Positions 1-64,000 of a stretch of 64,000 bases of DNA are shown here, in pieces. Position numbers and translations under genes: made by a program. The notes beneath the pieces are model-generated. The model saw nothing but the letters and a program-made list of their open reading frames with translations. It had not been told where the DNA came from and made no database searches. The DNA is from Planotetraspora phitsanulokensis (GTDB lineage: Bacteria; Actinomycetota; Actinomycetes; Streptosporangiales; Streptosporangiaceae), in the NCBI RefSeq assembly GCF_016863295.1, contig NZ_BOOP01000008.1, positions 62,001-126,000 of the forward strand, read 5' to 3'. Each line of letters begins with the position of its first letter. The stretch's first letter is position 1.

Positions 1-164
1 AAGCTCAGTCCGCCGGCACCCGAGAAAAGATCGACGGCCAGTCGGTCGCCACGCGCGAGCCTCTCGTTACACCACTCGGGAAACTGTTCCTCCGAGCAGG
101 CGTCTGGCGGGTCGGGGAGGGACAGGACATCGCTGCGATGCAGCTTCACCCCGTAGAAGGACAC
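1..164 (-). CDS. DNA (cytosine-5-)-methyltransferase, N-terminal part, cut by window edge
   Basis: The 54 visible residues contain DLFSGAGGLS at about residues 45-54. This is motif I (the AdoMet-binding loop) of C5 cytosine methyltransferases. The start is GTG at 164 with an AAGGAGG ribosome binding site about 5 nt upstream; the gene continues beyond base 1. It lies 144 nt downstream of the AIPR gene on the same strand, so it is probably the last gene of the defence operon and would supply self-methylation. The catalytic PC motif and target recognition region are outside the window, so activity cannot be judged. The 164-308 gap holds no gene. Confidence 0.85.
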   Translation of the reverse strand, partial: MSFYGVKLHRSDVLSLPDPPDACSEEQFPEWCNERLARGDRLAVDLFSGAGGLS

Positions 165-308
165 CTAACCTCCTTGTGCTGTACTCCCCGAAGACCACCA
201 GGAGAACACAGACCCCCGGCCGCGGCAAGTATTCTTGCGCACCTGCAGCACTTGCGCCCCATGGAAGATCGTGATGCTCGCGAACCGCCATGGGGGTGAC
301 GGCGAGAC

Positions 309-2036
309 TCAGACTCCCACCCAGTTGATGTCTTGGACCGCCTTCCAGCAGTCGACCTTCTTGCACCACTCGGTGACGTTGCCGGATCCAGGGGCGTCGA
401 GCAGAACGTTGCGCACCAGTCCGCTGAGGGTGGCGACCGACCGGAGCGTCTCCGGAGCCAGTCCCTGTGCCCGCCAGATGCCGCTCAGAGTGGCCTCCAC
501 GTTGATCTCTTGGACTAGGCGCGCAATGGTGTAGGTGGTGACGTTGGCGAGATAGCCTGCACCCGGGTTAAGGCGCATAATTTCCTTCCGCGCCTGAGAG
601 AAGAAGATTGCCTTCGCCACGAGCTCGCGGAAGTACTGGTCGTCGGGGAGGCCGTCCCGCCCGGCGATGACATTCATCGTCCACTCGTGAAAGCACTTTT
701 GAGCGCCGAGGCTGACGGTGTGCGGCTCCTGCTGGAACGTCATGTCGTACTTCGCGGCATCGGTCTTTGTGAACTTCTGGAGCCGAGGGTTTTCCTTGTC
801 GAAGGCCTTCTGCTGTGCCCGCGGCAGTCGCGCACGATCGACCTGGTACTGTCCACGCACCCGCTCGTAGAACCAGTGACTCTCATGCTGGGCTCCGTCG
901 CTTGCGGGTGCCCACAGTCTGCGGGAAAGACGCTCCAGCTCCACGTGGAACGGGCTGTTGGACTCGAAATCCGCCTCGTTGATGGTGTTCTGGGAGTTGG
1001 CGTAGAGGGAGATCTTGGGCACCAGCTCGTCGAGCAGTTCAGGCTCAACCACCGTGATCTTTGCGGGAACCTGGATCATGCTCAGGTCGGCATCGTCACG
1101 CCTGGCCGCGTGGTGGAGCGAGGCCGTCGTCTGTCCACCGTTGACGATCTGGACGTCGTGAAGTTGCGTGAGGGCGTCACCTGACTGGGTGAGCGTGGCG
1201 CCGGTGGCGGTCACCGAAATCCCGTTGTTGTAGGCCAGGAAGCGACCTGGGGCCGTTTTGATGGTGTCGTTGAGGCCCTTGTTGACCTTGCCGCGGGCTT
1301 GGAGGAAGGCGCGGATGTTCCGCTGCAGAAGCTTGGCGCCGTGTTCTTCGTACATGTCGGCAAGCAGTTGGCCGGGAATGATCGCCAGGAAGCAGCGGTG
1401 ATCATTGTCGGTGCCGGTGGCAGGGAGGCATGGAAGGGGACCACCCAGTGCATCGAAGTCGATGGTGATCGGCTCTTCGTGCCGTCCTGAGGTGGCCAGC
1501 TTGCGGAGCCGCTCAATGTCCCAGACATGCTGGACCACGGGGATGTCGCCGAGGCTCTCCTCGGGAAGGCCGGTCAGAGTCGTGCGCCCGTCGGTGAAGA
1601 GGAAGATTCTGATCTTGCCGAACTCGGGCCAGTTTGCGTGGATGGTCTGTGCCATGTCGAACTCGGGAGTGGACTCCTCCATCTGGAGGTGGTAGCCGTC
1701 CGAGCAGCTTGCCGCGAAGTTCAGTGCCCATTTCAACCGCTTGAGCACCTGGTCGCGGGGGAGGGTCTGCCCGGAGTTGCCGTAGTTCGCAACGACGAGG
1801 TCCAAGACGCGCCCATCGTCGCTGATGTAGTAGCCGGCGACCTCCATGCGACTTCTGCCCAATGGGGCAACGAAGTAGCAGATCCGCAGGTCCTCCAGAG
1901 CCCCATCCTCTACGAGGTACTCCTGGACTACCTGGACGAAGACGTCGCGCCTGAGCCAGCCGGAATCATGCCCCAGCCGCTCTTCGACGGCCTGTTCAAG
2001 CTGAATGGCGAATTCCTCGGCGGTTTCCCCTTTCAC
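309..2036 (-). CDS. AIPR-family (abortive phage infection) protein
   Basis: A 575-aa protein starting at GTG 2036, which overlaps the upstream stop as GTGA and has GAGGAG just before it; an in-frame extension to 2111 would bury it in the upstream gene. It shows AIPR-family (PF10592) hallmarks: a block around LLQRNIRAFLQARGKVNKGL, then FLAYNNGISVTA, then VQIVNGGQTTASL. Family members occur in phage-resistance and restriction-type loci; the molecular activity is poorly defined. It is translationally coupled to the PD-(D/E)XK gene and followed by the C5 methyltransferase, so it probably works as part of a restriction-like complex. Family call is firm; role is inferred from context. Confidence 0.85.
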   Translation of the reverse strand: MKGETAEEFAIQLEQAVEERLGHDSGWLRRDVFVQVVQEYLVEDGALEDLRICYFVAPLGRSRMEVAGYYISDDGRVLDLVVANYGNSGQTLPRDQVLKRLKWALNFAASCSDGYHLQMEESTPEFDMAQTIHANWPEFGKIRIFLFTDGRTTLTGLPEESLGDIPVVQHVWDIERLRKLATSGRHEEPITIDFDALGGPLPCLPATGTDNDHRCFLAIIPGQLLADMYEEHGAKLLQRNIRAFLQARGKVNKGLNDTIKTAPGRFLAYNNGISVTATGATLTQSGDALTQLHDVQIVNGGQTTASLHHAARRDDADLSMIQVPAKITVVEPELLDELVPKISLYANSQNTINEADFESNSPFHVELERLSRRLWAPASDGAQHESHWFYERVRGQYQVDRARLPRAQQKAFDKENPRLQKFTKTDAAKYDMTFQQEPHTVSLGAQKCFHEWTMNVIAGRDGLPDDQYFRELVAKAIFFSQARKEIMRLNPGAGYLANVTTYTIARLVQEINVEATLSGIWRAQGLAPETLRSVATLSGLVRNVLLDAPGSGNVTEWCKKVDCWKAVQDINWVGV

Positions 2037-3025
2037 GGCTGCTCCTCTGTTGTTCCGCCGGATTTCACCGACTCGCGTACGGCTCCTTCGTCCACCGCGT
2101 GAGAACCGCATGTGGATAGATCGACAAGATATGACACACCGGACACTCCTGTCGGCAGGTCAGCTGAGATCATCCGCGGAAACGCCGCGTCTACGACAAA
2201 CGACTGCCTCCTGATGAGGACGTAGCGATCGTTGACGTACTGGTCTCGGTGAGCGTCCAGCCAACCCGCCTCTAGGAGGCAGTTCTCGAAGCAGGAGAGT
2301 TCTGGCTTGATCTGTGGGTCCACGCGGAGATCGTCGATGATGCCCTCTAGGGAGGTGCCGTCCTGGGAGGTGCCAACGACCTGATGGACAAGGAACAGAT
2401 GCTCCAGGTCTGTTGAGTCGAGCTGGTGCTCGTTACTGATGCGGCAACGTTGAGGATCACGCCGTGACACGGTTTTGACCTCGAGTGCCGTGTTGCCGTG
2501 TAGGAAGTCCTGGGCTCCTCCGGAGGGCCCCAGCCATGTGGGGACCGCGGCTGATCCGAGGGACGGTAACAACACCTCCCGGAGTACCAGCAGCTCACCG
2601 TACAGGCCCATTCGGGCCTCGGGGGACAGCCCGGTCGGCAGGCCGCGGCCGAGCATGCGCCGCCAGGCGTGGAGGCGCCGGATCAGTGCCGTCGCCGGCG
2701 TGTTCGTAGGTAGATTCAGCTGGTTTAGCAGGTCGGCCAGGAGCGTGCAGAACAGCCGTCGGTCGGTCTCGGGACTGGCGACGATCTCCACTGTGCCGCC
2801 CCTGGCGCGGCAGGTGAGGCCGGTCGCAAGAAGGAGGTCGCGGTCCTCGACCGTCTCTTCGCTCTGCACCAGGAGCACCCAGTCGCGGCCGGGAAATCTT
2901 ACTTCCGTGAACACATCCAGGTTGGATCCTGGCAGAAGTCGCCTTCGCACAGCCCCGTGAGCGGGGCCGCCGGCCGCCTCCGTGGTACGGAACGACTCTT
3001 CGAGTTGTTCCGGGGAGCTCGTCAC
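2033..3025 (-). CDS. PD-(D/E)XK motif protein (DUF4420-like)
   Basis: A 330-aa protein, start GTG 3025 overlapping the Z1 stop by GTGA. Near residue 170 the string QDFLHGNTALEVKTVS gives the D...ExK arrangement of a PD-(D/E)XK nuclease active site. The overall sequence fits the DUF4420/PF14390 family, which accompanies Z1 and AIPR proteins in restriction-modification islands. It is the most likely DNA-cleaving subunit of this operon. Its stop overlaps the AIPR start, so the genes are tightly coupled. Nuclease assignment rests on the visible motif and neighbours. Confidence 0.8.
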   Translation of the reverse strand: MTSSPEQLEESFRTTEAAGGPAHGAVRRRLLPGSNLDVFTEVRFPGRDWVLLVQSEETVEDRDLLLATGLTCRARGGTVEIVASPETDRRLFCTLLADLLNQLNLPTNTPATALIRRLHAWRRMLGRGLPTGLSPEARMGLYGELLVLREVLLPSLGSAAVPTWLGPSGGAQDFLHGNTALEVKTVSRRDPQRCRISNEHQLDSTDLEHLFLVHQVVGTSQDGTSLEGIIDDLRVDPQIKPELSCFENCLLEAGWLDAHRDQYVNDRYVLIRRQSFVVDAAFPRMISADLPTGVSGVSYLVDLSTCGSHAVDEGAVRESVKSGGTTEEQP

Positions 3026-5838
3026 TGCTCCTCATCCTCATCTTCTTCCACGGCCTTCAGCAGGCCTTCGAGGAAGACTTCGTTGACGCGGTAACGGACT
3101 TTCTCGGCCTGCGTCGAATGGGGAAAAACGACTGCGTAACCGATGGCGGGGATGCCTTCTTTCGGTACTTCGACCCCAGAGGCAACGGGGTCGATGGGGT
3201 AGATCAACAGCAGCCCTTCGGTGGGATCTCTCAGCATTCGGAGAGACTCTCCACTTGCACGCGCGGGTGCCTTCCCCTTGCCGCTCTTCTTGAACTCCTC
3301 GGCAGTCCGCTCTAAGGCCCGCTGCACGGTGTCCGGGGACAGGCCGAGTTCCTCGTGAGCGGGGCTGACGAGGACGCCGACCTCGAATTCTCCGTCCCTT
3401 ACGCGGGAGCTGATCGGTTTGCGTTGGACCAGCGGAATGTCGACACTGTGCGAGGTGAGACGGGTGGCTGAGCTGCCTGCCGTGACCGCGACCGTCCAGC
3501 GGAGCAGCTCGTCCTTACTCATCTGGGCACGGATGTAGGCGACCAGGTTCTCGGGGTTCGCCGTGAGAACTCTTGGGGAGACGTCGAACCCTTCAAGAAA
3601 GTTCAGCACGACCTGGGCGGGGACACTCTGCCGAAAGAAGCCTCGTCCAGCGCCATTGACCTGTTGGTCGGGGACCGCGGGCATGGAGGAAATCTGCTCC
3701 AGTAGCTCTTCAAGGCGCGCGTTGTTCCTGGTCAGGGCGCGTTTGTCGGTCCGGATGACCAGGGTCTCGGCTCGGGTGGCGGAGAAACTGACGGACATGC
3801 TGGCGGTGGACCGCATTTTGGCTGCCGCCGTGACACGCAGGTTCCCAACGCCGTCTAGGACCCGCATTCCTACATGCTTCGGCTTGTCTCCTGCCTTGGC
3901 GACAGCGCTGGTCAGGTCCATTAGTTCCCGATTCGCCCGGGTGATATGGACGTAGTAGCTGACCAGGTCCTGCGTCGTGTAGAGCCGCGTGGCGTCCAGA
4001 TAGCCCGGCCTGTAGCCGAACCACCGACCCATCTGCAGGAGGGTGTCGTACATCCGCGATGCCCGTAGGTAGTAGGAGACCGAGAGCCCCTCCAGCGTCA
4101 GTCCTCGCGACAACTTGTCTCCGCCCACTGCAACCACCGTGATGGGGGTGGTCGACTGGTAGTCGAGCACGTCCGCTGCGCTGCCGTTGATGCGGCGCAC
4201 ACCAGCGGCGGCATCTTCGAGTACCTGCGGAATGGCCTGCTGGACGCTCGCCCATGAGACAGGTGGCCCCACCATCGCGCTCACGTCGTCGCGGCTGGCG
4301 AGTGTGCTGTAGGTGGGCGTGAAGTCTGTTTCCCAGAGGTTTTTCAGGCGTTCCCGCGTTGCGACGCCGGACTGTCCGTAGTCGCCCCATGAGTCAGCCA
4401 TCTCCTGGAGGTGCTGTTCGATCTGCCGGGCGACAGCGGCCTGCACCTCGGTGTACCGGGTGACGTGGACCAGCATGGTGCTGTGCCCACCCGCGGTGTC
4501 ATGGTCGCGGCCTCGGACACGCCGGACAGCGGTTGACAGCACGAACGCGTCCAGCGCTTCCACCAGAGAGGAAGGCAGCGGGACCTGCGGCTTGAAGCTC
4601 TTGGGATGCGCGTCCGGCAGCCAGACGTTGTAGTCGTCCACCTCGCGGATGATCGGCAGGGGCTCCCGAATCTCTGCGGCAGCAGGGTCCTCCAAGCCGA
4701 ACACAACCTCCGGGCCGCAATAGTTCGAAGGGGGTTCCAACGCAACCATGAAGCTGCGCGGGAAGAGGTCCTCCCCCAGTTCTGGATGATTGGTGCTGTT
4801 CGAAATGAAGATGTTGGCGAACGGCGTCGCGGTGTAGGCGAGGTACACCCGCTTCTCGAACAGCTCTAACAACCCGCGGATCGCCTTGTTGATCGCTGTG
4901 GGGTCGTGGTCCGGGTCGCTCTGGGTCCGTCCGTTGGTCGGCCGTTTGGTGTCCACCGAGGCATAGTCGGCTTCGTCGTCGATGAGCAGCAGCGGGGTGT
5001 TGATGATCAAGCGGGAGCCGTCCGACTGCAGCTCTGCGAAGTTCCCCAGCCAGGCCTTCAGGTTGTTCAGGATGCGGGCGTTCTTTTTGGCGACCACGAG
5101 GATGCGCGTCTCGGGCACGTTCACGGCCGATCCCTGGAACTGGGCGGCGGTGAAGTCGCTGTCGCGAGTGGTTACGGCCTGGCACGTCGCCGCAGGAGAC
5201 TTGAGCCCCAGTGCGCCGACTCCGATCTTCTTGGAACTCTCGGCGTCAGGGTCCCGGGTGAACTTGGTGTTGAAACCCAGGAATTCCCTGTCAAGACGTT
5301 CCTGGGTCTGGTGACGCAGGCTCTCGTGCTGGCTGGTGAGGACCACGACGACCTGGTACCCGGCGTCCACCGCCTTGCAGATGAGGCCTGTGTAGTTGGC
5401 GGTCTTGCCGGACTGGACCTGGCCGTAGACCATGCCGTAGGTCTTCCATGAACCCGACCGGTTGGGATTCTCCATCAAGTCGAGGATCTGGTCCGTCGTC
5501 TGATCCAATGCCTCCACTGCGCTGGACTTCCACCCCTTTTGGAGCAGGGTGCTATAGCGGCTCCAATAGGCAAACTCGATGTCCCGCCGCCGTTTGTCCA
5601 GCCATGGCTCGTGGTCACCGGGATCGCTGACCACGATGGCCTGTGGCACCCACACCTCGAATTCGGACTCAAGATGCCGTGCGACCGTGTCGACCGAGAC
5701 GGGACCAACCGAAGCGTTCAACATTTCGCTCGCCTGTTTGGCGATCTCCCGGAGTCGTTCCGGGGTTCTGTCCTGCTTGTCCAGGCCAAGCACGATCTGC
5801 TTGGCCATGGTCAGCGCAAGGTCCGTAGGGTCCAACAC
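3022..5838 (-). CDS. Z1 domain protein (superfamily II helicase-like ATPase)
   Basis: A 938-aa protein. Start GTG 5838 is chosen because AAGGAG precedes it and it lies 2 nt past the ATPase stop; the same frame stays open to 6375 but that part overlaps the ATPase gene and looks non-coding. Motifs: Walker A-like GQVQSGKTANYTG, a Walker B box LLLIDDEADYAS, and motif III-like AYTATPFANIF, together typical of the Z1 domain (PF10593). Z1 proteins pair with MORC/MutL-like GHKL ATPases, PD-(D/E)XK and AIPR proteins in bacterial restriction-like systems. It is presumably the NTP-driven remodelling or translocating subunit. Confidence 0.88.
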   Translation of the reverse strand: MLDPTDLALTMAKQIVLGLDKQDRTPERLREIAKQASEMLNASVGPVSVDTVARHLESEFEVWVPQAIVVSDPGDHEPWLDKRRRDIEFAYWSRYSTLLQKGWKSSAVEALDQTTDQILDLMENPNRSGSWKTYGMVYGQVQSGKTANYTGLICKAVDAGYQVVVVLTSQHESLRHQTQERLDREFLGFNTKFTRDPDAESSKKIGVGALGLKSPAATCQAVTTRDSDFTAAQFQGSAVNVPETRILVVAKKNARILNNLKAWLGNFAELQSDGSRLIINTPLLLIDDEADYASVDTKRPTNGRTQSDPDHDPTAINKAIRGLLELFEKRVYLAYTATPFANIFISNSTNHPELGEDLFPRSFMVALEPPSNYCGPEVVFGLEDPAAAEIREPLPIIREVDDYNVWLPDAHPKSFKPQVPLPSSLVEALDAFVLSTAVRRVRGRDHDTAGGHSTMLVHVTRYTEVQAAVARQIEQHLQEMADSWGDYGQSGVATRERLKNLWETDFTPTYSTLASRDDVSAMVGPPVSWASVQQAIPQVLEDAAAGVRRINGSAADVLDYQSTTPITVVAVGGDKLSRGLTLEGLSVSYYLRASRMYDTLLQMGRWFGYRPGYLDATRLYTTQDLVSYYVHITRANRELMDLTSAVAKAGDKPKHVGMRVLDGVGNLRVTAAAKMRSTASMSVSFSATRAETLVIRTDKRALTRNNARLEELLEQISSMPAVPDQQVNGAGRGFFRQSVPAQVVLNFLEGFDVSPRVLTANPENLVAYIRAQMSKDELLRWTVAVTAGSSATRLTSHSVDIPLVQRKPISSRVRDGEFEVGVLVSPAHEELGLSPDTVQRALERTAEEFKKSGKGKAPARASGESLRMLRDPTEGLLLIYPIDPVASGVEVPKEGIPAIGYAVVFPHSTQAEKVRYRVNEVFLEGLLKAVEEDEDEEQ

Positions 5839-5840
5839 GA

Positions 5841-7319
5841 TTAGTTCTCCTTGGAGGTCTCGGACTCGATGATCTCTTGGACGAGACCGGGATACCTGCT
5901 GAAGGGCTCGGCCTTTGCGAGTGCCTGCATCAGGGCGCGTCTTCCTTCGGGGGCCTCGGGTAACCCGGTTAGCATCGAGCGGAACAGGGCCAGAATCTCC
6001 TCGACATCCGGTGCTGATTCGGCCGTGTTGTCCGCAGCGTCGGCAGACGTTGCGATCTCCTGAGCGATGAGATTCACGGGGATCGCGGTCTCGATCATCC
6101 GGAGAAGACCGTCGATGGCGTCCCCTCCGGGGCCTGAGATCACGGCGGCCACCAGGGGATGACTCCGGTTCACGGTGTACTCCGAGGTGCCGAGCCGGCG
6201 GACCTGCTGCCAGACCACCTGAAGCTCCCGCCTGTCGCGTGTACCTGGCGTCGGCGTCCCGCGATGGGTGAAGACCCGTTCGGAACGTGCGCGGAGATCT
6301 TTCGCGATCTCGACGATCCGAGCTTCCAGAACGGACGGCGGGCGAACGGTGGACTTTCTGACGTCCACCTCCCACGAGAGGTCAGCACCCGGAGGGATCT
6401 CCACCGACAGTCTGGCCAGCCTGGTGGGCTGGGAGTTGTGCATGCCCGACAGCCCGAGCCAGCCGCCTGCCACCACTAGGCGGTCCCCTCGGTACACGTA
6501 GAACCCCTGACGGGCCAGCATTCCTCCGGGGCCCGAGGCCAAGGCTGCATCCTGCCTGGTGAGACGGGAAGGGTGGGGGAGCACGACGGGATTGAGTCGG
6601 ACTGTGTGGCCCTTGTGCTCGAGGGTTTCTACGCCGCGGTCTTGGGTGGCGGGATGTTTCCGAAGATATGGATCCATTGCAGTCAACTGGTGGCCGCCGA
6701 CGTGGAGTTCGAGTCGGCCACGTTCGATGAACCGGTGAAACAGGAGCGACAGCTCTCTGCCGGCTTCGTTGATGCGGCGGGAGAGCGAGGGACCGTGCCC
6801 AAGCTTGTCGGTGTTCCTCCACAGGACCAGGGTCCCCTGATCAGTGAACTCCAACTGGTCGGCGATCTTCCGTGCCTGGTCATCGAGTTGGGTGATGACC
6901 AGCCACTGGCGGCGCATGATCACATGATCGATGTCCCAGCTGCGGACCGAGAGGTTGCCGCTCGCATCTTTGGAGAGAACCGTGAGCTTCCTGGCCTGGG
7001 AGAGCGAAGCCGTCTTCAGCCCAAGACCGAACCGTCCCAGATCGCCAGCCGCCCGCTCGGCATTGGGATTGCGGGCGAAGCGCATGGCCGCCCGGAGGGC
7101 CTCCTCGCTCATACCGCGGCCGTCGTCCATGACGGCAACCCAGGCAGAATCCCGATCGGAGGAGTATGCCACCCGGACGGTCCGCGCCCCCGCGGCGATG
7201 CTGTTGTCGACGAGGTCCGCGAGCGCGGTCGGCAGGTCGTAGCCGAACGCACGCAACGACTCGATCAGATCTTCGGGGAAGGGGTCGAGCAGCTCCTCGT
7301 CTGGCTCTGCTGACGTCAT
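5841..7319 (-). CDS. GHKL (HATPase_c, MORC/MutL-like) ATPase
   Basis: A 492-aa protein, first gene of the five-gene minus-strand defence operon. A Bergerat ATP-binding fold is visible at the N-terminus: N-box ALADLVDNSIAAGA (about residues 33-46), G1 DDGRGM, and G2 GRFGLGLKTASLSQ. The GLKTAS form is typical of MORC/MutL-type ATPases rather than histidine kinases, and there is no HisKA domain. These ATPases act as ATP-gated clamps on DNA. Linkage with Z1, PD-(D/E)XK, AIPR and Dcm matches the prokaryotic MORC-linked restriction islands described in the comparative-genomics literature. Confidence 0.87.
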   Translation of the reverse strand: MTSAEPDEELLDPFPEDLIESLRAFGYDLPTALADLVDNSIAAGARTVRVAYSSDRDSAWVAVMDDGRGMSEEALRAAMRFARNPNAERAAGDLGRFGLGLKTASLSQARKLTVLSKDASGNLSVRSWDIDHVIMRRQWLVITQLDDQARKIADQLEFTDQGTLVLWRNTDKLGHGPSLSRRINEAGRELSLLFHRFIERGRLELHVGGHQLTAMDPYLRKHPATQDRGVETLEHKGHTVRLNPVVLPHPSRLTRQDAALASGPGGMLARQGFYVYRGDRLVVAGGWLGLSGMHNSQPTRLARLSVEIPPGADLSWEVDVRKSTVRPPSVLEARIVEIAKDLRARSERVFTHRGTPTPGTRDRRELQVVWQQVRRLGTSEYTVNRSHPLVAAVISGPGGDAIDGLLRMIETAIPVNLIAQEIATSADAADNTAESAPDVEEILALFRSMLTGLPEAPEGRRALMQALAKAEPFSRYPGLVQEIIESETSKEN

Positions 7320-7503
7320 CTTCCGTTCCGATCCCTTCTACGGAAATTGCCCAGATCCAGATTTCGTGCGTCATCGACCTTATTGGCGCAAACTGTCGAT
7401 AGGCCTCGAGGATGCCCTACGTTGTTCGACTCCCGTTCCCGCAGTCTGGTTTACATACGGGCCGCCATGTGGATACCTTTCTGAAGCTGACAGTTCGGTA
7501 CAG

Positions 7504-7527
7504 AAGGTGCGTTCTATAGTGCACTTT
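7504..7527. promoter_or_regulatory. Imperfect dyad upstream of the defence operon
   Basis: The arms AAGGTGC and GCACTTT are inverted complements except for one base, around a 10-nt centre containing CTATAG. It lies about 185 nt upstream of the GHKL ATPase start, within the gene-free stretch 7320-7679, so it could be an operator for the operon. No matching regulator gene is adjacent. Nothing else is seen in this stretch. Confidence 0.25.
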
Positions 7528-7679
7528 ATGTGCCCCAAAACCGCGACGCCGGTAGCATGGCGGCGTGATCTCGTGTCTACGCTGCGCGGCGGGCAGGGCG
7601 GAACAGACATGGACTGCGCACTGCCCCGCGGGTGCCGGTGGGGTAGTCGGCTCGAGTCGGCAAGTAGCTACAGCCGGGG

Positions 7680-7960
7680 GTGAATGTGCCTGAGGTTGGC
7701 ACGACGGCCGGACGTCATCAACCATTGCGCCCCCGCGCCCGACTGATGCTGACACTCGGCTTGGAGCTGATCAGCAGCGAGGCCGTGGCTCTGTCCGAGC
7801 TTGTGAAGAACAGCTATGACGCGGATGCGAGCACGGTCGTTATTTCTCTGAGGGATGGCACGCCAGAGGGCCCCGCTTCCCTCACCGTTCTCGACGACGG
7901 CGTCGGCATGTCGTCGGACACCGTAATGCGCACCTGGTTGGAGCCGGCCACTCCCAGCCG
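7680..7960 (+). pseudogene. Truncated GHKL ATPase fragment
   Basis: The open frame encodes LISSEAVALSELVKNSYDADA and later VLDDGVGMSSDTV, an N-box and G1 box of a GHKL/Hsp90-like ATPase of a different subfamily from the intact gene at 5841-7319. Similarity stops at about TWLEPAT, well before any G2 motif, and the frame runs into unrelated sequence. It is a broken 5' remnant of an ATP-dependent defence or sensor gene, fused to the remnant of another gene downstream. Confidence 0.7.
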
Positions 7961-8029
7961 TCGTCGCCGTAAGGTGAGTCCGACCGGACGTCGTTCCCTC
8001 GGAGAGCCCAACAGGCCGCGTCCACGCTG

Positions 8030-8700
8030 AGCTTCCACGCCGGCGTCAGACGCAGGACGCTGGAGAGCTGGGTCATGCGCCGGACTCTGCTTCGGATGAC
8101 CATGAAGGACGTCAACAAGACCATGATCTCCATCCTTAAGCTCCTCGATCGATCCCCGGTCGATACGGTGGGCGACAGACAGTGCGGAACTTCCTCGCGG
8201 CTCAGCGGGCAGATGCGCATTTGTGGCCTACGGACGCAACGATGAAGGCCGAGCTTCCCTCGCTCAAGCTCTACGGATACATCCGCCAAACGCGTCTCCG
8301 CGTCGTGCTGGAGGCGATCGAGAAGAAGCTTCGCACCAAGTTCCACGAGGACGTTGAGCTTCCGGCCAAGCTCGAGATCGAACACGTCATGCCGCAGTCG
8401 TGGCAGACCCACTGGAACCCTGAGCCGCGGCTCACGCCCGTGCAGGCGGCGGACCGTGACCCGACGCATCCAGACCCTTGGCAACCTCACCCTGGTTGCA
8501 AAGAGCCTCAACGGTGCTCTGTCGAATCGGCCGTGGACTGACACAGAGGCTGCGGGCATGACTTCCGGCGGTGAGGTTGGCTTGGGCAAGCGCAGTCCAC
8601 TGGAGAAGTACAGCCTGCTGGTGCTGTCGAAGGACTTGATCAAGGAACATCCTCATGCCTGGAGCGCTGGTGATATCGAGGCGCGGGCCCGAACTGACTG
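8030..8700 (+). pseudogene. GmrSD-type (DUF262/DUF1524) restriction protein remnant, frameshifted
   Basis: Three consecutive reading-frame segments match the C-terminal half of a DUF262-DUF1524 protein: LESWVMRRTLLRMTMKDVN (near 8060), then LEIEHVMPQSW (HNH-like His, near 8380), then QTLGNLTLVAKSLNGALSN (near 8490). Frame changes near 8180 and 8460 separate them. GmrSD proteins restrict DNA with modified cytosines. The DUF262 N-terminus is missing and the fragment directly follows the GHKL remnant, so this is a deletion-fused defence scar. Confidence 0.75.
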
Positions 8701-9141
8701 GTCACATCTGCGAGGTGTGGGCCGGTCCGCCCGCCGACGCGGCGTCACTGGAAACGATCGAGCAAGTCAGCTCTTCCATACCGGCCAACAGCCGTGGAGC
8801 CACGCCAACGAATGTGTCCCGCGACTTGGTCTGACTCCGCCCAAGGCTGTTTCCATCGCCGGATAGCGCTGGCCTCCAGACCCCAGTGAACTCGTCGAAC
8901 GTGACCCGCCGATCGGGGCCTTGGGCGGCAGGCACTGGTCATGGGAGGGCGAACCCGGCTCGGTAGGCATCGCGGTGGAGTTGGGTGGTGGCGCGGGCTC
9001 AGGGTGCCGTTGACCGACTACACAAGCGCCCTGATGAGGCGCCCGAAGACGACCGAATTGTGATGGCTGCACTGAGTTTGCGGCCCAAGTTTGGCCGTGA
9101 TACGTTCACGGGCTTGCTTGAACCGGGAGGAGGGAAATCTG
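8701..9141. other. Gene-free stretch
   Basis: Nothing convincing is seen here on either strand. It probably holds the promoter for the plus-strand three-gene unit starting at 9142; the ribosome binding site GGAGGAGGG sits at 9126-9134. Confidence 0.5.
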
Positions 9142-10413
9142 ATGCCTAAGGAATGGGAAGGTCGGGCGGAAATCCGCGCCAAGCTGCAGGCTGCCGGCTA
9201 TCGGCTGGTCCAGCTCGATCCCAAGATCGACGCCCATTTCAACCGCCGCATTGACGCGCTCGCGTACGCCGCGAACGCTAGCGGCGACCTCGTCCCGTGG
9301 CTTGTCGTAGAGGCGAAGAACGGCGCGAACATCAAGCCGGAAGTGACGCTCACGCAGCTGCTCAAATGGCGCGAACTGCTTGGCACGGTCGAGCATTACG
9401 CAGTTATCAACGGTCAGTGGTTCCGCGCCAACCGCAGCATGCGCTCGATGGAGCCGGTCGATGGTCCGGTGGCTCCCGCCTACGGTGACTCCGGATTCCT
9501 GACAGATCCCGCGCTGGCCACCTCGCTCTTCACTGAGCGTCTCTGGTTTGAGGCCGAGAAGGCCCGGGGCAAGGGACATCGTGCCGACTTCTTCTTCCCG
9601 CCGGCCGACCTGCTGGCAGAGACCGCCATCCCCGGCATCGAGACCGCCAGCGGCGAGTTCGTTCCTGTACGCCATGACGTGCTTTGGCAGGCCCGGCGTC
9701 GAGCGCTCGCGTCGTTCGTGCTGCGGGCGCCATACGCCGTGGAGCACACCACCGCTCCGGTGCTCGCCGACGCGGTCGCGCGCCTCATCGGCAACAAGCT
9801 CGTCGACACGGTCCTTGACCCGTTCTGCGGCACGGGCAATTTCCTGTGGGCCGTAATGGATCGCGCGCGGGAGCTGGACGGGCCGGTCGAGTTCGTGGGG
9901 CAGGAGATCAACACGCAGCTGGCCGAGCTCGCCGAGCAGATTGCTCGGACTGGGCCGATGCTGGCCACGATCACGACCGGTGACTCGTTCACCGCTGAAC
10001 TTCCCGATGCCGACGTCATCGTGACGGCCCCGCCGTTCGGCCGCCTTCAGCAGCCGTGGGTCCTGCTCACTGGGGCGCCCGCACGCGAGTTTGAGGTCGC
10101 CGCGATCGACCTCTGCCTGCGCAAGCTGCGTCGCGGTGGTCGTGCTGTATTCCTGCTGCCAAACAACATCACCTTCAAGCAGACGCTCGAGGCGTACCGC
10201 CGATACCTGGCGAGCGAGTACCGCGTCGGCGCCCTCATCGGGCTTCCGGCTGATGCGCTCGAGGGCACCGCTGTCCGCGCTGTCCTGCTCGTCATCGACC
10301 GCGCCGAGCCGGGGGAGACTTTCGTCGCCCAGCTTGGCGCGGACTGGGTGGCTCAGCTCTCTGAGACCGGCGCGGCCATGAGCGCGGCGCTTGAGCACCT
10401 GGACGGCGAGTAG
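9142..10413 (+). CDS. Restriction/N6-adenine methylase-like fusion with Asn-to-Ala in motif IV
   Basis: A 423-aa protein. ATG 9142 is favoured by GGAGGAGGG upstream. Residues 1-110 resemble the HsdR N-terminal nuclease domain, with D in RRIDALAY and the ExK of WLVVEAKN forming a PD-(D/E)XK set. The rest is a gamma-type N6-methylase fold: motif I DPFCGTGNF (about residue 230) and a motif IV position reading VTAPPFGR. The family motif is (N/D/S)PP(Y/F), so the catalytic Asn is Ala here. The architecture recalls Type IIG/BcgI-like restriction-modification subunits working with a separate S subunit, which is the next gene. It may bind AdoMet and DNA without methylating. No HsdR translocase gene is nearby. 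Confidence 0.8.
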   Translation: MPKEWEGRAEIRAKLQAAGYRLVQLDPKIDAHFNRRIDALAYAANASGDLVPWLVVEAKNGANIKPEVTLTQLLKWRELLGTVEHYAVINGQWFRANRSMRSMEPVDGPVAPAYGDSGFLTDPALATSLFTERLWFEAEKARGKGHRADFFFPPADLLAETAIPGIETASGEFVPVRHDVLWQARRRALASFVLRAPYAVEHTTAPVLADAVARLIGNKLVDTVLDPFCGTGNFLWAVMDRARELDGPVEFVGQEINTQLAELAEQIARTGPMLATITTGDSFTAELPDADVIVTAPPFGRLQQPWVLLTGAPAREFEVAAIDLCLRKLRRGGRAVFLLPNNITFKQTLEAYRRYLASEYRVGALIGLPADALEGTAVRAVLLVIDRAEPGETFVAQLGADWVAQLSETGAAMSAALEHLDGE

Positions 10414-10419
10414 GTCGCC

Positions 10420-11583
10420 ATGTTCACCAGTGCGATTCTCGATCTGCGGCTCGAGCGGAATTGGGAGCCCGGTCGTCTGACTGCTGAAGCGTTCCGCTGG
10501 CCCACATCGGATCCCGAGCTTCCGCTCCGCGAGCTCGCAACCCATCTCGCCCCGCGCTCCTTCGCGGACGCTGGTTCGCCGGTGGTTACTCCGGCGAGCG
10601 TCGACTCTCAGAGTGGAGGCGTCCGGCGACGGAACAAGAAATACCAGGGCGCGGTCTTTCAGGTTGGTTCCGAGCTACGTTCAGGAGATGTGTTGGTGCC
10701 GCGTCTCGGCGTCGGCCCGGCCCTGCTCGTCTCCGACCATCTTCGCGGCGCACTGGTCGCCGCCCGATTCTCGGCACTGCGCCCGCTTGAGCCGGAGCTC
10801 GGCTTGTGGCTCTGGGGTGTATTGAGTAGCGAGAGTGGGCGTCGTCTTCGGGCCAATCTCTCGCAAGGAGCGGCCGTAGCTGCCGTCGAGGCGTCAGTGC
10901 TTCTTGATGCCACTGTTCCGGTCCCGCCGCTCGAGCGGATGCGCCGGGTGACCGGGCCCCTTCGCGCCATCGAGGACTCGACCCACGTCGACGAGGAGGA
11001 GGCGGTCGAAACATGGTGGCAGACGACCGACCTTCGTGCTACCGAGTGGCGAATTGCGCTCGCGACGCCAGACCCATCGCTCCTGACCGCGGGCGCGCCG
11101 CTGGCTAACTTCTGCGGTGAGATCGCTCGGGGTAGGAGCACGCGCAGGCTCGCCATTGAGGAGGAGGCGCCGGGCTACCTGCCGGTCGCCGACGTCTCGA
11201 TGCTTGGCGGTAAGCCTCCCCGTCGCTGGGTGCCTCAGGACGAGGGGAACCCGACGGTCGCGTATCCAGGTGACCTGCTGGTAGCCGCCCTCGGGAACCT
11301 GCCACACGCCCGCGTTGCCGATGCTCCCGTGGCCGCGGACACCCACGTCCTGATACTCCGCCTGCGAAACCCCTCGCTCGGCCCCGCGCTGGCGCACTAC
11401 CTCAACGGGCAGGACGCCTATCGGGTGCGACAGATGCTCACCGTTGGGGCGACGATCCCGTCGATCTCCGCCACCGACATTGGACGCATCCCGGTGCCCG
11501 CGGCGGCTCTGGAGCAGGCCGATGCGCACGCTGCCGAACTTCCGCTGGCCCAGCGTCTGGAGCAGGTTCTGTGGGAGAGCTGA
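10420..11583 (+). CDS. HsdS-like DNA specificity subunit
   Basis: A 387-aa protein starting 6 nt after the methylase-like gene. Two repeats of target-recognition-domain type are visible: the first from LPLRELATHLAPRSF to VPVPPLERM, the second from GAPLANFCGEIARGRS to GRIPVPAAALEQAD. Each ends with the characteristic I/V-P-V/L-P-P segment that precedes a conserved helix in Type I and BcgI-type S subunits. It probably directs the upstream fusion protein to a bipartite DNA sequence. The helical spacers are shorter than in classical HsdS. Confidence 0.75.
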   Translation: MFTSAILDLRLERNWEPGRLTAEAFRWPTSDPELPLRELATHLAPRSFADAGSPVVTPASVDSQSGGVRRRNKKYQGAVFQVGSELRSGDVLVPRLGVGPALLVSDHLRGALVAARFSALRPLEPELGLWLWGVLSSESGRRLRANLSQGAAVAAVEASVLLDATVPVPPLERMRRVTGPLRAIEDSTHVDEEEAVETWWQTTDLRATEWRIALATPDPSLLTAGAPLANFCGEIARGRSTRRLAIEEEAPGYLPVADVSMLGGKPPRRWVPQDEGNPTVAYPGDLLVAALGNLPHARVADAPVAADTHVLILRLRNPSLGPALAHYLNGQDAYRVRQMLTVGATIPSISATDIGRIPVPAAALEQADAHAAELPLAQRLEQVLWES

Positions 11584-12524
11584 CCTGCCAGCTCTCGCCG
11601 CTGGTGTTCGCCGAGCTCTACCGGCTGCTGCTCGGGAGCGGCGACTTGCGCGACGAGCTCACCGAGCGGCTTGGTGAGATCGGATGCGACCTCGAGTGGC
11701 TGGAAGCGCGAGCAGAGGACTACGACGCCAAGTGGTGCTTCGATGCGCCCTCGCTCGAGCCGGCGACCGTCGATGACTACGCCTTGCCTGTGGAGCACTC
11801 GGTACTCGCCACATGGTTGCTCGCCGGCCTTCGAAACACCGGCGTCTCCGATGAGATCTCCTCGGATCTCATCGACGCGGTCCAGCGGCGCATGGACGCG
11901 GACGCGCCCCAGCTGGGGGCTCGCCCCCAGTCGCTGTCGCCGGCTATTCGCGGCTGGACGCTAGGCTTGGTGGCCGGCACGCTCGATCCGACACTGCCGG
12001 TAGTGCTGGCTTGGCATCCGGCCGACCCGCACATCTCCGCGGCCTACAAGGGCCTCGTCGAGCAGGTACTACACCTCCAGGACGTGACCGAGCCCTGGCC
12101 GGAGCTGGCGGGCACCGCACTGTACGTGCGAACGGGTGGCCTCGCAGAGGCTCTGCGGCCCGCTCCCGAACCGGCAGCAGGTGAGCGGAAACGCGGGCTT
12201 CAGTACTCCATCGACCTGCTCATGAGGGAGGCGAGGCCGCAGGCCCCGCTTAATGTGTGGGATCGGCTCCGCGTCAACTGGTTGAATTGGGTCGCGCGAC
12301 GGAACATCCTCACGCACGTCAAGCCCGGCGAGAACTCCAACTCGACGTTTGAGGACAATGCTGCCCAGGTGCGTACCTGGTACGAGATCCACCTGACGGT
12401 CTTGGGCATCACCCAGTTCATCTGCCAGGAGGTCTCCCTGGAGCTGATGGAGATCATCCCGCCCGGACTCCGCAATAACGACCCTTGGGAGTACCTCCAG
12501 TACGACGTCAAGACGGAATGGTGA
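11571..12524 (+). CDS. HEPN-motif protein coupled to HsdS-like gene
   Basis: A 317-aa protein starting at GTG 11571 and overlapping the HsdS-like gene by 13 nt, so translation is coupled. I do not recognise a named family. Near residue 240 a helical, W-rich segment contains RRNILTHVK, that is RxxxxH, the catalytic signature of HEPN RNase domains, followed by another helix-rich region. The N-terminal half is acidic and alpha-helical. If the motif is real, the protein could be an RNA-cleaving effector or toxin controlled by the methylase-like/HsdS complex. This is inference from motif and operon. Confidence 0.6.
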   Translation: MGELTCQLSPLVFAELYRLLLGSGDLRDELTERLGEIGCDLEWLEARAEDYDAKWCFDAPSLEPATVDDYALPVEHSVLATWLLAGLRNTGVSDEISSDLIDAVQRRMDADAPQLGARPQSLSPAIRGWTLGLVAGTLDPTLPVVLAWHPADPHISAAYKGLVEQVLHLQDVTEPWPELAGTALYVRTGGLAEALRPAPEPAAGERKRGLQYSIDLLMREARPQAPLNVWDRLRVNWLNWVARRNILTHVKPGENSNSTFEDNAAQVRTWYEIHLTVLGITQFICQEVSLELMEIIPPGLRNNDPWEYLQYDVKTEW

Positions 12525-12684
12525 CAGGCGTGCGTTTTCGAGGCTCCCGACTGAGCCGGTTGGGCCGACGACGGGCTTCTTCGGCTTGACCGAAGCTGCC
12601 GCTGATAGTCGGCGCGTGTACGTGCACCGGTGAAGGAACTGTTCACCGCGGTATGCCGTTTCGCTGGCCACACCAGGCACGCAG

Positions 12685-12877
12685 GGCGCGTTCTACCGCG
12701 ACTGGCGGCTGACCGCGATCGACGGCACCACCTTCGACCTGCCGGACCGGGACACGCACGCGAACGTGGAGGCGTTCGCCTCGCCCGCCCGGTCAGGGCG
12801 AGGCTAACAGAACGTCGGCTATCCGCAGATCCGTATGGTGTCGGCTGGTGGAGTGCGGTACCCACGGCCCTCCGTTG
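12685..12877 (+). mobile_element. IS4-family transposase fragment
   Basis: The frame from about 12685 reads FYRDWRLTAIDGTTFDLPD and then ANVEAFASPARSGRG up to TAA at 12805, the DDE-proximal region of IS4-type transposases. Similarity resumes in other frames (YPQIRMV, then VECGTHGPP) up to about 12875. Both ends of the transposase and any inverted repeats are missing, so this is a dead insertion-sequence scar. Confidence 0.7.
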
Positions 12878-12880
12878 GTG

Positions 12881-13090
12881 TCAGCTGTGGATGCAGAACG
12901 CGTTTCCGTCTGCATCCACTATGACGACGATTACCGGCAGCGAGTGTCCGAGCCAGCAGGCAAGGCGGTCGCTGCTGTCCCGGAAGGTCCAGCCGTCTGC
13001 GTGCGGTTCCGCGAACCGAGACGGGCCGCCCTTGATCTGCATCGCGAGAAGGCGGCCGGTGACGAGGCTGTCCGCAGAGTCGAGGCCAGG
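12881..13090 (-). pseudogene. DUF4365 fragment
   Basis: The minus-strand frame ending at TGA 12881 reads GRLLAMQIKGG, then WTFRDSSDRLACWLGHSLPV and IVVIVDADGN. This fits DUF4365 proteins, whose QxK is part of a PD-(D/E)XK-like core. An in-frame TAG and loss of similarity upstream of about 13090 show the 5' end is gone. It abuts the IS4 fragment, which probably marks the deletion event. Confidence 0.6.
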
Positions 13091-13201
13091 GAGAGGCTAC
13101 GTCTGCGGACCGACACTTTGAGCCGTACCCTGACTGGGATGTAGGTGGACCTTCGGGACCCGGCGATGCTGATCAGACACGGCCCGGCCAAGCCACCAAG
13201 A

Positions 13202-14818
13202 TCATTGCTCCAACTGCATCAGCAACTCCAGCAGCCTGTCGTGCACAGCGATCAGGTCAGCGACGTCACGGTCGCCAGCTGCTTGCTTCGCCAACACACC
13301 CAGTCGCTGCCGCGCGATGACGGCGTCCTGCTGGTCGCAGCGCTCCGTGACAGCGGCGCGCGCTGATGCCGCCCACGGACCAACCATCTCCTCAGCGATC
13401 TCCAGCGCCTTCGGACGCCAGCCGCGACTGCGGTCGGCTTGCTGCCGAGCTCGCTGTGCGCCTCGGTACTCCTGCCAGAACCCGAAGGCTGTTTCGCCGA
13501 TTACGAGGGCGGGTCCGAGCGCGCGGGCTGTCTTCGCGGTGCCCTCGGCTGCTTTGACCGCTCCCCACGGCTTGAACTTGCCATTGACGCCGTGCCAGAT
13601 CTGCTTGACGACTGTGTTGCCGACGCCGCCAGGCCGGGCGCCGGCACCGCCGAAGTCACGGGCGATCGACTGCAGACCGCGCAGGATCTGTTGTCGGATG
13701 ACCGGCCATACGGGAACGGCGGAAGGTTGCTCGGGGACAGCGAGCTCTTCGCTTCTGGGCTTCGGCACATACCGTTCCAGAGCGCTCCCCACGTTCTCGC
13801 TCGTCCGCTCCGCGTCGGCGTCCAGGACACTGTCGAACTGCTTCTGCGCCTCGGCGGCGACCGCGCTCAACTGGTCCTCGTCGATGTCGGGGCCCAGTTC
13901 CACGAGCTTCGACGCCACGAACGCCGTCGCCTCCTCCGCGGCGCGGGTGACAGATTCGTTCATCTGTTGCCGCTGTTCAGCGAAGGCGCCAGCGACCTCG
14001 TCGAGTTGGCTGAGGAGCGGGCCGCCGCCGGCTGTGACGGACATCGTGTCGATCGCGTCACCGCAGTAGGCGGTGAGCTCTCGCAGTGGTGTTGCAAGCC
14101 GCAGGTGTGCTCCGCGTGCGCGAACTGTCTCGTCAAGAGAGTCGGCCAGTTCGCGTATGCGTGACATCCGCCGCCGCTGCTCTGGCTGCGGGAAGTCCTC
14201 TGCCTGCAGCCAACTACGTGCGTCCGTCCGCACCACCGGTATCAGGTCGAAGACCTCACCGAGTACTTCTCGTAGGTGACCCTCAACCTGTGCCGGGTCT
14301 GACCCTTCTGCGGCGCTCTTATTGACGACCAAGAGCAGTTGACTGAGAGTCCGTAGCCGCTGCCGCAGGAGTGTGAAGTAGTCCGCGGCGACGTCATCGA
14401 ATCCTTCTGCTGTGGCGACGAAAACCACTGCGTCGGCGCCGCGCAGCGCCTCCTCGGTAATCCGGTCATGCGCTTCGTGTTCCCCAGTCCTTACTCCTGG
14501 TGTGTCGACGATGAGATGGCCTTGCCACGGGTATGGCGTCGCTTGCGTCGTCGCGATGTCCGCGCCGATCTCAATGTCGAGACCGGTGAGGCATTTGATG
14601 AGCGACGACTTGCCCGCTGAGTATTGACCGACGAACACGACCGTGACCGCGTCCGCCGCATCGGCGGTCGGCACATCAGTGGCGAGCGCGCGGAGCTCGT
14701 CGTGCGCCGCGTTGGTGAGGACTGCGACAAGTCGGTCGCGGGCGTCGTGTGTCGCGCTGACTATGCCGGCAAGCGCGAGCAGGTCGGCGCCTGCATGGCT
14801 GATTTGGCGATCAGTCAT
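13202..14818 (-). CDS. Dynamin-like GTPase, second of tandem pair
   Basis: A 538-aa protein. The GTPase domain has G1 GQYSAGKSSLI (about residue 63), a switch segment ATTQATPYPW, G3 DTPGVRTG and a degenerate G4 NKSA in place of NKxD. A long helical region follows, then a hydrophobic/amphipathic stretch near residues 385-460, as in bacterial dynamin-like proteins that bind membranes. It starts 3 nt after the stop of another GTPase gene. Tandem dynamin-like genes are common in actinomycetes, and some bacterial dynamins protect membranes during phage attack. A defence role here is inference from the surrounding island. Confidence 0.8.
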   Translation of the reverse strand: MTDRQISHAGADLLALAGIVSATHDARDRLVAVLTNAAHDELRALATDVPTADAADAVTVVFVGQYSAGKSSLIKCLTGLDIEIGADIATTQATPYPWQGHLIVDTPGVRTGEHEAHDRITEEALRGADAVVFVATAEGFDDVAADYFTLLRQRLRTLSQLLLVVNKSAAEGSDPAQVEGHLREVLGEVFDLIPVVRTDARSWLQAEDFPQPEQRRRMSRIRELADSLDETVRARGAHLRLATPLRELTAYCGDAIDTMSVTAGGGPLLSQLDEVAGAFAEQRQQMNESVTRAAEEATAFVASKLVELGPDIDEDQLSAVAAEAQKQFDSVLDADAERTSENVGSALERYVPKPRSEELAVPEQPSAVPVWPVIRQQILRGLQSIARDFGGAGARPGGVGNTVVKQIWHGVNGKFKPWGAVKAAEGTAKTARALGPALVIGETAFGFWQEYRGAQRARQQADRSRGWRPKALEIAEEMVGPWAASARAAVTERCDQQDAVIARQRLGVLAKQAAGDRDVADLIAVHDRLLELLMQLEQ

Positions 14819-14821
14819 GTC

Positions 14822-16462
14822 TCAGTCCGTCCGTGATTCAGCTTCACTTGTAAGTTCCCTGACCAGGCGCGCGAGCTGAGCGGACCACATCGCGTACGTC
14901 TCGATGCGCAGAGCCCTCTCGTTGAGGACTGTATCAATGCTCCAGCGGATTGGCTCCCAGCTTGCGCGCACAGCGTCTTCGGCGCAGGTACGGGCCTGCG
15001 CCAGCGCGGTCATGTAAGCGGCCTGGGCCGTGTCCACTGAGGCTTTCCGTTTGGCCAGCTCACGCTTGACCGTCGGCGCAAGGTCTTTTCGGATGTTGTC
15101 GACGGTTCGTTCGTCCACAAGGCCAATCAGCAATGAGGCGACCCGTCGGTTGGTAAGCGCGATGGCGGCCACGGCAGCGGCTCCCTTCACCCCGCGAGCT
15201 ACCCAGTTGGCAGCGCGCGCGTTGAGTGGGTCGCCCTCGAGTGACGCTTCAGGCAGTTGCGGCGCCTCGACCTGCATCTGCAGGGTCGGCGGGTCGAGAC
15301 CGTGGCCGTCGACGAGCTGCTGCAGGCACTTCTCGGCGGCACCCTCTGCGGCCTGCGCGAGACTCGCGTGTGCCTGCTTGCTCGCTGCGACCGCCTCGGA
15401 CCGCATGTGCTCCTGCGCCTTCCCCCGGTGCGGCTCCTTCTCCGCGTAGCGCGCAGCTGCCACGACCTGCGTGGTGGCCGATGCGAACGCGTTCGCAGCT
15501 GCTTGCCTGACCTCATCCCCGTATTCGTCCGCAGCGGCCTCGGTGTCAGCGCGCAGTTCTTTTCTTTCGGCGACGAGTTCCCTCTTATGGGCCCGAAGCG
15601 TCGCTGCGACGACATGAGTTGCCTCCGCTGCATCAGCAGCGCGTGCGCGGAGCACCGCAGCGGCGGTTGCGGGGCGACGTGCGTGTGCTTCCGCCGCGGC
15701 AACCGCTAGCGCCGCCTCTGCGGCGGGCACGCCAGACTGGCTCAAGAGCTGCTGGTCTTCGCCCTCGAGACCGCGCTGCGCAAGCCACAAGTTGACGTGC
15801 GCGATCGTCGGGTCGCTGACATCAACTTGTGCCAGCACACGGCGAATCCGTGCTTCTTGACCAATGATGTCGGAGAAGATCACTGCGGGCGACAGATCGC
15901 CGGCGAGTTCCTCGGCTGTGAACATCTGCTTGTGATTGACAAGGACGAAGACGGGGATGCCGGGAGCGATGGCTTGCAGCACGCGGGTCACTGTCGCCGG
16001 CTGCTGGCTGTCGGACCCCGCCACCCACACAACGAGGTCAGCATCTTTCGCGGCCGTCAAGGCGGACGCATCGTCGACGGCTCCCTGGTAGGCGCCGACG
16101 CCGGGCGTATCGACAACGTCAATGTCCCGCCACCGGTACGTGATCGGGATACTTGTCGTGCGTTGCCCGCCCTTTCCGATGCCGTCGGCGCCCTCGCCCG
16201 TCAGCACGAAGCGAAGCGTCGACTTCCCCGCCTTCGTACGACCGATGCACACCACCCGCGCAGCATCGCCGCGCACCCGGACCAGCTCGGCCAAGAGGCC
16301 TTCGATGATCTCCCGTGCCCGCGCGATCCTCAGCTTCAGCGAGGCATCGCGAACCGTGTCATCCTCTTGCCCGATGGCGGCCTCGACCTCTTCGAGCATC
16401 GCCAAGAGCCGGCCGGCGACGTCGACGACCTTCGCGTTCCCGCCCTGCGCGTCCGCAGGCAC
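14822..16462 (-). CDS. Dynamin-like GTPase, first of tandem pair
   Basis: A 546-aa protein. G1 is GRTKAGKSTLRF (about residue 73), G3 DTPGVGAY, and the G4 position reads VNHKQ, again not NKxD. An N-terminal helical region precedes the GTPase and a very Ala/Glu/Arg-rich helical middle (about 250-370) suggests coiled coil. A hydrophobic segment VKGAAAVAAIALT follows near residue 430 and could insert in membrane. The partner gene follows after 3 nt, so the two products probably form a heteromer like the LeoA/LeoBC or DynA/DynB types. Confidence 0.78.
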   Translation of the reverse strand: MPADAQGGNAKVVDVAGRLLAMLEEVEAAIGQEDDTVRDASLKLRIARAREIIEGLLAELVRVRGDAARVVCIGRTKAGKSTLRFVLTGEGADGIGKGGQRTTSIPITYRWRDIDVVDTPGVGAYQGAVDDASALTAAKDADLVVWVAGSDSQQPATVTRVLQAIAPGIPVFVLVNHKQMFTAEELAGDLSPAVIFSDIIGQEARIRRVLAQVDVSDPTIAHVNLWLAQRGLEGEDQQLLSQSGVPAAEAALAVAAAEAHARRPATAAAVLRARAADAAEATHVVAATLRAHKRELVAERKELRADTEAAADEYGDEVRQAAANAFASATTQVVAAARYAEKEPHRGKAQEHMRSEAVAASKQAHASLAQAAEGAAEKCLQQLVDGHGLDPPTLQMQVEAPQLPEASLEGDPLNARAANWVARGVKGAAAVAAIALTNRRVASLLIGLVDERTVDNIRKDLAPTVKRELAKRKASVDTAQAAYMTALAQARTCAEDAVRASWEPIRWSIDTVLNERALRIETYAMWSAQLARLVRELTSEAESRTD

Positions 16463-16624
16463 TCTTGCCTCCTCCCTGTGCGGTCAATGCACCTCGAAAG
16501 GGACATTTACGCCATTGTGCCCCGTTCAGCGGCGTTGCGTCATCATGATCGCACTCCCCCTGCCAGTCGTCCTGGGGGCGTCGCCGTGGCCACTGGGAAC
16601 GTGCTGAGTATTGAGGCGCGTCTC

Positions 16625-16642
16625 CTATACCTACTTGTATAG
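16625..16642. promoter_or_regulatory. Perfect dyad CTATAC-N6-GTATAG
   Basis: An 18-bp inverted repeat with 6-bp arms, AT-rich in a GC-rich setting, about 165 nt upstream of the GTPase pair. It could be an operator or divergent promoter element. The rest of the 16463-16954 gene-free stretch holds only the GC-rich repeat listed next. Confidence 0.3.
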
Positions 16643-16807
16643 ATATGAACCCAGCAGACCGGTGGCAAAGATCGACGAAGTCGATCTGCGGCAGCGATCG
16701 CCCCAGCCCGAGAGGCCGGGACCGAAGTCGGCGATCGTCACGGCCTCGACCACTTCGAGACGAAGCCACCTACAGTAGGCATGGGCCTCGTGGCTGGCGG
16801 CGCGCAC

Positions 16808-16894
16808 GGCGGCGCCGGCCGGGACCGGCCGAAGAGCCGCAGCCCGGCCGGCTGGCCGACTTGCGCGCGACGCGGGCCGCCGTAGGCGGGCCGC
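16808..16894 (-). repeat. GC-rich dispersed element, copy A (inverted relative to copy B)
   Basis: Read on the minus strand this 87-bp segment aligns with 29351-29436 on the plus strand at roughly 85% identity. Both copies contain CCCGCCTACGGCGG, CGGCCAGC, GGCCGGGC, TGCGGCTCT, CGGCCGG and CCCGGCC in the same order, with gaps of only 1-2 nt. It is non-coding and can form several GC hairpins. The two copies bracket the regulatory block and the AICE. Confidence 0.7.
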
Positions 16895-16954
16895 TTTAAT
16901 TACGAGAAGATAAGTTGCTTTCGATCACGGAACAGGCTCTGCCAGACTCCTGGC

Positions 16955-17464
16955 GTGGCGATAACGCAGCAGCTCGTCCGAGTGCCGCAAGCGGTGCTGA
17001 TGACCTGCCGTCACTCGGTTCACGAGTTGGACCGGTTGTGCTCTTTCAAGCTGGCGCCGACCAGCGATCACCTTGATCTTGACTGGGCACCTGCTGGACT
17101 AATCCAGATCGCTGAACTCTCAGGGATGGACCCTCACCCCGTGGCGGCCCTGCGGCGCGCGCTCCGCGGTGACTCCGAAGTCAGCCCCGCCTACCGAGAC
17201 CATCCCAACACCATCTGGGAACATCCCGTCACAGCCCTCGACGCCGACACCGTTGGCGGGGTTGCCGCGGTGCTCGGGAGTCTCCCCGACGCCGCGTCCG
17301 TCCTCGTGCCGCCAGCAGGCCACGCAGCTTGGAATGCCTTCGACAAAGCCCCGCAAGGCCTCGATGACCCTCGCGGCTACCTGATCCTTCACCTCACCGC
17401 GTTACTCGAGTTCTACGATCAGGCCGCTCGACGAAGATGGGCCGTCGTCATGTGGTGGGACTGA
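16955..17464 (+). CDS. DUF1877-family protein
   Basis: A 169-aa protein with GTG start at 16955 and no clear ribosome binding site. The opening MAITQQLVRVPQAVL, the LDLDWAPAGL segment and the C-terminal FYDQAARRRWAVVMWWD fit YfbM/DUF1877 proteins, small cytoplasmic proteins of unknown function often found near toxin-immunity and mobile loci. Its last 17 nt overlap the convergent HTH/DUF5919 gene. Confidence 0.65.
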   Translation: MAITQQLVRVPQAVLMTCRHSVHELDRLCSFKLAPTSDHLDLDWAPAGLIQIAELSGMDPHPVAALRRALRGDSEVSPAYRDHPNTIWEHPVTALDADTVGGVAAVLGSLPDAASVLVPPAGHAAWNAFDKAPQGLDDPRGYLILHLTALLEFYDQAARRRWAVVMWWD

Positions 17465-18182
17465 TCGCTCCATCAGCCCCGGTCCAGACGCGTTCGAAGC
17501 TGGCTAGATAGGTACCTGCGGCACCTTCCTCATCGGCGCGTAGGTGCATGACTGGCGCTTGAGCTGCTGGTGCGCCGTACGCGTGGACGTTGACGAGAAG
17601 GTCGTCGTCTGAGCGGTAGAGCGAGTTGTAGAGCACGGTTCGATGTAGGCGTATCTCGATGCCCTCGACGTCCAGGAGCGGGCGGTAGAGAGCGAGCGCG
17701 TTTCTGATCCGCGCCGCCATGATGTCCGGGCCAATGCCCTCCTCGGTGCCTCGGGCTGCCACCTCAGGACTGTCCGAATCGCCGAGAAGGATGCGAACCT
17801 TCACGCCAGCACGGGCACGGCTGGCCAAGAGGCGGATTATCCCGGTGTCTTCGGCGAGGAACAGGCCGCTGTAGGTGAGGATGCCGATCTCCTTGGTTGC
17901 GCCCTCGAACAGTCGGCGCCAGACGTTGTATGGGACGCCCCAGCGATGGGCGTACACAGCTTGCACATCCTTGGAAATGGCGCGGCGGTGCTGGGGGATC
18001 TCGGGCCAGAGGTCTGCTTCGTCGACCTGGAGGAGGTCGGCGATGGCCCAGCGATGCCGCGGGTATGGGATGCGGCCTTTCAGCCAACGGTTCACGGTCT
18101 TGGGGTCGACGGCGAGGGCTGCGGCGATGTCGACGGCTTGGAGTCGGGCTGTTGCAAGGGCGTGCCGGAGGTTCTCGCTCAC
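17448..18182 (-). CDS. HTH plus DUF5919 (PLD-like) regulator, paralogue 1
   Basis: A 244-aa protein, GTG start at 18182 with GGGAGG upstream. Residues 1-60 hold a lambda-repressor-like HTH (VDIAAALAVDPKTVNRWLKG). The C-terminal two thirds fit DUF5919, with ILTYSGLFLAED, VKVRILLGDSDS and EIRLHRTVLYNSLYRSDDDLLVN, related to phospholipase-D-like folds. It is clearly paralogous to the product of 21531-22271. Tandem GACGTCC repeats lie at 18228-18247, upstream of its start; both paralogues have such repeats, suggesting autoregulation or cross-regulation. This family is frequent around actinomycete integrative elements. Confidence 0.78.
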   Translation of the reverse strand: MSENLRHALATARLQAVDIAAALAVDPKTVNRWLKGRIPYPRHRWAIADLLQVDEADLWPEIPQHRRAISKDVQAVYAHRWGVPYNVWRRLFEGATKEIGILTYSGLFLAEDTGIIRLLASRARAGVKVRILLGDSDSPEVAARGTEEGIGPDIMAARIRNALALYRPLLDVEGIEIRLHRTVLYNSLYRSDDDLLVNVHAYGAPAAQAPVMHLRADEEGAAGTYLASFERVWTGADGAISPTT

Positions 18183-18227
18183 GGGGCCTCCCGGGGGGCG
18201 TCGGCTCTGTTGGCGACGCTAGCACAA

Positions 18228-18247
18228 GACGTCCCTAGACGTCCCTA
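18228..18247. promoter_or_regulatory. Tandem 10-bp GACGTCCCTA repeats (operator)
   Basis: Two perfect head-to-tail copies of GACGTCCCTA (18228-18237 and 18238-18247) lie in the divergent promoter region between the genes at 17448-18182 and 18340-18684. Copies with the same 10-bp phase occur at 19148-19167 and 22291-22310, which marks them as a shared binding site. Confidence 0.65.
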
Positions 18248-18339
18248 AGTTGTGGTGTAGAGGTTCCGCTCCGCATCAGAGGCTCAAGCGGGCGGGTCAA
18301 CAGAAACGCCCTGCTCATCGAGCCGAAGGAGCATCCCTG

Positions 18340-18684
18340 GTGGACACCATTCGTGAACAGCAGCGGGCCTATCAACAGGATCTGCTGACGGACCTACAGG
18401 ACATGCTCCGGTCGCGCGAGATCACGACGGTCCTGATCGCTGATCAGTACGGGCGGCCGGCGCTGGAGGTCATGGACAGCCGGTGCCGGATGCGTCGCGT
18501 CTTCGTCCATCTCGCGTTCTTGTGGTTCTACTGGGGCGACGAGCGCGACGAGCGTGTGTCGTGTCTGCGACTGCTGGCCGCGGCTGATCGGATCGAGGCC
18601 GCCGCAGGTGAGGGCTGGCGCGAAGGAGAACAGGGCGAAATCGGCATCGACCTGACCAAAATCCCTGATGCGCACCGCTCGTAA
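18340..18684 (+). CDS. Hypothetical protein of integrative-element neighbourhood
   Basis: A 114-aa protein starting at GTG 18340, with AAGGAG at 18326-18331. I recognise no domain. It is helical at the N-terminus (TIREQQRAYQQDLLTDLQDML), with a central VFVHLAFLWFYWG segment rich in aromatic residues and an acidic C-terminus. It overlaps the double-GntR gene by 17 nt, so the two are probably co-transcribed from the GACGTCC-bearing divergent promoter. Confidence 0.6.
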   Translation: MDTIREQQRAYQQDLLTDLQDMLRSREITTVLIADQYGRPALEVMDSRCRMRRVFVHLAFLWFYWGDERDERVSCLRLLAAADRIEAAAGEGWREGEQGEIGIDLTKIPDAHRS

Positions 18685-19147
18685 CGTGCGCGGGGGACAC
18701 CTGACAGGGTGGCGCGTCTATACGCAGATCGCCGACCGTGTTCGGGAACGCATTCTCACAGGCCTGTATGCCGCTGGGGCCTCCTTGCCTTCGGAAGCTG
18801 CCCTGTCGGCGGAGTTTCGGGTAGCTCGCAATACCGTGCGCCGTGCCCTGCGCACTCTGGAGGAGGACGGACTCATCGTGACGGCACCATCCAAGGGGCG
18901 GATCGTGAAACCTGAGGGACAAGAGGTCACGGCCGTCTACCGGTACCAGGTCATCGCGGACGATCTCCGCCGGCAGATCGAGAGAGGCGACCTCGCGCCC
19001 GGAGACGCGGTGCCCAGCGTGGCTGAACTGCGCTGGCTGTACGACACCTCCCGCAACACCGTCCGGCAAGCGCTCGGTGAGTTACAACAGGAGGGACTGA
19101 TCATGTCGAGGCCAGGCAAGCGGCGGTTCGTCTGCTCACGGGAGTGA
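18668..19147 (+). CDS. Double GntR winged-helix regulator
   Basis: A 159-aa protein with two complete GntR-type winged helices in tandem: residues about 16-78 (YTQIADRVRERIL, LPSEAALSAEF, NTVRRALRTLEEDGLI) and 92-155 (YQVIADDLRRQIERG, VPSVAELRW, NTVRQALGELQQEGLI). There is no effector domain such as FCD or UTRA. GntR regulators normally carry one HTH and dimerise; this one could bind DNA as an intramolecular pair, perhaps matching the tandem half-sites nearby. ATG 18668 overlaps the upstream gene; GTG 18686 is an alternative. Confidence 0.8.
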   Translation: MRTARNVRGGHLTGWRVYTQIADRVRERILTGLYAAGASLPSEAALSAEFRVARNTVRRALRTLEEDGLIVTAPSKGRIVKPEGQEVTAVYRYQVIADDLRRQIERGDLAPGDAVPSVAELRWLYDTSRNTVRQALGELQQEGLIMSRPGKRRFVCSRE

Positions 19148-19167
19148 GACGTCCTGGGACGTCCTTT
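19148..19167. promoter_or_regulatory. Tandem 10-bp GACGTCC repeats upstream of HD gene
   Basis: GACGTCCTGG (19148-19157) followed immediately by GACGTCCTTT (19158-19167), starting right after the double-GntR stop and 29 nt before the HD-domain gene. Same unit and same 10-bp phasing as at 18228 and 22291. Confidence 0.62.
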
Positions 19168-19196
19168 CGTGTGCTCTAGGTCGGTTCACGGCGTGG

Positions 19197-19778
19197 GTGC
19201 CTATTGTCTATGGCGTGGGGCAAGCTGAGTGGGCGCACGACCTGGCCAAACAACTCCTGGCGGAGCCGCTTCCGCGGCGGTGGGCACACACGCAAGGAGT
19301 CGCCGCCCGTGCCATGGCGCTGGCTCCGATCCTCGGCGATGAGACGGACAAGCTCACTGCTGCGGCCTACCTGCATGACGTCGGGTACTCGCCCGAGCTG
19401 GTCGACACCGGATTCCATCCCCTGGACGGCGCACGCTACCTGCGCGACGTGGCGAATGCCGATGACACACTCTGCCGCCTGGTGGCCCACCACTCCTGCG
19501 CCGTGAACGAGGCCGCCGAGCGCCACCTGTACGACGCGCTCACTGCTGAGTTCGACGAGGAACGCCCCGAACTCGTGGAGGCGCTGACCTACTGCGACAT
19601 GACTACCGGCCCGGATGGGACGCATCTCCAGGTCACGGAGCGATTGGCTGAGATCCATTCCCGCTACGGCCCTGAACACCTCGTCAGCCGCTCAATCACC
19701 GCCTCGACCCCATGCATCCTGGCGGCAGTGCGGGCAGTCGAAAGCACGCTCGCCTCAGTTGGGGATATGTCCAAATGA
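19197..19778 (+). CDS. HD-domain phosphohydrolase-like protein
   Basis: A 193-aa protein. HD-superfamily metal ligands are visible as RRWAHTQGVAARA (first His) and AAYLHDVGYSPEL (HD pair), with a further His in LVAHHS. Such proteins are metal-dependent phosphohydrolases acting on nucleotides; the substrate is not predictable. It starts at GTG 19197 with no good ribosome binding site, just downstream of tandem GACGTCC repeats, and is followed 22 nt later by the DUF6000 gene. Confidence 0.75.
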   Translation: MPIVYGVGQAEWAHDLAKQLLAEPLPRRWAHTQGVAARAMALAPILGDETDKLTAAAYLHDVGYSPELVDTGFHPLDGARYLRDVANADDTLCRLVAHHSCAVNEAAERHLYDALTAEFDEERPELVEALTYCDMTTGPDGTHLQVTERLAEIHSRYGPEHLVSRSITASTPCILAAVRAVESTLASVGDMSK

Positions 19779-19800
19779 TCGAGGTTGGCATGATGAGGGG

Positions 19801-20406
19801 ATGCGATTCCCCACGCCCAATGACCCCGAAATGGTGGCGGCCGTCGAACACTACGTCGTACCGGGTGAAGGGGCTTCGCGACGGTACCTGAACTTGCTTC
19901 ACGGCAACTTTCTGGAACTACCGGGACAAGAGCGCTCCCAGTTCGGACGGGACTTGGCCACCGCCGCTCGGCAGATCAGCGACGAGGAGCTCGCGCTGCT
20001 CCTCGACAGCGAGTGGCGCTCCCGGCTCACGGCCGCGTGGCTGATCGGCATCGGTCGTCGCACCCAATTCCGCGACCGTCTGGCCGAGATGCTGCTGAAC
20101 AGCGAACTTGTGTACTCAGGCCAGGGGTACTGCTTCGCGTTCGCCCGCTTTGCCGACGAGTTCGCCACCGCCGCTCTCGTCGCTTACCTGGATCGCTACC
20201 TGCCCGACCCGGACTACTACTACGACCAGCATTGGGCGATGGGCGCGCTGCTCCACCTGGACGAGCGGCTGAGCACCGAACATGCGTCCCATTTCCTCGC
20301 GCCGGAGGGCCTATGGGCCAGATCTGCAATGCGCGATCGGGATCCGGCCGAACTGAAGGAAGAGATGGACCGGCTGTGCGCCTTCGCGGAGACCATCAGC
20401 GTGTGA
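19801..20406 (+). CDS. DUF6000-family protein
   Basis: A 201-aa protein, ATG 19801. The blocks WRSRLTAAWLIGIGRRTQFRDR, SGQGYCFAFARF, YLDRYLPDPDYYYDQHWAMGALL fit DUF6000, an actinobacterial family of unknown function resembling immunity-type or HEAT-like helical proteins. It probably forms a unit with the HD gene upstream. The 20407-20520 gap holds no gene. Confidence 0.7.
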   Translation: MRFPTPNDPEMVAAVEHYVVPGEGASRRYLNLLHGNFLELPGQERSQFGRDLATAARQISDEELALLLDSEWRSRLTAAWLIGIGRRTQFRDRLAEMLLNSELVYSGQGYCFAFARFADEFATAALVAYLDRYLPDPDYYYDQHWAMGALLHLDERLSTEHASHFLAPEGLWARSAMRDRDPAELKEEMDRLCAFAETISV

Positions 20407-20520
20407 TCACCCGTCACCATGCATGACGGGGAGTCTCCGGACGAAGGCGGTAGCCGACCCACAGCCGGCTCCCGTGACATCGTCACAGTCGCTGCGACCA
20501 ACCAGGCCTTCAATGAAGGC

Positions 20521-21024
20521 TTAGCTGTTGAATGAGTCCTCGTAGGCTTTGCGGATCTTGGCACCGCCGTACTGTCCCGGAGGAACGCACACCGGGCATC
20601 CGCAGGGCGGTTTGCCGTGTGCGTTGGGCATGTAGCGCCATCCGGTCACCTGGTTTACTCGCCGAACCCGGTGGATCTCCCTGATCTGGATAGGCCGGGG
20701 GACGAACAACTCGTATCCGCGGGCATCGGCCTGCTCCGCCACGAGAGCGGCGGCCTCTGCGCTGGCAAGTCGAACCGGAGCGGAGTTGTAGTGCCCGACC
20801 CACACCATCTCGTCGTCCGGGATGCGGAAGTGCACGGCGACGAAGGTGCGCTGACCGCCGCGCCGCAGCTCACGTCCCCACTGGTAGGTCATCTGGTAGG
20901 AGGGCAACACCGGCACGCAGTAAACGCCTGTCCCCCCGCCACGCCCGTGACTTTCCGCGCGAATCCCAACGCGTCGCACGGAGCGGATGTTCTTGGCTGC
21001 GGTGAGGTGCACAAGCAAGGTCAT
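20521..21024 (-). CDS. Putative ADP-ribosyltransferase-fold protein
   Basis: A 167-aa protein, last gene of a three-gene minus-strand unit (HTH/DUF5919, NUDIX, this). The opening LVHLTAAKNIRSVRRVGIRA, then TGVYCVPVLPSYQMTYQW and FVAVHFRIPDDE, resembles ART-like folds (KptA/DarT-type: His-Thr strand, tyrosine segment). A C-terminal cysteine cluster PPCGCPVCVPPG could bind zinc. I do not recognise a named family; the ART assignment is inference. Pairing with a NUDIX hydrolase could suit ADP-ribose chemistry. Confidence 0.5.
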   Translation of the reverse strand: MTLLVHLTAAKNIRSVRRVGIRAESHGRGGGTGVYCVPVLPSYQMTYQWGRELRRGGQRTFVAVHFRIPDDEMVWVGHYNSAPVRLASAEAAALVAEQADARGYELFVPRPIQIREIHRVRRVNQVTGWRYMPNAHGKPPCGCPVCVPPGQYGGAKIRKAYEDSFNS

Positions 21025-21051
21025 TGGGTCGCCTTCGTGCTCTGCAAGTGC

Positions 21052-21528
21052 TTAACCGATGTACGGCACAACCGTGCCGGTGAGGTAGTGACCGATCCTC
21101 AAGGCCATTGACCGGTCCATCGACATGGCCTCGGCTTGGCCGCGGGGCACCCATCGCACCTCGGCCGACTCGCTGCTCGGGGTGGGCTCACCGCTTAGCG
21201 CTCGGGCGGTGAGCGCGATGGAGAACTCCTGCCGGGCTTCGCCGTTGCTCGTGTAGAGGATCACGTGCTTGGGGTCGGTGTAGGTGCCGACGATTCCGGT
21301 GATCTCGCAGAGGATTCCGGTCTCTTCGAGGGTCTCGCGGACGGCTGCCGCGGGGAGGGACTCGCCGAGGTCGATCGCGCCGCCGGGGACGGCCCAGTTG
21401 TCGTTGTCGCTGCGGCGGATCATCAGCAGGTCCCCGGCGTCGTTGGTGACTACGACGTTGACGGACGGAACCAGGCTGTTCGGAACGGGGGCTTTGGGGT
21501 CGTCGTAGAAGTCGATCCGGCGTGCCAT
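21052..21528 (-). CDS. NUDIX hydrolase
   Basis: A 158-aa protein starting at ATG 21528, 2 nt after the HTH/DUF5919 stop. The Nudix box is clear: GGAIDLGESLPAAAVRETLEETG, that is Gx5Ex7REUxEExG with all key residues. It hydrolyses a nucleoside diphosphate linked to X; the substrate is unknown. NUDIX genes occur as regulatory or accessory genes in AICEs, and here the gene is translationally coupled to the regulator upstream and close to the ART-like gene downstream. Confidence 0.88.
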   Translation of the reverse strand: MARRIDFYDDPKAPVPNSLVPSVNVVVTNDAGDLLMIRRSDNDNWAVPGGAIDLGESLPAAAVRETLEETGILCEITGIVGTYTDPKHVILYTSNGEARQEFSIALTARALSGEPTPSSESAEVRWVPRGQAEAMSMDRSMALRIGHYLTGTVVPYIG

Positions 21529-21530
21529 GA

Positions 21531-22271
21531 TCACAACTCTACCGCTGTGGCCTGCTCCCACACCTTTTCGAAGCTGTCGACGTAGGTGGTGACCATGTCG
21601 CCACCCACAACTCTCCGCAAATGCAACACGGGCGCGTTGCCGGCGGGCGTGCCGTACACGTGGGTGTTGACCAGAACCTGATCGTCCCCGCGGTAGATCG
21701 AGTTGTACAGCACAGTCCGGTGGAGCCGGACCTCGACGTTCTCGCGTCCCCGGATGGGCTTGTAGAGGACGAGGACGTTACGGATCTTGGCGGCCATGCC
21801 GTCGTCAATGCCCTCGTCCGCGCCGCGCTGGGCCACCTCGGAACTGTCCGGGTCGCCGAGCAGGATCCGTACCCGAACCCCTGCGTCAGCTTTCTCGCCG
21901 AGCATCCGCACGATGCCCGCGTCGTCGGCAAGGAACAGGCCGCTGTAGACGAGAATCCCGATCTCCTCGTCGGCCTGAGCGAACAGACGTCCCCATGCGT
22001 CCCTCGGGACGGCCCAGCGGTGCGGGTAGACGGTGACGATCTCGCTCTCGGATGCGGACGCGACCTGCTCCCGCGTCAACGCCTCCGGCCACAGATAACT
22101 CTCGTCCGTCCCCAGGTGGGCGGCGACGGCGTACCTGTGCTTTCGGTACGGTGCACGGCCTTTGGTGATCCACCGCTCGACCGTCTTGGGGTCCACCTGG
22201 ATCGCATCCGCCAGCTCCGCGATGCTCACTCCGCGCTCCAGCAGAACCGCGCGCAGTCGCTCGTTGGCCAT
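21531..22271 (-). CDS. HTH plus DUF5919 (PLD-like) regulator, paralogue 2
   Basis: A 246-aa protein; ATG 22271 is preceded by AGGTGAG. It has an N-terminal HTH (IAELADAIQVDPKTVERWITKG) and a DUF5919 domain with ILVYSGLFLADD, VRVRILLGDPDS and EVRLHRTVLYNSIYRGDDQVLVN. It matches the product of 17448-18182 along its length. It is first in an operon with NUDIX and ART-like genes, and its promoter has phased GACGTCC repeats at 22291-22330. It is probably the local regulator of the element or its cargo. Confidence 0.8.
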   Translation of the reverse strand: MANERLRAVLLERGVSIAELADAIQVDPKTVERWITKGRAPYRKHRYAVAAHLGTDESYLWPEALTREQVASASESEIVTVYPHRWAVPRDAWGRLFAQADEEIGILVYSGLFLADDAGIVRMLGEKADAGVRVRILLGDPDSSEVAQRGADEGIDDGMAAKIRNVLVLYKPIRGRENVEVRLHRTVLYNSIYRGDDQVLVNTHVYGTPAGNAPVLHLRRVVGGDMVTTYVDSFEKVWEQATAVEL

Positions 22272-22290
22272 CTCACCTGCCACGTTCGGG

Positions 22291-22336
22291 GACGTCCAGG
22301 GACGTGGCCATCCTAGACGGGACGTCTTGAACATGT
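22291..22336. promoter_or_regulatory. Phased GACGTCC/GACGTC repeats in divergent promoter
   Basis: GACGTCCAGG (22291-22300) and GACGTGGCCA (22301-22310) are followed after one 10-bp unit by GACGTCTTGA (22321-22330) and an inverted GTCCC. They lie between the divergent starts at 22271 (minus) and 22423 (plus), so the bound protein could control both the HTH/NUDIX operon and the AICE start. Confidence 0.6.
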
Positions 22337-22422
22337 CCCGTCCTGTAGTGATCTCGTCCTGCCCTCTGGCCGCACTCTCGGTGTCACACCCCACACCGAC
22401 TGCGACGAAAGGACAGGTGATC

Positions 22423-22641
22423 ATGACAGACACGACCGTTACCCCGCCCGATGAGACCCCCGATTGCGAGTGCGGCGCTCTCCTCGACGACGGGCAGACT
22501 CACTGCCGCAAATGCCTCGCCCGTGACCGCTGGGCCCGCCGTCAGGCCGCCCGGCTGCGGGCCCAGCGCCGGCGCGGCGCGACCCGGCGCCCTCCGCGTG
22601 ACCCCCACACCGCAGCCGCGAGGGGAGTGAGCTGGGCATGA
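22423..22641 (+). CDS. Small zinc-ribbon protein of AICE
   Basis: A 72-aa protein, ATG 22423 with AAAGGA upstream. CECGALLDDGQTHCRKC forms a four-cysteine zinc-binding knuckle, followed by an Arg-rich basic tail. Similar short zinc-ribbon genes open the conserved module of actinomycete integrative elements. Its stop overlaps the next start as ATGA. Confidence 0.65.
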   Translation: MTDTTVTPPDETPDCECGALLDDGQTHCRKCLARDRWARRQAARLRAQRRRGATRRPPRDPHTAAARGVSWA

Positions 22642-22904
22642 GCACGCTTCCTTTGATCATCGCCCTTGTGTTGGCCGGCGGCGTGCTCGTCGGCTACATC
22701 GCGGTCCTCGTCGGCATCAAGCGCGAGGACAAGGCGATGAGCCTCACATCCGCCCCGGACGGTCAGTCGGCCCGGCTCGCCCGGCACGTCACCGGGTTGC
22801 ACATCCGGGGGGGCGGGCCTACCGGTCGGATCGCTCCGAAAGCGTCGACTCGACCTGGGCGAGCCGTTCCGACAAGTCCCGTACGGCGGTGCGCAGTTCG
22901 ATGA
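22638..22904 (+). CDS. Small membrane protein of AICE
   Basis: An 88-aa open frame. Residues 4-26 (LPLIIALVLAGGVLVGYIAVLVG) are one transmembrane segment followed by KREDKAMSL, the form of a conserved small AICE membrane protein. The last 40 residues overlap the convergent GntR gene and look like read-through; a G-run near 22808-22814 may have shifted the original stop. Start ATG overlaps the upstream TGA. Confidence 0.5.
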   Translation: MSTLPLIIALVLAGGVLVGYIAVLVGIKREDKAMSLTSAPDGQSARLARHVTGLHIRGGGPTGRIAPKASTRPGRAVPTSPVRRCAVR

Positions 22905-23178
22905 CCTCGTTGACCAGATCCACCGCCGTCCCCTGCCCCGACTCGCTGGACTCTTCGTCCCGGACGAAGACGCCCTTGCCTTGCTGGCCGATGAGCAGGC
23001 CTTCGTTCCGGAGGATCCCGACCGCCATCTTCACCACGCTCAGCGATGCGTCGTACTGCTCGGCAAGCTGCGCGGTCGACGGCAACGGCGCCCCGGGCGC
23101 GAGAGATCCGCCGCGGACCTGCTCGCGCAGATCGTCGGCGATCTGGAGATAGGCGGGCCGTCCCGACTTCTTGACCAT
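22819..23178 (-). CDS. KorSA-type GntR repressor
   Basis: A 119-aa protein. A GntR winged helix occupies residues 8-72 (YLQIADDLREQVRGG, LPSTAQLAEQY, VVKMAVGILRNEGLL) and a C-terminal helix (VNEVIELRTAVRDLSERLAQVEST) probably forms a coiled coil for dimerisation. It fits the KorSA group, which represses AICE transfer and replication genes. It is divergent from the SCO3933-like gene, with five iterons between them as likely operators. Confidence 0.8.
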   Translation of the reverse strand: MVKKSGRPAYLQIADDLREQVRGGSLAPGAPLPSTAQLAEQYDASLSVVKMAVGILRNEGLLIGQQGKGVFVRDEESSESGQGTAVDLVNEVIELRTAVRDLSERLAQVESTLSERSDR

Positions 23179-23222
23179 GCACCCTCTTCCGCTGCTGGCG
23201 CCCCTATCTCACCACGGACAAG

Positions 23223-23273
23223 CAACCAAGCCAACCAAGGCCATTGACAACCAGGCCAACTAGGTCAACTATG
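23223..23273. promoter_or_regulatory. Five CAACYANG iterons, likely KorSA operator
   Basis: CAACCAAG at 23223 and 23232, CAACCAGG at 23248, CAACTAGG at 23257 and CAACTATG at 23266. Spacing is 9 nt within groups of two and three, and 16 nt between groups. They lie between the divergent GntR gene and the gene at 23302, and overlap a TTGACA box at 23244-23249, so binding should block the transfer/replication promoter. Confidence 0.65.
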
Positions 23274-23301
23274 TTGGTCGCGAGCTTAAGGAGGTCACCA
23301 C

Positions 23302-23643
23302 ATGCGCACCATCCCGATCCCGGTCGACGTCACCAAGCTGCAGTTCGTCTGCGTCCGCGCACCCCGGCCGCGGATCCTCAATCAGGACACCGGCGAGATC
23401 AAGACCGACAAGAACGGCCAGACCGTCTACGAGATCGTCCTGTCCGTCGAAGACGAGCTCGGCCGGATCGAACTCGTCAAGGTCGGCACCTCGGGCGAAC
23501 CCCAGGTCGCCGCCGGCCAGGACGTCACCCCGGTCAGCCTCGTCGGCTACGCCTGGGAGATCTCCCGCGGCGGCGACACCCGGTGGGGGATCAGCTACCG
23601 GGCCGCCTCGATCGTCCCCGCGGGGATGAACGCCCTTGCCTGA
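23302..23643 (+). CDS. SCO3933-family AICE protein
   Basis: A 113-aa protein, ATG 23302 with AAGGAGG upstream. The sequence (PIPVDVTKLQFVCVRAPRPR, then DKNGQTVYEIVLSVEDE) matches the small SCO3933-type family placed just before the FtsK-like gene in actinomycete integrative elements. Its biochemical role is not established; some annotations call it regulatory. Its last codons overlap the translocase gene. Confidence 0.75.
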   Translation: MRTIPIPVDVTKLQFVCVRAPRPRILNQDTGEIKTDKNGQTVYEIVLSVEDELGRIELVKVGTSGEPQVAAGQDVTPVSLVGYAWEISRGGDTRWGISYRAASIVPAGMNALA

Positions 23644-24988
23644 CACCCTGTGGACGACTCTCGGAGCCCTGGCCGCCCTGGCGGCCGGGCTCTGGGCCTG
23701 GCGTCGCTACCACTACCCGTCGTTCTGGCTGGTCATCGGCTTCCCGCTGATGGCCATCACCATCCGCTCCACCTGGCGCACCGTCGCCCTCGGCTGCGGC
23801 CTGACCAAGAAGCGGCAACGCTTCTGGTTCACCACCGTTCCCCGCCTGATCGCCTCGACCGGCCTCGTGAAGGTTCGGCGGCGCTTCCAACGGGTTGTCG
23901 TCGACACCAAACCCTTCATGTGGCTGCCACGCCCGACCCGGCACGGCTGGCGCGTCACCCTCCACACCCTGGAAGGGCAGATCCCCGCCGACTACGCCAA
24001 CGTCGCCGAACGACTCGCGCACTCCTGGGGCGTCCACGCCGTCCGTGTCTCCTCACCCCGTCCCGGCCGCATCGTCCTGGCCGCGACCATGCGTGACCCC
24101 CTCATCCGCCTCGACCACATCCCGTCCTCGGGCGAACTGCTCAACGTCACCATCGGCAAACTGGAGACCGGCGGCCCGTGGACCATCGACTTCCGCACGA
24201 TCCCGCACTGGCTCAACGCCGGCGCCACCCAATCCGGCAAGTCCAACTTGGCCAACGCGCTAATCGTCGGCCTGGCTCCGCAGCCAGTGGCGCTGGTCGG
24301 GTTCGACCTCAAAGGCGGAGTCGAGTTCACCCCCTACGCTCCGCGCCTGTCCGCACTAGCCACCACCCGCGCCGAATCGGTCGGCCTGCTGGATGACCTG
24401 GTCGCGCTGATGGTCGCCCGGATGGGCCTGTGCCGTGCAGCGGGCGCACGCAACATCTGGCAACTCCCCGACGCGGTCCGCCCGGTCCCGGTAGTGGTGC
24501 TGGTCGACGAGCTGGCCGAGCTGTACCTGATGGCTGACAAGTCCGAGAAGGACGAGATCGCTAAAACCTCGACTGCGTTGTTGCGGGTGGCGCAGCTTGG
24601 GCGGGCGTTCGGCATCTACCTGTTCTGCTCCGGCCAACGGATCGGCTCCGACCTCGGACCCGGCGTCACCGCACTCCGCGCCCAGTGCTCGGGACGGATC
24701 TGCCACCGGGTCAACGACCCCGAAACCGCGACCATGACCCTCGGCGACCTCGATCCCGACGCCCTGGCCTCCGCCCGGGCCATCCCGGCCGAAACCCCTG
24801 GCGTCGCGATCGTCGCGAGTCAGGACGGCCAGTGGTACCGCGGCCGGTCCTTCTATGTCTCCGAGCAGGCCGCCGAACACGCCGCCACCACCTACGCGGA
24901 CTGTAATCCGTCCTGGGACGAGATCACCCGTCCCGGACGGTCCTCCGAGGTGACCGAGACCGACCTGTCCGAACTCCTCACCGCCTGA
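23636..24988 (+). CDS. FtsK/SpoIIIE-type DNA translocase (TraB-like)
   Basis: A 450-aa protein starting at TTG 23636, overlapping the previous gene. Two transmembrane segments (about residues 5-45) precede an FtsK motor with Walker A GATQSGKSN (about residue 202) and Walker B VVVLVDELAEL (about 285). AICEs transfer as double-stranded DNA through a single hexameric translocase of this kind, so this is the conjugation gene. It lacks an obvious C-terminal gamma-like winged helix, in keeping with the shorter TraSA type. Confidence 0.88.
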   Translation: MPDTLWTTLGALAALAAGLWAWRRYHYPSFWLVIGFPLMAITIRSTWRTVALGCGLTKKRQRFWFTTVPRLIASTGLVKVRRRFQRVVVDTKPFMWLPRPTRHGWRVTLHTLEGQIPADYANVAERLAHSWGVHAVRVSSPRPGRIVLAATMRDPLIRLDHIPSSGELLNVTIGKLETGGPWTIDFRTIPHWLNAGATQSGKSNLANALIVGLAPQPVALVGFDLKGGVEFTPYAPRLSALATTRAESVGLLDDLVALMVARMGLCRAAGARNIWQLPDAVRPVPVVVLVDELAELYLMADKSEKDEIAKTSTALLRVAQLGRAFGIYLFCSGQRIGSDLGPGVTALRAQCSGRICHRVNDPETATMTLGDLDPDALASARAIPAETPGVAIVASQDGQWYRGRSFYVSEQAAEHAATTYADCNPSWDEITRPGRSSEVTETDLSELLTA

Positions 24989-25008
24989 CCGACAGAAGGG
25001 AGGGAACG

Positions 25009-25719
25009 ATGCGACGCCTCGCCTCATGGCTGCTCGACACCGGGCCGGTCCTCATCCTGGCCGCTATCGCGGGGGCTGGATCGTTCACCCACATCCGCGA
25101 CACCGCCACCGATCACGGGCAAACCGGCTGGATGTCCTGGGCGGTCGCCGTGTGCGTCGACCTCACCTGCGTCATGGCCGCCCGCGAACGGCAACGTGAC
25201 AAGAAGACCGGACGAAGGCGGACCGGCCTTACGTCCTGGCCGACCCTCGTCCTGATCGCAGGGATCGTCCTGTCCCTGGCCGCCAACCTCCAGCAAGCTG
25301 AACCCACCATCTGGGGACGCCTCACCGCCGCCGTCCCCGCTGGCGCCTTCCTCATCGCGGTCTCCATGCTTGAACGCCGCGCAACCGCGCCCCGCCTCGA
25401 ACCACCCGCGGCCGTAGCCGTCCCGGCATCGTCCCCGGTCACTGCGCAGCCGTCCGCATTCGTCCCCAGCTCGTCCTCATCGGTAGGCGCGCCGTCCTCT
25501 GTGCCCGTCGCCGTCCTGACGGCTCAGGACGGCAGGACGGAACCGATGGGACCGTCCTCGACGCTGGTCGACTACGCCCGCCGCGTCGCCGACGACCACC
25601 ACGCCAAGCACGGGAAACCCATCACCCGCGACTTGCTCCGCTCGCGTCTGGGTGTGTCCAACCAACTCGCCTCCGACCTGCTTCACACCGTACGCGCCGC
25701 CGCCTCGGAGCCCACCTGA
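25009..25719 (+). CDS. SpdB/DUF2637-like membrane protein
   Basis: A 236-aa protein, ATG 25009 with GAAGGGAGGG upstream. About four hydrophobic segments occur before residue 125 (GPVLILAAIAGAGSF, WAVAVCVDLTCVMAA, LVLIAGIVLSLAANL, GAFLIAVSML), the DUF2637 arrangement. A Pro/Ser-rich linker follows, then a C-terminal HTH-like segment (ITRDLLRSRLGVSNQLASDLL). Spread proteins of this type aid intramycelial spreading of the element after transfer. Confidence 0.78.
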   Translation: MRRLASWLLDTGPVLILAAIAGAGSFTHIRDTATDHGQTGWMSWAVAVCVDLTCVMAARERQRDKKTGRRRTGLTSWPTLVLIAGIVLSLAANLQQAEPTIWGRLTAAVPAGAFLIAVSMLERRATAPRLEPPAAVAVPASSPVTAQPSAFVPSSSSSVGAPSSVPVAVLTAQDGRTEPMGPSSTLVDYARRVADDHHAKHGKPITRDLLRSRLGVSNQLASDLLHTVRAAASEPT

Positions 25720-25736
25720 CGAAAGGAGCCCTGACC

Positions 25737-25898
25737 GTGAGAATCCGCCTCGACGGCACCCCGGCCGAAATCATCGACGCACTGTTCCGGTTGCGCCAGA
25801 CCTTCACCGTCTCGGGCGTCTCCCGCACCTACCCCGACCGCGCCAAGAAGCACCGCTCGCGGGTCTTCGTCACCACCACACCACGCGAAAGGAGGTGA
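25737..25898 (+). CDS. Small conserved AICE protein
   Basis: A 53-aa protein, GTG 25737 with GAAAGGAG upstream. It reads RIRLDGTPAEIIDALFRLRQ, then VSGVSRTYPDR and ends in a basic tail. Short proteins of this kind recur between the SpdB-like and Rep genes in these elements. No function is known. Its stop lies inside the ribosome binding site of the next gene. Confidence 0.6.
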   Translation: MRIRLDGTPAEIIDALFRLRQTFTVSGVSRTYPDRAKKHRSRVFVTTTPRERR

Positions 25899-25904
25899 AT
25901 CACC

Positions 25905-26045
25905 GTGGACGACACCGAGCAGTCCCCTAACCCGGAAACCGAGTCGGCCGCACCTCTGCGGTGGCAGTGCTGCCACTGCGGCGGGACCGGCCTGGACTCC
26001 TACGGCGAGACCTGCCGCCACTGCAACGGGCTCGGCCTGTGCTGA
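25905..26045 (+). CDS. Small CxxC zinc-finger protein of AICE
   Basis: A 46-aa protein, GTG 25905 with AAAGGAGG upstream. Two CxxCxG-type knuckles (CCHCGGTGL and CRHCNGLGLC) resemble half of the DnaJ zinc-finger domain. The gene lies between the small basic protein and the replication initiator. Function unknown. Confidence 0.6.
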   Translation: MDDTEQSPNPETESAAPLRWQCCHCGGTGLDSYGETCRHCNGLGLC

Positions 26046-26143
26046 CCCCGTGAGCGCCCCCGGCCTGGCCGCACATCCGCCAAGACACACGCCAGGTCGA
26101 GGGCCATCCCTCCACCCGCAACGAGTGAAAGGAGGACACCATC

Positions 26144-27529
26144 TTGCCCGCATCCACCACTAACGCGCACGCAATCCACGGCGCCATCAGCCGCCTGAAA
26201 GACCCCCACTACACTCGCTGGGCATCCCAGATCCGGCGCTCAGGCGGCTGCCGACAGCCGATCCACCTCCGCGGCAAAGTCGAACACTGGGACACCGCCA
26301 CCGGCACCCTGCTCCACCGCTATAGCACCCGCCTCGAACCGGACGGCGTCCTACGCGTCCCCTGCAAGACCCGGCGCGCCTCGCGCTGCCCGTCGTGCGC
26401 AGAGGTCTACCGCGCCGACACCTACCACCTCATCCGTGCCGGCCTCGTCGGTGGCAAAGGCGTCCCGGAGTCGGTGACGGCACATCCGTGCCTGTTCGTC
26501 ACCCTTACCGCGCCGCCCTTCGGCGCTGTCCACACCCGCAGGGAGCGAAACGGCAAGATGCTGCCCTGTCACCCCCGCCGGGACGCCCAGGTGTGCCCGC
26601 ACGGGATCATGCCGTCGTGTATGGTGCGGCACCAGCCGAATGCCGAAAGCCTCGGCGAACCACTCTGCCCCGGCTGCTACGACTACACCGGCTCCGTCCT
26701 GTTCAACGCCCTCGCGCCCTTGCTGTGGAAACGCTTCACCAACGCTCTGCGCCGCCACATAGCGAAAAGCGGTGACCTCACCTTGCGCGACATGCGTGAA
26801 CAGCTCACTGTCGCGTTCGCCAAAGTCGCCGAATACCAACGCCGCGGCGTCGTCCACTTCCACGCCGTCATCCGCCTCGACGGTCCCAGCGGTCCCGGCC
26901 TCGACCCTCCCGGCTGGGCCACGGCTGACGTCCTGGCGCAAGCCGTCCAGCACGCCGCAGGTGCCGTCACCGCGACCACCCCTGCGGCTGCTGGTACTTC
27001 AGCGCGAGTTCTGCAGTGGGGACGCGAGATCGACGTCCGGCCCATCACCCTGCGGGGTGACCTGACGGAACAGGCTGTGGCCGGCTACATCGCCAAGTAC
27101 GCCACCAAAGCGGCCGAATGCGTCGGCACCCTCGACCGGCGCATCGTCCCCACCGAAGATTTGGCGCTGCTGCCTGTCCGCGACCATGCGCGTTGTCTCA
27201 TCGCCGAATGCCTCCGCCTGGGCGCCTTCAGCGGGCTGGCCGGCCTGCGGCTCATCCACTGGGCGCACATGCTCGGCTTCGGGGGCCACTTCTCCACCCG
27301 GAGTCGCCGCTTCTCCATCACCCTCGGCGACATCCGCGCCGACCGCGCTGAACATGCCCGAACCGAGGCCGTCTCGACCGGACGCCTACTTCTCTTCGAC
27401 GAGGACACCGCCCTTGTCGTCAGCGACTGGCACTACGCCGGACGAGGCTTCACGCCTGGTGACGCGCTCCTAGCGGCCTCCATGACCAAAGGCAGTGTCT
27501 CGTCGTCAGGTGACGGGGGTGGTGTGTGA
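26144..27529 (+). CDS. RepSA-type rolling-circle replication initiator
   Basis: A 461-aa protein, TTG start 26144 with AAAGGAGG upstream. A cysteine-rich N-terminal region (CPSCAEVYRADT, CPGCYDY) precedes the HUH motif VVHFHAVIRLDG (about residue 240) and the Tyr motif AGYIAKYATKAA (about residue 315). These are the catalytic features of actinomycete Rep relaxase-like initiators, which nick the excised circle for rolling-circle replication. The stop overlaps the excisionase start. Confidence 0.85.
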   Translation: MPASTTNAHAIHGAISRLKDPHYTRWASQIRRSGGCRQPIHLRGKVEHWDTATGTLLHRYSTRLEPDGVLRVPCKTRRASRCPSCAEVYRADTYHLIRAGLVGGKGVPESVTAHPCLFVTLTAPPFGAVHTRRERNGKMLPCHPRRDAQVCPHGIMPSCMVRHQPNAESLGEPLCPGCYDYTGSVLFNALAPLLWKRFTNALRRHIAKSGDLTLRDMREQLTVAFAKVAEYQRRGVVHFHAVIRLDGPSGPGLDPPGWATADVLAQAVQHAAGAVTATTPAAAGTSARVLQWGREIDVRPITLRGDLTEQAVAGYIAKYATKAAECVGTLDRRIVPTEDLALLPVRDHARCLIAECLRLGAFSGLAGLRLIHWAHMLGFGGHFSTRSRRFSITLGDIRADRAEHARTEAVSTGRLLLFDEDTALVVSDWHYAGRGFTPGDALLAASMTKGSVSSSGDGGGV

Positions 27530-27717
27530 TGTCGACCGACGACATGCTGACGCTGCCTCAGGTGCTGGCCGAACTGAATGGTGTCTCTCTGCGCACCTTC
27601 TATCGGTGGCGCGAACTCGGCAAGGCTCCCGTCTGCACCCGGTATCCGAACAACAAGCTGAGGGTACGGCGGAGCGATCTAAACGCTTGGCTCGACGCAC
27701 GTAGGGAGGCGTCGTGA
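27529..27717 (+). CDS. xis: Excisionase (Xis), MerR-like HTH
   Basis: A 62-aa protein from ATG 27529, overlapping the Rep stop. LTLPQVLAELNGVSLRTFYRWRE and LRVRRSDLNAWL form the helix-turn-helix and wing of AICE excisionases. It directs the adjacent integrase towards excision. The integrase GTG start overlaps its stop as GTGA, so the Rep-Xis-Int cassette is fully coupled. Confidence 0.82.
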   Translation: MSTDDMLTLPQVLAELNGVSLRTFYRWRELGKAPVCTRYPNNKLRVRRSDLNAWLDARREAS

Positions 27718-29087
27718 CGACCAGCTATGACGTCCGCTTCTGGGATACACGGCGTAACGCCTCCAGCAAGAAGCCGTCGTACGAAGCCCGGTGGAAGGTC
27801 GGCGGCAAGGCGAAGTCGAAGACGTTTCGTACCAAGGCGCTTGCCGACAACTTCGTGTCTGACCTGCGGCAAGCGGCCAAGCTGGGGGAGGCATTCGACG
27901 TCGTCACTGGTCTTCCGCTGTCGATGCTCGCAGCAGACAACTCGAAGCCGTCTGGTCCTACCTTCCTGGAGTTCGTGCAGTCGTACCTCATGAGCCGTTG
28001 GCGCAGTTCGGCCGCGAGGACTCGTGAGACAGACGCCTACGCCATGCTGTCGCTGGTTCCCGCTCTTGTGGCGGACCTGCCGAGCCGGCCAAGTGATTCG
28101 GAGATACGCGGTGTTCTCCGCAGCCACGCGCTCCTACCGGAGGGGAGGAGGGCCGACCTCACCAACAGGCAGGCTGTCACGCTCCGCTGGCTGGAGAAGG
28201 CGTCACTCCCGATGTCGGATCTAAGGGAAGCTCGCTTGCTCCGCATCGCCCTCGACGCCATCGCAGAGACCTTCGCCGGCAAAGAAGCCGGGGCGAACAC
28301 AGTCAGGCGCAAGCGAGCTGTCTTCCACCATCTCCTTGAGCAGGCAGTAGAGCAGAAGCTCTTCGTGAGTAACCCGCTCGATGAGATCAAGTGGACACCT
28401 CCCAAGGCCGTCACCGCTGTCGACCCACGTACAGTCGTCAACCCTGCGCAGGCGCGGAAATTGCTGGACGCCGTATCCATGGTCGGCCGCAAACGCGGCC
28501 CACGGCTCAAAGCCCTTTTCGCATGCATGTACTACGCAGCCCTGCGCCCGGAGGAAGCGAGCGACCTACGTCTGAAGAACTGCACGCTGCCAAGCGCGGG
28601 ATGGGGATTGATCATCCTGGAGAAGGCGCGTCCTCAAAGCACCAAGCGATGGACGAACACGGGGGAGACCCACGAGCCGAGAAGCCTGAAGCATCGTGCT
28701 GACAAGGAGACTCGGGAGATTCCCATCCCGCCCTCCCTCGTCGACGTCCTTCGCTCCCATGTCGAGGAGTACGGCACGGCGGAGGACGGCAGACTGTTCC
28801 GGACAAGTACTGGCGGGACCCACTCCAGCTCCGCGCATTCCTATGTCTGGCAGGAAGCCCGGAAGCTCGCCCTCACGCCGGCACAGTCTGCGTCGCCTTT
28901 GGCCGCCCGGCCATACGACCTTCGACATGCTGCGGTGTCGCTATGGCTGAATGCGGGCGTCTCGCCTACTGAAGTCGCCAAGCGCGCAGGGCACAGCGTG
29001 GATGTCCTCCTTCGGGTCTACGCCAAGTGCATGGACGGTCAGCAGGACGCCATCAACAACAAGATCAATGATGTTCTCGACTGCTAA
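27714..29087 (+). CDS. int: Tyrosine integrase of AICE
   Basis: A 457-aa protein, GTG 27714. The catalytic domain shows Arg in YYAALRPEEASDL, the HxxR box DLRHAAVSLWLNAG, and GHSVDVLLRVYAKC holding the later His and the nucleophilic Tyr. It is full length and appears intact. The attachment site normally flanks the integrase, but no tRNA 3' fragment is seen within 400 bp downstream; the nearest tRNA is 6.4 kb away at 35.5 kb. Confidence 0.87.
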   Translation: MTTSYDVRFWDTRRNASSKKPSYEARWKVGGKAKSKTFRTKALADNFVSDLRQAAKLGEAFDVVTGLPLSMLAADNSKPSGPTFLEFVQSYLMSRWRSSAARTRETDAYAMLSLVPALVADLPSRPSDSEIRGVLRSHALLPEGRRADLTNRQAVTLRWLEKASLPMSDLREARLLRIALDAIAETFAGKEAGANTVRRKRAVFHHLLEQAVEQKLFVSNPLDEIKWTPPKAVTAVDPRTVVNPAQARKLLDAVSMVGRKRGPRLKALFACMYYAALRPEEASDLRLKNCTLPSAGWGLIILEKARPQSTKRWTNTGETHEPRSLKHRADKETREIPIPPSLVDVLRSHVEEYGTAEDGRLFRTSTGGTHSSSAHSYVWQEARKLALTPAQSASPLAARPYDLRHAAVSLWLNAGVSPTEVAKRAGHSVDVLLRVYAKCMDGQQDAINNKINDVLDC

Positions 29088-29350
29088 CGGTTTATGAACG
29101 TAGTGGAGTCGCCTCCATCGTTCGCTAGATCTGGTGCGGCATGTACCAACCCAACTACTTGCCTTAATGCAATATGTCGATGCTGACATATGTGGGATCC
29201 GTTATCCGCACAACCACGGGCCAGAACGAGTTAGCCCGATGGTGCGACCTGGACATTTACGTCGCGCTGCCGCTGGTAGTGAGTCCGGGCAGAGGCCGAC
29301 GCCCGGCAGTTCGAGATGTTTGCGGCGAGAACCTTCTCTACAAGGTCAAG

Positions 29351-29436
29351 GCGACCCGCCTACGGCGGTTCGCGGCGCTCCGGCCGGCCAGCGGGCCGGG
29401 CATGCGGCTCTCCGGCCGGCCCCGGCCCGCGCCGCC
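29351..29436 (+). repeat. GC-rich dispersed element, copy B
   Basis: Partner of the inverted copy at 16808-16894 (see there for shared blocks). It lies in the 29088-29569 gene-free gap after the integrase, in which nothing else is recognised. The sharp change from this GC-rich element to lower-GC DNA after about 29460 suggests an insertion boundary. Confidence 0.68.
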
Positions 29437-29569
29437 CGACACGGTGCGGCATTTGGTACGCGAGGGCCCAAATGTATCAGTTTGTTGTAGCGCCGCCTCT
29501 AATATCTACGATCGAGGTAGCCTCAGGGGGAACAGTATCCTCTCAACCGAAACGTGGGTATCGAGGCAC

Positions 29570-30829
29570 ATGAATGATCGCTTTTGGTTGTACAACTGGA
29601 TCGACGAGAAGGCCATTAAGTCAGAGAAGGACATTGATAGAGTAGTCAAGAGGCGAGCCACCTTTGGCGAACTCGAGCGTATTGCCGAGGTCATCCCTTA
29701 TACAACAGAAGAAGTGAGCCACGAGGGGCCGTATGCTCTTGCAGGCAGAGGAATGGATCTGACTGGCGAATTAGACTGTTACGCGTGGAACTGCCAGAAG
29801 AAGCAAGTCGATGTCCTCTTCTCTCGGACCTGGCATTACTTCGACAAAATCGTGGTCACCGGCTTGACCCCCACGCGCTTTTGCCAGATGTTGGACAGCT
29901 CCTACGATTCCCAGTTCAGGAAATTGGTCCTCGCGTCACAGCTTCGACTATTGCTGTATCTTCGAGATATAGGAGCCGAGGCGAATCTCATATTTCGCCA
30001 GAAGACCCCAGCGTGCAGGCAGCATTTCGAAGAGCACCTGCGAGAGTCGGGTTTAAGCCATCTTGTCGATGCGGCTGCCCCACTTGTAGACGAATTAGCT
30101 CTGGCAGGTCATTACACGATCGATAGGCGTTGTGATGACCATTTACACTATACTTTCGAGCATCCTCTATTGGAGCATGTGCAGTCCGGCGCTGTAGGAG
30201 CAGGATTAGTCGGGGAGGATCTTGCCCGGGCCATCGCAATGGATGTCTTCAAGCTGTATTCGGCGCACATGGTTGCCGACATTCGCACATCGAGGATTGT
30301 GAAGGCGCCGCTTGCCGCCGTAGTGGGACTGCATCGCGAGACGCTATATCGGGTGCCTGCAGCGGATGAGCATTCCATCGCCCTAGAACTCGGACTCCCT
30401 TTCCTTAACGGAGTACCAGTCAAGGATCTAATCCAGATCAGAAACGACGAGTATCTCTCGTTTGAAAAGTTTCGAACTTCACTTCGTAAGGCAATCAAAG
30501 AAAAGGTTACATCGGCGACTGAAGGTGGGCCGACAGAAGTCGCCAATGAGATCAGCCGGGATATAGTCCTTCCTTCTCTTAACGAGATAGCGCTTAAGCT
30601 CAACAAGGCTCAGAAGGTGCTTACCAAAAAGTCGGCCCTCAGCGTTGGTGTCGGTGTGGCGGCGACGATGATCGGAGCCATCGCCGGAATTCCCCTTCTA
30701 CTGCCCGCGGGGGTTGCGTCCGCTCTATTGCCTTCCGCCCACTACATGAAGTACCTAGAGGAGAAACGAGATATTGAACTAGCCGACATGTATTTCTTGT
30801 GGAAATTGCAGGGGAAGGCCACTCCGTGA
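29570..30829 (+). CDS. Unknown protein with C-terminal membrane hairpin
   Basis: A 419-aa protein from ATG 29570; the ribosome binding site is weak. I do not recognise a family. Most of it looks soluble and helical; near residue 295 the segment IQIRNDEYLSFEKFRTSLRKAI resembles motifs in some uncharacterised defence-neighbourhood proteins. Residues about 360-395 (SVGVGVAATMIGAIAGIPLLL, ASALLP) form a membrane hairpin. Base composition is clearly lower in GC than the AICE and uses AT-ending codons, a sign of foreign origin. It may be a cargo defence or toxin gene; this is inference. Confidence 0.6.
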   Translation: MNDRFWLYNWIDEKAIKSEKDIDRVVKRRATFGELERIAEVIPYTTEEVSHEGPYALAGRGMDLTGELDCYAWNCQKKQVDVLFSRTWHYFDKIVVTGLTPTRFCQMLDSSYDSQFRKLVLASQLRLLLYLRDIGAEANLIFRQKTPACRQHFEEHLRESGLSHLVDAAAPLVDELALAGHYTIDRRCDDHLHYTFEHPLLEHVQSGAVGAGLVGEDLARAIAMDVFKLYSAHMVADIRTSRIVKAPLAAVVGLHRETLYRVPAADEHSIALELGLPFLNGVPVKDLIQIRNDEYLSFEKFRTSLRKAIKEKVTSATEGGPTEVANEISRDIVLPSLNEIALKLNKAQKVLTKKSALSVGVGVAATMIGAIAGIPLLLPAGVASALLPSAHYMKYLEEKRDIELADMYFLWKLQGKATP

Positions 30830-31465
30830 TGCGCAATGTTAAGTCGTGTGCGGCCGGTGCTGGGGCGCAGAGGGCATTGACATCTCGGTCGGGCTACGTG
30901 TTCGGCAGCTATCGGTGGGCAGGGGAGGGAACAGTGCAAGACCCTAGCCGTGCCACTAGCGGCCCGGTCGTTATGGGGTGAGGCCAGCCGAGTAGCCGGC
31001 CTCTATAAACCGCCGCCATCCGCCGGCATACGACACCGCGTGGCCGTCGCGCCGCTCAGTCGTACGTCTGAGCCTGTAGATCCCGCCGTATGACATCAGC
31101 TCGTAGACCGTCATCACGCATATGCAGTGTGTTTCACAGATCGCCCATCGCCAGGAGAGTCGTCGCACCACAGGAGCTCAACACGTCGTGCCTGCGGCGC
31201 CGCAGCATGCGGAGAGACACCCGGGCAGTCCGGCCAGTCGTCATCGGGACCGAAGGCTATGGCGGCGATCCATGGGTGGCTTATACGCAGTTCGCTTGCG
31301 ATAGCTTCCATGTCGAGTGGGCCGAGCGTGAGATCTGACCGCACTCTGTTGATCATCTCGCCTGAGCGCAGGCGGATCAGAGCGGCCTTTGTCTCGTATC
31401 CGCCGAGCACTGAGAGGTAACTTAGTACACGAGGGATGCTGCCTGAGGAGGCGTGATTCTTACGA
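30830..31465. other. Gene-poor stretch with weak open frames
   Basis: Short minus-strand frames are present. One reads VLGGYETKAALIRLRSGEMINR and continues to about 31114; another ends in GGWRRFIEAGYSAGLTP at 30971. Neither has a convincing start or known domain. They may be remnants of degraded genes left of the OLD-type nuclease. No RNA gene is seen. Confidence 0.3.
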
Positions 31466-33367
31466 CTATCCGAGAATCCGCAAAAACTCCTCGTGAAGAT
31501 TTTTGAGTGAACGCTCTCCATCTGTATTGAGCTTAATTCTATTGACGTCTTGTACCAGGTGACTGGCAATGGCGGTCTTTCCTGGAACGGGTAGGTCTGC
31601 GGACCTGCAGTATTTAGCCACGGCGTGAGCTACCGTGTCATTTGTATCGAGGTCGTCGGCGGGTATTGTTATATCGGGAAATCCCGCATCTCGAAGCAAA
31701 GTTTCCACAGCGGAAATATATGATTCGCGGTCAAGAAGATCCTCAATTGCCTGTCCGGTCGGCAGGTTCGCTACCCTGTCTTCAGGTATGCCTAGGCTGA
31801 TCAGTTGCTTCTTGTAGTTGAGCCCTGCCTTATCGCCGTCAACCAGGAAAGCGATGCGAGATGCGACTGCATCGATCTCGAACTCAGGATTGTGGAGTCC
31901 AGAAAGACCGGGAGCCACCTGATAGCCAAGGCTCTGCAAGCCTGTCGCCAGCCGTATAAGCGATGGCAAAAGGATCATGTCAGACGGGCCTTCCGCTAAT
32001 ACTGCACGTCGGCATACAGAGAAGGCCGCTGCGCCCGCTCCCATCGCGAATAGCAATGGCGAAAATCCCGGTTGGTTGCTACTCCAGAACGAATTGCTGA
32101 GGACGCTTGAATCTCTTCCGTTTGGAGCCACGAAGCGGACTCCGGTGCCAAGGTCGGGCGGCAGGCAGCCGGGTGAATGTGTTGTATAGAATATTTGTTT
32201 TACTTTGTCTTGTTTCAGCAGCACATCCACTAGGTCGGCTTGCGCATCGTAATGGAGATGTGTTTCTGCTTCGTCAATTAAGAGGATCGGCGGGACGTCT
32301 GGGTCCTTGATGAGCACGAAGCACAGCAGAGCTACGAAAACCCTTAGGCCCTCACTTCGTTCGGAGATGGCAGTTGTGGCGCCGTCTTCATCGAGTTCTT
32401 CGACGAGAACTTGAAGTTTGTTTCCATCCGTGTCGAGTCGAACAGCCAACTTGGCTTGGCGCCATGCTGGAGTTAAGGTTTTATAGAGGCGCTCATTTGC
32501 TCTTCGTAGCAATGTCTTGAGTCGCGCGAGATTTTGTGTAGATAGAGCTTGCCACAAGGCGTCAAGATCGGTCCCAGCAATCGATAATAGATTGCTTAGC
32601 GCGCTTGGCACGTTCCTTCGAAGAGCCTCACTGGAGAGATCGTACGTGCTGCCGATAGTCCGATCAGTGTGATCAAAGAGATAGAATTTCGGACAGCGTT
32701 TACGTAGTCGGCCGCGCGCGATCTTGTTCGGGTGGTCGGACTCCATGTAACTTACCAAAGACCTAAGTGTATCTATGGAGTCCGATATTGTATTAGCATC
32801 GTCCTCCGAGGTATCGGTTGCAGCCTCGAGTCCAGCTATGGCCTGATTAACTTGTTGAGCATCGGATTCCTTCCAACTTTCGATCGGCTGTTCCAGCAGT
32901 ACAATTAATGCAGCGAGTAGTTTCGCCCAACTGTCTGGATCGTCATCATCGGTAACGATACCAGCGACCGAGAGTAAAGCGGCCTGCGCCTTCTTGAAGA
33001 TATGCGGATTTCGTTTCAGCTCCGGATATGCGCCAGTCCGTAGCGCGCCGCTTCGATCTTTAGCCAGAACAAACTCATTAGGCACAATGCTGGTGTCTGA
33101 ATCGATGTCGCTAAGAGCGGCTCGATCCTCGTCGTCGAGAATATATCTGGCCACGACAGCATGTGTGTCAGACGTGGCATTTTCATTTCTGCTGATATCC
33201 TGGATTGAAAGTTTATCGCGCCCTTCCGTCAGCCATTCCAAGCCTTTTAGGACGCTGCTCTTTCCGGCTTCATTTGGTCCGAGGAAAGCGATCAAGCGCC
33301 CATCGACGTTGCAGGAGGTTTGAGCAAGACGCCGATACCCGTTAAAGGTGATCTTGGTTAGTCGCAT
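31466..33367 (-). CDS. OLD-family ATPase/TOPRIM endonuclease
   Basis: A 633-aa protein from ATG 33367. The N-terminus is an SMC-like ATPase with Walker A FLGPNEAGKSSVLK (about residue 28), and later a signature-type ISERSEGLRVFVALL and Walker B ILLIDEAETHLHYD. The C-terminus has TOPRIM motifs: AEGPSD (Glu) and FLVDGDKAG (DxD). This is the OLD/GajA architecture of anti-phage nucleases. No GajB (UvrD-like) gene is adjacent, so it is a solitary class 1 OLD rather than Gabija. It is low in GC, like the unknown gene at 29570. Confidence 0.85.
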   Translation of the reverse strand: MRLTKITFNGYRRLAQTSCNVDGRLIAFLGPNEAGKSSVLKGLEWLTEGRDKLSIQDISRNENATSDTHAVVARYILDDEDRAALSDIDSDTSIVPNEFVLAKDRSGALRTGAYPELKRNPHIFKKAQAALLSVAGIVTDDDDPDSWAKLLAALIVLLEQPIESWKESDAQQVNQAIAGLEAATDTSEDDANTISDSIDTLRSLVSYMESDHPNKIARGRLRKRCPKFYLFDHTDRTIGSTYDLSSEALRRNVPSALSNLLSIAGTDLDALWQALSTQNLARLKTLLRRANERLYKTLTPAWRQAKLAVRLDTDGNKLQVLVEELDEDGATTAISERSEGLRVFVALLCFVLIKDPDVPPILLIDEAETHLHYDAQADLVDVLLKQDKVKQIFYTTHSPGCLPPDLGTGVRFVAPNGRDSSVLSNSFWSSNQPGFSPLLFAMGAGAAAFSVCRRAVLAEGPSDMILLPSLIRLATGLQSLGYQVAPGLSGLHNPEFEIDAVASRIAFLVDGDKAGLNYKKQLISLGIPEDRVANLPTGQAIEDLLDRESYISAVETLLRDAGFPDITIPADDLDTNDTVAHAVAKYCRSADLPVPGKTAIASHLVQDVNRIKLNTDGERSLKNLHEEFLRILG

Positions 33368-33554
33368 ATGTTGCTCGCATTGGTTTCCATGAGGGTGATC
33401 AAGTGTAGTCGATGATGATATCGCGTTCACCGTTACTGTGAAGCAACGGGTAATGTGCCTCAATTGGGACGATCCGGATAAGTAGGCATAATTGCCCTCG
33501 TTTGTCTCGGATTGTCGTGATGGGGCTAGACCGTTCCGTACGATTGCTGCTTGT

Positions 33555-34916
33555 TCAGTCGTGATCCCGCTGTTCCTGATGACTGGCAATCCGTCGCGTG
33601 GTGGAAATTCGTTGTCGAATGATCTCGGCCCAGAAGTGTTCGCCGTGCCTGTAGGCGCTGCCGGCGTAGCGCCATTCGCCCGCCGTCAGCACCTCGTGCT
33701 CTCCGAGGTCAGGTAGCCCCGTCGCTGACGAGACTGCTCGGCCCGAAACGCAGCACGGAGCCCACGCAGCGCCCCTAGCGTGGTCGAGTAGTAGCGACTC
33801 TTCGTCGAGAAGTGGCGCCGATAACCGAGCATGTGCGCCCATTGCCGCAGCGGGATCAGCCGGTATTCGGCGGTGCCCGCCAGGACGAAGCAGGCATAGA
33901 TCATGCGTCGCGCATGTTCGGTGACGTCGAGGTGCGCGACAGCGAACATCTCGCGTATCGGCCGGTCAACGGTCCGCGCTGACTCGGCCCCCTTGGTCGC
34001 GTACTTCGCCACGTAGGACGCAACCCGCTGATCGGCGATCCCTTCTACGGACGTCGCCACACAGATGGGTTCCACATCGAGCTGCGTACCCCACCGTCCT
34101 ACGAACGACGGTTGATCGTCCGGGACGGAAACACCCACCCCTCCCGCAGCTTCCTGTATCGCCGCCCGGAGGACGGGGACCGTGGCCCAGTCAGCCGGAC
34201 AGTCCGCAGGACCGTCCGGTCCGTCGAGGCGGATCACCGCATGGAAGTGGACCTGACCGCGAGCCGGATATTCGGCGACCTTGGCATACGACAGGCGCAA
34301 TCGCCGGCGCAGCTCCGCCCGAGTGATCCCCAGATGGCGAGCGAGGACGGCCGGAAGTGCCCTGAGTGAAGCGACGCCACAACTCGCCCGCATGGGCGTT
34401 CCAAAGCACCGCGCCCCGGTAGTCGTAGCAGTTCATGCAGATCGGCTGACCTATCTGGGTGTCGCCGTCCTCATGGCGCGCCCTGCACCTTTGCGGCCTG
34501 CCGTGCTCGCACACCGGGTCGTCGCGGCGAGGACGGCACGGCAGCACCTTGTCTTCCTTCTGTCGCTGAGCATGGACAGCCCCGATGAAGGTGGCGAACA
34601 CACGGGGATGGGCGCTCACGTCTTCAGGGACGCCCTTACCGCCACGCAGCCCAGAAAGAATCAGGTGCTACGTGTCATCGCGATAGACCTCCGAGCACGC
34701 CGGGCACCGAGACGCGCGCCGATTGCCGCACGCCGTCAGTAGAAACCCGGTGGGCTCATCAGCGGTCCGATAGACGTCCAGCACGTCCAGGCTGGAATCG
34801 AAGGTGACCCGATGACCTACAAGCCGGATGGGTTGAGCGCAGCCGCCCGTTGCGCGAACCATCTCTTGCCAACGGGTGAAATCGGGCGTGGCGGCACGCT
34901 GAGCAGCGGCGTACAT
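33555..34916 (-). pseudogene. Decayed RepSA-type initiator of a second AICE
   Basis: The minus strand carries most of a Rep protein homologous to that at 26144-27529. WQEMVRATGGCAQPI and CPACSEVYRDDT end at an in-frame TAG at 34668, where the intact protein has Tyr. The same frame continues with PRVFATFIGAVHAQR and MNCYDYRGAVLW. A frameshift near 34390 leads to VHFHAVIRLDG (HUH) and VASYVAKYATKGAE (Tyr motif), and another near 33720 to the C-terminal WRYAGSAYR. One nonsense mutation and two frameshifts make it dead. Transfer and integrase genes of this element are absent. Confidence 0.85.
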
Positions 34917-34971
34917 GTCTTTGGAGAACGGGCCGGGATTCGCGCGGCCACCTCGTTATCCGAGAAGCCGC

Positions 34972-35328
34972 TCACTTGCTCATCAGGGTCGCCGCTGATG
35001 TCGACACCAAGAATGGCGCCGATGCGTTGCCATTTTTCGGGAAGCCCGTGATCTGTCGGTCCTCTTTCGCGGTGTTCCTTATCTCGGACTCCGCCAAGGT
35101 GAACATCCCGGGGTGCGGGCCGGCTCCTCCATCGCCGACGACGGTGAGGAACTCCCTATAGGCCTCAGGCAGGGTTACCCCGTGCTCCGCTTCGAACGGG
35201 TCGATCTCGGCCTCGGCGAGGATAGGCCCCAGGGCGTAGCGATGTCGCTTGGCGCCGAATCTTTCGTGCTCTGGGTCGGCTGCAGCGATGGTCGCCAGGC
35301 AGGACAGAATGTGATCAACATTCCACAT
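34972..35328 (-). CDS. SUKH (SMI1/KNR4) family protein, probably truncated
   Basis: A 118-aa product. IDPFEAEHGVTLPEAYREFLTVVGDGGAGPHPGMFTL is the conserved N-terminal core of SUKH immunity-type proteins. The family is usually 150-200 aa, and the end (APFLVSTSAATLMSK) looks like frameshifted read-through, so the gene is probably broken. It lies between the decayed Rep gene and tRNA-Arg, in a scar region. Confidence 0.6.
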   Translation of the reverse strand: MWNVDHILSCLATIAAADPEHERFGAKRHRYALGPILAEAEIDPFEAEHGVTLPEAYREFLTVVGDGGAGPHPGMFTLAESEIRNTAKEDRQITGFPKNGNASAPFLVSTSAATLMSK

Positions 35329-35521
35329 GGCTGCTCCTGTCGGGGGACTCCGGCCTACTGAGTTTTGAGCCTTGGCCTCGGGCTACGCATCGGATTTTCA
35401 TCCCGCAGCTATCCCGTGACAGCTGACATGGGGCTGCCTCCGGTGACCTACGGCTGCATCGAGGTGTGAGATGTCTCGGAGAAGAACCCCAGGTCGGAGC
35501 TGGATCCCAAGGTCAAGAAAG

Positions 35522-35594
35522 TGCCCCCGGCAGGATTCGAACCTGCGGCACCCGCTTTAGGAGAGCGGTGCTCTATCCCCTGAGCTACGGAGGC
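35522..35594 (-). tRNA. tRNA-Arg (anticodon CCU)
   Basis: Reading the minus strand, acceptor arms GCCTCCG and CGGGGGC pair with one G-U. The anticodon arm CCGCT-CTCCTAA-AGCGG carries CCT, and the T-arm has GGTTCGAATCC. CCA is not encoded. The 3' end points to the left, where all the accessory DNA lies, so this gene is a probable island attachment site and marks the border with core chromosome. Confidence 0.93.
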
Positions 35595-35750
35595 GTGATG
35601 TGCTCTGTAAGCCTAGCGAAGAGTTGGCACAGCGCGCGCCTCAGAAGGGGTGTGGCGACAACCTGATCGGTCATCGCGTGGCTGAACTGCGGTAAAGCCC
35701 TGGCAAGTGGGCGAGTTCCTCCTCGTCGGACCTGGCTACCGTCACTGTTC

Positions 35751-36497
35751 GTGACCGGATTGCGACGCAAATACTTGCGCGGGCTGCGTCCCGTGGTGCT
35801 CGTCGTAGGGTTGATCGCGCCAGCGGTCCTCGCTTCGGGCATGTTGATGGCCGAGATCACCGGCTACGAGGCGACGGCTCGGGGAGCCACCGGCCCCATT
35901 CAGGCGGCCGGCAAGGTGGGATCTCTACACCCCCAGAACGCGATGTCCGCCAATGACATGGCGAGCGGGTCGTTCCAGAACGTCGTCATGCCCGGTATCG
36001 CCACCGGCCATCCTCACAGCCGGCTGGTGGTCGGCCCCGACGACGCTGAGGCGAAGGGCCTCCACAACGCGGGCGACCAGAAGGCTGGCGTCCTTGCGGA
36101 GGGCAGGCACGCACAACGGCCGGAAGCCGCCAGCCCCCCAGATGCCGCTCAACCAGCCGCTGCGGCGCCTGCAAATAACGGCGCGCTGTCGAACGGTGTC
36201 GCGCCTGCCGACGCCGCCAAAGGCTCAGCAGCAGCCAAGGGCGTTGCGCCGGGTCGGCAGGTCATGCAGCCGACGGCCGTGCCGCCGCCTTCCGGGCCCT
36301 CCCGTATGTACGGCCAGCTCATCATCATCCGCACGCCCGAAGCGGGTCCGCAGCCTGCCGCCGGCACAGCGCAGCCGGCCGCGGTGACCAAGGCGACGCC
36401 GGTCGAGAAGAAGGATCAGGGCGAGCTGACCTGCGCCCTCGACTGGCAGGACACCTGGCTGTGGGACCTCTGCAAGGAACGCGGCGGGAAGTCGTAA
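35751..36497 (+). CDS. Secreted or membrane-anchored Ala/Pro-rich protein
   Basis: A 248-aa protein, GTG 35751. Residues 13-35 (RPVVLVVGLIAPAVLASGMLM) form a signal anchor preceded by basic residues. The middle (about 110-220) is low-complexity, rich in Ala, Pro and Gly. The C-terminus CALDWQDTWLWDLCKERG holds two cysteines that may form a disulphide. No family recognised. It is probably exported. Confidence 0.6.
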   Translation: MTGLRRKYLRGLRPVVLVVGLIAPAVLASGMLMAEITGYEATARGATGPIQAAGKVGSLHPQNAMSANDMASGSFQNVVMPGIATGHPHSRLVVGPDDAEAKGLHNAGDQKAGVLAEGRHAQRPEAASPPDAAQPAAAAPANNGALSNGVAPADAAKGSAAAKGVAPGRQVMQPTAVPPPSGPSRMYGQLIIIRTPEAGPQPAAGTAQPAAVTKATPVEKKDQGELTCALDWQDTWLWDLCKERGGKS

Positions 36498-36643
36498 ACC
36501 ACCATTAGCGACGGATGGGACAAGTCTCCAAATTGGACCGTGATAGGCACCTATCGCATTGGACGACCGGGCCCGAGGACTCAGGCGGCTGTAGTAACGT
36601 GCGTGCCTGACCGAAGTCACGAGTTCGTAAAGAGGAGTTGATC

Positions 36644-37807
36644 GTGCCGTCTCCTCGGTCGGCTGGTCTGATCGTGGCCGTCATGGCGATGACCTCTGTC
36701 GCCGCGGTCTCATCCGGCAGGTCCCCCGCAGGCGTCTCGCCCGGCGCGTCCCACTTCGTCACCGTGGCTTCTGAGACAGCCATCACTCGCGCGACCTCAC
36801 CGCAGACCGCCGCATCTCTGACGAAGGCCGAGACTGAGGCGGCCGGTGGTCCCAGCTTGACGACGCTCCGCCGGCAGGCCCAGGAGGCGTACAAGGCGAT
36901 CGGCGACGCCTCCAAGCAACTGGACGCCAGGAAGAAGCAGTTCGACTCCTCGCAGAAGAAACTGGCGTCCAAGCTGAGGCAGCTCGCGAAGGCCAACCAG
37001 GAGTTGTCCGCGATGCGCAAGCCGCTCTCGGACTTGGTCGAGTCGGTCTACCAGAACCCCTCGGCCACCGGACTCGGCCCGCTTCTCGCCCAGGGTGACG
37101 GCACTTCGATGCTCCGGGCGATGAGCGACGTCGACCACCTGGCCGTCGGTCGGAACAAGATCCTCGATGATGCGGTGCGCTTGCTGAAGGACAAGGAGAA
37201 GCTCGCCAACGAGGCTCAGGACCTGCGATCGGCCAATCTCCTCGAAGAAGCCCAGCTCGACCACCAGGTCGACACTCTGCGGACGAAGTCCGCCGACCTG
37301 GTCAAGTCACTGACGCAGACGCTCAGCAAGATGGGCGTCAAGGTGAACCAGGGCCATCGTGGGGCGGGCGCCTGCGACCCCACGCGGATCTCCACCGCAG
37401 CGCAGTACCCAAACGGCCTGCTTCCCAAGAGCAGCCTCTGCCCTCTGCCCCAGGCGGGGAGGGAACTGCGCGCCGACGCGGCGATCGCCTTCGCTGATCT
37501 CAACCTGGCCTACCAGAAGAATTTCGGCAAGCAGATGTGCGTGACGGACAGCTATCGCAGCCTCGCCTCGCAGCAGGCCGTCTACTATTCGCGCCCCGGC
37601 TTCGCGGCCGTGCCCGGCCGGAGCAACCATGGTCTCGGCCTGGCCGTCGATCTCTGTGGCGGCGTGCAGAACTCCGGGTCGGCCCAGTTCAACTGGCTGG
37701 AGGCCAACAGCAAGCGCTACGGGTTCATCCATCCGCCGTGGGCCTACAGCAACCCCTTTGAGCCCTGGCACTGGGAGTACGACCCCAAGCTCGGCGCCGG
37801 CGTCTGA
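36644..37807 (+). CDS. M15 (VanY-type) D-alanyl-D-alanine carboxypeptidase with coiled-coil N-terminus
   Basis: A 387-aa secreted protein. GTG 36644 is favoured because AGAGGAG ends 6 nt before it. A signal segment (GLIVAVMAMTSVAAVSS) is followed by a long coiled coil (about residues 65-235), as in NlpC/EnvC-type wall regulators. The C-terminal peptidase has SYRSLASQQAVYY, SNHGLGLAVDLCGG (zinc His and Asp) and PWHWEYDP (third His), the M15B active site. It trims D-Ala-containing peptidoglycan peptides. Confidence 0.85.
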   Translation: MPSPRSAGLIVAVMAMTSVAAVSSGRSPAGVSPGASHFVTVASETAITRATSPQTAASLTKAETEAAGGPSLTTLRRQAQEAYKAIGDASKQLDARKKQFDSSQKKLASKLRQLAKANQELSAMRKPLSDLVESVYQNPSATGLGPLLAQGDGTSMLRAMSDVDHLAVGRNKILDDAVRLLKDKEKLANEAQDLRSANLLEEAQLDHQVDTLRTKSADLVKSLTQTLSKMGVKVNQGHRGAGACDPTRISTAAQYPNGLLPKSSLCPLPQAGRELRADAAIAFADLNLAYQKNFGKQMCVTDSYRSLASQQAVYYSRPGFAAVPGRSNHGLGLAVDLCGGVQNSGSAQFNWLEANSKRYGFIHPPWAYSNPFEPWHWEYDPKLGAGV

Positions 37808-37874
37808 CGCGGCGGCGACGCGTGACTCCGATGATCAAGTATCAAGGGACATCACGAAGCCCAGACGGTACGGC

Positions 37875-38477
37875 TCAGCGCGGATGGATGGTGACTGAAA
37901 GCCGGGCCTGAGCCTGTGCCTGGGCGAGCTGAGCAGCCTCCGCCGGGCTCGTCGCCAGCACGAGCAGTGCTCCTGCCTCCGACCCATTCGCTGCGGCCTC
38001 CACCGGGCGGGCCAGCACCCGCACCTCGTGTGCCACGGCGAGCGCCTGCTGGGCGTCGCCCTCGAATGCGGCCAGCACGTCGATCACGTCGCCGGGGGAG
38101 AGCAACCTCGCCGCGTCCGGGTCGGCGATCCGCACCGGAGCGGCCACCATCCCCGGCTCCCGCGCCGCCAGCAGGCCCTGGCCGAGCAACCGGGCGTCCG
38201 TGAGCGGCTCGCCCTTGCGCACCGGCCCCGCCACGACCCGCCCCGTCAGGGGCGACCCTGCCGGAAACGCGCCATCGGGGACCGCGTACGGCGGGAGCCG
38301 TACGGAAATGACGTCGGCGGCGGTCAGGCGGCCGCCACTCAGATCGCGGGCGGCGGCGAGGACCGCCACGCCCTGGGGTTGCCGGACGGCCATCAGCACG
38401 CACGCCACCGCCAGACCCGCGAGCAGCGCCGCGATCAGCCGACGGCGCCGAGCGAGGACGCGTCTCATTCCGCGCAT
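37875..38477 (-). CDS. SAF-domain (CpaB/RcpC-like) protein
   Basis: A 200-aa protein from ATG 38477. A membrane anchor (LIAALLAGLAVACVLMAV, about residues 12-30) is followed by a SAF domain: VAVLAAARDLSGGRLTAADV, then PLTGRVVAGPVRKGEPLTDARLL and a second half with LLSPGDVIDVLAA. This is the CpaB layout used in Flp-type pilus assembly and in beta-clip proteins. No other pilus genes are nearby, so the role is open. Confidence 0.72.
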   Translation of the reverse strand: MRGMRRVLARRRRLIAALLAGLAVACVLMAVRQPQGVAVLAAARDLSGGRLTAADVISVRLPPYAVPDGAFPAGSPLTGRVVAGPVRKGEPLTDARLLGQGLLAAREPGMVAAPVRIADPDAARLLSPGDVIDVLAAFEGDAQQALAVAHEVRVLARPVEAAANGSEAGALLVLATSPAEAAQLAQAQAQARLSVTIHPR

Positions 38478-38512
38478 GAGGGATCGCCCCCGAAGATCGC
38501 ACGCATGGCCGG

Positions 38513-39319
38513 CTACGGAAGGTCGAAGGGGAGCGTGAAGCCGTCCAGAGCGTTCCCGCACGAGCATGACCGCTCTAGGGGAAGGCCTTCGACGACCTCG
38601 CCGACCAGCGTGCGCATCCGCTCGACGTTGGCGGCGAAGAAGGCGAGAACCTCCTCGTGCGTGACCCCCTCACCGGCTTCGACGCCGGCGTCGTGGTCGG
38701 TCACCAGGCACAGGGACGTGTAACAGAGGGCCAGTTCGCGGGCGAGCACCGCCTCGGGGTGAGCGGTCATGCCGATGATCGACCAACCGGCACCGGAGTA
38801 CCACCTCGACTCCGCCCGGGTGGAGAACCGGGGACCCTCGATTACGACGAGCGTGCCGCCGTCGACGGTGTTCCACTCCGTCTCCCGCGCCTTCGCCACG
38901 GCAACAGTCCGGCCCGAAGAGCAGTAGGGATCGGCGAACGACACGTGGACGGCGCCGCCGGCGTCGTAGTAGGTCTGCACGCGGCTGGTCGTGCGATCCA
39001 CCAGTTGGTCGGGGACGACCAGGACGCCCGGGCCGATCTCGGGACGCAAAGATCCGACGGCACTGGGGCCGATCACCTGACGGACGCCGAGAGAGCGCAG
39101 CGCCCACAGGTTCGCCCGATAAGGGATGCGATGCGGGGGAAAGGTGTGACCTCGTCCGTGGCGTGGGATGAAGGCCACGGACCGCTCTCCGATCCGGCCC
39201 AGCGTGATCGTGTCGCTCGGCGGGCCGTACGGCGTCGCCACGCTGATCTCTTCGGCGTCGTCGAGCAGGGAGTAGAAACCCGAGCCGCCGATGACCCCGA
39301 TCTCCGCGCGATTCGTCAT
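38513..39319 (-). CDS. mtnP: S-methyl-5'-thioadenosine phosphorylase
   Basis: A 268-aa protein from ATG 39319. It cleaves methylthioadenosine with phosphate in methionine salvage. Family motifs: IGVIGGSGFY (phosphate loop), FIPRHGRGHTFPPHRIPYRAN, and VVIEGPRFSTRAES, then GMTAHPEAVLARE with the substrate-binding Met. It has the usual PNP/MTAP length. The frame stays open upstream antisense to the FmdB gene, but that extension is not coding. Confidence 0.92.
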   Translation of the reverse strand: MTNRAEIGVIGGSGFYSLLDDAEEISVATPYGPPSDTITLGRIGERSVAFIPRHGRGHTFPPHRIPYRANLWALRSLGVRQVIGPSAVGSLRPEIGPGVLVVPDQLVDRTTSRVQTYYDAGGAVHVSFADPYCSSGRTVAVAKARETEWNTVDGGTLVVIEGPRFSTRAESRWYSGAGWSIIGMTAHPEAVLARELALCYTSLCLVTDHDAGVEAGEGVTHEEVLAFFAANVERMRTLVGEVVEGLPLERSCSCGNALDGFTLPFDLP

Positions 39320-39404
39320 GCGGCTGACCTTAACGAATTCGCATCGGCCGAGATTTACGAGCTGTGGAAAACTCGTGCGGGCCCGGTCGGCGCCGGGCCC
39401 GGGG

Positions 39405-39755
39405 TCACGCGGCGGAGGTGGTGGAGCTCGACGTGGACGTGGAGGAGGTCGCGGAACCGGAGGCGGCCGCGGGCTCCTTCTTGGCCGTGTCGCTCGACGT
39501 GGTGCTCGTGTCGGCGGTGGTCTTCTTCGAGTCGCTCGAGGACGTGGAGGTCGACGCGGGCGACGTGGACGAGCTCGACGACCGGCTGTCGGTGCGGTAG
39601 AAACCCGAACCCTTGAACACGATGCCGACCGGGGAGAAGACCTTGCGCAGCTTGCCCTGACACTGGGGGCACTCCGTGAGCGGGTCGTCGGTGAACTTCT
39701 GGACGGCCTCCAGCTGCTCACCGCAGACGGTACAGGCGTACTGGTAGGTGGGCAC
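39405..39755 (-). CDS. FmdB-family zinc-ribbon protein with Ser/Thr-rich tail
   Basis: A 116-aa protein from GTG 39755, preceded by GGAGGAG. Residues 1-55 are the FmdB/CxxC regulatory ribbon: PTYQYACTVCGE, CPQCQGKLRKVFSPVGIVFKGSGFYRTD. The rest is almost pure Ser, Thr and Ala with some Asp and Lys. Function of the family is uncertain. The gene is part of a conserved actinobacterial neighbourhood with mtnP and the 5-formyl-THF cyclo-ligase. Confidence 0.85.
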   Translation of the reverse strand: MPTYQYACTVCGEQLEAVQKFTDDPLTECPQCQGKLRKVFSPVGIVFKGSGFYRTDSRSSSSSTSPASTSTSSSDSKKTTADTSTTSSDTAKKEPAAASGSATSSTSTSSSTTSAA

Positions 39756-39947
39756 GCACTCCTCCTGAAACTGGCACTCGACCCGTTCGACTGCTAATGG
39801 TAAGCAGTCAACGAGCTGAAACGCCACTCAAGCCCGGTTTATTGCGTTGGCATCAAGCCGCGCACATCGCACCGTACCGTCACATGGCACTCCACCGCCC
39901 CGCATCGCCCCTCTGAAGCCGATCAGCACACCCACACCCAAGAACGG

Positions 39948-41453
39948 TTAGGCGCCGCGTTCGCCGTACCAGCCGGCCAGCTTGCCGCGGCGGCTGACCG
40001 CGCGCAGCCGGCGCTCGACCGCCTCACGCTGCACGGCCGTCGTCACCACCAGGAGCTGGTCTCCCGCCCGCAACCGAGTGGTCTCCGTGGGCACGAACGA
40101 CCGGTCGCCCCGCACGATCATGGTCACGAGCGTGTTCGCGGGCAGGCGGAGCTCGAAGATCTCCACACCGTGCATCATCGACCCCGGCGGGACGCGGACC
40201 TGGAGCAGATCGGCGTTGAGCTCCTCAAGAGGCGCGGCCTCCACGTCGAGATCGCGGGCCTCGCCCTCGGCCGCCAGGTCGAGGATGCGCGCGAGATGGG
40301 GCAACGTCGGGCCCTGGAGCACCGTGAAGACGACGACGATGACGAAGACGTCGTTGAACAACCCCTTGGCATTGGGCATCCCCGCAGCCCAGGGGATCGT
40401 GGCCAGCACGATGGGCACGGCGCCGCGGAGCCCCGCCCACGACAGGAAGACCTGCTCGCGCCAGGAGACGCCGCCGATCCCCACCAGCCTGGCGAGCGCG
40501 GCGCACACCATGACCGACACCGGCCGGGCGATCAGCACGAGCACCAGTCCAGAGACGATCGCGGGGAAGGCCACGCCGGGAAGCTCCGTCGGGCTGACGA
40601 GGATTCCCAGCATGACGAACAGCCCGATCTGTGCCAGCCAGGCCGCCCCCTCGGCGAAACCCCTGGTCGCCGCCCGGTGAGGCAGCCGGGAGTTGCCGAG
40701 GATCAGCGTCGCCACGTACACGGCGAGGAATCCGCTGGCGTGCAGCAGCGTCGCCCCGCTGTAGGCCACGAACGCCAGGGCGAGCACGGCGATGGGATAC
40801 AGACCCGAGGCGGGCAGCGCCACCCGGCGCAGGGCGTAGGCCGCTGCGGGCCCGACCAGGAGCCCCACCGCCGCTCCGACCGCGAGCTCGTAGGCGGTTT
40901 CGACCAGCACGGACGACAGCTGCGGGAGCGGCCTGGATGCGATGCTCAGCATCATCACGACGATGACCGTGGGCGCGTCGTTGAAGCCCGACTCCGCCTC
41001 GAGGACGCCCGCCAGGCGAGGAGGCAGAGGCAGACGCCGCAGCACGGAGAACACCGCCGCCGCGTCGGTCGAGGCGAGGACCGCGCCGAGCAACAGCGCG
41101 AACCGCCAGTCCATGCCGAGCAGCGCGTGGACGGCCACCGCCAGCGCGACGATGCTGACCGCGATGCCGACCGTCGCGAGGATCAGCGCCAGGGGGACCG
41201 CAGTGCGGACGTGGTTCCAGTTGGTGGTCAGGCCGCCCTCGGCGAGGATGACGGCGAGCGCGATGAGACCGAGCTGCTGGGCGAGTTCGGCGTTCTCGAA
41301 GCGGACGCCGACCAGGCCCGACTCCCCGAGGAGCAGGCCGAGGCCGAGGTAGACGAGCAGGCTGGGCAGGCCGGTGCGATGGGCGAGCCGGACGGACGCG
41401 ATCGCCGCGATGACGACGGTGGCGGACAGGAGAAGCCAGACGTTCAGACCCAC
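39948..41453 (-). CDS. CPA1-type potassium/proton antiporter with TrkA-C domain
   Basis: A 501-aa membrane protein, GTG 41453. About 12 transmembrane segments precede residue 395; LLGAVLASTDAAAVFSVLRR and ESGFNDAPTVIVVMMLSIA include the Asp residues of the transport core. The C-terminal cytosolic part (MMHGVEIFELRLPANTLV, LVVTTAVQREAVERRL) is a TrkA_C/RCK-C nucleotide-sensing domain. NhaP2/CvrA-type exchangers have this layout and use protons to expel K+ or Na+. Confidence 0.87.
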   Translation of the reverse strand: MGLNVWLLLSATVVIAAIASVRLAHRTGLPSLLVYLGLGLLLGESGLVGVRFENAELAQQLGLIALAVILAEGGLTTNWNHVRTAVPLALILATVGIAVSIVALAVAVHALLGMDWRFALLLGAVLASTDAAAVFSVLRRLPLPPRLAGVLEAESGFNDAPTVIVVMMLSIASRPLPQLSSVLVETAYELAVGAAVGLLVGPAAAYALRRVALPASGLYPIAVLALAFVAYSGATLLHASGFLAVYVATLILGNSRLPHRAATRGFAEGAAWLAQIGLFVMLGILVSPTELPGVAFPAIVSGLVLVLIARPVSVMVCAALARLVGIGGVSWREQVFLSWAGLRGAVPIVLATIPWAAGMPNAKGLFNDVFVIVVVFTVLQGPTLPHLARILDLAAEGEARDLDVEAAPLEELNADLLQVRVPPGSMMHGVEIFELRLPANTLVTMIVRGDRSFVPTETTRLRAGDQLLVVTTAVQREAVERRLRAVSRRGKLAGWYGERGA

Positions 41454-41485
41454 CCGCCCCCCTCCCTCCCGTCAGGCCGATCTTT

Positions 41486-42061
41486 TCACATTTGCACCAA
41501 CTCAATGATTCCAGCGGGGAGGGCGCAGAACCGTACACGCTGGTCGTGCGGTTCGGCCGGGACGCCGTCGACCAGTTCGCCGTCGTGGAGCAGGGCGACC
41601 GTCGGCACGTTGGGTCCCACGCGGGCGAGCGCGCGGTCGTAGTACCCCCGGCCCCTGCCGAGCCGTACCCCTGTCGTCCTGTCCACCGCCAGTGCCGGCA
41701 CCAGCACGAGACCCGCCGTGCGGATCGTGTCCACTCCGCGGCGGGTGTCCACCGGCTCCATGATTCCGAGAGGGCCCGGCGCGAGGGAGTCCGGTCCGTC
41801 GTAGACCGCCCAGTTGAGATCGCCGTCCCCGCGTTGCACCGGAAGGATCACCGTCGTGCCGTGCTTCCACAACGCGAAGATCAATCCGTGTGTCGACGGT
41901 TCGCTGCCGAACGACCAGTAGCAGGCGACAAGGCCCGCCATCTGCACCCATGGCTGGTCGAGCAGCACTTCGCGCACCGCGCCCGACGACTTTCTGAGTG
42001 TCTCCTCGCTGAGTTCGGCCCGGCTGCGCAGGATCCGCTGACGCAGGTTCGCCTTGTCCAT
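41486..42061 (-). CDS. 5-formyltetrahydrofolate cyclo-ligase
   Basis: A 191-aa protein, ATG 42061. It converts 5-formyl-THF to 5,10-methenyl-THF using ATP. The C-terminal signature GVRLGRGRGYYDRALA is the ATP/folate-binding loop, and VLVPALAVDRTTG precedes it as usual. Length is typical. It is divergent from galU with 24 nt between the starts, so the two promoters overlap. Confidence 0.92.
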   Translation of the reverse strand: MDKANLRQRILRSRAELSEETLRKSSGAVREVLLDQPWVQMAGLVACYWSFGSEPSTHGLIFALWKHGTTVILPVQRGDGDLNWAVYDGPDSLAPGPLGIMEPVDTRRGVDTIRTAGLVLVPALAVDRTTGVRLGRGRGYYDRALARVGPNVPTVALLHDGELVDGVPAEPHDQRVRFCALPAGIIELVQM

Positions 42062-42085
42062 AGCCTGCTCCGTTAGTGTTCACCC

Positions 42086-42991
42086 ATGGCTGACTTCGAT
42101 CCTGTGACCAAAGCCGTTGTGCCGGCCGCGGGCCTCGGAACCCGGTTCCTCCCCGCGACCAAGGCGACCCCCAAGGAAATGCTTCCGATCGTCGACAAAC
42201 CGGCCATCCAATATGTCGTTGAGGAGGCCGTCTCCGCCGGACTGCTCGACGTCCTGATGGTGACCGGCCGCAACAAGCGCTCCATCGAGGATCATTTCGA
42301 CGTAGCGTACGAGCTTGAGGACGCCCTGCGCGCCAAAGGCGACGAGGAGCGGCTGTCCCAGGTTCAGGAGCCCGTTGACCTCGCAACCATGCACTACGTA
42401 CGGCAGGGCGAGCCGAAGGGGCTCGGCCACGCCGTCCTGTGCGCCAAGCAGCACGTCGGCGACGAGCCGTTCGCCTGCCTCCTCGGCGACGACCTCATCG
42501 ACCCGCGCGACCCGCTGCTGAGGCGGATGATCGAGGTCCGGGCCACCTACGGCGGCAGCGTCATCGCCCTCATGGAGGTCCCGAGAGAGCAGGTCTCCCT
42601 GTACGGCGCGGCCGCGATCGTGCCGACGGGCGAGGACGACGTCGTGCGCGTCACCGACCTCGTGGAGAAGCCGCCCGCGGACGAGGCCCCGTCCAACTGG
42701 GCGATCATCGGTCGTTATGTGATCGACCCCGCGGTGTTCGAGGTGCTCGAGAACACGCCGCCCGGGCGCGGCGGGGAGATCCAGTTGACCGACGCCCTGC
42801 GGACGCTGGCCTCCCGACCGTCCGGCGAGGGCGGTCCCGTCCACGGCGTTCTGTTCCGCGGCCGCCGCTACGACACGGGGAACAAGCTCGACTATCTCCG
42901 CACCGTCGTCCAGTTCGCCGCCAACCGCGACGACCTTGCCCCCGAGTTCCTGCCCTGGCTGCGGGAGTTCCTCGACCAGGCCGGATCCTAG
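42086..42991 (+). CDS. galU: UTP-glucose-1-phosphate uridylyltransferase
   Basis: A 301-aa protein that makes UDP-glucose from UTP and glucose-1-phosphate. The N-terminal nucleotide-binding motif AVVPAAGLGTRFLPATKATPKEML is perfect for GalU, and KPAIQYVVEEAVSAG and FACLLGDDLID follow. It leads a plus-strand run galU-glp-moaC-mog that is almost gapless; glp starts 4 nt after its stop. Confidence 0.95.
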   Translation: MADFDPVTKAVVPAAGLGTRFLPATKATPKEMLPIVDKPAIQYVVEEAVSAGLLDVLMVTGRNKRSIEDHFDVAYELEDALRAKGDEERLSQVQEPVDLATMHYVRQGEPKGLGHAVLCAKQHVGDEPFACLLGDDLIDPRDPLLRRMIEVRATYGGSVIALMEVPREQVSLYGAAAIVPTGEDDVVRVTDLVEKPPADEAPSNWAIIGRYVIDPAVFEVLENTPPGRGGEIQLTDALRTLASRPSGEGGPVHGVLFRGRRYDTGNKLDYLRTVVQFAANRDDLAPEFLPWLREFLDQAGS

Positions 42992-42995
42992 AGTC

Positions 42996-44180
42996 ATGAA
43001 GCCCGTCGACCGTCACCTCGCCGACATCCTCACCACCGTCCGGCCTCTCGTGCCGCTGGAGGTCGAACTGGAGCGGGCGCTCGGCTGCGTGCTGGCCGAG
43101 GACGTCTCCTCGCCGGTTCCGCTGCCGCCGTTCGACAACTCCGCCATGGACGGCTACGCCGTACGGGCCGAGGACGTCGCCGCCGCGCCGGTGTCGCTTC
43201 CGGTGATCGAGGACATCCCGGCGGGCGACGCCGAGCTGCGGGCCATCGGGCCGGGACTGGTCACCAGGATCATGACCGGCGCGCCGCTCCCCGCGGGCGC
43301 GGACGCCGTCGTCCCGGTGGAGTGGACCGACGGGGGCACCACCCGGGTCACGATCCACAAGCCGGCGGGCGCGGGCCACGCGGTCCGGCGCGCCGGCGAG
43401 GACGTGAAGGGCGGAGACCTCGTGCTCGGCGAGGGGACCAGGATCGGCGCGGCCCAGCTGGGCATCCTGGCCGGCGTCGGACGTCGGCGCGTGATGGTAC
43501 GGCCCCAGCCACGCGTCGTCGTGCTGTCCACCGGGACAGAGCTGGCCGAGCCGGGCTCGCAGCTGGGTCCCGGGCAGATCTGGGAATCCAACAGCTTCAT
43601 GCTGGCGGCGGCCGTGCGAGAGGCCGGGGCGGAGGGCTTCCGGGCGGGCGCCGTGACCGACGACCCGCAGGTCTTCCTCGACAGGCTCGACGCCCAGCTC
43701 GTGCGCGCCGACGCGGTGATCACCAGCGGCGGCGTCTCGATGGGCGCCTACGAGCCCGTCAAGGAGGCTCTGTCGCCGCTCGGGACCGTCGCGTTCGAGA
43801 AGGTGGCGATGCAGCCCGGCATGCCCCAGGGCTTCGGCGTGATCGGGCCGGACGACGTGCCGATCTTCGCGCTGCCCGGGAACCCGGTCTCGTCGTTCGT
43901 GTCCTTCATCCTGTTCGTGCGGCCCGCGCTGCGCAGGATGCAGGGGCTCCCCGCGGGCGCGCCGGAGACCGTGCGCGCGACCACCACCGCCGCGTTGCGC
44001 TCGCCGGCGGGCAGGCGGTCCTACCTGAGAGGCGTGTTGTCCGGCACGACGGTCGACACCGTCCGCGGCCAGGGCTCGCACCAGTTGGCGGCGCTGGCCT
44101 CCGCGAACGCGCTCGTCGTCGTGCCCGAAGATGTGACGGAGCTCCCCGCGGGAGCCGAGGTGGAGGTGATCCCGCTGTGA
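42996..44180 (+). CDS. glp: Gephyrin-like Glp / MoeA-family molybdotransferase
   Basis: A 394-aa protein, ATG 42996. It has MoeA domains in order: domain I/II (LPPFDNSAMDGYAVRAEDVA, RIMTGAPLPAGADAVVP), the MPT-binding domain III (VVVLSTGTELAEPG, ITSGGVSMGAYEPVKEAL, MPQGFGVIG, ALPGNPVSSFVSF) and domain IV. In Corynebacteriales a MoeA paralogue next to galU, Glp, binds FtsZ and the membrane receptor GlpR (SepX). This gene is in the same setting, with sepX four genes downstream. Because moaC and mog are also here, a role in molybdenum cofactor synthesis remains possible. Confidence 0.85.
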   Translation: MKPVDRHLADILTTVRPLVPLEVELERALGCVLAEDVSSPVPLPPFDNSAMDGYAVRAEDVAAAPVSLPVIEDIPAGDAELRAIGPGLVTRIMTGAPLPAGADAVVPVEWTDGGTTRVTIHKPAGAGHAVRRAGEDVKGGDLVLGEGTRIGAAQLGILAGVGRRRVMVRPQPRVVVLSTGTELAEPGSQLGPGQIWESNSFMLAAAVREAGAEGFRAGAVTDDPQVFLDRLDAQLVRADAVITSGGVSMGAYEPVKEALSPLGTVAFEKVAMQPGMPQGFGVIGPDDVPIFALPGNPVSSFVSFILFVRPALRRMQGLPAGAPETVRATTTAALRSPAGRRSYLRGVLSGTTVDTVRGQGSHQLAALASANALVVVPEDVTELPAGAEVEVIPL

Positions 44181-44647
44181 ACGGTCTGACGCACATCGAC
44201 GAATCCGGCGCCGCCCGCATGGTCGACGTCTCGGCCAAGGACGTCAGCGTCCGTACGGCCACCGCGACCGGACGGGTCGTCCTGTCGCCCGAGGCGGTGT
44301 CCGCACTGCGCTCGGGGAACGTCCCGAAGGGCGACGCGCTGGGCGTGGCCAGGATCGCGGGGATCATGGGCGCCAAGCGCACGCCCGACCTGGTGCCGCT
44401 GTGCCACCCGATCGCCCTCCACGGTGTCGAGGTGGAGCTGTCCGTCGTCGACTCCGGTGTGGAGATCACCGCTCGTGTCCGCACGGCGGACCGGACCGGC
44501 GTCGAGATGGAGGCGCTGACCTCCGTCACGGTCGCCGCGCTCGCGCTGGTCGACATGGTCAAGGCGGTCGATCCGGCGGCCGTCATCAGCGACGTCCGGG
44601 TCGAGGAGAAGACCGGCGGCAAGACCGGGGTATGGACCCGGGACTGA
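44177..44647 (+). CDS. moaC: Cyclic pyranopterin monophosphate synthase
   Basis: A 156-aa protein starting at GTG 44177, overlapping the glp stop (GTGA). It performs the second half of the first step of molybdenum cofactor synthesis after MoaA. Signature: MVDVSAKDVSVRTATATG, GIMGAKRTPDLVPLCHPIAL and GVEMEALTSVTVAALALVDMVKA, with the catalytic Lys in VRVEEKTGGKTG. Confidence 0.94.
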   Translation: MNGLTHIDESGAARMVDVSAKDVSVRTATATGRVVLSPEAVSALRSGNVPKGDALGVARIAGIMGAKRTPDLVPLCHPIALHGVEVELSVVDSGVEITARVRTADRTGVEMEALTSVTVAALALVDMVKAVDPAAVISDVRVEEKTGGKTGVWTRD

Positions 44648-44670
44648 CCGAACGTGAGAGGGACACGGCT

Positions 44671-45147
44671 TTGCGCGCTTTGGTGATCACAGTTTCCAAC
44701 CGGGTCGCCGCAGGGGTCTACCAGGACAATTCCGGCACCCTGCTGGCCGCCCTGCTCGCCGAGGCCGGATGCGAGCCCGTCGACGGGCCGCGCGTCGTGC
44801 CCGACGGCGAACTCGTTGAAACGGCGCTGCGGACGGGCGTCGCCGAGGGGTACGACGTGATCGTCTCGACGGGCGGAACCGGCGTCACCCCGCAGGACCT
44901 CACTCCCGAGTTCACCCGCCCCGTCCTCGACCGGGAGATCCCCGGGATCGCCGAAGCCGTACGGCAGGCGAACAGGGAGAAGGTCCCGACCTCGATCCTC
45001 TCCCGGGGGCTCGCCGGCCAGGCGGGCTCGACGTTGATCGTCAACCTTCCCGGCTCGACGGGCGGAGTCCGGGACGGCATGGCGATCCTCGGCCCGATTC
45101 TCGGCCACATCGTCGACCAGATTCACGGCGGTGACCATGGGGCGTGA
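44671..45147 (+). CDS. mog: MogA/MoaB-family molybdopterin adenylyltransferase-like protein
   Basis: A 158-aa protein. TTG 44671 gives the family start (M)RALVITVSN and has GAGAGGGA 8 nt upstream; ATG 44632, overlapping moaC, is an alternative. Motifs: DVIVSTGGTGVTPQDLTPE and LIVNLPGSTGGVRDGM, the MPT-binding loop. It activates molybdopterin by adenylylation before metal insertion. It is the last gene of the coupled glp-moaC-mog run. Confidence 0.9.
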   Translation: MRALVITVSNRVAAGVYQDNSGTLLAALLAEAGCEPVDGPRVVPDGELVETALRTGVAEGYDVIVSTGGTGVTPQDLTPEFTRPVLDREIPGIAEAVRQANREKVPTSILSRGLAGQAGSTLIVNLPGSTGGVRDGMAILGPILGHIVDQIHGGDHGA

Positions 45148-45202
45148 GGGAGACTGAGCCTCGCGTTGGCGCGTTGACCGTCCTCAGGTGGATGATTGAC
45201 TA

Positions 45203-45847
45203 ATGGATCGACTTCGCGGCTGGCCGGCCATCCTGGCGGAGGGGCCCATCGAGCTCCGGCCGTTGCGTATGCGTGACGTCAGAGACTGGCGGGAGACGCG
45301 GCTGCGCAACGCCGACTGGCTGCGCCCGTGGGAGCCGAGCAACCCCGAAACGCCCCTGTTCAGGACGGGCCTTGGGCCGTACGTCTCGATGGTCGGGACC
45401 CTTCGCCGTGAGGCTCGCCAGGGCCTCGCGCTGCCGTGGGTGGTCACCTACGAGGGCAAGTTCGCCGGGCAACTCACCGTCGGCGCGGTCGTCTGGGGCT
45501 CCGCCCGCTCGGCCCAGGTGGGGTACTGGATCGACGGCGCCCTCGCCGGCCGGGGCATCATCCCCACCGCGCTGGCCATGGCCGTGGACCACTGCTTCTT
45601 CACCACAGGGTTGCATCGCCTGGAGGCAAACATTCGGCCAGAGAACCACGCCAGCCGAAGGGTGGTGGAGAAACTTGGCTTCCGGGAGGAGGGGGTCCGC
45701 AAGCGCCAGCTCCACATCGACGGTGCGTGGCGCGATCACATCTGCTACGCACTGACGGTGGAGGACGCGCCACGCGGCCTTCTGGTCCAGTGGCGCCGGA
45801 CGATGGAGGCATCCAACGCCCGGCGGAGCGAGCCCAGCCCGGGTTAG
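45203..45847 (+). CDS. GNAT N-acetyltransferase (RimJ/RimL-like)
   Basis: A 214-aa protein, ATG 45203. It shows the GNAT pattern for this subgroup: PIELRPLRMRDVRDW at the start, VGYWIDGALAGRGIIPTAL as acetyl-CoA loop, and LEANIRPENHASRRVVEKLGFREEG near the C-terminus. RimJ-type enzymes acetylate N-termini of ribosomal proteins or small molecules. It is placed between mog and sepX, a neighbourhood conserved in actinobacteria. Confidence 0.88.
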   Translation: MDRLRGWPAILAEGPIELRPLRMRDVRDWRETRLRNADWLRPWEPSNPETPLFRTGLGPYVSMVGTLRREARQGLALPWVVTYEGKFAGQLTVGAVVWGSARSAQVGYWIDGALAGRGIIPTALAMAVDHCFFTTGLHRLEANIRPENHASRRVVEKLGFREEGVRKRQLHIDGAWRDHICYALTVEDAPRGLLVQWRRTMEASNARRSEPSPG

Positions 45848-46028
45848 CTCAAACGATCTCCGGGAAGGTGCGCTCGGGATCGAATTACATGAACAGCTTT
45901 GACGATCTCGCGACACACCGGACCGAATGCTCGTCAATCAGTGACACACCGTCTTACGGTGCGTGACGTGAGCACATCTCCGACGACTCGAGTCCCCGGA
46001 TGTGTTCGCCATGCCTGGAGGTGGACGG

Positions 46029-46670
46029 ATGGGTAGCGCCCTCCTCTACCTCGCCATCGTCGTGATGTGGCTCAGCGTCCTGCTGCCCATGTGGCTGCGC
46101 AGGGACCGGCACGTCGAGATCTACGACGACCCGCAGGCCGAAGCCGACACGATCGTCGAGGCGCCGAATCAGGACCGCTCCAATGACGAGCCGGCTCCGG
46201 TTTCCGAGACGTCCGCGCCGTCCGTGCCTTCCATGTCTTCTGAGGCTTCCGGTGATGCGGTGGAGGCCGACGCCGCCGAGGCTCCCGCTCCGGTACGGCA
46301 ACGCCGTACGGAGGGGCAGCGGCGCGCGAGCATCGTCGCCCGGCGCCGCAGGCGCCTGCTGTGGAGCCTGCTGCTCGTGCTGGCGTCCGTGGTGACGGCG
46401 GCCGTCCGAGTGATGCCCTGGTGGGGGGTCGCGCCCTCGGGCCTGCTGCTCGTGGGCTACCTCGCCGTGCTCCGGGTCGCCGTCAAGGCGGACGCCGAGC
46501 AGCGGGACAGGGCCGCGCGGGCCCGGGCGGAACATCTGCGCAGGCTGCGGGAGCACCACCGTGCCATGGAGGAGATGGCACGCGAGGCGGAGATCATCCA
46601 ACTCGAGGCCCGCAGGCGCAGCCAGGTCTTCGATCAGTACGCCGATGGCCGCCGTGCGGTCGGAGACTGA
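46029..46670 (+). CDS. sepX: SepX/GlpR divisome membrane protein
   Basis: A 213-aa protein. ATG 46029 has GGAGGTGG 6 nt upstream. One transmembrane helix opens the protein (LLYLAIVVMWLSVLLPMWL), then HVEIYDD, an acidic/Ser-rich linker, two further hydrophobic segments around residues 110-150 and a basic coiled-coil tail. This is the layout of Streptomyces SepX and the corynebacterial Glp receptor GlpR, which link FtsZ/Glp to the membrane. tRNA-Ala follows 50 nt downstream. Confidence 0.75.
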   Translation: MGSALLYLAIVVMWLSVLLPMWLRRDRHVEIYDDPQAEADTIVEAPNQDRSNDEPAPVSETSAPSVPSMSSEASGDAVEADAAEAPAPVRQRRTEGQRRASIVARRRRRLLWSLLLVLASVVTAAVRVMPWWGVAPSGLLLVGYLAVLRVAVKADAEQRDRAARARAEHLRRLREHHRAMEEMAREAEIIQLEARRRSQVFDQYADGRRAVGD

Positions 46671-46720
46671 TCCGGGTGGCGCGAAGAGCTCCAAGAGTTT
46701 GCTAATCTAGTCGAGTCATT

Positions 46721-46797
46721 GGGGCTATAGCGCAGTCCGGTAGCGCACTTCGTTCGCATCGAAGGGGTCTGGGGTTCAAATCCCCATAGCTCCACCA
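46721..46797 (+). tRNA. tRNA-Ala (anticodon CGC), intact
   Basis: Acceptor arms GGGGCTA and TAGCTCC pair with the G3-U70 wobble that identifies tRNA-Ala. The anticodon arm CTTCG-TTCGCAT-CGAAG carries CGC, T-loop TTCAAAT is standard, and CCA is encoded. Its last 45 bp are repeated at 50851, 51914 and 54779, so the gene serves as attachment site for integrative elements. Confidence 0.95.
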
Positions 46798-46805
46798 ACG
46801 TCAGA

Positions 46806-46837
46806 GGCCAGTTCCGATCACCGGAACTGGCCTTTCT
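46806..46837 (+). terminator. Rho-independent terminator after tRNA-Ala
   Basis: A perfect 11-bp stem (GGCCAGTTCCG / CGGAACTGGCC) with a 5-nt loop, followed by TTTCT. Similar hairpins in the same position follow the tRNA fragments at 51.96 and 54.83 kb. Confidence 0.8.
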
Positions 46838-46868
46838 GATCTCTGTGCAGCAACCGGTGCAGCAGTAG

Positions 46869-47506
46869 CTAGCCATCCAGGCTGACCTCGAGCCGCTTAA
46901 GCGCTTCGCGAGTCGTGGCCGAGGGAACCTCGCTGTAGACCTCCATGGTCACCGCGATCTGGCTGTGTCTGAGGATCTGCATTGCCACCTGAGGATGAAC
47001 GTCGAGCGCCACAAGCAGCGAGGCGCAGGTACGCCGGGTGTCGTGGACCTTGCTATAGCGAACACCGGCCCGGGCGCATCGAGCTGCAAAGTGCCGGTTG
47101 AAATTGCGCGGTTCGTATGGTGTGCCATGCGTTGTGGTGATCACCAGACCGCAGTCTGTCCAGGCATCCCCGGCTTGAGATCTGTCGACAGCCTGTCGTT
47201 CGGCACGATCTTTGATCGCCGTCAGGCAGATCTCCGGCAGGGGGGCACCGCGGCTGCCCCGGTGTCTTAGTCTCGCGATGGTGCAGCTTGCCCCCGACTC
47301 GTTGCAACTGCCACGTGACGGCGATCTCTGCTGAGTCGTAGTTCACGTCAGCCCAGGTCAGCCCGAGGACCTCACCTCGTCTGAGACCCAGCACCAGGAC
47401 CAGCACGTATGCCGCATAGAGCGGATCACCGTCCTCGCGGGCAGACTCTAGGAATTGCCGAGCCTCGTCAACGGACCACCAGGTCTTGCGTCGCTTAGAA
47501 CGGTCC
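46869..47506 (-). pseudogene. Tyrosine integrase remnant at tRNA-Ala
   Basis: Minus-strand segments read WWSVDEARQFLESAREDGDP and LVLGLRRGEVLGL (catalytic Arg), then after a frameshift near 47260 ITTTHGTPYEPRNFNRHF, HDTRRTCASLLVAL (HxxR) and RHSQIAVTMEVYSEV (last His and Tyr). The N-terminal arm-binding half is missing. Position next to the tRNA 3' end, reading towards it, is that of an element integrase. It is inactive, so the cassettes here are stranded. Confidence 0.85.
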
Positions 47507-47588
47507 GCCTACCCAGGAGTCTCACGTCTGCGCTGGCAGGCATTGGGGCATGCCGGACATGGGGAAGCAGATGCGCTGCGCCACGTCG

Positions 47589-48569
47589 TTACTGAGCGCT
47601 GGGTACGGAACTAGTGAAGCTGAGCAGAAGTGCGGCGGTCCGCGGCGGATCCTCGATCATGGGTGTGTGTCCAGCGTCCGGCACCAACTCGACTCTCGCG
47701 CCCGCGACGGCGCGGTATTGGTCGGCGGATGAGGATGGAAACCTCTGGTCCTGCTCGCCGAAGATCACCAGCAGTGGTTTGCCGAGGCCGGTGAGCCGAT
47801 CCGGGAGCGGACGCTGGTTCAGATAGTCGTCGGACGCCTGCGATGTCGCGGTGAGCGCGTGGTAGGTCATGCCGCGCGTATCGTCGACAAGCCCCTGCGG
47901 GATGTTCGTGAAACCTGGCGCGAACGCGGAGCTCATACCCCGGCGAACGATCCCGTCGGTCCGAAGTCGCCACAGTAGTTGCCCCAGCACGGGGGCGAAG
48001 ACGAGATTGCCGACGGCCCCGGAGGAGACGAATGCGTCCAAGCTGGGTCCGGTGTCGATGAGTGCTATCGCGGTCACCAGGCCGCCTCGTTGCTCGGCGA
48101 GGGCGGTGGCGACGTAGCCCCCGGTGGAATGGCCGACGACGATGGCGTGCTTGACGCCGAGCTGGTCTAGTGCCTGGCCGACCCGGTGTCCTTGCTGTTC
48201 CATCGTGTAGACGTCGCCGGCCGGTTTGGCGGACCGGCCGTGCCCGAGCAGGTCGATCCGGATGACGCGATAGGACGTGGCCAACATCGGCACCACCGGA
48301 TCCCACGAGCGGAGTGAGCTGCCGAGCCCGTGGATCAGTACGAGGGCGGGGGCGTCGCGGGGTCCGTCCTGGCTCACGTAGATGTCGCCGCCGTCAACGG
48401 GCAGGGTCGAGTTCCCGGTGGCGTCGGCGTCCTGCCCATCCACCATTACCGCGTTCCCCAGAAGCAGCCCGATGATGGCGAGGAGGACCGCGAAGGCGAT
48501 GATGCGGCGTCGGCGCTTTGCCGCACGTCTCGGGTGTGGTTGTGCAAGGGGTTGTGCAAGGGCTGGCAT
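47589..48569 (-). CDS. Membrane-anchored alpha/beta hydrolase
   Basis: A 326-aa protein. A basic N-terminus (AAKRRRR) and a transmembrane segment (IIAFAVLLAIIGLLLGNAV) anchor an alpha/beta hydrolase: oxyanion HGLGSSLRSW, nucleophile elbow VVGHSTGGYVA (Ser), Asp in FGEQDQRF and His in DAGHTPMIEDP. The substrate is unknown; the type resembles haloalkane dehalogenase or esterase-like proteins. It is divergent from the histidine kinase. Confidence 0.82.
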   Translation of the reverse strand: MPALAQPLAQPHPRRAAKRRRRIIAFAVLLAIIGLLLGNAVMVDGQDADATGNSTLPVDGGDIYVSQDGPRDAPALVLIHGLGSSLRSWDPVVPMLATSYRVIRIDLLGHGRSAKPAGDVYTMEQQGHRVGQALDQLGVKHAIVVGHSTGGYVATALAEQRGGLVTAIALIDTGPSLDAFVSSGAVGNLVFAPVLGQLLWRLRTDGIVRRGMSSAFAPGFTNIPQGLVDDTRGMTYHALTATSQASDDYLNQRPLPDRLTGLGKPLLVIFGEQDQRFPSSSADQYRAVAGARVELVPDAGHTPMIEDPPRTAALLLSFTSSVPSAQ

Positions 48570-48749
48570 GATTCTCCGTTCCTTTCGGTTCGGCTCCCCA
48601 TCGTCGGGGTCTCAGCCGCCCCAGTCGTCGGCCAGCCGCAGCGACTACGCAGGGCGTTACCGCGCCATCCGGTGCGGCCTTCGGCTTCGCCTACTGCATC
48701 GGCAGTAGTTCAGTCGCGGATGGCGAGGGCGGTTGCTTACAGTCCTGGT

Positions 48750-49922
48750 ATGTGGGCGAGTGTGTGGAGCAGGCTGATGTCCAGGCAGCAGCTGCTCCTG
48801 TTTTCGGCGATCATGTCGATGGTGCTGTTCGCGGTGGTGACGATCCCCGCCGACGTCCGGCATGCGCTGAGTTCTCACCAGCCGCTGAACTGGGCGGTGT
48901 CCGTCGTGGTCTACGCGGTCTTGGTGGCGTGCCGGCGGTTCCCGATCGCCATCGTGGCGGTCGCCGTCATCGGGTCGGTTGTGCTGATGGCGGACGGTAT
49001 GGCCTACCCGCTGACCTTGCCAGCGGTCTTCTACGCGCTGTACTCGATTGCGCTGGGTTCCGGTCAGGTGCGGACGCTCGCGGTCGGCGTCGCCGTCAAG
49101 GTGGTCCTGGTCACCGCCTCGCTGATCACCCATCCCGGCATCACAGGCTTCGTCGTGCTGCTGTGGGCGGCCTTGGCGGTGACCACCGGCTTCGCCGCCC
49201 GTAGCCACCATGCCTACGTCGCCGAAGCCGACGAGCGCGCCAGGCGCGCCGAGCAGGCCAGGGAGGACGAGGCGAAGCGCCGCGTTGCCGAGGAACGGCT
49301 ACGGATCGCCCGGGAACTGCACGACGCCGTCGGGCATCATGTCGCCCTGATCAACGTGCAGGCCGGCGCGCTGGCCTGCCTGCTCGACGACGAGGACCGG
49401 TCGCAGGCCAGGGAGTCGGTCGCGCACATCCAGCGGGCCAGCGAAGAAGCCCTCGAGGACCTGCGGCTGACCGTCGGGTTGCTGCGCGAGCCCGGCCTGG
49501 AGCCGACGGAGCCGGTGCCGGGACTTGACCAGCTCGAGGAGCTGCTCTGCTCATTCGCCGGCGCGGGCCTGCAGGTCACCCGCGAGGTGACCGGCCAGGC
49601 CAGACCGTTGCCCGAGGCGGTGGAGCTGACCGCCTACCGGGTCATACAGGAGTCGCTGACCAACATCCGCAAGCACGCGGACTGCGATACTGCGGTGGTG
49701 CGGCTCGGGTACGCGCCTGGGGCGCTCAGGCTGACGGTCGAGGACGAGGGCAAGGCGGTCACCCAGGGCGGCCGGCGCATGCCTGAAGGGCACGGCATCG
49801 TGGGCATGCGAGAGCGGGTGGCTGCCGTGGGCGGACGGCTGTCGGCAGGGCCAAGGCCCGAGGGAGGCTACCGCGTCTTCGCCGAGCTTCCGCTGCGCGC
49901 GGCCGGGATCGAGGGTTCGTGA
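48750..49922 (+). CDS. NarL-type sensor histidine kinase
   Basis: A 390-aa protein; ATG 48750 chosen because coding-like sequence begins there. About five hydrophobic segments (residues 15-150) precede a short coiled coil, the HisKA_3 H-box RIARELHDAVGHHVALINVQ and a HATPase domain (VIQESLTNIRKHA N-box; GHGIVGMRERV G-box). It phosphorylates the response regulator whose gene overlaps its stop. Such pairs in actinomycetes often control adjacent exporters or hydrolases; the divergent hydrolase is a candidate target. Confidence 0.87.
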   Translation: MWASVWSRLMSRQQLLLFSAIMSMVLFAVVTIPADVRHALSSHQPLNWAVSVVVYAVLVACRRFPIAIVAVAVIGSVVLMADGMAYPLTLPAVFYALYSIALGSGQVRTLAVGVAVKVVLVTASLITHPGITGFVVLLWAALAVTTGFAARSHHAYVAEADERARRAEQAREDEAKRRVAEERLRIARELHDAVGHHVALINVQAGALACLLDDEDRSQARESVAHIQRASEEALEDLRLTVGLLREPGLEPTEPVPGLDQLEELLCSFAGAGLQVTREVTGQARPLPEAVELTAYRVIQESLTNIRKHADCDTAVVRLGYAPGALRLTVEDEGKAVTQGGRRMPEGHGIVGMRERVAAVGGRLSAGPRPEGGYRVFAELPLRAAGIEGS

Positions 49923-50638
49923 CCGGGACCATGCCTGCCTCGCCGGCGTCCGCCGCCACGGCGCCGACCCGCGTGGTCCTCGCCGACGACCAGGAACTTA
50001 TCCGCGCGGGCCTGCGGCTGGTGATCGACCGGGCGCCAGGGCTGACGGTAGTGGGCGAGGCGGCCAACGGCCACGACGCGGTCCGGGTCGCCCGCGAGGC
50101 ACGTGCCGACGTCGTCTTGATGGACATCCGGATGCCGGGCCTTGACGGGCTGGCCGCTACCCGGCGGATCGCCGCTGACGACAGCCTCGCTGGGGTACGG
50201 GTGCTGATCCTGACGACGTTCGAGATCGACGAGTACGTCTTCGAGGCGCTGCGGTCGGGGGCCAGCGGGTTTCTCGGCAAGAGCGCGCGCCCGGACGCCC
50301 TGATCGACGCGATCCGCACGGTCGCCCGCGGCGACGCGCTGCTTTCGCCGTCCGCCACCCGGGGCCTCATCGCCAGGTTCCTCACGCTGCACGACAGAGA
50401 GCCGGTCCGCCCTTCGCCGTTGCTTGCCACCCTCACCGACCGCGAGCGCGAGGTGGTAGCCCTGGTCGCCGACGGGATGTCCAACACGGACATCGCCCGC
50501 CAGCTCACGCTCAGCCCGCTCACCGTCAAGACCCACGCCAACCACGCCATGACCAAGCTCGGCGCACGCGACCGCGCGCAGCTCGTCGTGCTCGCCTACC
50601 AGACCGGCCTGGTACGCGCGCCACGTCCCCGGCCGTGA
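49919..50638 (+). CDS. NarL/LuxR-family response regulator
   Basis: A 239-aa protein, GTG 49919 overlapping the kinase stop. The receiver domain has LADDQELIRAG (acidic pair), phospho-acceptor Asp in VVLMDIRMPG and Lys in LGKSARPD; the LuxR HTH is LTDREREVVALVADGMSNTDIARQL with VKTHANHAMTKLGARDR. It activates or represses transcription when phosphorylated by the partner kinase. Confidence 0.9.
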   Translation: MTGTMPASPASAATAPTRVVLADDQELIRAGLRLVIDRAPGLTVVGEAANGHDAVRVAREARADVVLMDIRMPGLDGLAATRRIAADDSLAGVRVLILTTFEIDEYVFEALRSGASGFLGKSARPDALIDAIRTVARGDALLSPSATRGLIARFLTLHDREPVRPSPLLATLTDREREVVALVADGMSNTDIARQLTLSPLTVKTHANHAMTKLGARDRAQLVVLAYQTGLVRAPRPRP

Positions 50639-50735
50639 ACTACCGCGCCGCCGAGGACGACCCCGGTCCGTCACGGGGCCGGGCGGGGCTGCCGCTGGCG
50701 CTAGAAGTCCCAGCAGCTCACGCGAGCAAGAGTGA

Positions 50736-50794
50736 GTGACTAAACGAGTGACAACCGCCAAGAACAGTAGGGGACGCCAGCGAACAACGGCGGA
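50736..50794 (+). promoter_or_regulatory. Arm-type repeat block upstream of tRNA-Ala fragment 2
   Basis: GTGACTAAACGAGTGACAAC (from 50736) and CAGCGAACAACGGCGGA (50778-50794) lie 115 and 73 bp before the att core at 50851. The same two blocks lie at exactly the same distances before the core at 54779, while the DNA between them differs. They are likely integrase or excisionase arm sites. Confidence 0.55.
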
Positions 50795-50850
50795 CGGTTC
50801 CAGCAGGGGCAACACCGCATATGACGACGTAAGGATGACGTTGAGTTGGC

Positions 50851-50895
50851 TTCGCATCGAAGGGGTCTGGGGTTCAAATCCCCATAGCTCCACCA
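50851..50895 (+). repeat. tRNA-Ala 3' fragment (att copy 2)
   Basis: A 45-bp perfect copy of the tRNA-Ala 3' end (46753-46797) from the anticodon loop through CCA. The 5' half of the tRNA is absent, so it is not a functional tRNA. It is an att site left by site-specific integration. Confidence 0.9.
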
Positions 50896-50900
50896 TGACG

Positions 50901-50936
50901 AAAGGCCCGCCAGGGGAACGCCTGACGGGCCTTTTT
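50901..50936 (+). terminator. Terminator hairpin after att copy 2
   Basis: AAAGGCCCG and CGGGCCTTT form the outer stem, with CAGG/CCTG inside after one C-A mismatch, followed by TT. It differs from the hairpins after the other att copies, so it may be the chromosomal terminator that originally followed the tRNA or belong to another element. Confidence 0.7.
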
Positions 50937-51123
50937 GCTGCTCAGGGGCTGTTCAGGAAGTCTCGGGCTGATCTTCTTCTGGGGTGGGCGGGGGACAGCA
51001 GTCGAAGGCGCCTACACGGCAGAACCGGAGCGTGTTGCAGGACCTCTGCCCGGACCGGGGGCCTCGCTCCAGGCCCGTGCGAATGTGGCGTGACGATCAG
51101 CTGGTGCGTGGTTCACTGCTGAG

Positions 51124-51699
51124 GTGGCTGACGACTTAGAAATCGTTTCGTTCGAATCCGCCGAGGCATTCGAGTCCTGGCTGAGTGAGCACTACTCCTC
51201 CTCTCCCGGGATCTGGCTGAAGCTCACGAAGAAGGTTCGCGGCGTCGTGGCTCTGGACTACGCGCAGGCCCTCGATGTGGCACTTTGCTACGGCTGGATC
51301 GACGGGCAGAAGGGCAAGTTCGACGACTGGAACTGGCTGCAGCGGTTCACGCCACGCAGGCCGAAGAGCAAGTGGTCGAAGGTAAATCGCGACAGGGTCG
51401 CGGCCCTAATCGAACAGGGGCGCATGCAGCCGCCCGGGTTGGCCGAGGTCGAGCGCGCCAGGGCGGATGGCCGTTGGGACGCCGCCTACGACGGAGCGAA
51501 GAGCGCCTCGGTGCCGGACGATCTGGCCGAGGCCCTCGCGGCGAACCCGGCCGCGGCGGAGTTCTTCGCGACGCTGGACAGCCAGAACCGCTACGCGATC
51601 CTGTACCGCGTCCAGGACGTCAAGAAGCCCGAGACCAGGGTGCGACGGATTGAGAAGTATGTAGCGATGCTGGCCGAGCAGAAGAAGCTCCACTCCTGA
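51124..51699 (+). CDS. YdeI/OmpD-associated (OmdA) family protein
   Basis: A 191-aa protein, GTG 51124. FESAEAFESWLSEHYSSS, LDYAQALDVALCYGWIDGQ and a helical C-terminus (RRIEKYVAMLAEQKKLHS) fit the OmdA/YdeI family (PF13376), small cytoplasmic proteins linked to stress or antimicrobial resistance. It is the only gene between att copies 2 and 3, so it forms a minimal cassette of about 1 kb. Confidence 0.82.
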   Translation: MADDLEIVSFESAEAFESWLSEHYSSSPGIWLKLTKKVRGVVALDYAQALDVALCYGWIDGQKGKFDDWNWLQRFTPRRPKSKWSKVNRDRVAALIEQGRMQPPGLAEVERARADGRWDAAYDGAKSASVPDDLAEALAANPAAAEFFATLDSQNRYAILYRVQDVKKPETRVRRIEKYVAMLAEQKKLHS

Positions 51700-51913
51700 A
51701 GTCACCGCCCTGAGGCTGCTTCGGCAGTCACGGACCACCGGCCCTGGACCGGAGATCATGGACAGATGACCCGCCCGCTGGGGAAGCCGGAGTCAGCGAA
51801 AAGTCGGCAGATTGGCTGACGCAGGACCGTCGTGAAGGTCACTGGTCGGCATAGTCCCTACACCTGACGGCACCTGTTGGCACCCACTGATTCTGCAGCA
51901 CGCTCGACCAGCG

Positions 51914-51958
51914 TTCGCATCGAAGGGGTCTGGGGTTCAAATCCCCATAGCTCCACCA
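51914..51958 (+). repeat. tRNA-Ala 3' fragment (att copy 3)
   Basis: A 45-bp perfect copy of 46753-46797. It also keeps CG before the core, as in the intact tRNA, and the downstream bases ACGTCAGAGGCC, so homology extends beyond the tRNA. The upstream flank lacks the arm blocks seen at copies 2 and 4. Confidence 0.9.
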
Positions 51959-51966
51959 ACGTCAGA

Positions 51967-51998
51967 GGCCGGTTGCGCCCAGCGGGACCGGCCTTTCT
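51967..51998 (+). terminator. Terminator hairpin after att copy 3
   Basis: GGCCGGT and ACCGGCC form the stem around a 13-nt loop, followed by TTTCT. Nearly identical in sequence to the hairpin at 54832, which places both in the same att flank family. Confidence 0.6.
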
Positions 51999-52197
51999 GA
52001 TCTTCTAGGTGACTGGCTGAGTGACTACAGCGGATCCTTACCCCTGGGTGCGGCTGAGATGGTGCAACCCCTATGCCTCGCGAAGAAGATGGACCCAAGA
52101 CCTCGTATCGGCCGTTCGGAAGTGTGGACCTCAAGTCACGGTCTTTCGGGGCACGCGATGATGACGCCATGAGATTCGGAACCGCATCCAGGCTGAC

Positions 52198-53004
52198 TCA
52201 GATGGCGATGAAGAATTCCAGCAGTTCTGGGGCGAGGGACTGAGGGGCCACGTTATGCGTCTCGTCCTCCAGGATTCTGTGCACCGCTCGGGGGACGGTC
52301 GCAGCGACCGACTTTCCCGCGTTGGTCATCCACGCAGGGCTGTTCTCGCCGATCAGCACGAGCGTGGGCTGCGTTATCGAGGTGAGAAGTTCGGTGGGCA
52401 GGGCGTTGCCCGGCCCCATGAGAGCAGCCTCGTACGCCAGGGTGTGAGCGATCGCTTCCACTCCTGACCAGGAGGAGTGGGCGCGCATCGCGGTCACCGT
52501 CTCGACGGGGACCTCGGCAGCCTCGACCATGAACAGCTCGGCCGCTTCCGCGCGCCGGCCTTGTCTGACCAGGATTTCCAGTCGCGATGCGAAGTCGTAC
52601 GACAGACTGGGTGCGCTGTCGTCAACGTGGTACGGAGGCTCCCACACAGCGAGTCTCGAGATGGCCGGGTTCCGGGCCGTGGCCTCCAGCGCCAGAGCGG
52701 CGCCGGAGGACCCACCGAAAACCATGGCCGACCCGCCCGCCGCCTCGATGAGGGCGGACAGGTCCTCGATCTCACGCTCAACGGCATACGGCTGGGTGTC
52801 GCCGCTTTCGCCGCGGCCACGACGGTCATAGTTGAAAACCGTGAACCATGGGGCCAGGGCGGCCGCTACGCCGCACAGCGTGGGATGGGTCTTGTCGGTG
52901 AACGCGCCGTGCACCAGGACGACCGCCGGCCCGACGCCGGATCGGTCGTACGCGATGGAGGTCCCGTCGGCCGAGGTCACCCTTCCGGTCATCATCTCGT
53001 TCAT
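52198..53004 (-). CDS. Alpha/beta hydrolase
   Basis: A 268-aa protein; ATG 53004 with AAGGA 9 nt upstream, though ATG 53013 is possible. Motifs: VVLVHGAFTDK (oxyanion), FNYDRRGRGESG, nucleophile elbow VFGGSSGAAL (Ser), LVLIGENS, and a C-terminal His in EDETHNVAP. It lies 14 nt downstream of the VOC gene on the same strand, so the two are probably co-transcribed. Substrate unknown. Confidence 0.84.
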   Translation of the reverse strand: MNEMMTGRVTSADGTSIAYDRSGVGPAVVLVHGAFTDKTHPTLCGVAAALAPWFTVFNYDRRGRGESGDTQPYAVEREIEDLSALIEAAGGSAMVFGGSSGAALALEATARNPAISRLAVWEPPYHVDDSAPSLSYDFASRLEILVRQGRRAEAAELFMVEAAEVPVETVTAMRAHSSWSGVEAIAHTLAYEAALMGPGNALPTELLTSITQPTLVLIGENSPAWMTNAGKSVAATVPRAVHRILEDETHNVAPQSLAPELLEFFIAI

Positions 53005-53017
53005 GGCGCGCATTCCT

Positions 53018-53410
53018 TCAGCCTGCCGATGCCACCAGGCACAGGGCCTCCCAGTGGTGGCCGTCGAGGTCGGTGAAACCGCGCTGGTACCGGTAGCCGT
53101 CATTCTTCGGATCGCCGACGGGGGCGCCACCCGCCGCGAGGGCCTTGTCGAACAACTCGTCGACCTGAGCGGGGTTCTCGACGCCCATGACCAGGATCAC
53201 CTGGGTGCTCTTGGTGGCGTCGGCGACATCCGTGCTCGCATACGTGGCGAACGTCGGCTCGGCCAGCAGCATGACCTGCGCGTGCTCATTGATCACCACG
53301 GACGCCATGTCGTCGGTCATGCCGAAGAACGTGAAGCCGAGGTCGGTGAAGAACTTCTTCGACCTGTCCAGGTCTCTGACCGGAAGATTGACAAACAGTA
53401 CGGTGGACAT
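53018..53410 (-). CDS. VOC-family (glyoxalase-like) protein
   Basis: A 130-aa protein. FVNLPVRDLDRSKKFFTDLGFTF opens the first beta-alpha-beta module and GYRYQRGFTDLDGHHWEALCL closes the second, as in glyoxalase/bleomycin-resistance proteins. The family binds metal or small molecules. It is divergently arranged with nothing and precedes the hydrolase; the AraC gene upstream on the same strand may control both. Confidence 0.86.
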   Translation of the reverse strand: MSTVLFVNLPVRDLDRSKKFFTDLGFTFFGMTDDMASVVINEHAQVMLLAEPTFATYASTDVADATKSTQVILVMGVENPAQVDELFDKALAAGGAPVGDPKNDGYRYQRGFTDLDGHHWEALCLVASAG

Positions 53411-53530
53411 CGCTGGAGCCTTCCCTGACGGTTGTTCGCGCCGGTTGGTGCGAACACCTTTATTCTGCGAATCCAGGCCCGCCGGGGCTTGGCTCTCGGT
53501 GCCAGCCGATTGACTTTCCGTGCCAGCCCC

Positions 53531-54505
53531 TCAGCCCGGTGGCATGAGGCAGGTGCGGCGGTACTCGGCGGGAGGCAATCCGTACGTGCGCCGGAACAAC
53601 CGGCTGAAGTGAGCCGAGTCCGGAAGGGCGTACCTGGACGCGATGACCCCGACGGGTACGTTGTGGAAGGCCGGGTCGGCCAGGTCTTTCCGGCAGCGTT
53701 CGAGACGCCGGTGCCGTATCCACGCGGCCACTGTGGTGTCCTGTGTCTCGAACAGTCGGTGCAGGTAACGCAAGGAGACATGGTGCGCGGCCGCGACGGT
53801 GCCGGGGGCCAGATCGGGTTCGCCCAGATGCTGCTCGATGAAGGTGTGGATGCGCAGCAGCAACGTTCGTGACCGTGACCCCTCCGAGAGCGTCTCGATC
53901 TGCTCGACGCGCTCGGCGATGGCCATGGTGACCAGGTCCATCACCACTGTGGACAGCCGGGCCGCGTTCGCGGGCTGGTAGGTCTCGAGATCCAGGGCCA
54001 CCCTGCGAAGCAGGGGGGCCGCGAGGGCGCCCGCCCCGCAATCTGGTGTGATCGGGACCGCGGTGAGCTTCGCGATGGAATCGAAGGGCAGGGCCAGCAT
54101 CGCACGCGGCAAGCCGAAAATCGCCAGATGCACCGCCGAGTCATAGGCCAGCTCGTACGGCCGGCCGAAGTCGTAGATTGCGAACTCTCCGCGTTTGAGC
54201 TGCGTGGACCTGCCGTCTTGCATCAGGGCGGGGCGTCCCGAGATCGCCAGCACCACTCGATAGAGGTCGGGGTTGTCGTGGCGGATCAGACCAGGTGTCC
54301 GGTGGACGCTGTGTGGCGTGGAGGTCTGCACCCTGCCGACACCCAAGGGGCCGAGTTGCCCCGCGCTGATCTCACCCCGTAACGGTGCGTCCCCCTCGAT
54401 CCGGAAATCGAGAGGACCGAGCGTGTCACAGACGATGCTTCGCCATTCGTCATATCGGCGCGCGGCGGGCACGTCACGAGTGCGGATCAGGATGCCCATC
54501 CTCAT
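53531..54505 (-). CDS. AraC-family transcriptional regulator
   Basis: A 324-aa protein, ATG 54505. The N-terminal AraC_binding_2 domain (GRVQTSTPHSVHRTP, FAIYDFGRPYELAY) is followed by the double HTH: IEQHLGEPDLAPGTVAAAHHVSLRYLHRLF and VGVIASRYALPDSAHFSRLFRRTYGLPPAEYRR. It is probably the local regulator of the VOC-hydrolase pair in this cassette. Confidence 0.88.
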   Translation of the reverse strand: MRMGILIRTRDVPAARRYDEWRSIVCDTLGPLDFRIEGDAPLRGEISAGQLGPLGVGRVQTSTPHSVHRTPGLIRHDNPDLYRVVLAISGRPALMQDGRSTQLKRGEFAIYDFGRPYELAYDSAVHLAIFGLPRAMLALPFDSIAKLTAVPITPDCGAGALAAPLLRRVALDLETYQPANAARLSTVVMDLVTMAIAERVEQIETLSEGSRSRTLLLRIHTFIEQHLGEPDLAPGTVAAAHHVSLRYLHRLFETQDTTVAAWIRHRRLERCRKDLADPAFHNVPVGVIASRYALPDSAHFSRLFRRTYGLPPAEYRRTCLMPPG

Positions 54506-54663
54506 CGCCCTCCGTTGCGGTTTATGGGTCGAGTCTCTGGCCGATTGTCCCTCGCCGAGATCTCAAACGCGACGAGTACGGCTTGGGCCATGAGGCGGTT
54601 GACTGGCTGATCGCTCTCGACAGTGCCGGCTTCCCGCATCGTGAGGGCAACCCTTCTCTTAAG

Positions 54664-54722
54664 GTGACCAACTGAGTGACAACCGCGGCGGAAGCCGGCG
54701 AACTTCAGCGAACACCGACGAA
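54664..54722 (+). promoter_or_regulatory. Arm-type repeat block upstream of tRNA-Ala fragment 4
   Basis: GTGACCAACTGAGTGACAAC (from 54664) and CAGCGAACACCGACGAA (from 54706) stand 115 and 73 bp before the att core at 54779, the same distances as at copy 2. Likely integrase arm sites. Confidence 0.55.
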
Positions 54723-54778
54723 TGCTTGCACCAGGTCAAGCACCACGAGACCGCACGTTCATGTGTTAGCGAATTGGC

Positions 54779-54823
54779 TTCGCATCGAAGGGGTCTGGGG
54801 TTCAAATCCTCATAGCTCCACCA
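54779..54823 (+). repeat. tRNA-Ala 3' fragment (att copy 4)
   Basis: A 45-bp copy of 46753-46797 with a single C-to-T change in the T-stem. The rightmost copy of the series, so it marks the outer border of the tRNA-Ala-linked accessory DNA. The downstream flank matches that of copy 3. Confidence 0.9.
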
Positions 54824-54831
54824 ACGTCAGA

Positions 54832-54863
54832 GGCCGGTTCCGCCCAGCGGGACCGGCCTTTCT
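54832..54863 (+). terminator. Terminator hairpin after att copy 4
   Basis: A 12-bp stem (GGCCGGTTCCGC / GCGGGACCGGCC, one T-G pair) with a CCA loop and TTTCT tail. The following stretch to 55196 holds no gene that I can support. Confidence 0.7.
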
Positions 54864-55196
54864 GATCTTCTGGGTGACTAAGCCAGGGCCCCTACAGTGC
54901 TACTGGCCCTATGGGATGCCGGGAGCTCTGGTCCTCGTGCCACTGATCGCGGCTCAGCGGACTCAGGTTCCGTGAGAGCCATCACGGGGCGCTGGCCGTC
55001 ATCGTGGAGGCGGGCCGCGGCGAGGGCGAGTCCCCGGAGTTGCCCTGTGCGATTGCGAGCAGAAAGTCAGTCGCTCAACAGCATTGCTTCATACTCTCGA
55101 AGAACCGATGACAGGTGAGCCGCGTCCAATACATCGGGATGGGTCTGGCGCCCTCTCGCAATGAGGGTCCGACCTTCGCGGCGGAAGAGGTCTGTC

Positions 55197-55634
55197 ATGG
55201 CCAACTACGACAATCACCGCGAGCGAGCAATGCTGCGGCGGATTGTGCTCGGACTGGTGGCTCTCGCACTCATAGTGATTTCAGGCACGGATATCAAGGA
55301 CCTGTGGTGGGTGCCACGATTCGGGACGGAGGCGCTTGCCACAGTCACCCAGATCGACCCTAAGACCATCCAGGTTAGGTTCACCGTAGACGAGCGCACA
55401 TATACGGCGTTCGCGAACGAGTATGAGGCCCTGCCGACTGAGGTGGGCGACATGATCATCATTCGCTATCTCATCCCAGCTGAGGGAATCGTCTGGGACA
55501 CCCGACTTTCACGGCCCACTCTGCAGTTGTTCTTCGCTGGCTTCTGGGGCCTTGTCGGACTCGGTGTCGCTGCCGGGGTTGTCATGGAATTCACCGGCCG
55601 TACGCTCTGGTGGGAGAGACTTTCAAAGCTGTGA
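55197..55634 (+). CDS. Small membrane protein (DUF3592-like)
   Basis: A 145-aa protein, ATG 55197 with GAAGAGG upstream. A transmembrane helix near residues 15-33 (IVLGLVALALIVISG), an extracytoplasmic beta domain (ATVTQIDPKTIQVRFTVDERTY, GDMIIIRYLIPAEG) and a second helix (LFFAGFWGLVGLGVAAGVVM) give the DUF3592-type layout. Function unknown. Confidence 0.65.
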   Translation: MANYDNHRERAMLRRIVLGLVALALIVISGTDIKDLWWVPRFGTEALATVTQIDPKTIQVRFTVDERTYTAFANEYEALPTEVGDMIIIRYLIPAEGIVWDTRLSRPTLQLFFAGFWGLVGLGVAAGVVMEFTGRTLWWERLSKL

Positions 55635-56220
55635 GGCGGATGCGGTCACCATACACGTGACCTTGGCTTCCAACTGATCTGGAAAAACCTCCGCTGTACC
55701 TCGACCTGTTACGACTTTCCATCCGTGGTCAAGCCGCCTTTGGCGGACAGTCGGTCGCCCAGGGGAGACGAGGGTGGAAGGGATCAGGAGGAGGCGGCAG
55801 TTCGACGAATTAGGAGTAGGCGGCCTGACGGCATTACGGCTTGTGCGGATGAAGGTCTCCCGATGGGTGGACGGTCATGGCCAGCAAACCCATGGTTCTC
55901 GCCGATTTCGAACACGGAAAGATCAGCTGAAAGTCGGTGCGACAGTAGCAATAGGAACTCCCTCCCAAAGGTGACATTGCATGTATTTGGACGCACAAAA
56001 ATGCGACACGATGATATTCGGTAATAACCGGACTGCGTCGACCGGTGTTATCAATAAAGCGATAAGTGGCAAGGCAAGAGTCGCTGGGCGTCGTTTGCTG
56101 CTCCGTGGGCGTGGCAATTAGGGCGATGCAAGATGATCCGCGACGGGCGGTCAAAGTCGGCATTTTCCGATCAATCTGGGGATGTCAGACGCCCCGCGGT
56201 GGAATTCCTTTCAAAGGGGA
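55635..56220. other. Gene-free stretch
   Basis: No supported gene. It becomes AT-richer after 55980, with TAATAACCGG and TATCAATAAAGCG, and probably contains the promoter of the beta-helix protein. No clear dyad or repeat is seen. Confidence 0.45.
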
Positions 56221-57882
56221 ATGAAGTTGCCCAAGCCCAGCAACCTACTCGGGGTCTTCACCATCAGTACCGTGTTGACCGCGGGTGCCATCGCCCTGGG
56301 TGGCGTCACCACCACCACCACCTCCGCCGGCGCCGCCACCGAAGGCGTCCCTGGCCGCTCAGTCATTCGCCACCAGGCCGTCCTCTCCAATCCCACTCCA
56401 GGTCCCACCAAGAACAGGAACAAGAACAAAAACAGGCACAAGCAGCGTCAGCACGCGCGCGAACACGAGGGCCAGGACCAGCACCTTCTGCGCGACTTCA
56501 CTCAAGTCGTAACACCGTTGCAAAAGACGCAATCGGAGGCTTCGCCTAGCCAGAGCAACCACTCGACGGCCAGTTCCGCAGCCAGCGCTCCCGTGTCCGT
56601 GGAGTGCTCCGTTCCGGCTCTCGTCGAGGCAATCACAAACGCCAACGACTCACCGGGCCCCGACACGATCAACCTGCCCCGCAAGTGCGTCTTCCGGCTG
56701 GTGGCCCCTGATGCCACCAACCCCGCCAACGGCCTGCCGGCCATCACCAGCGACATCACCATCAACGGCAACGACGCGACGATCACGCGTGACCAGTCCG
56801 CCCCCGCCTTCCGCATCCTCTTCGTCGCCGGTACGGGCAACCTGACGCTCAACAAGGTCACCATCAGCGGCGGCAAGGCGACGGACTGCCCCGGTGTCCC
56901 TGTCCCTCCCAATCCCCCTGGGATTGTCTGCGGTGGCGGTATCAACAACCAAGGCACCCTGACGATGAACCACAGTCGGGTGGTCCACAACACCGCCGTC
57001 TCTGATGTCTTCGCCGAAGGCGGCGGCATCGACAATGACGGCACGGCGAGCGTGAACGACACCGAGGTCAGCGGCAACGCCGTCGAATACACCGGCACCG
57101 AACCGATGAGCGGCGCCTTTGGCGGCGGGATCGCCAGCGACGGCCCGATGACGCTCACCTACAGCCGGGTGAGCGGCAACACCGTCCGCGTCACCGGGAA
57201 CACCGACAGCTTCGCGCTCGGCGCCGGGTATGCCGCGTTCAACGAAACGACGATCGACCACAGCACGATCAGCGACAACCACGCCAGTGCCCCGGGCGGC
57301 ACCGCGCGCGGCGCGTTGACCAGCGCGCTCGACATGACCGTGACCGACACCGTCATCCGGGACAACACCGCCAGCGCCCCGGGCGGCACCGTGACCGGCG
57401 GCGGAGTCGCATTCAGCGGCACCATGCTCATGACCCGCACTCGCGTCATCGGCAATCACGCCACCACCGAAGGCGGCAACGCGTTGGGCGGCGGGATCCG
57501 GATTGCGCCCGGAGGACAGCTCACATTGCGCGACAGCACAGTGAGTGGCAACACCGTTAGTGCCCGCGGCGGCGGCAGCGCCGTGGGCGGCGGCATCGAC
57601 AACTCTGCCACCCCCGCCGGCGGCACCCTGATAAGCGAGCGTTCGAAGATCGTCGAGAACACCGCCGAGGCTCCGGACGGCGGCACGGCCCGCGGCGGGG
57701 GCATCTTCAACGACATCGGCTCGACGACCCTGACCGACAGCACTGTCACCGGCAACACAGCTGGGGACGGGGGCGGCATCTTCGAAGCCTCCGGCACGGT
57801 CACGCTCAACAACAGTGTGGTCAGGGATAATCAGCCGAACAACTGCGCCCCACCGGGCAGCGTTCCCGGCTGCACCGGCTGA
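56221..57882 (+). CDS. Secreted right-handed parallel beta-helix protein
   Basis: A 553-aa protein. ATG 56221 gives a signal peptide (LLGVFTISTVLTAGAIALGG, then TSAGA), but the AAAGGGGA directly before it is too close for a ribosome binding site; ATG 56182 is an alternative. After a basic linker rich in N, K, R, Q and H, from about residue 130 it contains many repeats such as VTISGGKAT, VVHNTAVSD, TEVSGNAVE, STVSGNTVSARGGG with GGGI turns, typical of parallel beta-helix/polymorphic outer-layer proteins. No catalytic pectate-lyase residues are evident. Probably surface or secreted. Confidence 0.78.
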   Translation: MKLPKPSNLLGVFTISTVLTAGAIALGGVTTTTTSAGAATEGVPGRSVIRHQAVLSNPTPGPTKNRNKNKNRHKQRQHAREHEGQDQHLLRDFTQVVTPLQKTQSEASPSQSNHSTASSAASAPVSVECSVPALVEAITNANDSPGPDTINLPRKCVFRLVAPDATNPANGLPAITSDITINGNDATITRDQSAPAFRILFVAGTGNLTLNKVTISGGKATDCPGVPVPPNPPGIVCGGGINNQGTLTMNHSRVVHNTAVSDVFAEGGGIDNDGTASVNDTEVSGNAVEYTGTEPMSGAFGGGIASDGPMTLTYSRVSGNTVRVTGNTDSFALGAGYAAFNETTIDHSTISDNHASAPGGTARGALTSALDMTVTDTVIRDNTASAPGGTVTGGGVAFSGTMLMTRTRVIGNHATTEGGNALGGGIRIAPGGQLTLRDSTVSGNTVSARGGGSAVGGGIDNSATPAGGTLISERSKIVENTAEAPDGGTARGGGIFNDIGSTTLTDSTVTGNTAGDGGGIFEASGTVTLNNSVVRDNQPNNCAPPGSVPGCTG

Positions 57883-57894
57883 ACGAACCCGTTG

Positions 57895-57928
57895 CCGAGG
57901 CCCGTACCACACGTGGTACGGGCCTCGG
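57895..57928 (+). terminator. Perfect 16-bp hairpin downstream of beta-helix gene
   Basis: CCGAGGCCCGTACCAC and its exact complement are separated by 2 nt, 12 nt after the stop. There is no T-run, as is common in actinomycete terminators. It separates the beta-helix gene from the sigma-factor gene. Confidence 0.8.
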
Positions 57929-58077
57929 CCGTAACGAAGACTCCGCCACAGCAACCGCAACCGTCCGCCACCGGATCCGTCACTGGATCAGCCATGCCGA
58001 CCGACCCTAGTGATGAGTTGTCGCGCCCGCACCCGTCACACCTACGACGGGACACGACGAGGCGGAAGGATGACGTG

Positions 58078-59076
58078 ATGAGTGCGGACACGCGGCTGGA
58101 GGAACTGGGCGTGAGCGGTCTGGGCGAGGTCGACGAGCCGGCGTTCGCGGGGCTGGCGGAGCGGCACCGGCGGGAGCTGCACGTGCACTGCTACCGGATG
58201 CTCGGGTCGTTCGAGGACGCCGAGGACACCGTGCAGGAGACGTTCCTCCGTGCCTGGCGGCGGCGGGAGACCTTCGAGGGGCGGTCGACGTTCCGGGCCT
58301 GGCTGTACCGGATCGCCACCAACGCCTGCCTGGATCTGCTCGCCAAGTGCCGCCCGGAGCCTGCGACCGGCGGCGAGGTGCTGTGGCTGCAGCCCTACCC
58401 GGACCGGCTGCTCGACGAGCTGCCCGCGGGCGACGCGGACGAGCCGGAGACCGTCGCCGTCGCGCGGGAGACGATCGAGCTGGCGTACCTGGTCGCAGTC
58501 CAGCACCTCGCGCCGCGCCCGCGGGCCGTGCTGATCCTGCGGGACGTGCTCGGCTGGCCGGCGAAGGACGTCGCGGAGCTCCTCGGGGACTCCGTCAACT
58601 CCGTGAACAGCGCGCTGCAGCGGGCCCGCGCCGGCATGCGGGAGCACCTGCCCGCCGAGCGGCAGGACTGGACCGGCGGCGAGGAGGACGCCGGGACGCG
58701 CGAGCTGGTGCGCCGCTATACCGACGCCAGCGTGGCCACGGACGTCGACGGGCTCGCCGCACTGCTGCGGGACGACGTCCGCTGCTCGATGCCGCCCACG
58801 CCGGGCCTGTACGTCGGCCGCGACACGGTGGTGAACGACTGGGTCGAGAGCGGCTTCGAGGGCATGAAGCACCTGCGCGCCGTCCTCACCTCCGTGAACC
58901 GGCAGCCCGCCGTCGCCTTCTACCAATGGCGGAAGCGGGAGGGCGCGTATCTGCCATTGACGATCGACGTCCTGCGCGTCACCGGCGGGGCGATCACCGA
59001 GATCGTCACGTTCCACGACGACCAGTTTCCGCGGCTCGGGCTGCCGGAGCGCCTGCCGGCGGACGGCACGGAGTAG
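58078..59076 (+). CDS. SigG-type ECF sigma factor with SnoaL-like C-terminal domain
   Basis: A 332-aa protein, ATG 58078 with GGAAGGA upstream. Sigma2: HCYRMLGSFEDAEDTVQETFLRAWRR and TFRAWLYRIATNACLDLL. Sigma4: LAPRPRAVLILRDVLGWPAKDVAELLGDSVNSVNSALQRAR. Residues about 215-325 form a SnoaL-like ketosteroid-isomerase fold (YTDASVATDVDGLAALLRDDV, FYQWRKREGAYLP), the arrangement of the SigG/SigX5 group. There is no anti-sigma gene; the C-terminal domain is thought to control activity in such factors. Confidence 0.87.
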   Translation: MSADTRLEELGVSGLGEVDEPAFAGLAERHRRELHVHCYRMLGSFEDAEDTVQETFLRAWRRRETFEGRSTFRAWLYRIATNACLDLLAKCRPEPATGGEVLWLQPYPDRLLDELPAGDADEPETVAVARETIELAYLVAVQHLAPRPRAVLILRDVLGWPAKDVAELLGDSVNSVNSALQRARAGMREHLPAERQDWTGGEEDAGTRELVRRYTDASVATDVDGLAALLRDDVRCSMPPTPGLYVGRDTVVNDWVESGFEGMKHLRAVLTSVNRQPAVAFYQWRKREGAYLPLTIDVLRVTGGAITEIVTFHDDQFPRLGLPERLPADGTE

Positions 59077-59081
59077 TCCCG

Positions 59082-59351
59082 GTGCGGACGCTCGCGCTGC
59101 GCGGTGGCGCGCGTGTCGCGGTGGTCGCGGCGGAGTAGTGCGACGCGTTCGGCGTCGTCACCCGCGGGCGGGTGCAGCTGGAGCTGCGCGACGGCGAGCC
59201 CGGGCCGGTCCTCGGACGCGACGCCGGGTTCTGGCTCCGCGGCACCGGCGTCCGCGCCCTGCGGAACCCCGGCCGTCGCACGGCGAGGGTGCGCATCGTC
59301 ACGCGCAGGGCCAGGACCGTCACATGCCCCTTTACGCCAGTTACCGAATGA
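59082..59351 (+). pseudogene. Small frame broken by an in-frame TAG
   Basis: From GTG 59082, 5 nt after the sigma-factor stop, the frame reads VRTLALRGGARVAVVAAE, then TAG at 59136, then CDAFGVVTRGRVQLELRDG and GFWLRGTGVRALRNPGRR to TGA 59349. Codon use and beta-rich pattern stay coding-like across the stop, so it looks like a small cupin-like gene with a recent nonsense mutation, or a sequencing error. Family not certain. Confidence 0.5.
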
Positions 59352-59363
59352 TGGAGGAACGAC

Positions 59364-59819
59364 ATGAACAGCATGAATGACACCGGGGTCGTCGCAGGCC
59401 CGGCATCGGGCCAGACCAGCCGCACGCACCGACTCCGTGGGCTCGCCGTCACCGGCTTCATTGCCGCGCTCGCAGCGATGGTGGCCACCACCCTCGCCGC
59501 TGCGCTTGCCCAGGCCGTTGGCGTCGACTTCGAGGTCCCCGATGGTGGCGAGACGATCCCGTTGCCCGGGTTCGCCGTCGTGACCGGCTTCTTCTCGGTC
59601 GTGGGCATCGTCATTGCCGTCGCTCTTCTTCGTTGGAGCGCTCGCCCTGCCGAGCGATTCGTGTGGACGGCAGTGTCGCTGACCGCGATCTCGTTGGTCC
59701 CGCCTCTGCTCTCCGGGGCAAACGCCGCCACCATCACCGCCCTCCTCGGGCTTCACCTCGTCCCTGCGGCGGTGATGATCCCCATCCTGACGCGGGGCCT
59801 CCGCGCCCGGACCGATTGA
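59364..59819 (+). CDS. DUF6069-family membrane protein
   Basis: A 151-aa protein, ATG 59364 with GGAGGAACG upstream. Four hydrophobic segments (LAVTGFIAALAAMVATTLAAAL, FAVVTGFFSVVGIVIAVALL, VWTAVSLTAISLVPPLL, LLGLHLVPAAVMIPIL) match actinobacterial DUF6069 proteins. Function unknown. It may be expressed with the sigma-factor gene. Confidence 0.72.
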   Translation: MNSMNDTGVVAGPASGQTSRTHRLRGLAVTGFIAALAAMVATTLAAALAQAVGVDFEVPDGGETIPLPGFAVVTGFFSVVGIVIAVALLRWSARPAERFVWTAVSLTAISLVPPLLSGANAATITALLGLHLVPAAVMIPILTRGLRARTD

Positions 59820-59925
59820 CGATCCCGCAACGGGACAACGCGCGGCGCAAGGGCCGTGCGCGAGCGCACTACCCCGTGTAGCGGCTCGTCGAACGCGGCC
59901 GGCCTCGCATGGAGCGCAACGCTCT

Positions 59926-60711
59926 TCAGCCATGGGTACGGCGGCGGAACAGCCGGGCGGCGAAGATGAACGAGCAGGTCAGCAGGCCGACGCACCAGGC
60001 GAGTGCGATCCAGCCGGTGGTGCCGATCGGGGTCCCGGTCAGCAGGCCACGGACGGTCTCGATCACCGGGGTGATCGGCTGGTTCTCACTCACCGCGTGC
60101 AGGAACGAGGGCATGGTGTTCGTCGGCACGAACGCGCTGCTGAGGTAGGGCAGGAACAGCATGAGGAAGCTCAACGTGCTGGCCGATTCCACGGATTTCG
60201 CGATCACGCCGAGCCCGGCCGCCAGCCAGGACAGCGCGAGCACGTAAAGCAGGAGCAGACCGGCCGCTTGCACCCAGTCGGTGACCGCCGCGTCAGGGCG
60301 GAAGCCCATCGCGATGGCGGCGCCGATGACGACGGTGGTGGACAACAGGTTCCGGGCGACGCTGGCGGTGACGTGTCCTGTGAGGACGGCGGAGCTGCGG
60401 ATCGGCAACGTGCGCAGCCGGTCGATCATGCCGCTGGTCATGTCGTCCGCGACGGACATCGCGGTGGACGCGGCGCCGTAGCCGGTGCACAGCAGGATGA
60501 TGCCGGGCACCACGTAGTTGATGTACTGGGTGCCGGTGTTGATGGCCCCGCCGAAGACGTAGACGAACAGCGACATCATCAGCAGCGGCAGGACGATCGA
60601 CATGACGAGTGTGTCGACGTTGCGGCGGCTGAGCCGGATGCTGCGGCCGATCATGGTGAGGGAGTCGCTCACGGCGTTGCGGGCGCCGCCGTGCACAGCG
60701 GTGGTGGCCAT
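59926..60711 (-). CDS. ABC-2 type exporter permease (DrrB-like)
   Basis: A 261-aa protein, ATG 60711 with AAAGGAGC upstream. Six hydrophobic segments including LVMSIVLPLLMMSLFVYVFGGA, VPGIILLCTGYGAAST and LLLLYVLALSWLAAGLGVIA, with the ABC-2 signature ENQPITPVIETVRGLLTG near the C-terminus. It is the membrane half of a drug-export system with the ATPase 25 nt upstream. Confidence 0.88.
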   Translation of the reverse strand: MATTAVHGGARNAVSDSLTMIGRSIRLSRRNVDTLVMSIVLPLLMMSLFVYVFGGAINTGTQYINYVVPGIILLCTGYGAASTAMSVADDMTSGMIDRLRTLPIRSSAVLTGHVTASVARNLLSTTVVIGAAIAMGFRPDAAVTDWVQAAGLLLLYVLALSWLAAGLGVIAKSVESASTLSFLMLFLPYLSSAFVPTNTMPSFLHAVSENQPITPVIETVRGLLTGTPIGTTGWIALAWCVGLLTCSFIFAARLFRRRTHG

Positions 60712-60736
60712 GGTCGTGCTCCTTTCGAGAGCCGGG

Positions 60737-61666
<930 letters not shown>

Positions 61667-61694
61667 CCTCGCTCCCCGGATGTGGCGGTGTATT

Positions 61695-61730
61695 GCGTAT
61701 GGTATACGCTTAAGAGCGTAGCTCATACGC
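61695..61730. promoter_or_regulatory. Two 15-bp TetR operators, 21 bp apart
   Basis: GCGTATGGTATACGC (61695-61709, perfect 6-3-6 palindrome) and GCGTAGCTCATACGC (61716-61730, one mismatch). The 21-bp period is two helical turns, so two dimers could bind on the same face. They lie between the DrrA-like start and the TetR start and overlap the likely divergent promoters. Confidence 0.75.
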
Positions 61731-61775
61731 ATTGGAATCGAGGAGGGATGTTCCTAGACTGTGTCCGTACTCGCG

Positions 61776-62540
61776 ATGAGAGAGACTCGGATGACCGACG
61801 AGATCGAACTGCCCGGCGAGGTGACCCTGCTCTGGGGGTTGCGCGAGACTGTGCGGCGGGGGCGTAAACCGTCCCTCACGGTCGCCGACATCACGCGGGC
61901 CGCGGTCGAGGTTGCGGACGCGGAAGGGCTGGCCGCGGTGTCGATGGCCAGGGTCGCCGCCCAGCTCGGCAACTCCACGATGGCGCTGTACCGCTACGTG
62001 AAGAGCAAGGACGAGCTGCTGCTGCTGATGTCGGACGCGGCCCTGGACGGACCACCGGACCTGCCGGACGGCCTGGACTGGCGGACCGGGCTGACGCTGT
62101 GGGCACGGGGCTTGCTGAAGGTGCTGGGACGCCACCCGTGGACCGTGCAGATCCCGATCAGCGGGCCGCCGGTGGGACCCAACAACCTCTGGTGGTTCGA
62201 CCGTGCGCTACGCGCGTTGGGCGACACCGGTCTCGATGAGGAGGACAAGGTCGGAGTCGTGATGGGCCTGCTGACCTTCGTGCACGGCGAGCTCCGGCTG
62301 AGCATCGAACTTTCGAAGGGCTATGCGGAGAACCCTGAGGCCTTCGGCCGCCAGTACGGCAAGGCACTCGCGCAGGTGGTGGACGCGCGGCGGTTTCCCG
62401 CGCTCAGCAAGGTGATCGCCGCCGGCGTCTTCGAGGGCGAGGTCCCTTACGACGACGAGGTCGAGGGGGAGTTCGGGCTGAGCCTGTTCCTGGACGGCGT
62501 GGCCGCGTTCATCGAGCGCAGGACCGCAAGGCAAGGGTAA
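61776..62540 (+). CDS. TetR-family repressor of the ABC exporter
   Basis: A 254-aa protein. ATG 61776 is a compromise; ATG 61791 and GTG 61761 are also possible. The HTH is LTVADITRAAVEVADAEGLAAVSMARVAAQLGNSTMALYRYVKSKDELLLLM, typical of TetR proteins with a C-terminal ligand domain such as TetR_C_11. Divergent from the DrrAB-like genes with shared operators, so it probably represses them until a drug binds. Confidence 0.88.
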   Translation: MRETRMTDEIELPGEVTLLWGLRETVRRGRKPSLTVADITRAAVEVADAEGLAAVSMARVAAQLGNSTMALYRYVKSKDELLLLMSDAALDGPPDLPDGLDWRTGLTLWARGLLKVLGRHPWTVQIPISGPPVGPNNLWWFDRALRALGDTGLDEEDKVGVVMGLLTFVHGELRLSIELSKGYAENPEAFGRQYGKALAQVVDARRFPALSKVIAAGVFEGEVPYDDEVEGEFGLSLFLDGVAAFIERRTARQG

Positions 62541-62633
62541 AGGACTACTGGGCCGAGGCACTGACCGGCGTAGCCGGACTGCTGGACTCAAAATCAGGTT
62601 CACCTGGAGCCCGGAGCCGCGCATTGGCGGAGG

Positions 62634-63266
62634 TCAGCCGGAGTTCTTGAACACCGGGTCGGAGAAGCCGCCGGTCGCGGTCCAGACGAGCGTGCTCTGG
62701 ACCACTGTGGACGTGCGGACGAAGGTGGCCTTCCTGCCGTCATCGGCGATACTGGCGCGTTTCCAGCCGTCGAAGTTCTTGGTGAGATGGTGATCCCATC
62801 TGCGTAGGTTCCCCAGCCCCACTGCGGCGATGGACTCCGTCGGCGGCTCGCCGTCCGCGCAGTAGCGGCCGAAGTTCGCGATCACCGTGACCGTGCCGCC
62901 CCTGGCCTGGAGCTTGATTCTCTGGCAGGCGTCGGTCTTCGTGCCGTAGATCAGGCGTGGATTTGTCCATTCCCCGGCTCTCGGGTTGTAGTGCTGCTCG
63001 AAGAGTCCTTCACCACGCCGGTAGTGCATCGCCACCCGGCGACCGTCCGCGAGCCTTACTTCTCCCTCGAACCAACTGGGATCCGACCCCTCGACATCGC
63101 TTTCACGCGGTTCGCCGCTGCCCTGCGGCGACGAGTTCGGCGTGGGCGCGCGATCCTGCGCGGACGGCGTGACGGTCGCCTGCGCGACCGGTCGTTCCTG
63201 GCCACATGCCACAGCGGTCGCGAGCAGTGTCACGCAGGCCAGCATCCGTGTCCCCGCTGCGCGCAT
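62634..63266 (-). CDS. Putative lipoprotein
   Basis: A 210-aa protein; ATG 63266 with GGGAG 5 nt upstream. A signal peptide with lipobox LLATAVAC at residues 14-21 is followed by a Pro/Ser/Thr-rich linker. The rest (VRLADGRRVAMHYRRGEG, KTDACQRIKLQARGGTVTVIANFG) is beta-rich and may hold a disulphide between the two later cysteines. No family recognised. Confidence 0.65.
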   Translation of the reverse strand: MRAAGTRMLACVTLLATAVACGQERPVAQATVTPSAQDRAPTPNSSPQGSGEPRESDVEGSDPSWFEGEVRLADGRRVAMHYRRGEGLFEQHYNPRAGEWTNPRLIYGTKTDACQRIKLQARGGTVTVIANFGRYCADGEPPTESIAAVGLGNLRRWDHHLTKNFDGWKRASIADDGRKATFVRTSTVVQSTLVWTATGGFSDPVFKNSG

Positions 63267-63441
63267 TGCATCTCCCTGTGGTCCCGCAAAGCGGCGTACC
63301 CGGCTCAGGCACTCCGGATACGGACTGGGTGACAAACTACTGCGGCTCATCGGAGCAGGCCTTTCCGATCTCCGCGCGCAGTAGCCGTTACGGGCAAGAT
63401 CGTGTTGCTGCATGCCCAAGAGCCTTCGGCATGATGACTGC

Positions 63442-63753
63442 GTGACGCATTGGTTTCGCAGCTACTGGGACGAAGCGGACATCTGGTTCTACTTCGAGGT
63501 CGATGAGAGCGGCTGGGTTGTTCGACAGGTAGAGCTTCAGGGCCCGGATGGTGTCCCCGTTGTGGCGGCGTCTCTGGAGGAGTGGCAGCATGCACAGGCT
63601 GCCGGCCGAGTGAACCACTACGAAGCGACATATGGCGGGACCGCCGAGAGACCTGTGCAGGAATGGGACGAGCACTTCCCCCATACCCTCACCCGCGCTC
63701 AGTTCGAGGCGGTATGGGAGCAGGCGCGGCGTGCCCTTGAAAGTGGCGCCTGA
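63442..63753 (+). CDS. Hypothetical protein
   Basis: A 103-aa protein from GTG 63442 (ATG 63412 is an in-frame alternative). It reads THWFRSYWDEADIWFYFEVDE, then VVRQVELQGPD, and ends in a helix FEAVWEQARRALESGA. Similar short proteins occur in actinomycetes without known function. It is acidic and probably cytoplasmic. Confidence 0.6.
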   Translation: MTHWFRSYWDEADIWFYFEVDESGWVVRQVELQGPDGVPVVAASLEEWQHAQAAGRVNHYEATYGGTAERPVQEWDEHFPHTLTRAQFEAVWEQARRALESGA

Positions 63754-63961
63754 CCGCGAAGATCAGAGAGGGCCGCCGCTCAATGCCTCGAGTTATGAGT
63801 GGAGGGCCGGGTCGGGTTCGCCGGCTCCCCGGCAGAGCTCAGCCAGCGTGTGCCTGGCCATACGTGCACCATGGCTTCAGTCATGTCAGATATGACTAGG
63901 CCTGAAACTACTAGTCACGTCGGCGGTCACTACCTCAGGCCGCTGCGGCCGCCGTTAGGAG

Positions 63962-64000
63962 TCAGCCGGCGCGGTCGAGGTTCTCGTACGACTCGCGGGC
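63962..64000 (-). CDS. C-terminal end of a gene entering from the right
   Basis: The minus-strand frame reads ARESYENLDRAG and stops at TGA (63962-63964). This is only 12 residues, but a GC-rich coding-like end followed by a possible hairpin at about 63933-63955 is consistent with a gene continuing beyond the window. Product not identifiable. Confidence 0.35.
   Translation of the reverse strand, partial: ARESYENLDRAG

Follow-up and report, generated by a model that had tools for sequence, protein, structure and literature searches.

How did four copies of the end of one tRNA gene come to divide 8 kb of the Planotetraspora phitsanulokensis genome into small gene cassettes? Within the 64-kb stretch of DNA analyzed here (the window), an intact tRNA-Ala(CGC) gene is followed by three displaced copies of its 3′ end, and a first-pass annotation saw in this arrangement the serial accretion of very small integrative elements, possibly mobilized in trans. 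Our analysis indicates that the array is probably a pile of decayed AICE-type elements, in which repeated insertion followed by internal deletion left CIME-like remnants.

Results

Layout of the array

Scanning the window for the 3′ 45-mer of tRNA-Ala with up to 3 mismatches returned four occurrences, the one within the tRNA included, all on the plus strand; none of 100 shuffled sequences equaled this number. The first-pass annotation, which had listed an intact gene and three same-strand copies, two perfect and one with a single change, was correct as to positions, orientation, and mismatches.

46721-46797, plus strand: intact tRNA-Ala(CGC) (ARAGORN)
46753-46797, plus strand: attachment core, the last 45 bp of tRNA-Ala(CGC) (45-mer scan)
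50851-50895, plus strand: core copy 2 (45/45), end of unit A and start of unit B
51914-51958, plus strand: core copy 3 (45/45), end of unit B and start of unit C
54779-54823, plus strand: core copy 4 (44/45), right end of the array as recognized

The cores split the region from 46.7 to 54.8 kb into units A (4.1 kb), B (1.06 kb; 1063 bp), and C (2.87 kb). Core copies 3 and 4 remain alike past the tRNA end, with 97% identity across 101 nt that take in a terminator-like hairpin. No convincing additional degenerate core was found 3′ of copy 4 between 54.9 and 62.0 kb. The cargo sets proposed earlier for the three units (hydrolase plus two-component system; YdeI-like protein; hydrolase, VOC, and AraC proteins) agree with the Pfam matches.

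Unit A contains the following features.

46798-46845, plus strand: left end similar to the GTACAGC-arm (F37) element type, with a terminator-like hairpin
46878-47502, minus strand: integrase remnant of the F37 lineage, in two frames (PF00589; 61-63% amino acid identity to the integrase of relative G127)
47498-47626, no strand assigned: 129-bp segment with 98.5% identity to DNA a short way 3′ of tRNA-Ala in G098, which belongs to another genus
47589-48569, minus strand: alpha/beta hydrolase, cargo (PF00561)
48330-49922, plus strand: histidine kinase, cargo (PF07730/PF02518); the ORF start is uncertain, and the part shared with G098 begins at 48576
49919-50638, plus strand: LuxR-type response regulator, cargo (PF00072/PF00196)
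50736-50752, plus strand: putative type I right arm repeat GTGACTAAACGAGTGAC, 115 bp 5′ of core copy 2

The integrase stub covers residues 191-400 of a 401-aa relative. The DNA of the histidine kinase and response regulator genes (48576-50662; 2,087 bp) shares 97.9% identity with DNA at the same tRNA in G098 and shows recent exchange between genera. The G098 unit that shares both this segment and the 129-bp stretch measures 14.3 kb and lies at tRNA-Ala. Unit A, with its two arm types, is a mixture of two element types.

Unit B is the smallest, with a single gene called.

50896-50979, plus strand: type III left end, terminator-like hairpin
51124-51699, plus strand: YdeI/OmdA-like protein, sole gene called (PF13376)
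51792-51805, plus strand: putative type III right arm repeat, inside a right end of ~135 bp

Together with the core, its left end matches the DNA next to the tRNA in G002 and G001 (93.6-96.2% identity over 130-141 bp), and its right end is 67% identical over 142 nt to G074; no left arm was found by the pattern used. Integrase-free units sharing a type III right end measure 823 bp in G074, 957 bp in G009, 1063 bp in the window, and 1328 bp in G061, with different cargo in each.

Unit C is framed by putative type I repeats.

52009-52025, plus strand: putative type I left arm repeat GTGACTGGCTGAGTGAC, 95 bp 3′ of the core start
52198-53130, minus strand: alpha/beta hydrolase, cargo (PF12697)
53018-53410, minus strand: VOC/glyoxalase-like protein, cargo (PF00903)
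53531-54505, minus strand: AraC-family regulator, cargo (PF14525/PF12833)
54664-54680, plus strand: putative type I right arm repeat GTGACCAACTGAGTGAC, 115 bp 5′ of core copy 4

A search for integrase stubs in units B and C gave nothing significant (lowest E 0.065). Evidence of origin from a related ICE or AICE consists of shared ends and arms only for these two units, and of the stub and the 14.3-kb relative for unit A.

A defense role of the cargo was considered and rejected: among seven proteins, PADLOC matched only the response regulator (two CARF models, residues 165-214), which we take as a cross-match of its DNA-binding end.

Arm-like repeats at the boundaries

Short direct repeats lie at set distances 5′ of the core copies, and we read them as putative integrase arm sites. 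A two-copy direct repeat (run of at least 8) located 85-145 bp 5′ of the core was present at 15 of 29 boundaries in the whole genome versus 0.9% of 580 interior windows, in a test whose zone and period were picked only after the arms had been seen. The same test in relatives gave 13 of 32 boundaries versus 1.25% of 640 interior windows (33 rows minus G066, an artefact in which the core had been taken outside the tRNA). The three boundaries in the window all fall below a run of 8 (7, 4, and 5) and were assigned by motif instead; the type I motif by itself is insufficiently rare there, since at least three occurrences were also found in 3 of 100 shuffles.

The arm types go with integrases. Type I arms at both ends accompany one integrase lineage (G110, G119, G034, and G133; a 732-aa candidate transfer protein of G119 had no Pfam match), and GTACAGC-like repeats at both ends accompany a second lineage in all five elements inspected (G060, G063, G067, G070, and G122). 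Type III arms surround an intact 421-aa integrase gene with RepSA and FtsK genes at tRNA-Val on another contig of the same genome, C29. The arm repeats would bind these integrases.

Variation at tRNA-Ala(CGC) among relatives

One to three extra core copies were found at 26 of 80 loci of the family, including that of the window (27 before removal of the G066 artefact). The tRNA-Ala(CGC) site is a variable integration hotspot. The comparison of relatives recommended by the first-pass annotation showed that both copy number and gene content differ between them. Cassettes fixed in all relatives would speak against accretion, and no such fixation was seen: a cargo search of the relatives' loci at E 1e-12 matched the histidine kinase and response regulator only, and neither in four congeners, the sequence of one of which (G002) ends 1 kb past the tRNA. 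An exact attR pattern retrieved 8 records from named genomes, some of the same species as our relatives, and is too strict for divergent tRNAs.

Integrases in the window, the genome, and relatives

Three integrase lineages with matching arms occur 3′ of tRNA-Ala in relatives, the third as a broken gene only, found in the congener G002 (64-67% amino acid identity to the C29 integrase). Partial integrases lie close to the tRNA in G003, G062, G099, and G139. Nine units of relatives that begin with a near-full-length integrase measure 8.6-16.7 kb.

The earlier statement that only one broken integrase is present holds for the interval but not for the wider window, where an intact tyrosine recombinase ORF (27714-29084) is accompanied by RepSA and FtsK genes; it is merely 22-26% identical to the integrases compared (alignments of more than 100 residues). 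The genome has 22 PF00589 matches, of which the 20 with loci were compared with five integrase sequences (two partial) of the two main tRNA-Ala lineages. Only the unit A stub proved close to these lineages; the next best match, L075, reached 44% over 142-180 residues and its gene contains a stop. The suggested search for a trans-acting integrase was negative in these 20 matches for the two main lineages beyond the stub, and it returned an intact member of the third, but at tRNA-Val, whose core differs from that of tRNA-Ala; the idea of mobilization in trans is weakened by this outcome. In the C29 region, stretches of DNA match tRNA-Ala elements of G060, G067, G110, G122, and G127 at 66-81% identity.

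Similar stacks at other tRNA genes

Displaced 3′-end copies occur at 14 of the 57 tRNA genes of the genome and delimit 29 units (median, 2.9 kb). All 29 copies are on the same strand as their tRNA, versus none on the opposite strand and none in 1,140 shuffled scans. Excluded from the count is C22:60339, a false tRNA call that is in fact a displaced tRNA-Ala(TGC) copy; with it the count would be 15 of 58. Such arrays also appear to break assemblies and to produce false tRNA and tmRNA calls.

At tRNA-Gly(CCC), units 3 and 5 have both ends in common (92.6% and 90.6% identity) and different middles, and their common left end resembles unit 1 (66-69%), which carries an integrase. Within each of units 3, 4, and 5 the two arms are of one subtype (b-b, c-c, and b-b), unlike unit 1 (a-b). 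At another tRNA, the congener G003 differs from our genome by whole units: three of them (1545, 4545, and 768 bp) lie exactly between the end of a shared unit (98.3% identity over 2,073 bp) and a shared flank (94.1% over 490 bp). No left arm was found by the pattern used in the five G003 units examined. Finally, a 660-bp acetyltransferase segment, 98.2% identical, is present in a tRNA-Arg unit of our genome and, inverted, in the tRNA-Ala unit of G004.

Discussion

Copy-number and content variation, arm-like repeats at set distances, and the whole-unit differences of G003 lend good support to serial accretion. In the mechanism that we propose, tyrosine integrases of at least two and probably three kinds would bring elements into the 3′ end of tRNA-Ala(CGC). 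Each insertion would restore the tRNA, and the displaced 3′ end would become the right boundary. Internal deletions would then remove the integrase, replication, and transfer genes, leaving cargo, right arm site, and boundaries as CIME-like units. The units are indeed small, as first proposed, but the nine integrase-bearing units of relatives measure 8.6-16.7 kb, and the small ones look like deletion products on account of the integrase stubs, the 14.3-kb relative of unit A, and the two arm types in that unit. We infer the order of insertions, as well as a small size reached by deletion rather than by mobilization of ready-made mini-units; for units B and C decay is itself deduced, because neither has a recognizable integrase stub.

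Ready-made cassettes, in which single-gene units of core and right arm are the mobile form and are integrated and excised in trans by visiting AICE integrases, rather as in integrons, seem unlikely, even though several observations fit them. Random deletion explains the recurrence of 0.8- to 1.3-kb integrase-less type III units in other genera less well than would transfer of ready-made units. Agreement of arm subtypes within Gly-CCC units 3, 4, and 5 and the shared acetyltransferase segment also point this way, as does the exact placement of the extra G003 units, for which loss by core-core recombination accounts equally well. Against such cassettes, the genome yielded no type I or GTACAGC-type integrase besides the stub among the PF00589 matches compared, and its type III integrase sits at a tRNA with another core. 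Several units retain integrase stubs, and therefore at least some are decay products; left arms are often absent, so that excision should be impaired, and the arms of Gly-CCC unit 1 are unlike. The broader proposition that Planotetraspora-type genomes run an integron-like, tRNA-based system, in which passing AICE integrases insert, remove, and exchange units of one or a few genes with a core and a right arm, so that one in four tRNA genes has a cassette array, is correspondingly doubtful.

Phages, too, use tyrosine integrases acting at tRNA 3′ ends, and the units might be prophage remnants rather than conjugative elements; this is very improbable given that RepSA and FtsK/SpoIIIE-type genes accompany the type III integrase in the C29 element, whose region resembles in stretches tRNA-Ala elements of five relatives. 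Short copies in one orientation, as seen here, would also result if the tRNA 3′ end had been duplicated locally or copied by gene conversion, with no site-specific recombination. This is the least credible explanation, as the DNA left of the copies is non-tRNA and in many cases an arm region common to complete elements, such copies occur at 14 tRNA genes, and contents differ by whole units.

Insertion at a tRNA 3′ end, as in AICEs, is seen at tRNA-Ala(CGC). The AICE gene set of integrase, pSAM2-like Rep, and FtsK/SpoIIIE transfer gene is missing from the 46.7-54.8 kb ORFs given to Pfam and is present in the C29 tRNA-Val element and at 23.6-29.1 kb of the window. CIMEs, as outlined in PMC5704250 (citing Pavlovic 2004 and Bellanger 2011), have lost integration and transfer genes, keep flanking att sites, and are stacked by later insertions. 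Likewise, core copies 1 to 4 provide att sites of one specificity on both sides of units stacked at one target, and functional integrase or transfer genes are absent (a broken stub in A, none among the ORFs scanned in B and C). What differs is the actinomycete host, units down to ~1 kb with a single gene, and displaced ends at so many tRNA genes.

At a Streptomyces tRNA-Arg, PMC9513070 describes accretion of AICEs, defective AICEs, and remnants, where an ancient remnant is joined by one to three elements. Different element families or remnants, common direct repeats, and different integrases at one site are shared with our array; our array differs in having several integrase-free units of one to few genes that keep arm-like repeats. 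Adjacent AICEs at a Frankia tRNA-Lys, some of them remnant or mobilizable without tra or rep, encode integrases and excise singly or together, according to PMC3218068. Adjacency at one tRNA and the presence of remnants are common to both cases, whereas units B and C have no visible integrase, in contrast to those tandem AICEs.

Integron cassette arrays are strings of one- to few-gene units with a short recombination site between them. Our arrays are a similar string of small units, in which a tRNA 3′ end accompanied by arm-like repeats takes the place of that site. Among the matches listed from open-licence literature, none described genome-wide mini-unit arrays of this kind. Accretion at tRNA sites is already known; miniaturization at so many tRNA genes appears unusual, within scans that covered genomes of the family. 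Should the small units still be mobile, tRNA genes would be cassette platforms through which these soil actinomycetes exchange adaptive genes one at a time. If instead the units are only debris, the arrays still record the conjugative elements that came to each tRNA and the cargo that was retained.

Array layout and variation of the tRNA-Ala locus among relatives

The first-pass annotation had placed a tRNA-Ala(CGC) gene and three displaced copies of its 3′ end in this part of the 9.17-Mb draft genome (G000; the window is C8:62001-126000). These positions were borne out, and chance does not explain them. The core, i.e., the last 45 bp of the tRNA, recurs on the plus strand at 50851, 51914, and 54779 (copies 2 to 4) and delimits three units:

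46753-50850, unit A, bounded by tRNA-Ala(CGC) core copies
50851-51913, unit B, bounded by tRNA-Ala(CGC) core copies
51914-54778, unit C, bounded by tRNA-Ala(CGC) core copies

The tmRNA that ARAGORN calls at 50799-51184 extends across core copy 2; this call is probably false.

The annotation had proposed serial accretion of very small elements, to be checked by comparing this tRNA in relatives. Copy number indeed differs: the tRNA was found in 80 of 81 family loci examined, the window's own counted, with no extra core copy in 54, one in 20, two in 3, and three in 3. These counts are lower bounds, as three loci have less than 2 kb downstream and others are short too; among loci with at least 17 kb downstream, 24 of 62 carry copies. 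Among the congeners, G001 and G004 each carry a single additional core copy, G004 a partial one besides, and G003 has none within 39 kb. A search for the window's cargo in the four congeners at E 1e-12 gave no match (the G002 contig ends about 1 kb past the tRNA). Gene families common to many loci (F1 to F5) lie right of the tRNA at varying distance; one of the shared right-hand genes we take, by sequence likeness, to be rsmI. The tRNA-Ala core near the broken-off end of the G002 contig (C47; L014; see also L214) was also found on contig C16, and such arrays may therefore break short-read assemblies.

Arm-like repeats at unit boundaries

The unit boundaries look like integration scars. The direct repeat GTGAC-N5-GAGTGAC (type I) lies exactly 115 bp ahead of window core copies 2 and 4, as it does ahead of displaced cores in G004, G062, G110, and two of three cores of G145, the third having it at 117 bp. 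G001 and G099 carry a one-letter variant, and the displaced core of G107 lacks the motif. A left-side version begins 94 to 105 bp past the core start in G062, G099, G110, G120, G139, and window copy 3. The evidence is the motif's position, because the motif alone is not rare enough in the window (3 of 100 shuffles likewise reached at least three matches). Core copy 3 has a different right end of about 135 bp (type III), also present in G009, G061, G074, and G133, with just 67% identity over 142 nt to that of G074. GTACAGC-like repeats form a further type.

Two-copy repeats with runs of at least 8 precede 15 of 29 core boundaries in the own genome, versus 0.9% of 580 control windows, and 13 of 32 in relatives, versus 1.25% of 640, in a zone and with periods chosen once arms had been seen; the window's three boundaries score below 8 (runs 7, 4, and 5). 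By analogy with the general biology of tyrosine integrases, the repeats are putative integrase arm sites.

Integrase lineages and larger elements

Near-full-length type I integrases follow tRNA-Ala in G034, G119, G123, and G133 (77 to 81% identity to that of G110). Integrases of the GTACAGC type occupy this place in G060, G063, G067, G070, and G122 (62 to 80% to that of G127), as well as in G073 and G127; all five such elements whose right boundary is available carry GTACAGC-like repeats on both sides. Not all of the larger tRNA-Ala elements need be actinomycete ICEs (AICEs). Pfam matches in the G119 element comprise integrase, HTH, GntR, and DUF3631, its 732-aa protein giving none. The partner integrase of the type III repeats is known from own contig C29. 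A unit of 20.2 kb lies there at tRNA-Val, has type III repeats at its two ends, and encodes RepSA (E 4e-156), FtsK, and this integrase as an intact protein of 421 aa. A broken relative of this integrase directly follows tRNA-Ala in G002. The three lineages share 24 to 29% identity (longest pairwise alignments).

The window also holds an AICE-like gene set at 23636-29084, with FtsK (23636), DUF2637 (25009), RepSA (26144), and a tyrosine recombinase (27714) that is intact at 457 aa. Another RepSA ORF, shorter than the first, lies on the minus strand between this set and tRNA-Arg(CCT) (33689-34393), and a search for a displaced tRNA-Arg end within the window found none.

Origin of the units and of the HK-RR segment

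Unit A is best read as pieces of two elements fused by deletion, since its left end and broken integrase are both of GTACAGC type and its right arm is of type I. Unit B contains a single gene and a type III right arm; its type III left end is 93.6 to 96.2% identical, core counted, to the G002 and G001 tRNA flanks over 130 to 141 bp. Unit C comprises three genes between type I repeats. No integrase traces were found in B or C.

In unit A, the segment coding for a histidine kinase and a LuxR-type response regulator (HK-RR; 48576-50662) shares 97.9% identity over 2,087 bp with DNA of G098, a member of another genus, in which it forms part of a 14.3-kb unit, likewise at this tRNA. For the upstream anchor protein, identity to that genome amounts to 54 to 66% (two pieces). 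The match marks a recent exchange of the segment. It is no proof of transfer of unit A as such, because the block falls short of the att sites on both sides. Both reading frames are open in the window and G098 alike, with 12 non-synonymous substitutions per 972 sites and 14 synonymous per 372 in HK, and 8 per 514 and 9 per 203 in RR. The rate at non-synonymous sites, about threefold below that at synonymous ones, is compatible with weak purifying selection.

tRNA arrays across the genome

Scanning 3 to 30 kb (mostly >10 kb) downstream of every tRNA for its last 38 nt (at least 32 matching) revealed 29 same-strand copies at 14 of 57 tRNA genes. The opposite strand of these regions and 1,140 scans with shuffled tRNA tails yielded none.

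Displaced copies per tRNA gene, own genome
Gly(CCC): 6
Val(CAC): 4
Ala(CGC), Ala(TGC): 3 each
Phe, Arg(ACG), Gly(TCC): 2 each
Seven others: 1 each

Unit sizes lie between 962 bp and 20.2 kb around a median of 2,906 bp, with 15 of 29 units at or below 3 kb. A tRNA-Gly(CCC) query gave 19 to 25 matches in each of all five genus members; many cover just the 3′ part and lie on several contigs, and other tRNA-Gly genes are included in the counts. Own Gly(CCC) units 5 and 6 align collinearly with G003 (94.6% over 1,785 bp and 98.3% over 2,073 bp), after which G003 has three additional whole units and then the shared flank; the difference is whole units gained or lost at a core, in either direction.

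Left and right repeat subtypes match in own Gly(CCC) units 3 (b-b), 4 (c-c), and 5 (b-b) and Val(CAC) unit 1 (III-III). Val(CAC) units 2 to 4 pair a type I half-site on the left with a type I right repeat, and Gly(CCC) unit 1 is mismatched (a-b); the pattern used found no left repeat in Gly(CCC) units 2 and 6. Arm matching within units favors discrete insertions. Speaking against easy mobility, left repeats were not found in unit B or the five G003 units examined.

Several further loci were noted. A surplus tRNA-Phe called by ARAGORN (L225, G000:C22:60339-60427) coincides with a displaced tRNA-Ala(TGC) copy in a three-unit stack. A displaced tRNA-Gly(CCC) end with right arm lies within a tRNA-Arg(GCG) unit (L208, G000:C1:116885-116923), and a 98.2% shared acetyltransferase segment begins right at its end. 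On C29, a Val(GAC)-(Cys)-Gly(GCC) cluster occurs three times (near 40.9, 59.8, and 93.1 kb; spacing, 19 to 33 kb), and Val(GAC)-like matches in the four congeners likewise number three per contig. Two adjoining tRNA-Val(CAC) units (L199, G000:C29:126448-131560) have a stretch of 1,453 bp with three small genes in common (85.5%), which would fit a duplication or a second insertion of one unit.

The principle behind the array is already known. Accretion and formation of decayed elements keeping att sites (CIMEs) are described in PMC5704250, and AICE accretion in PMC9513070 and PMC3218068. What appears unusual here is the degree of miniaturization and the spread across tRNA genes.
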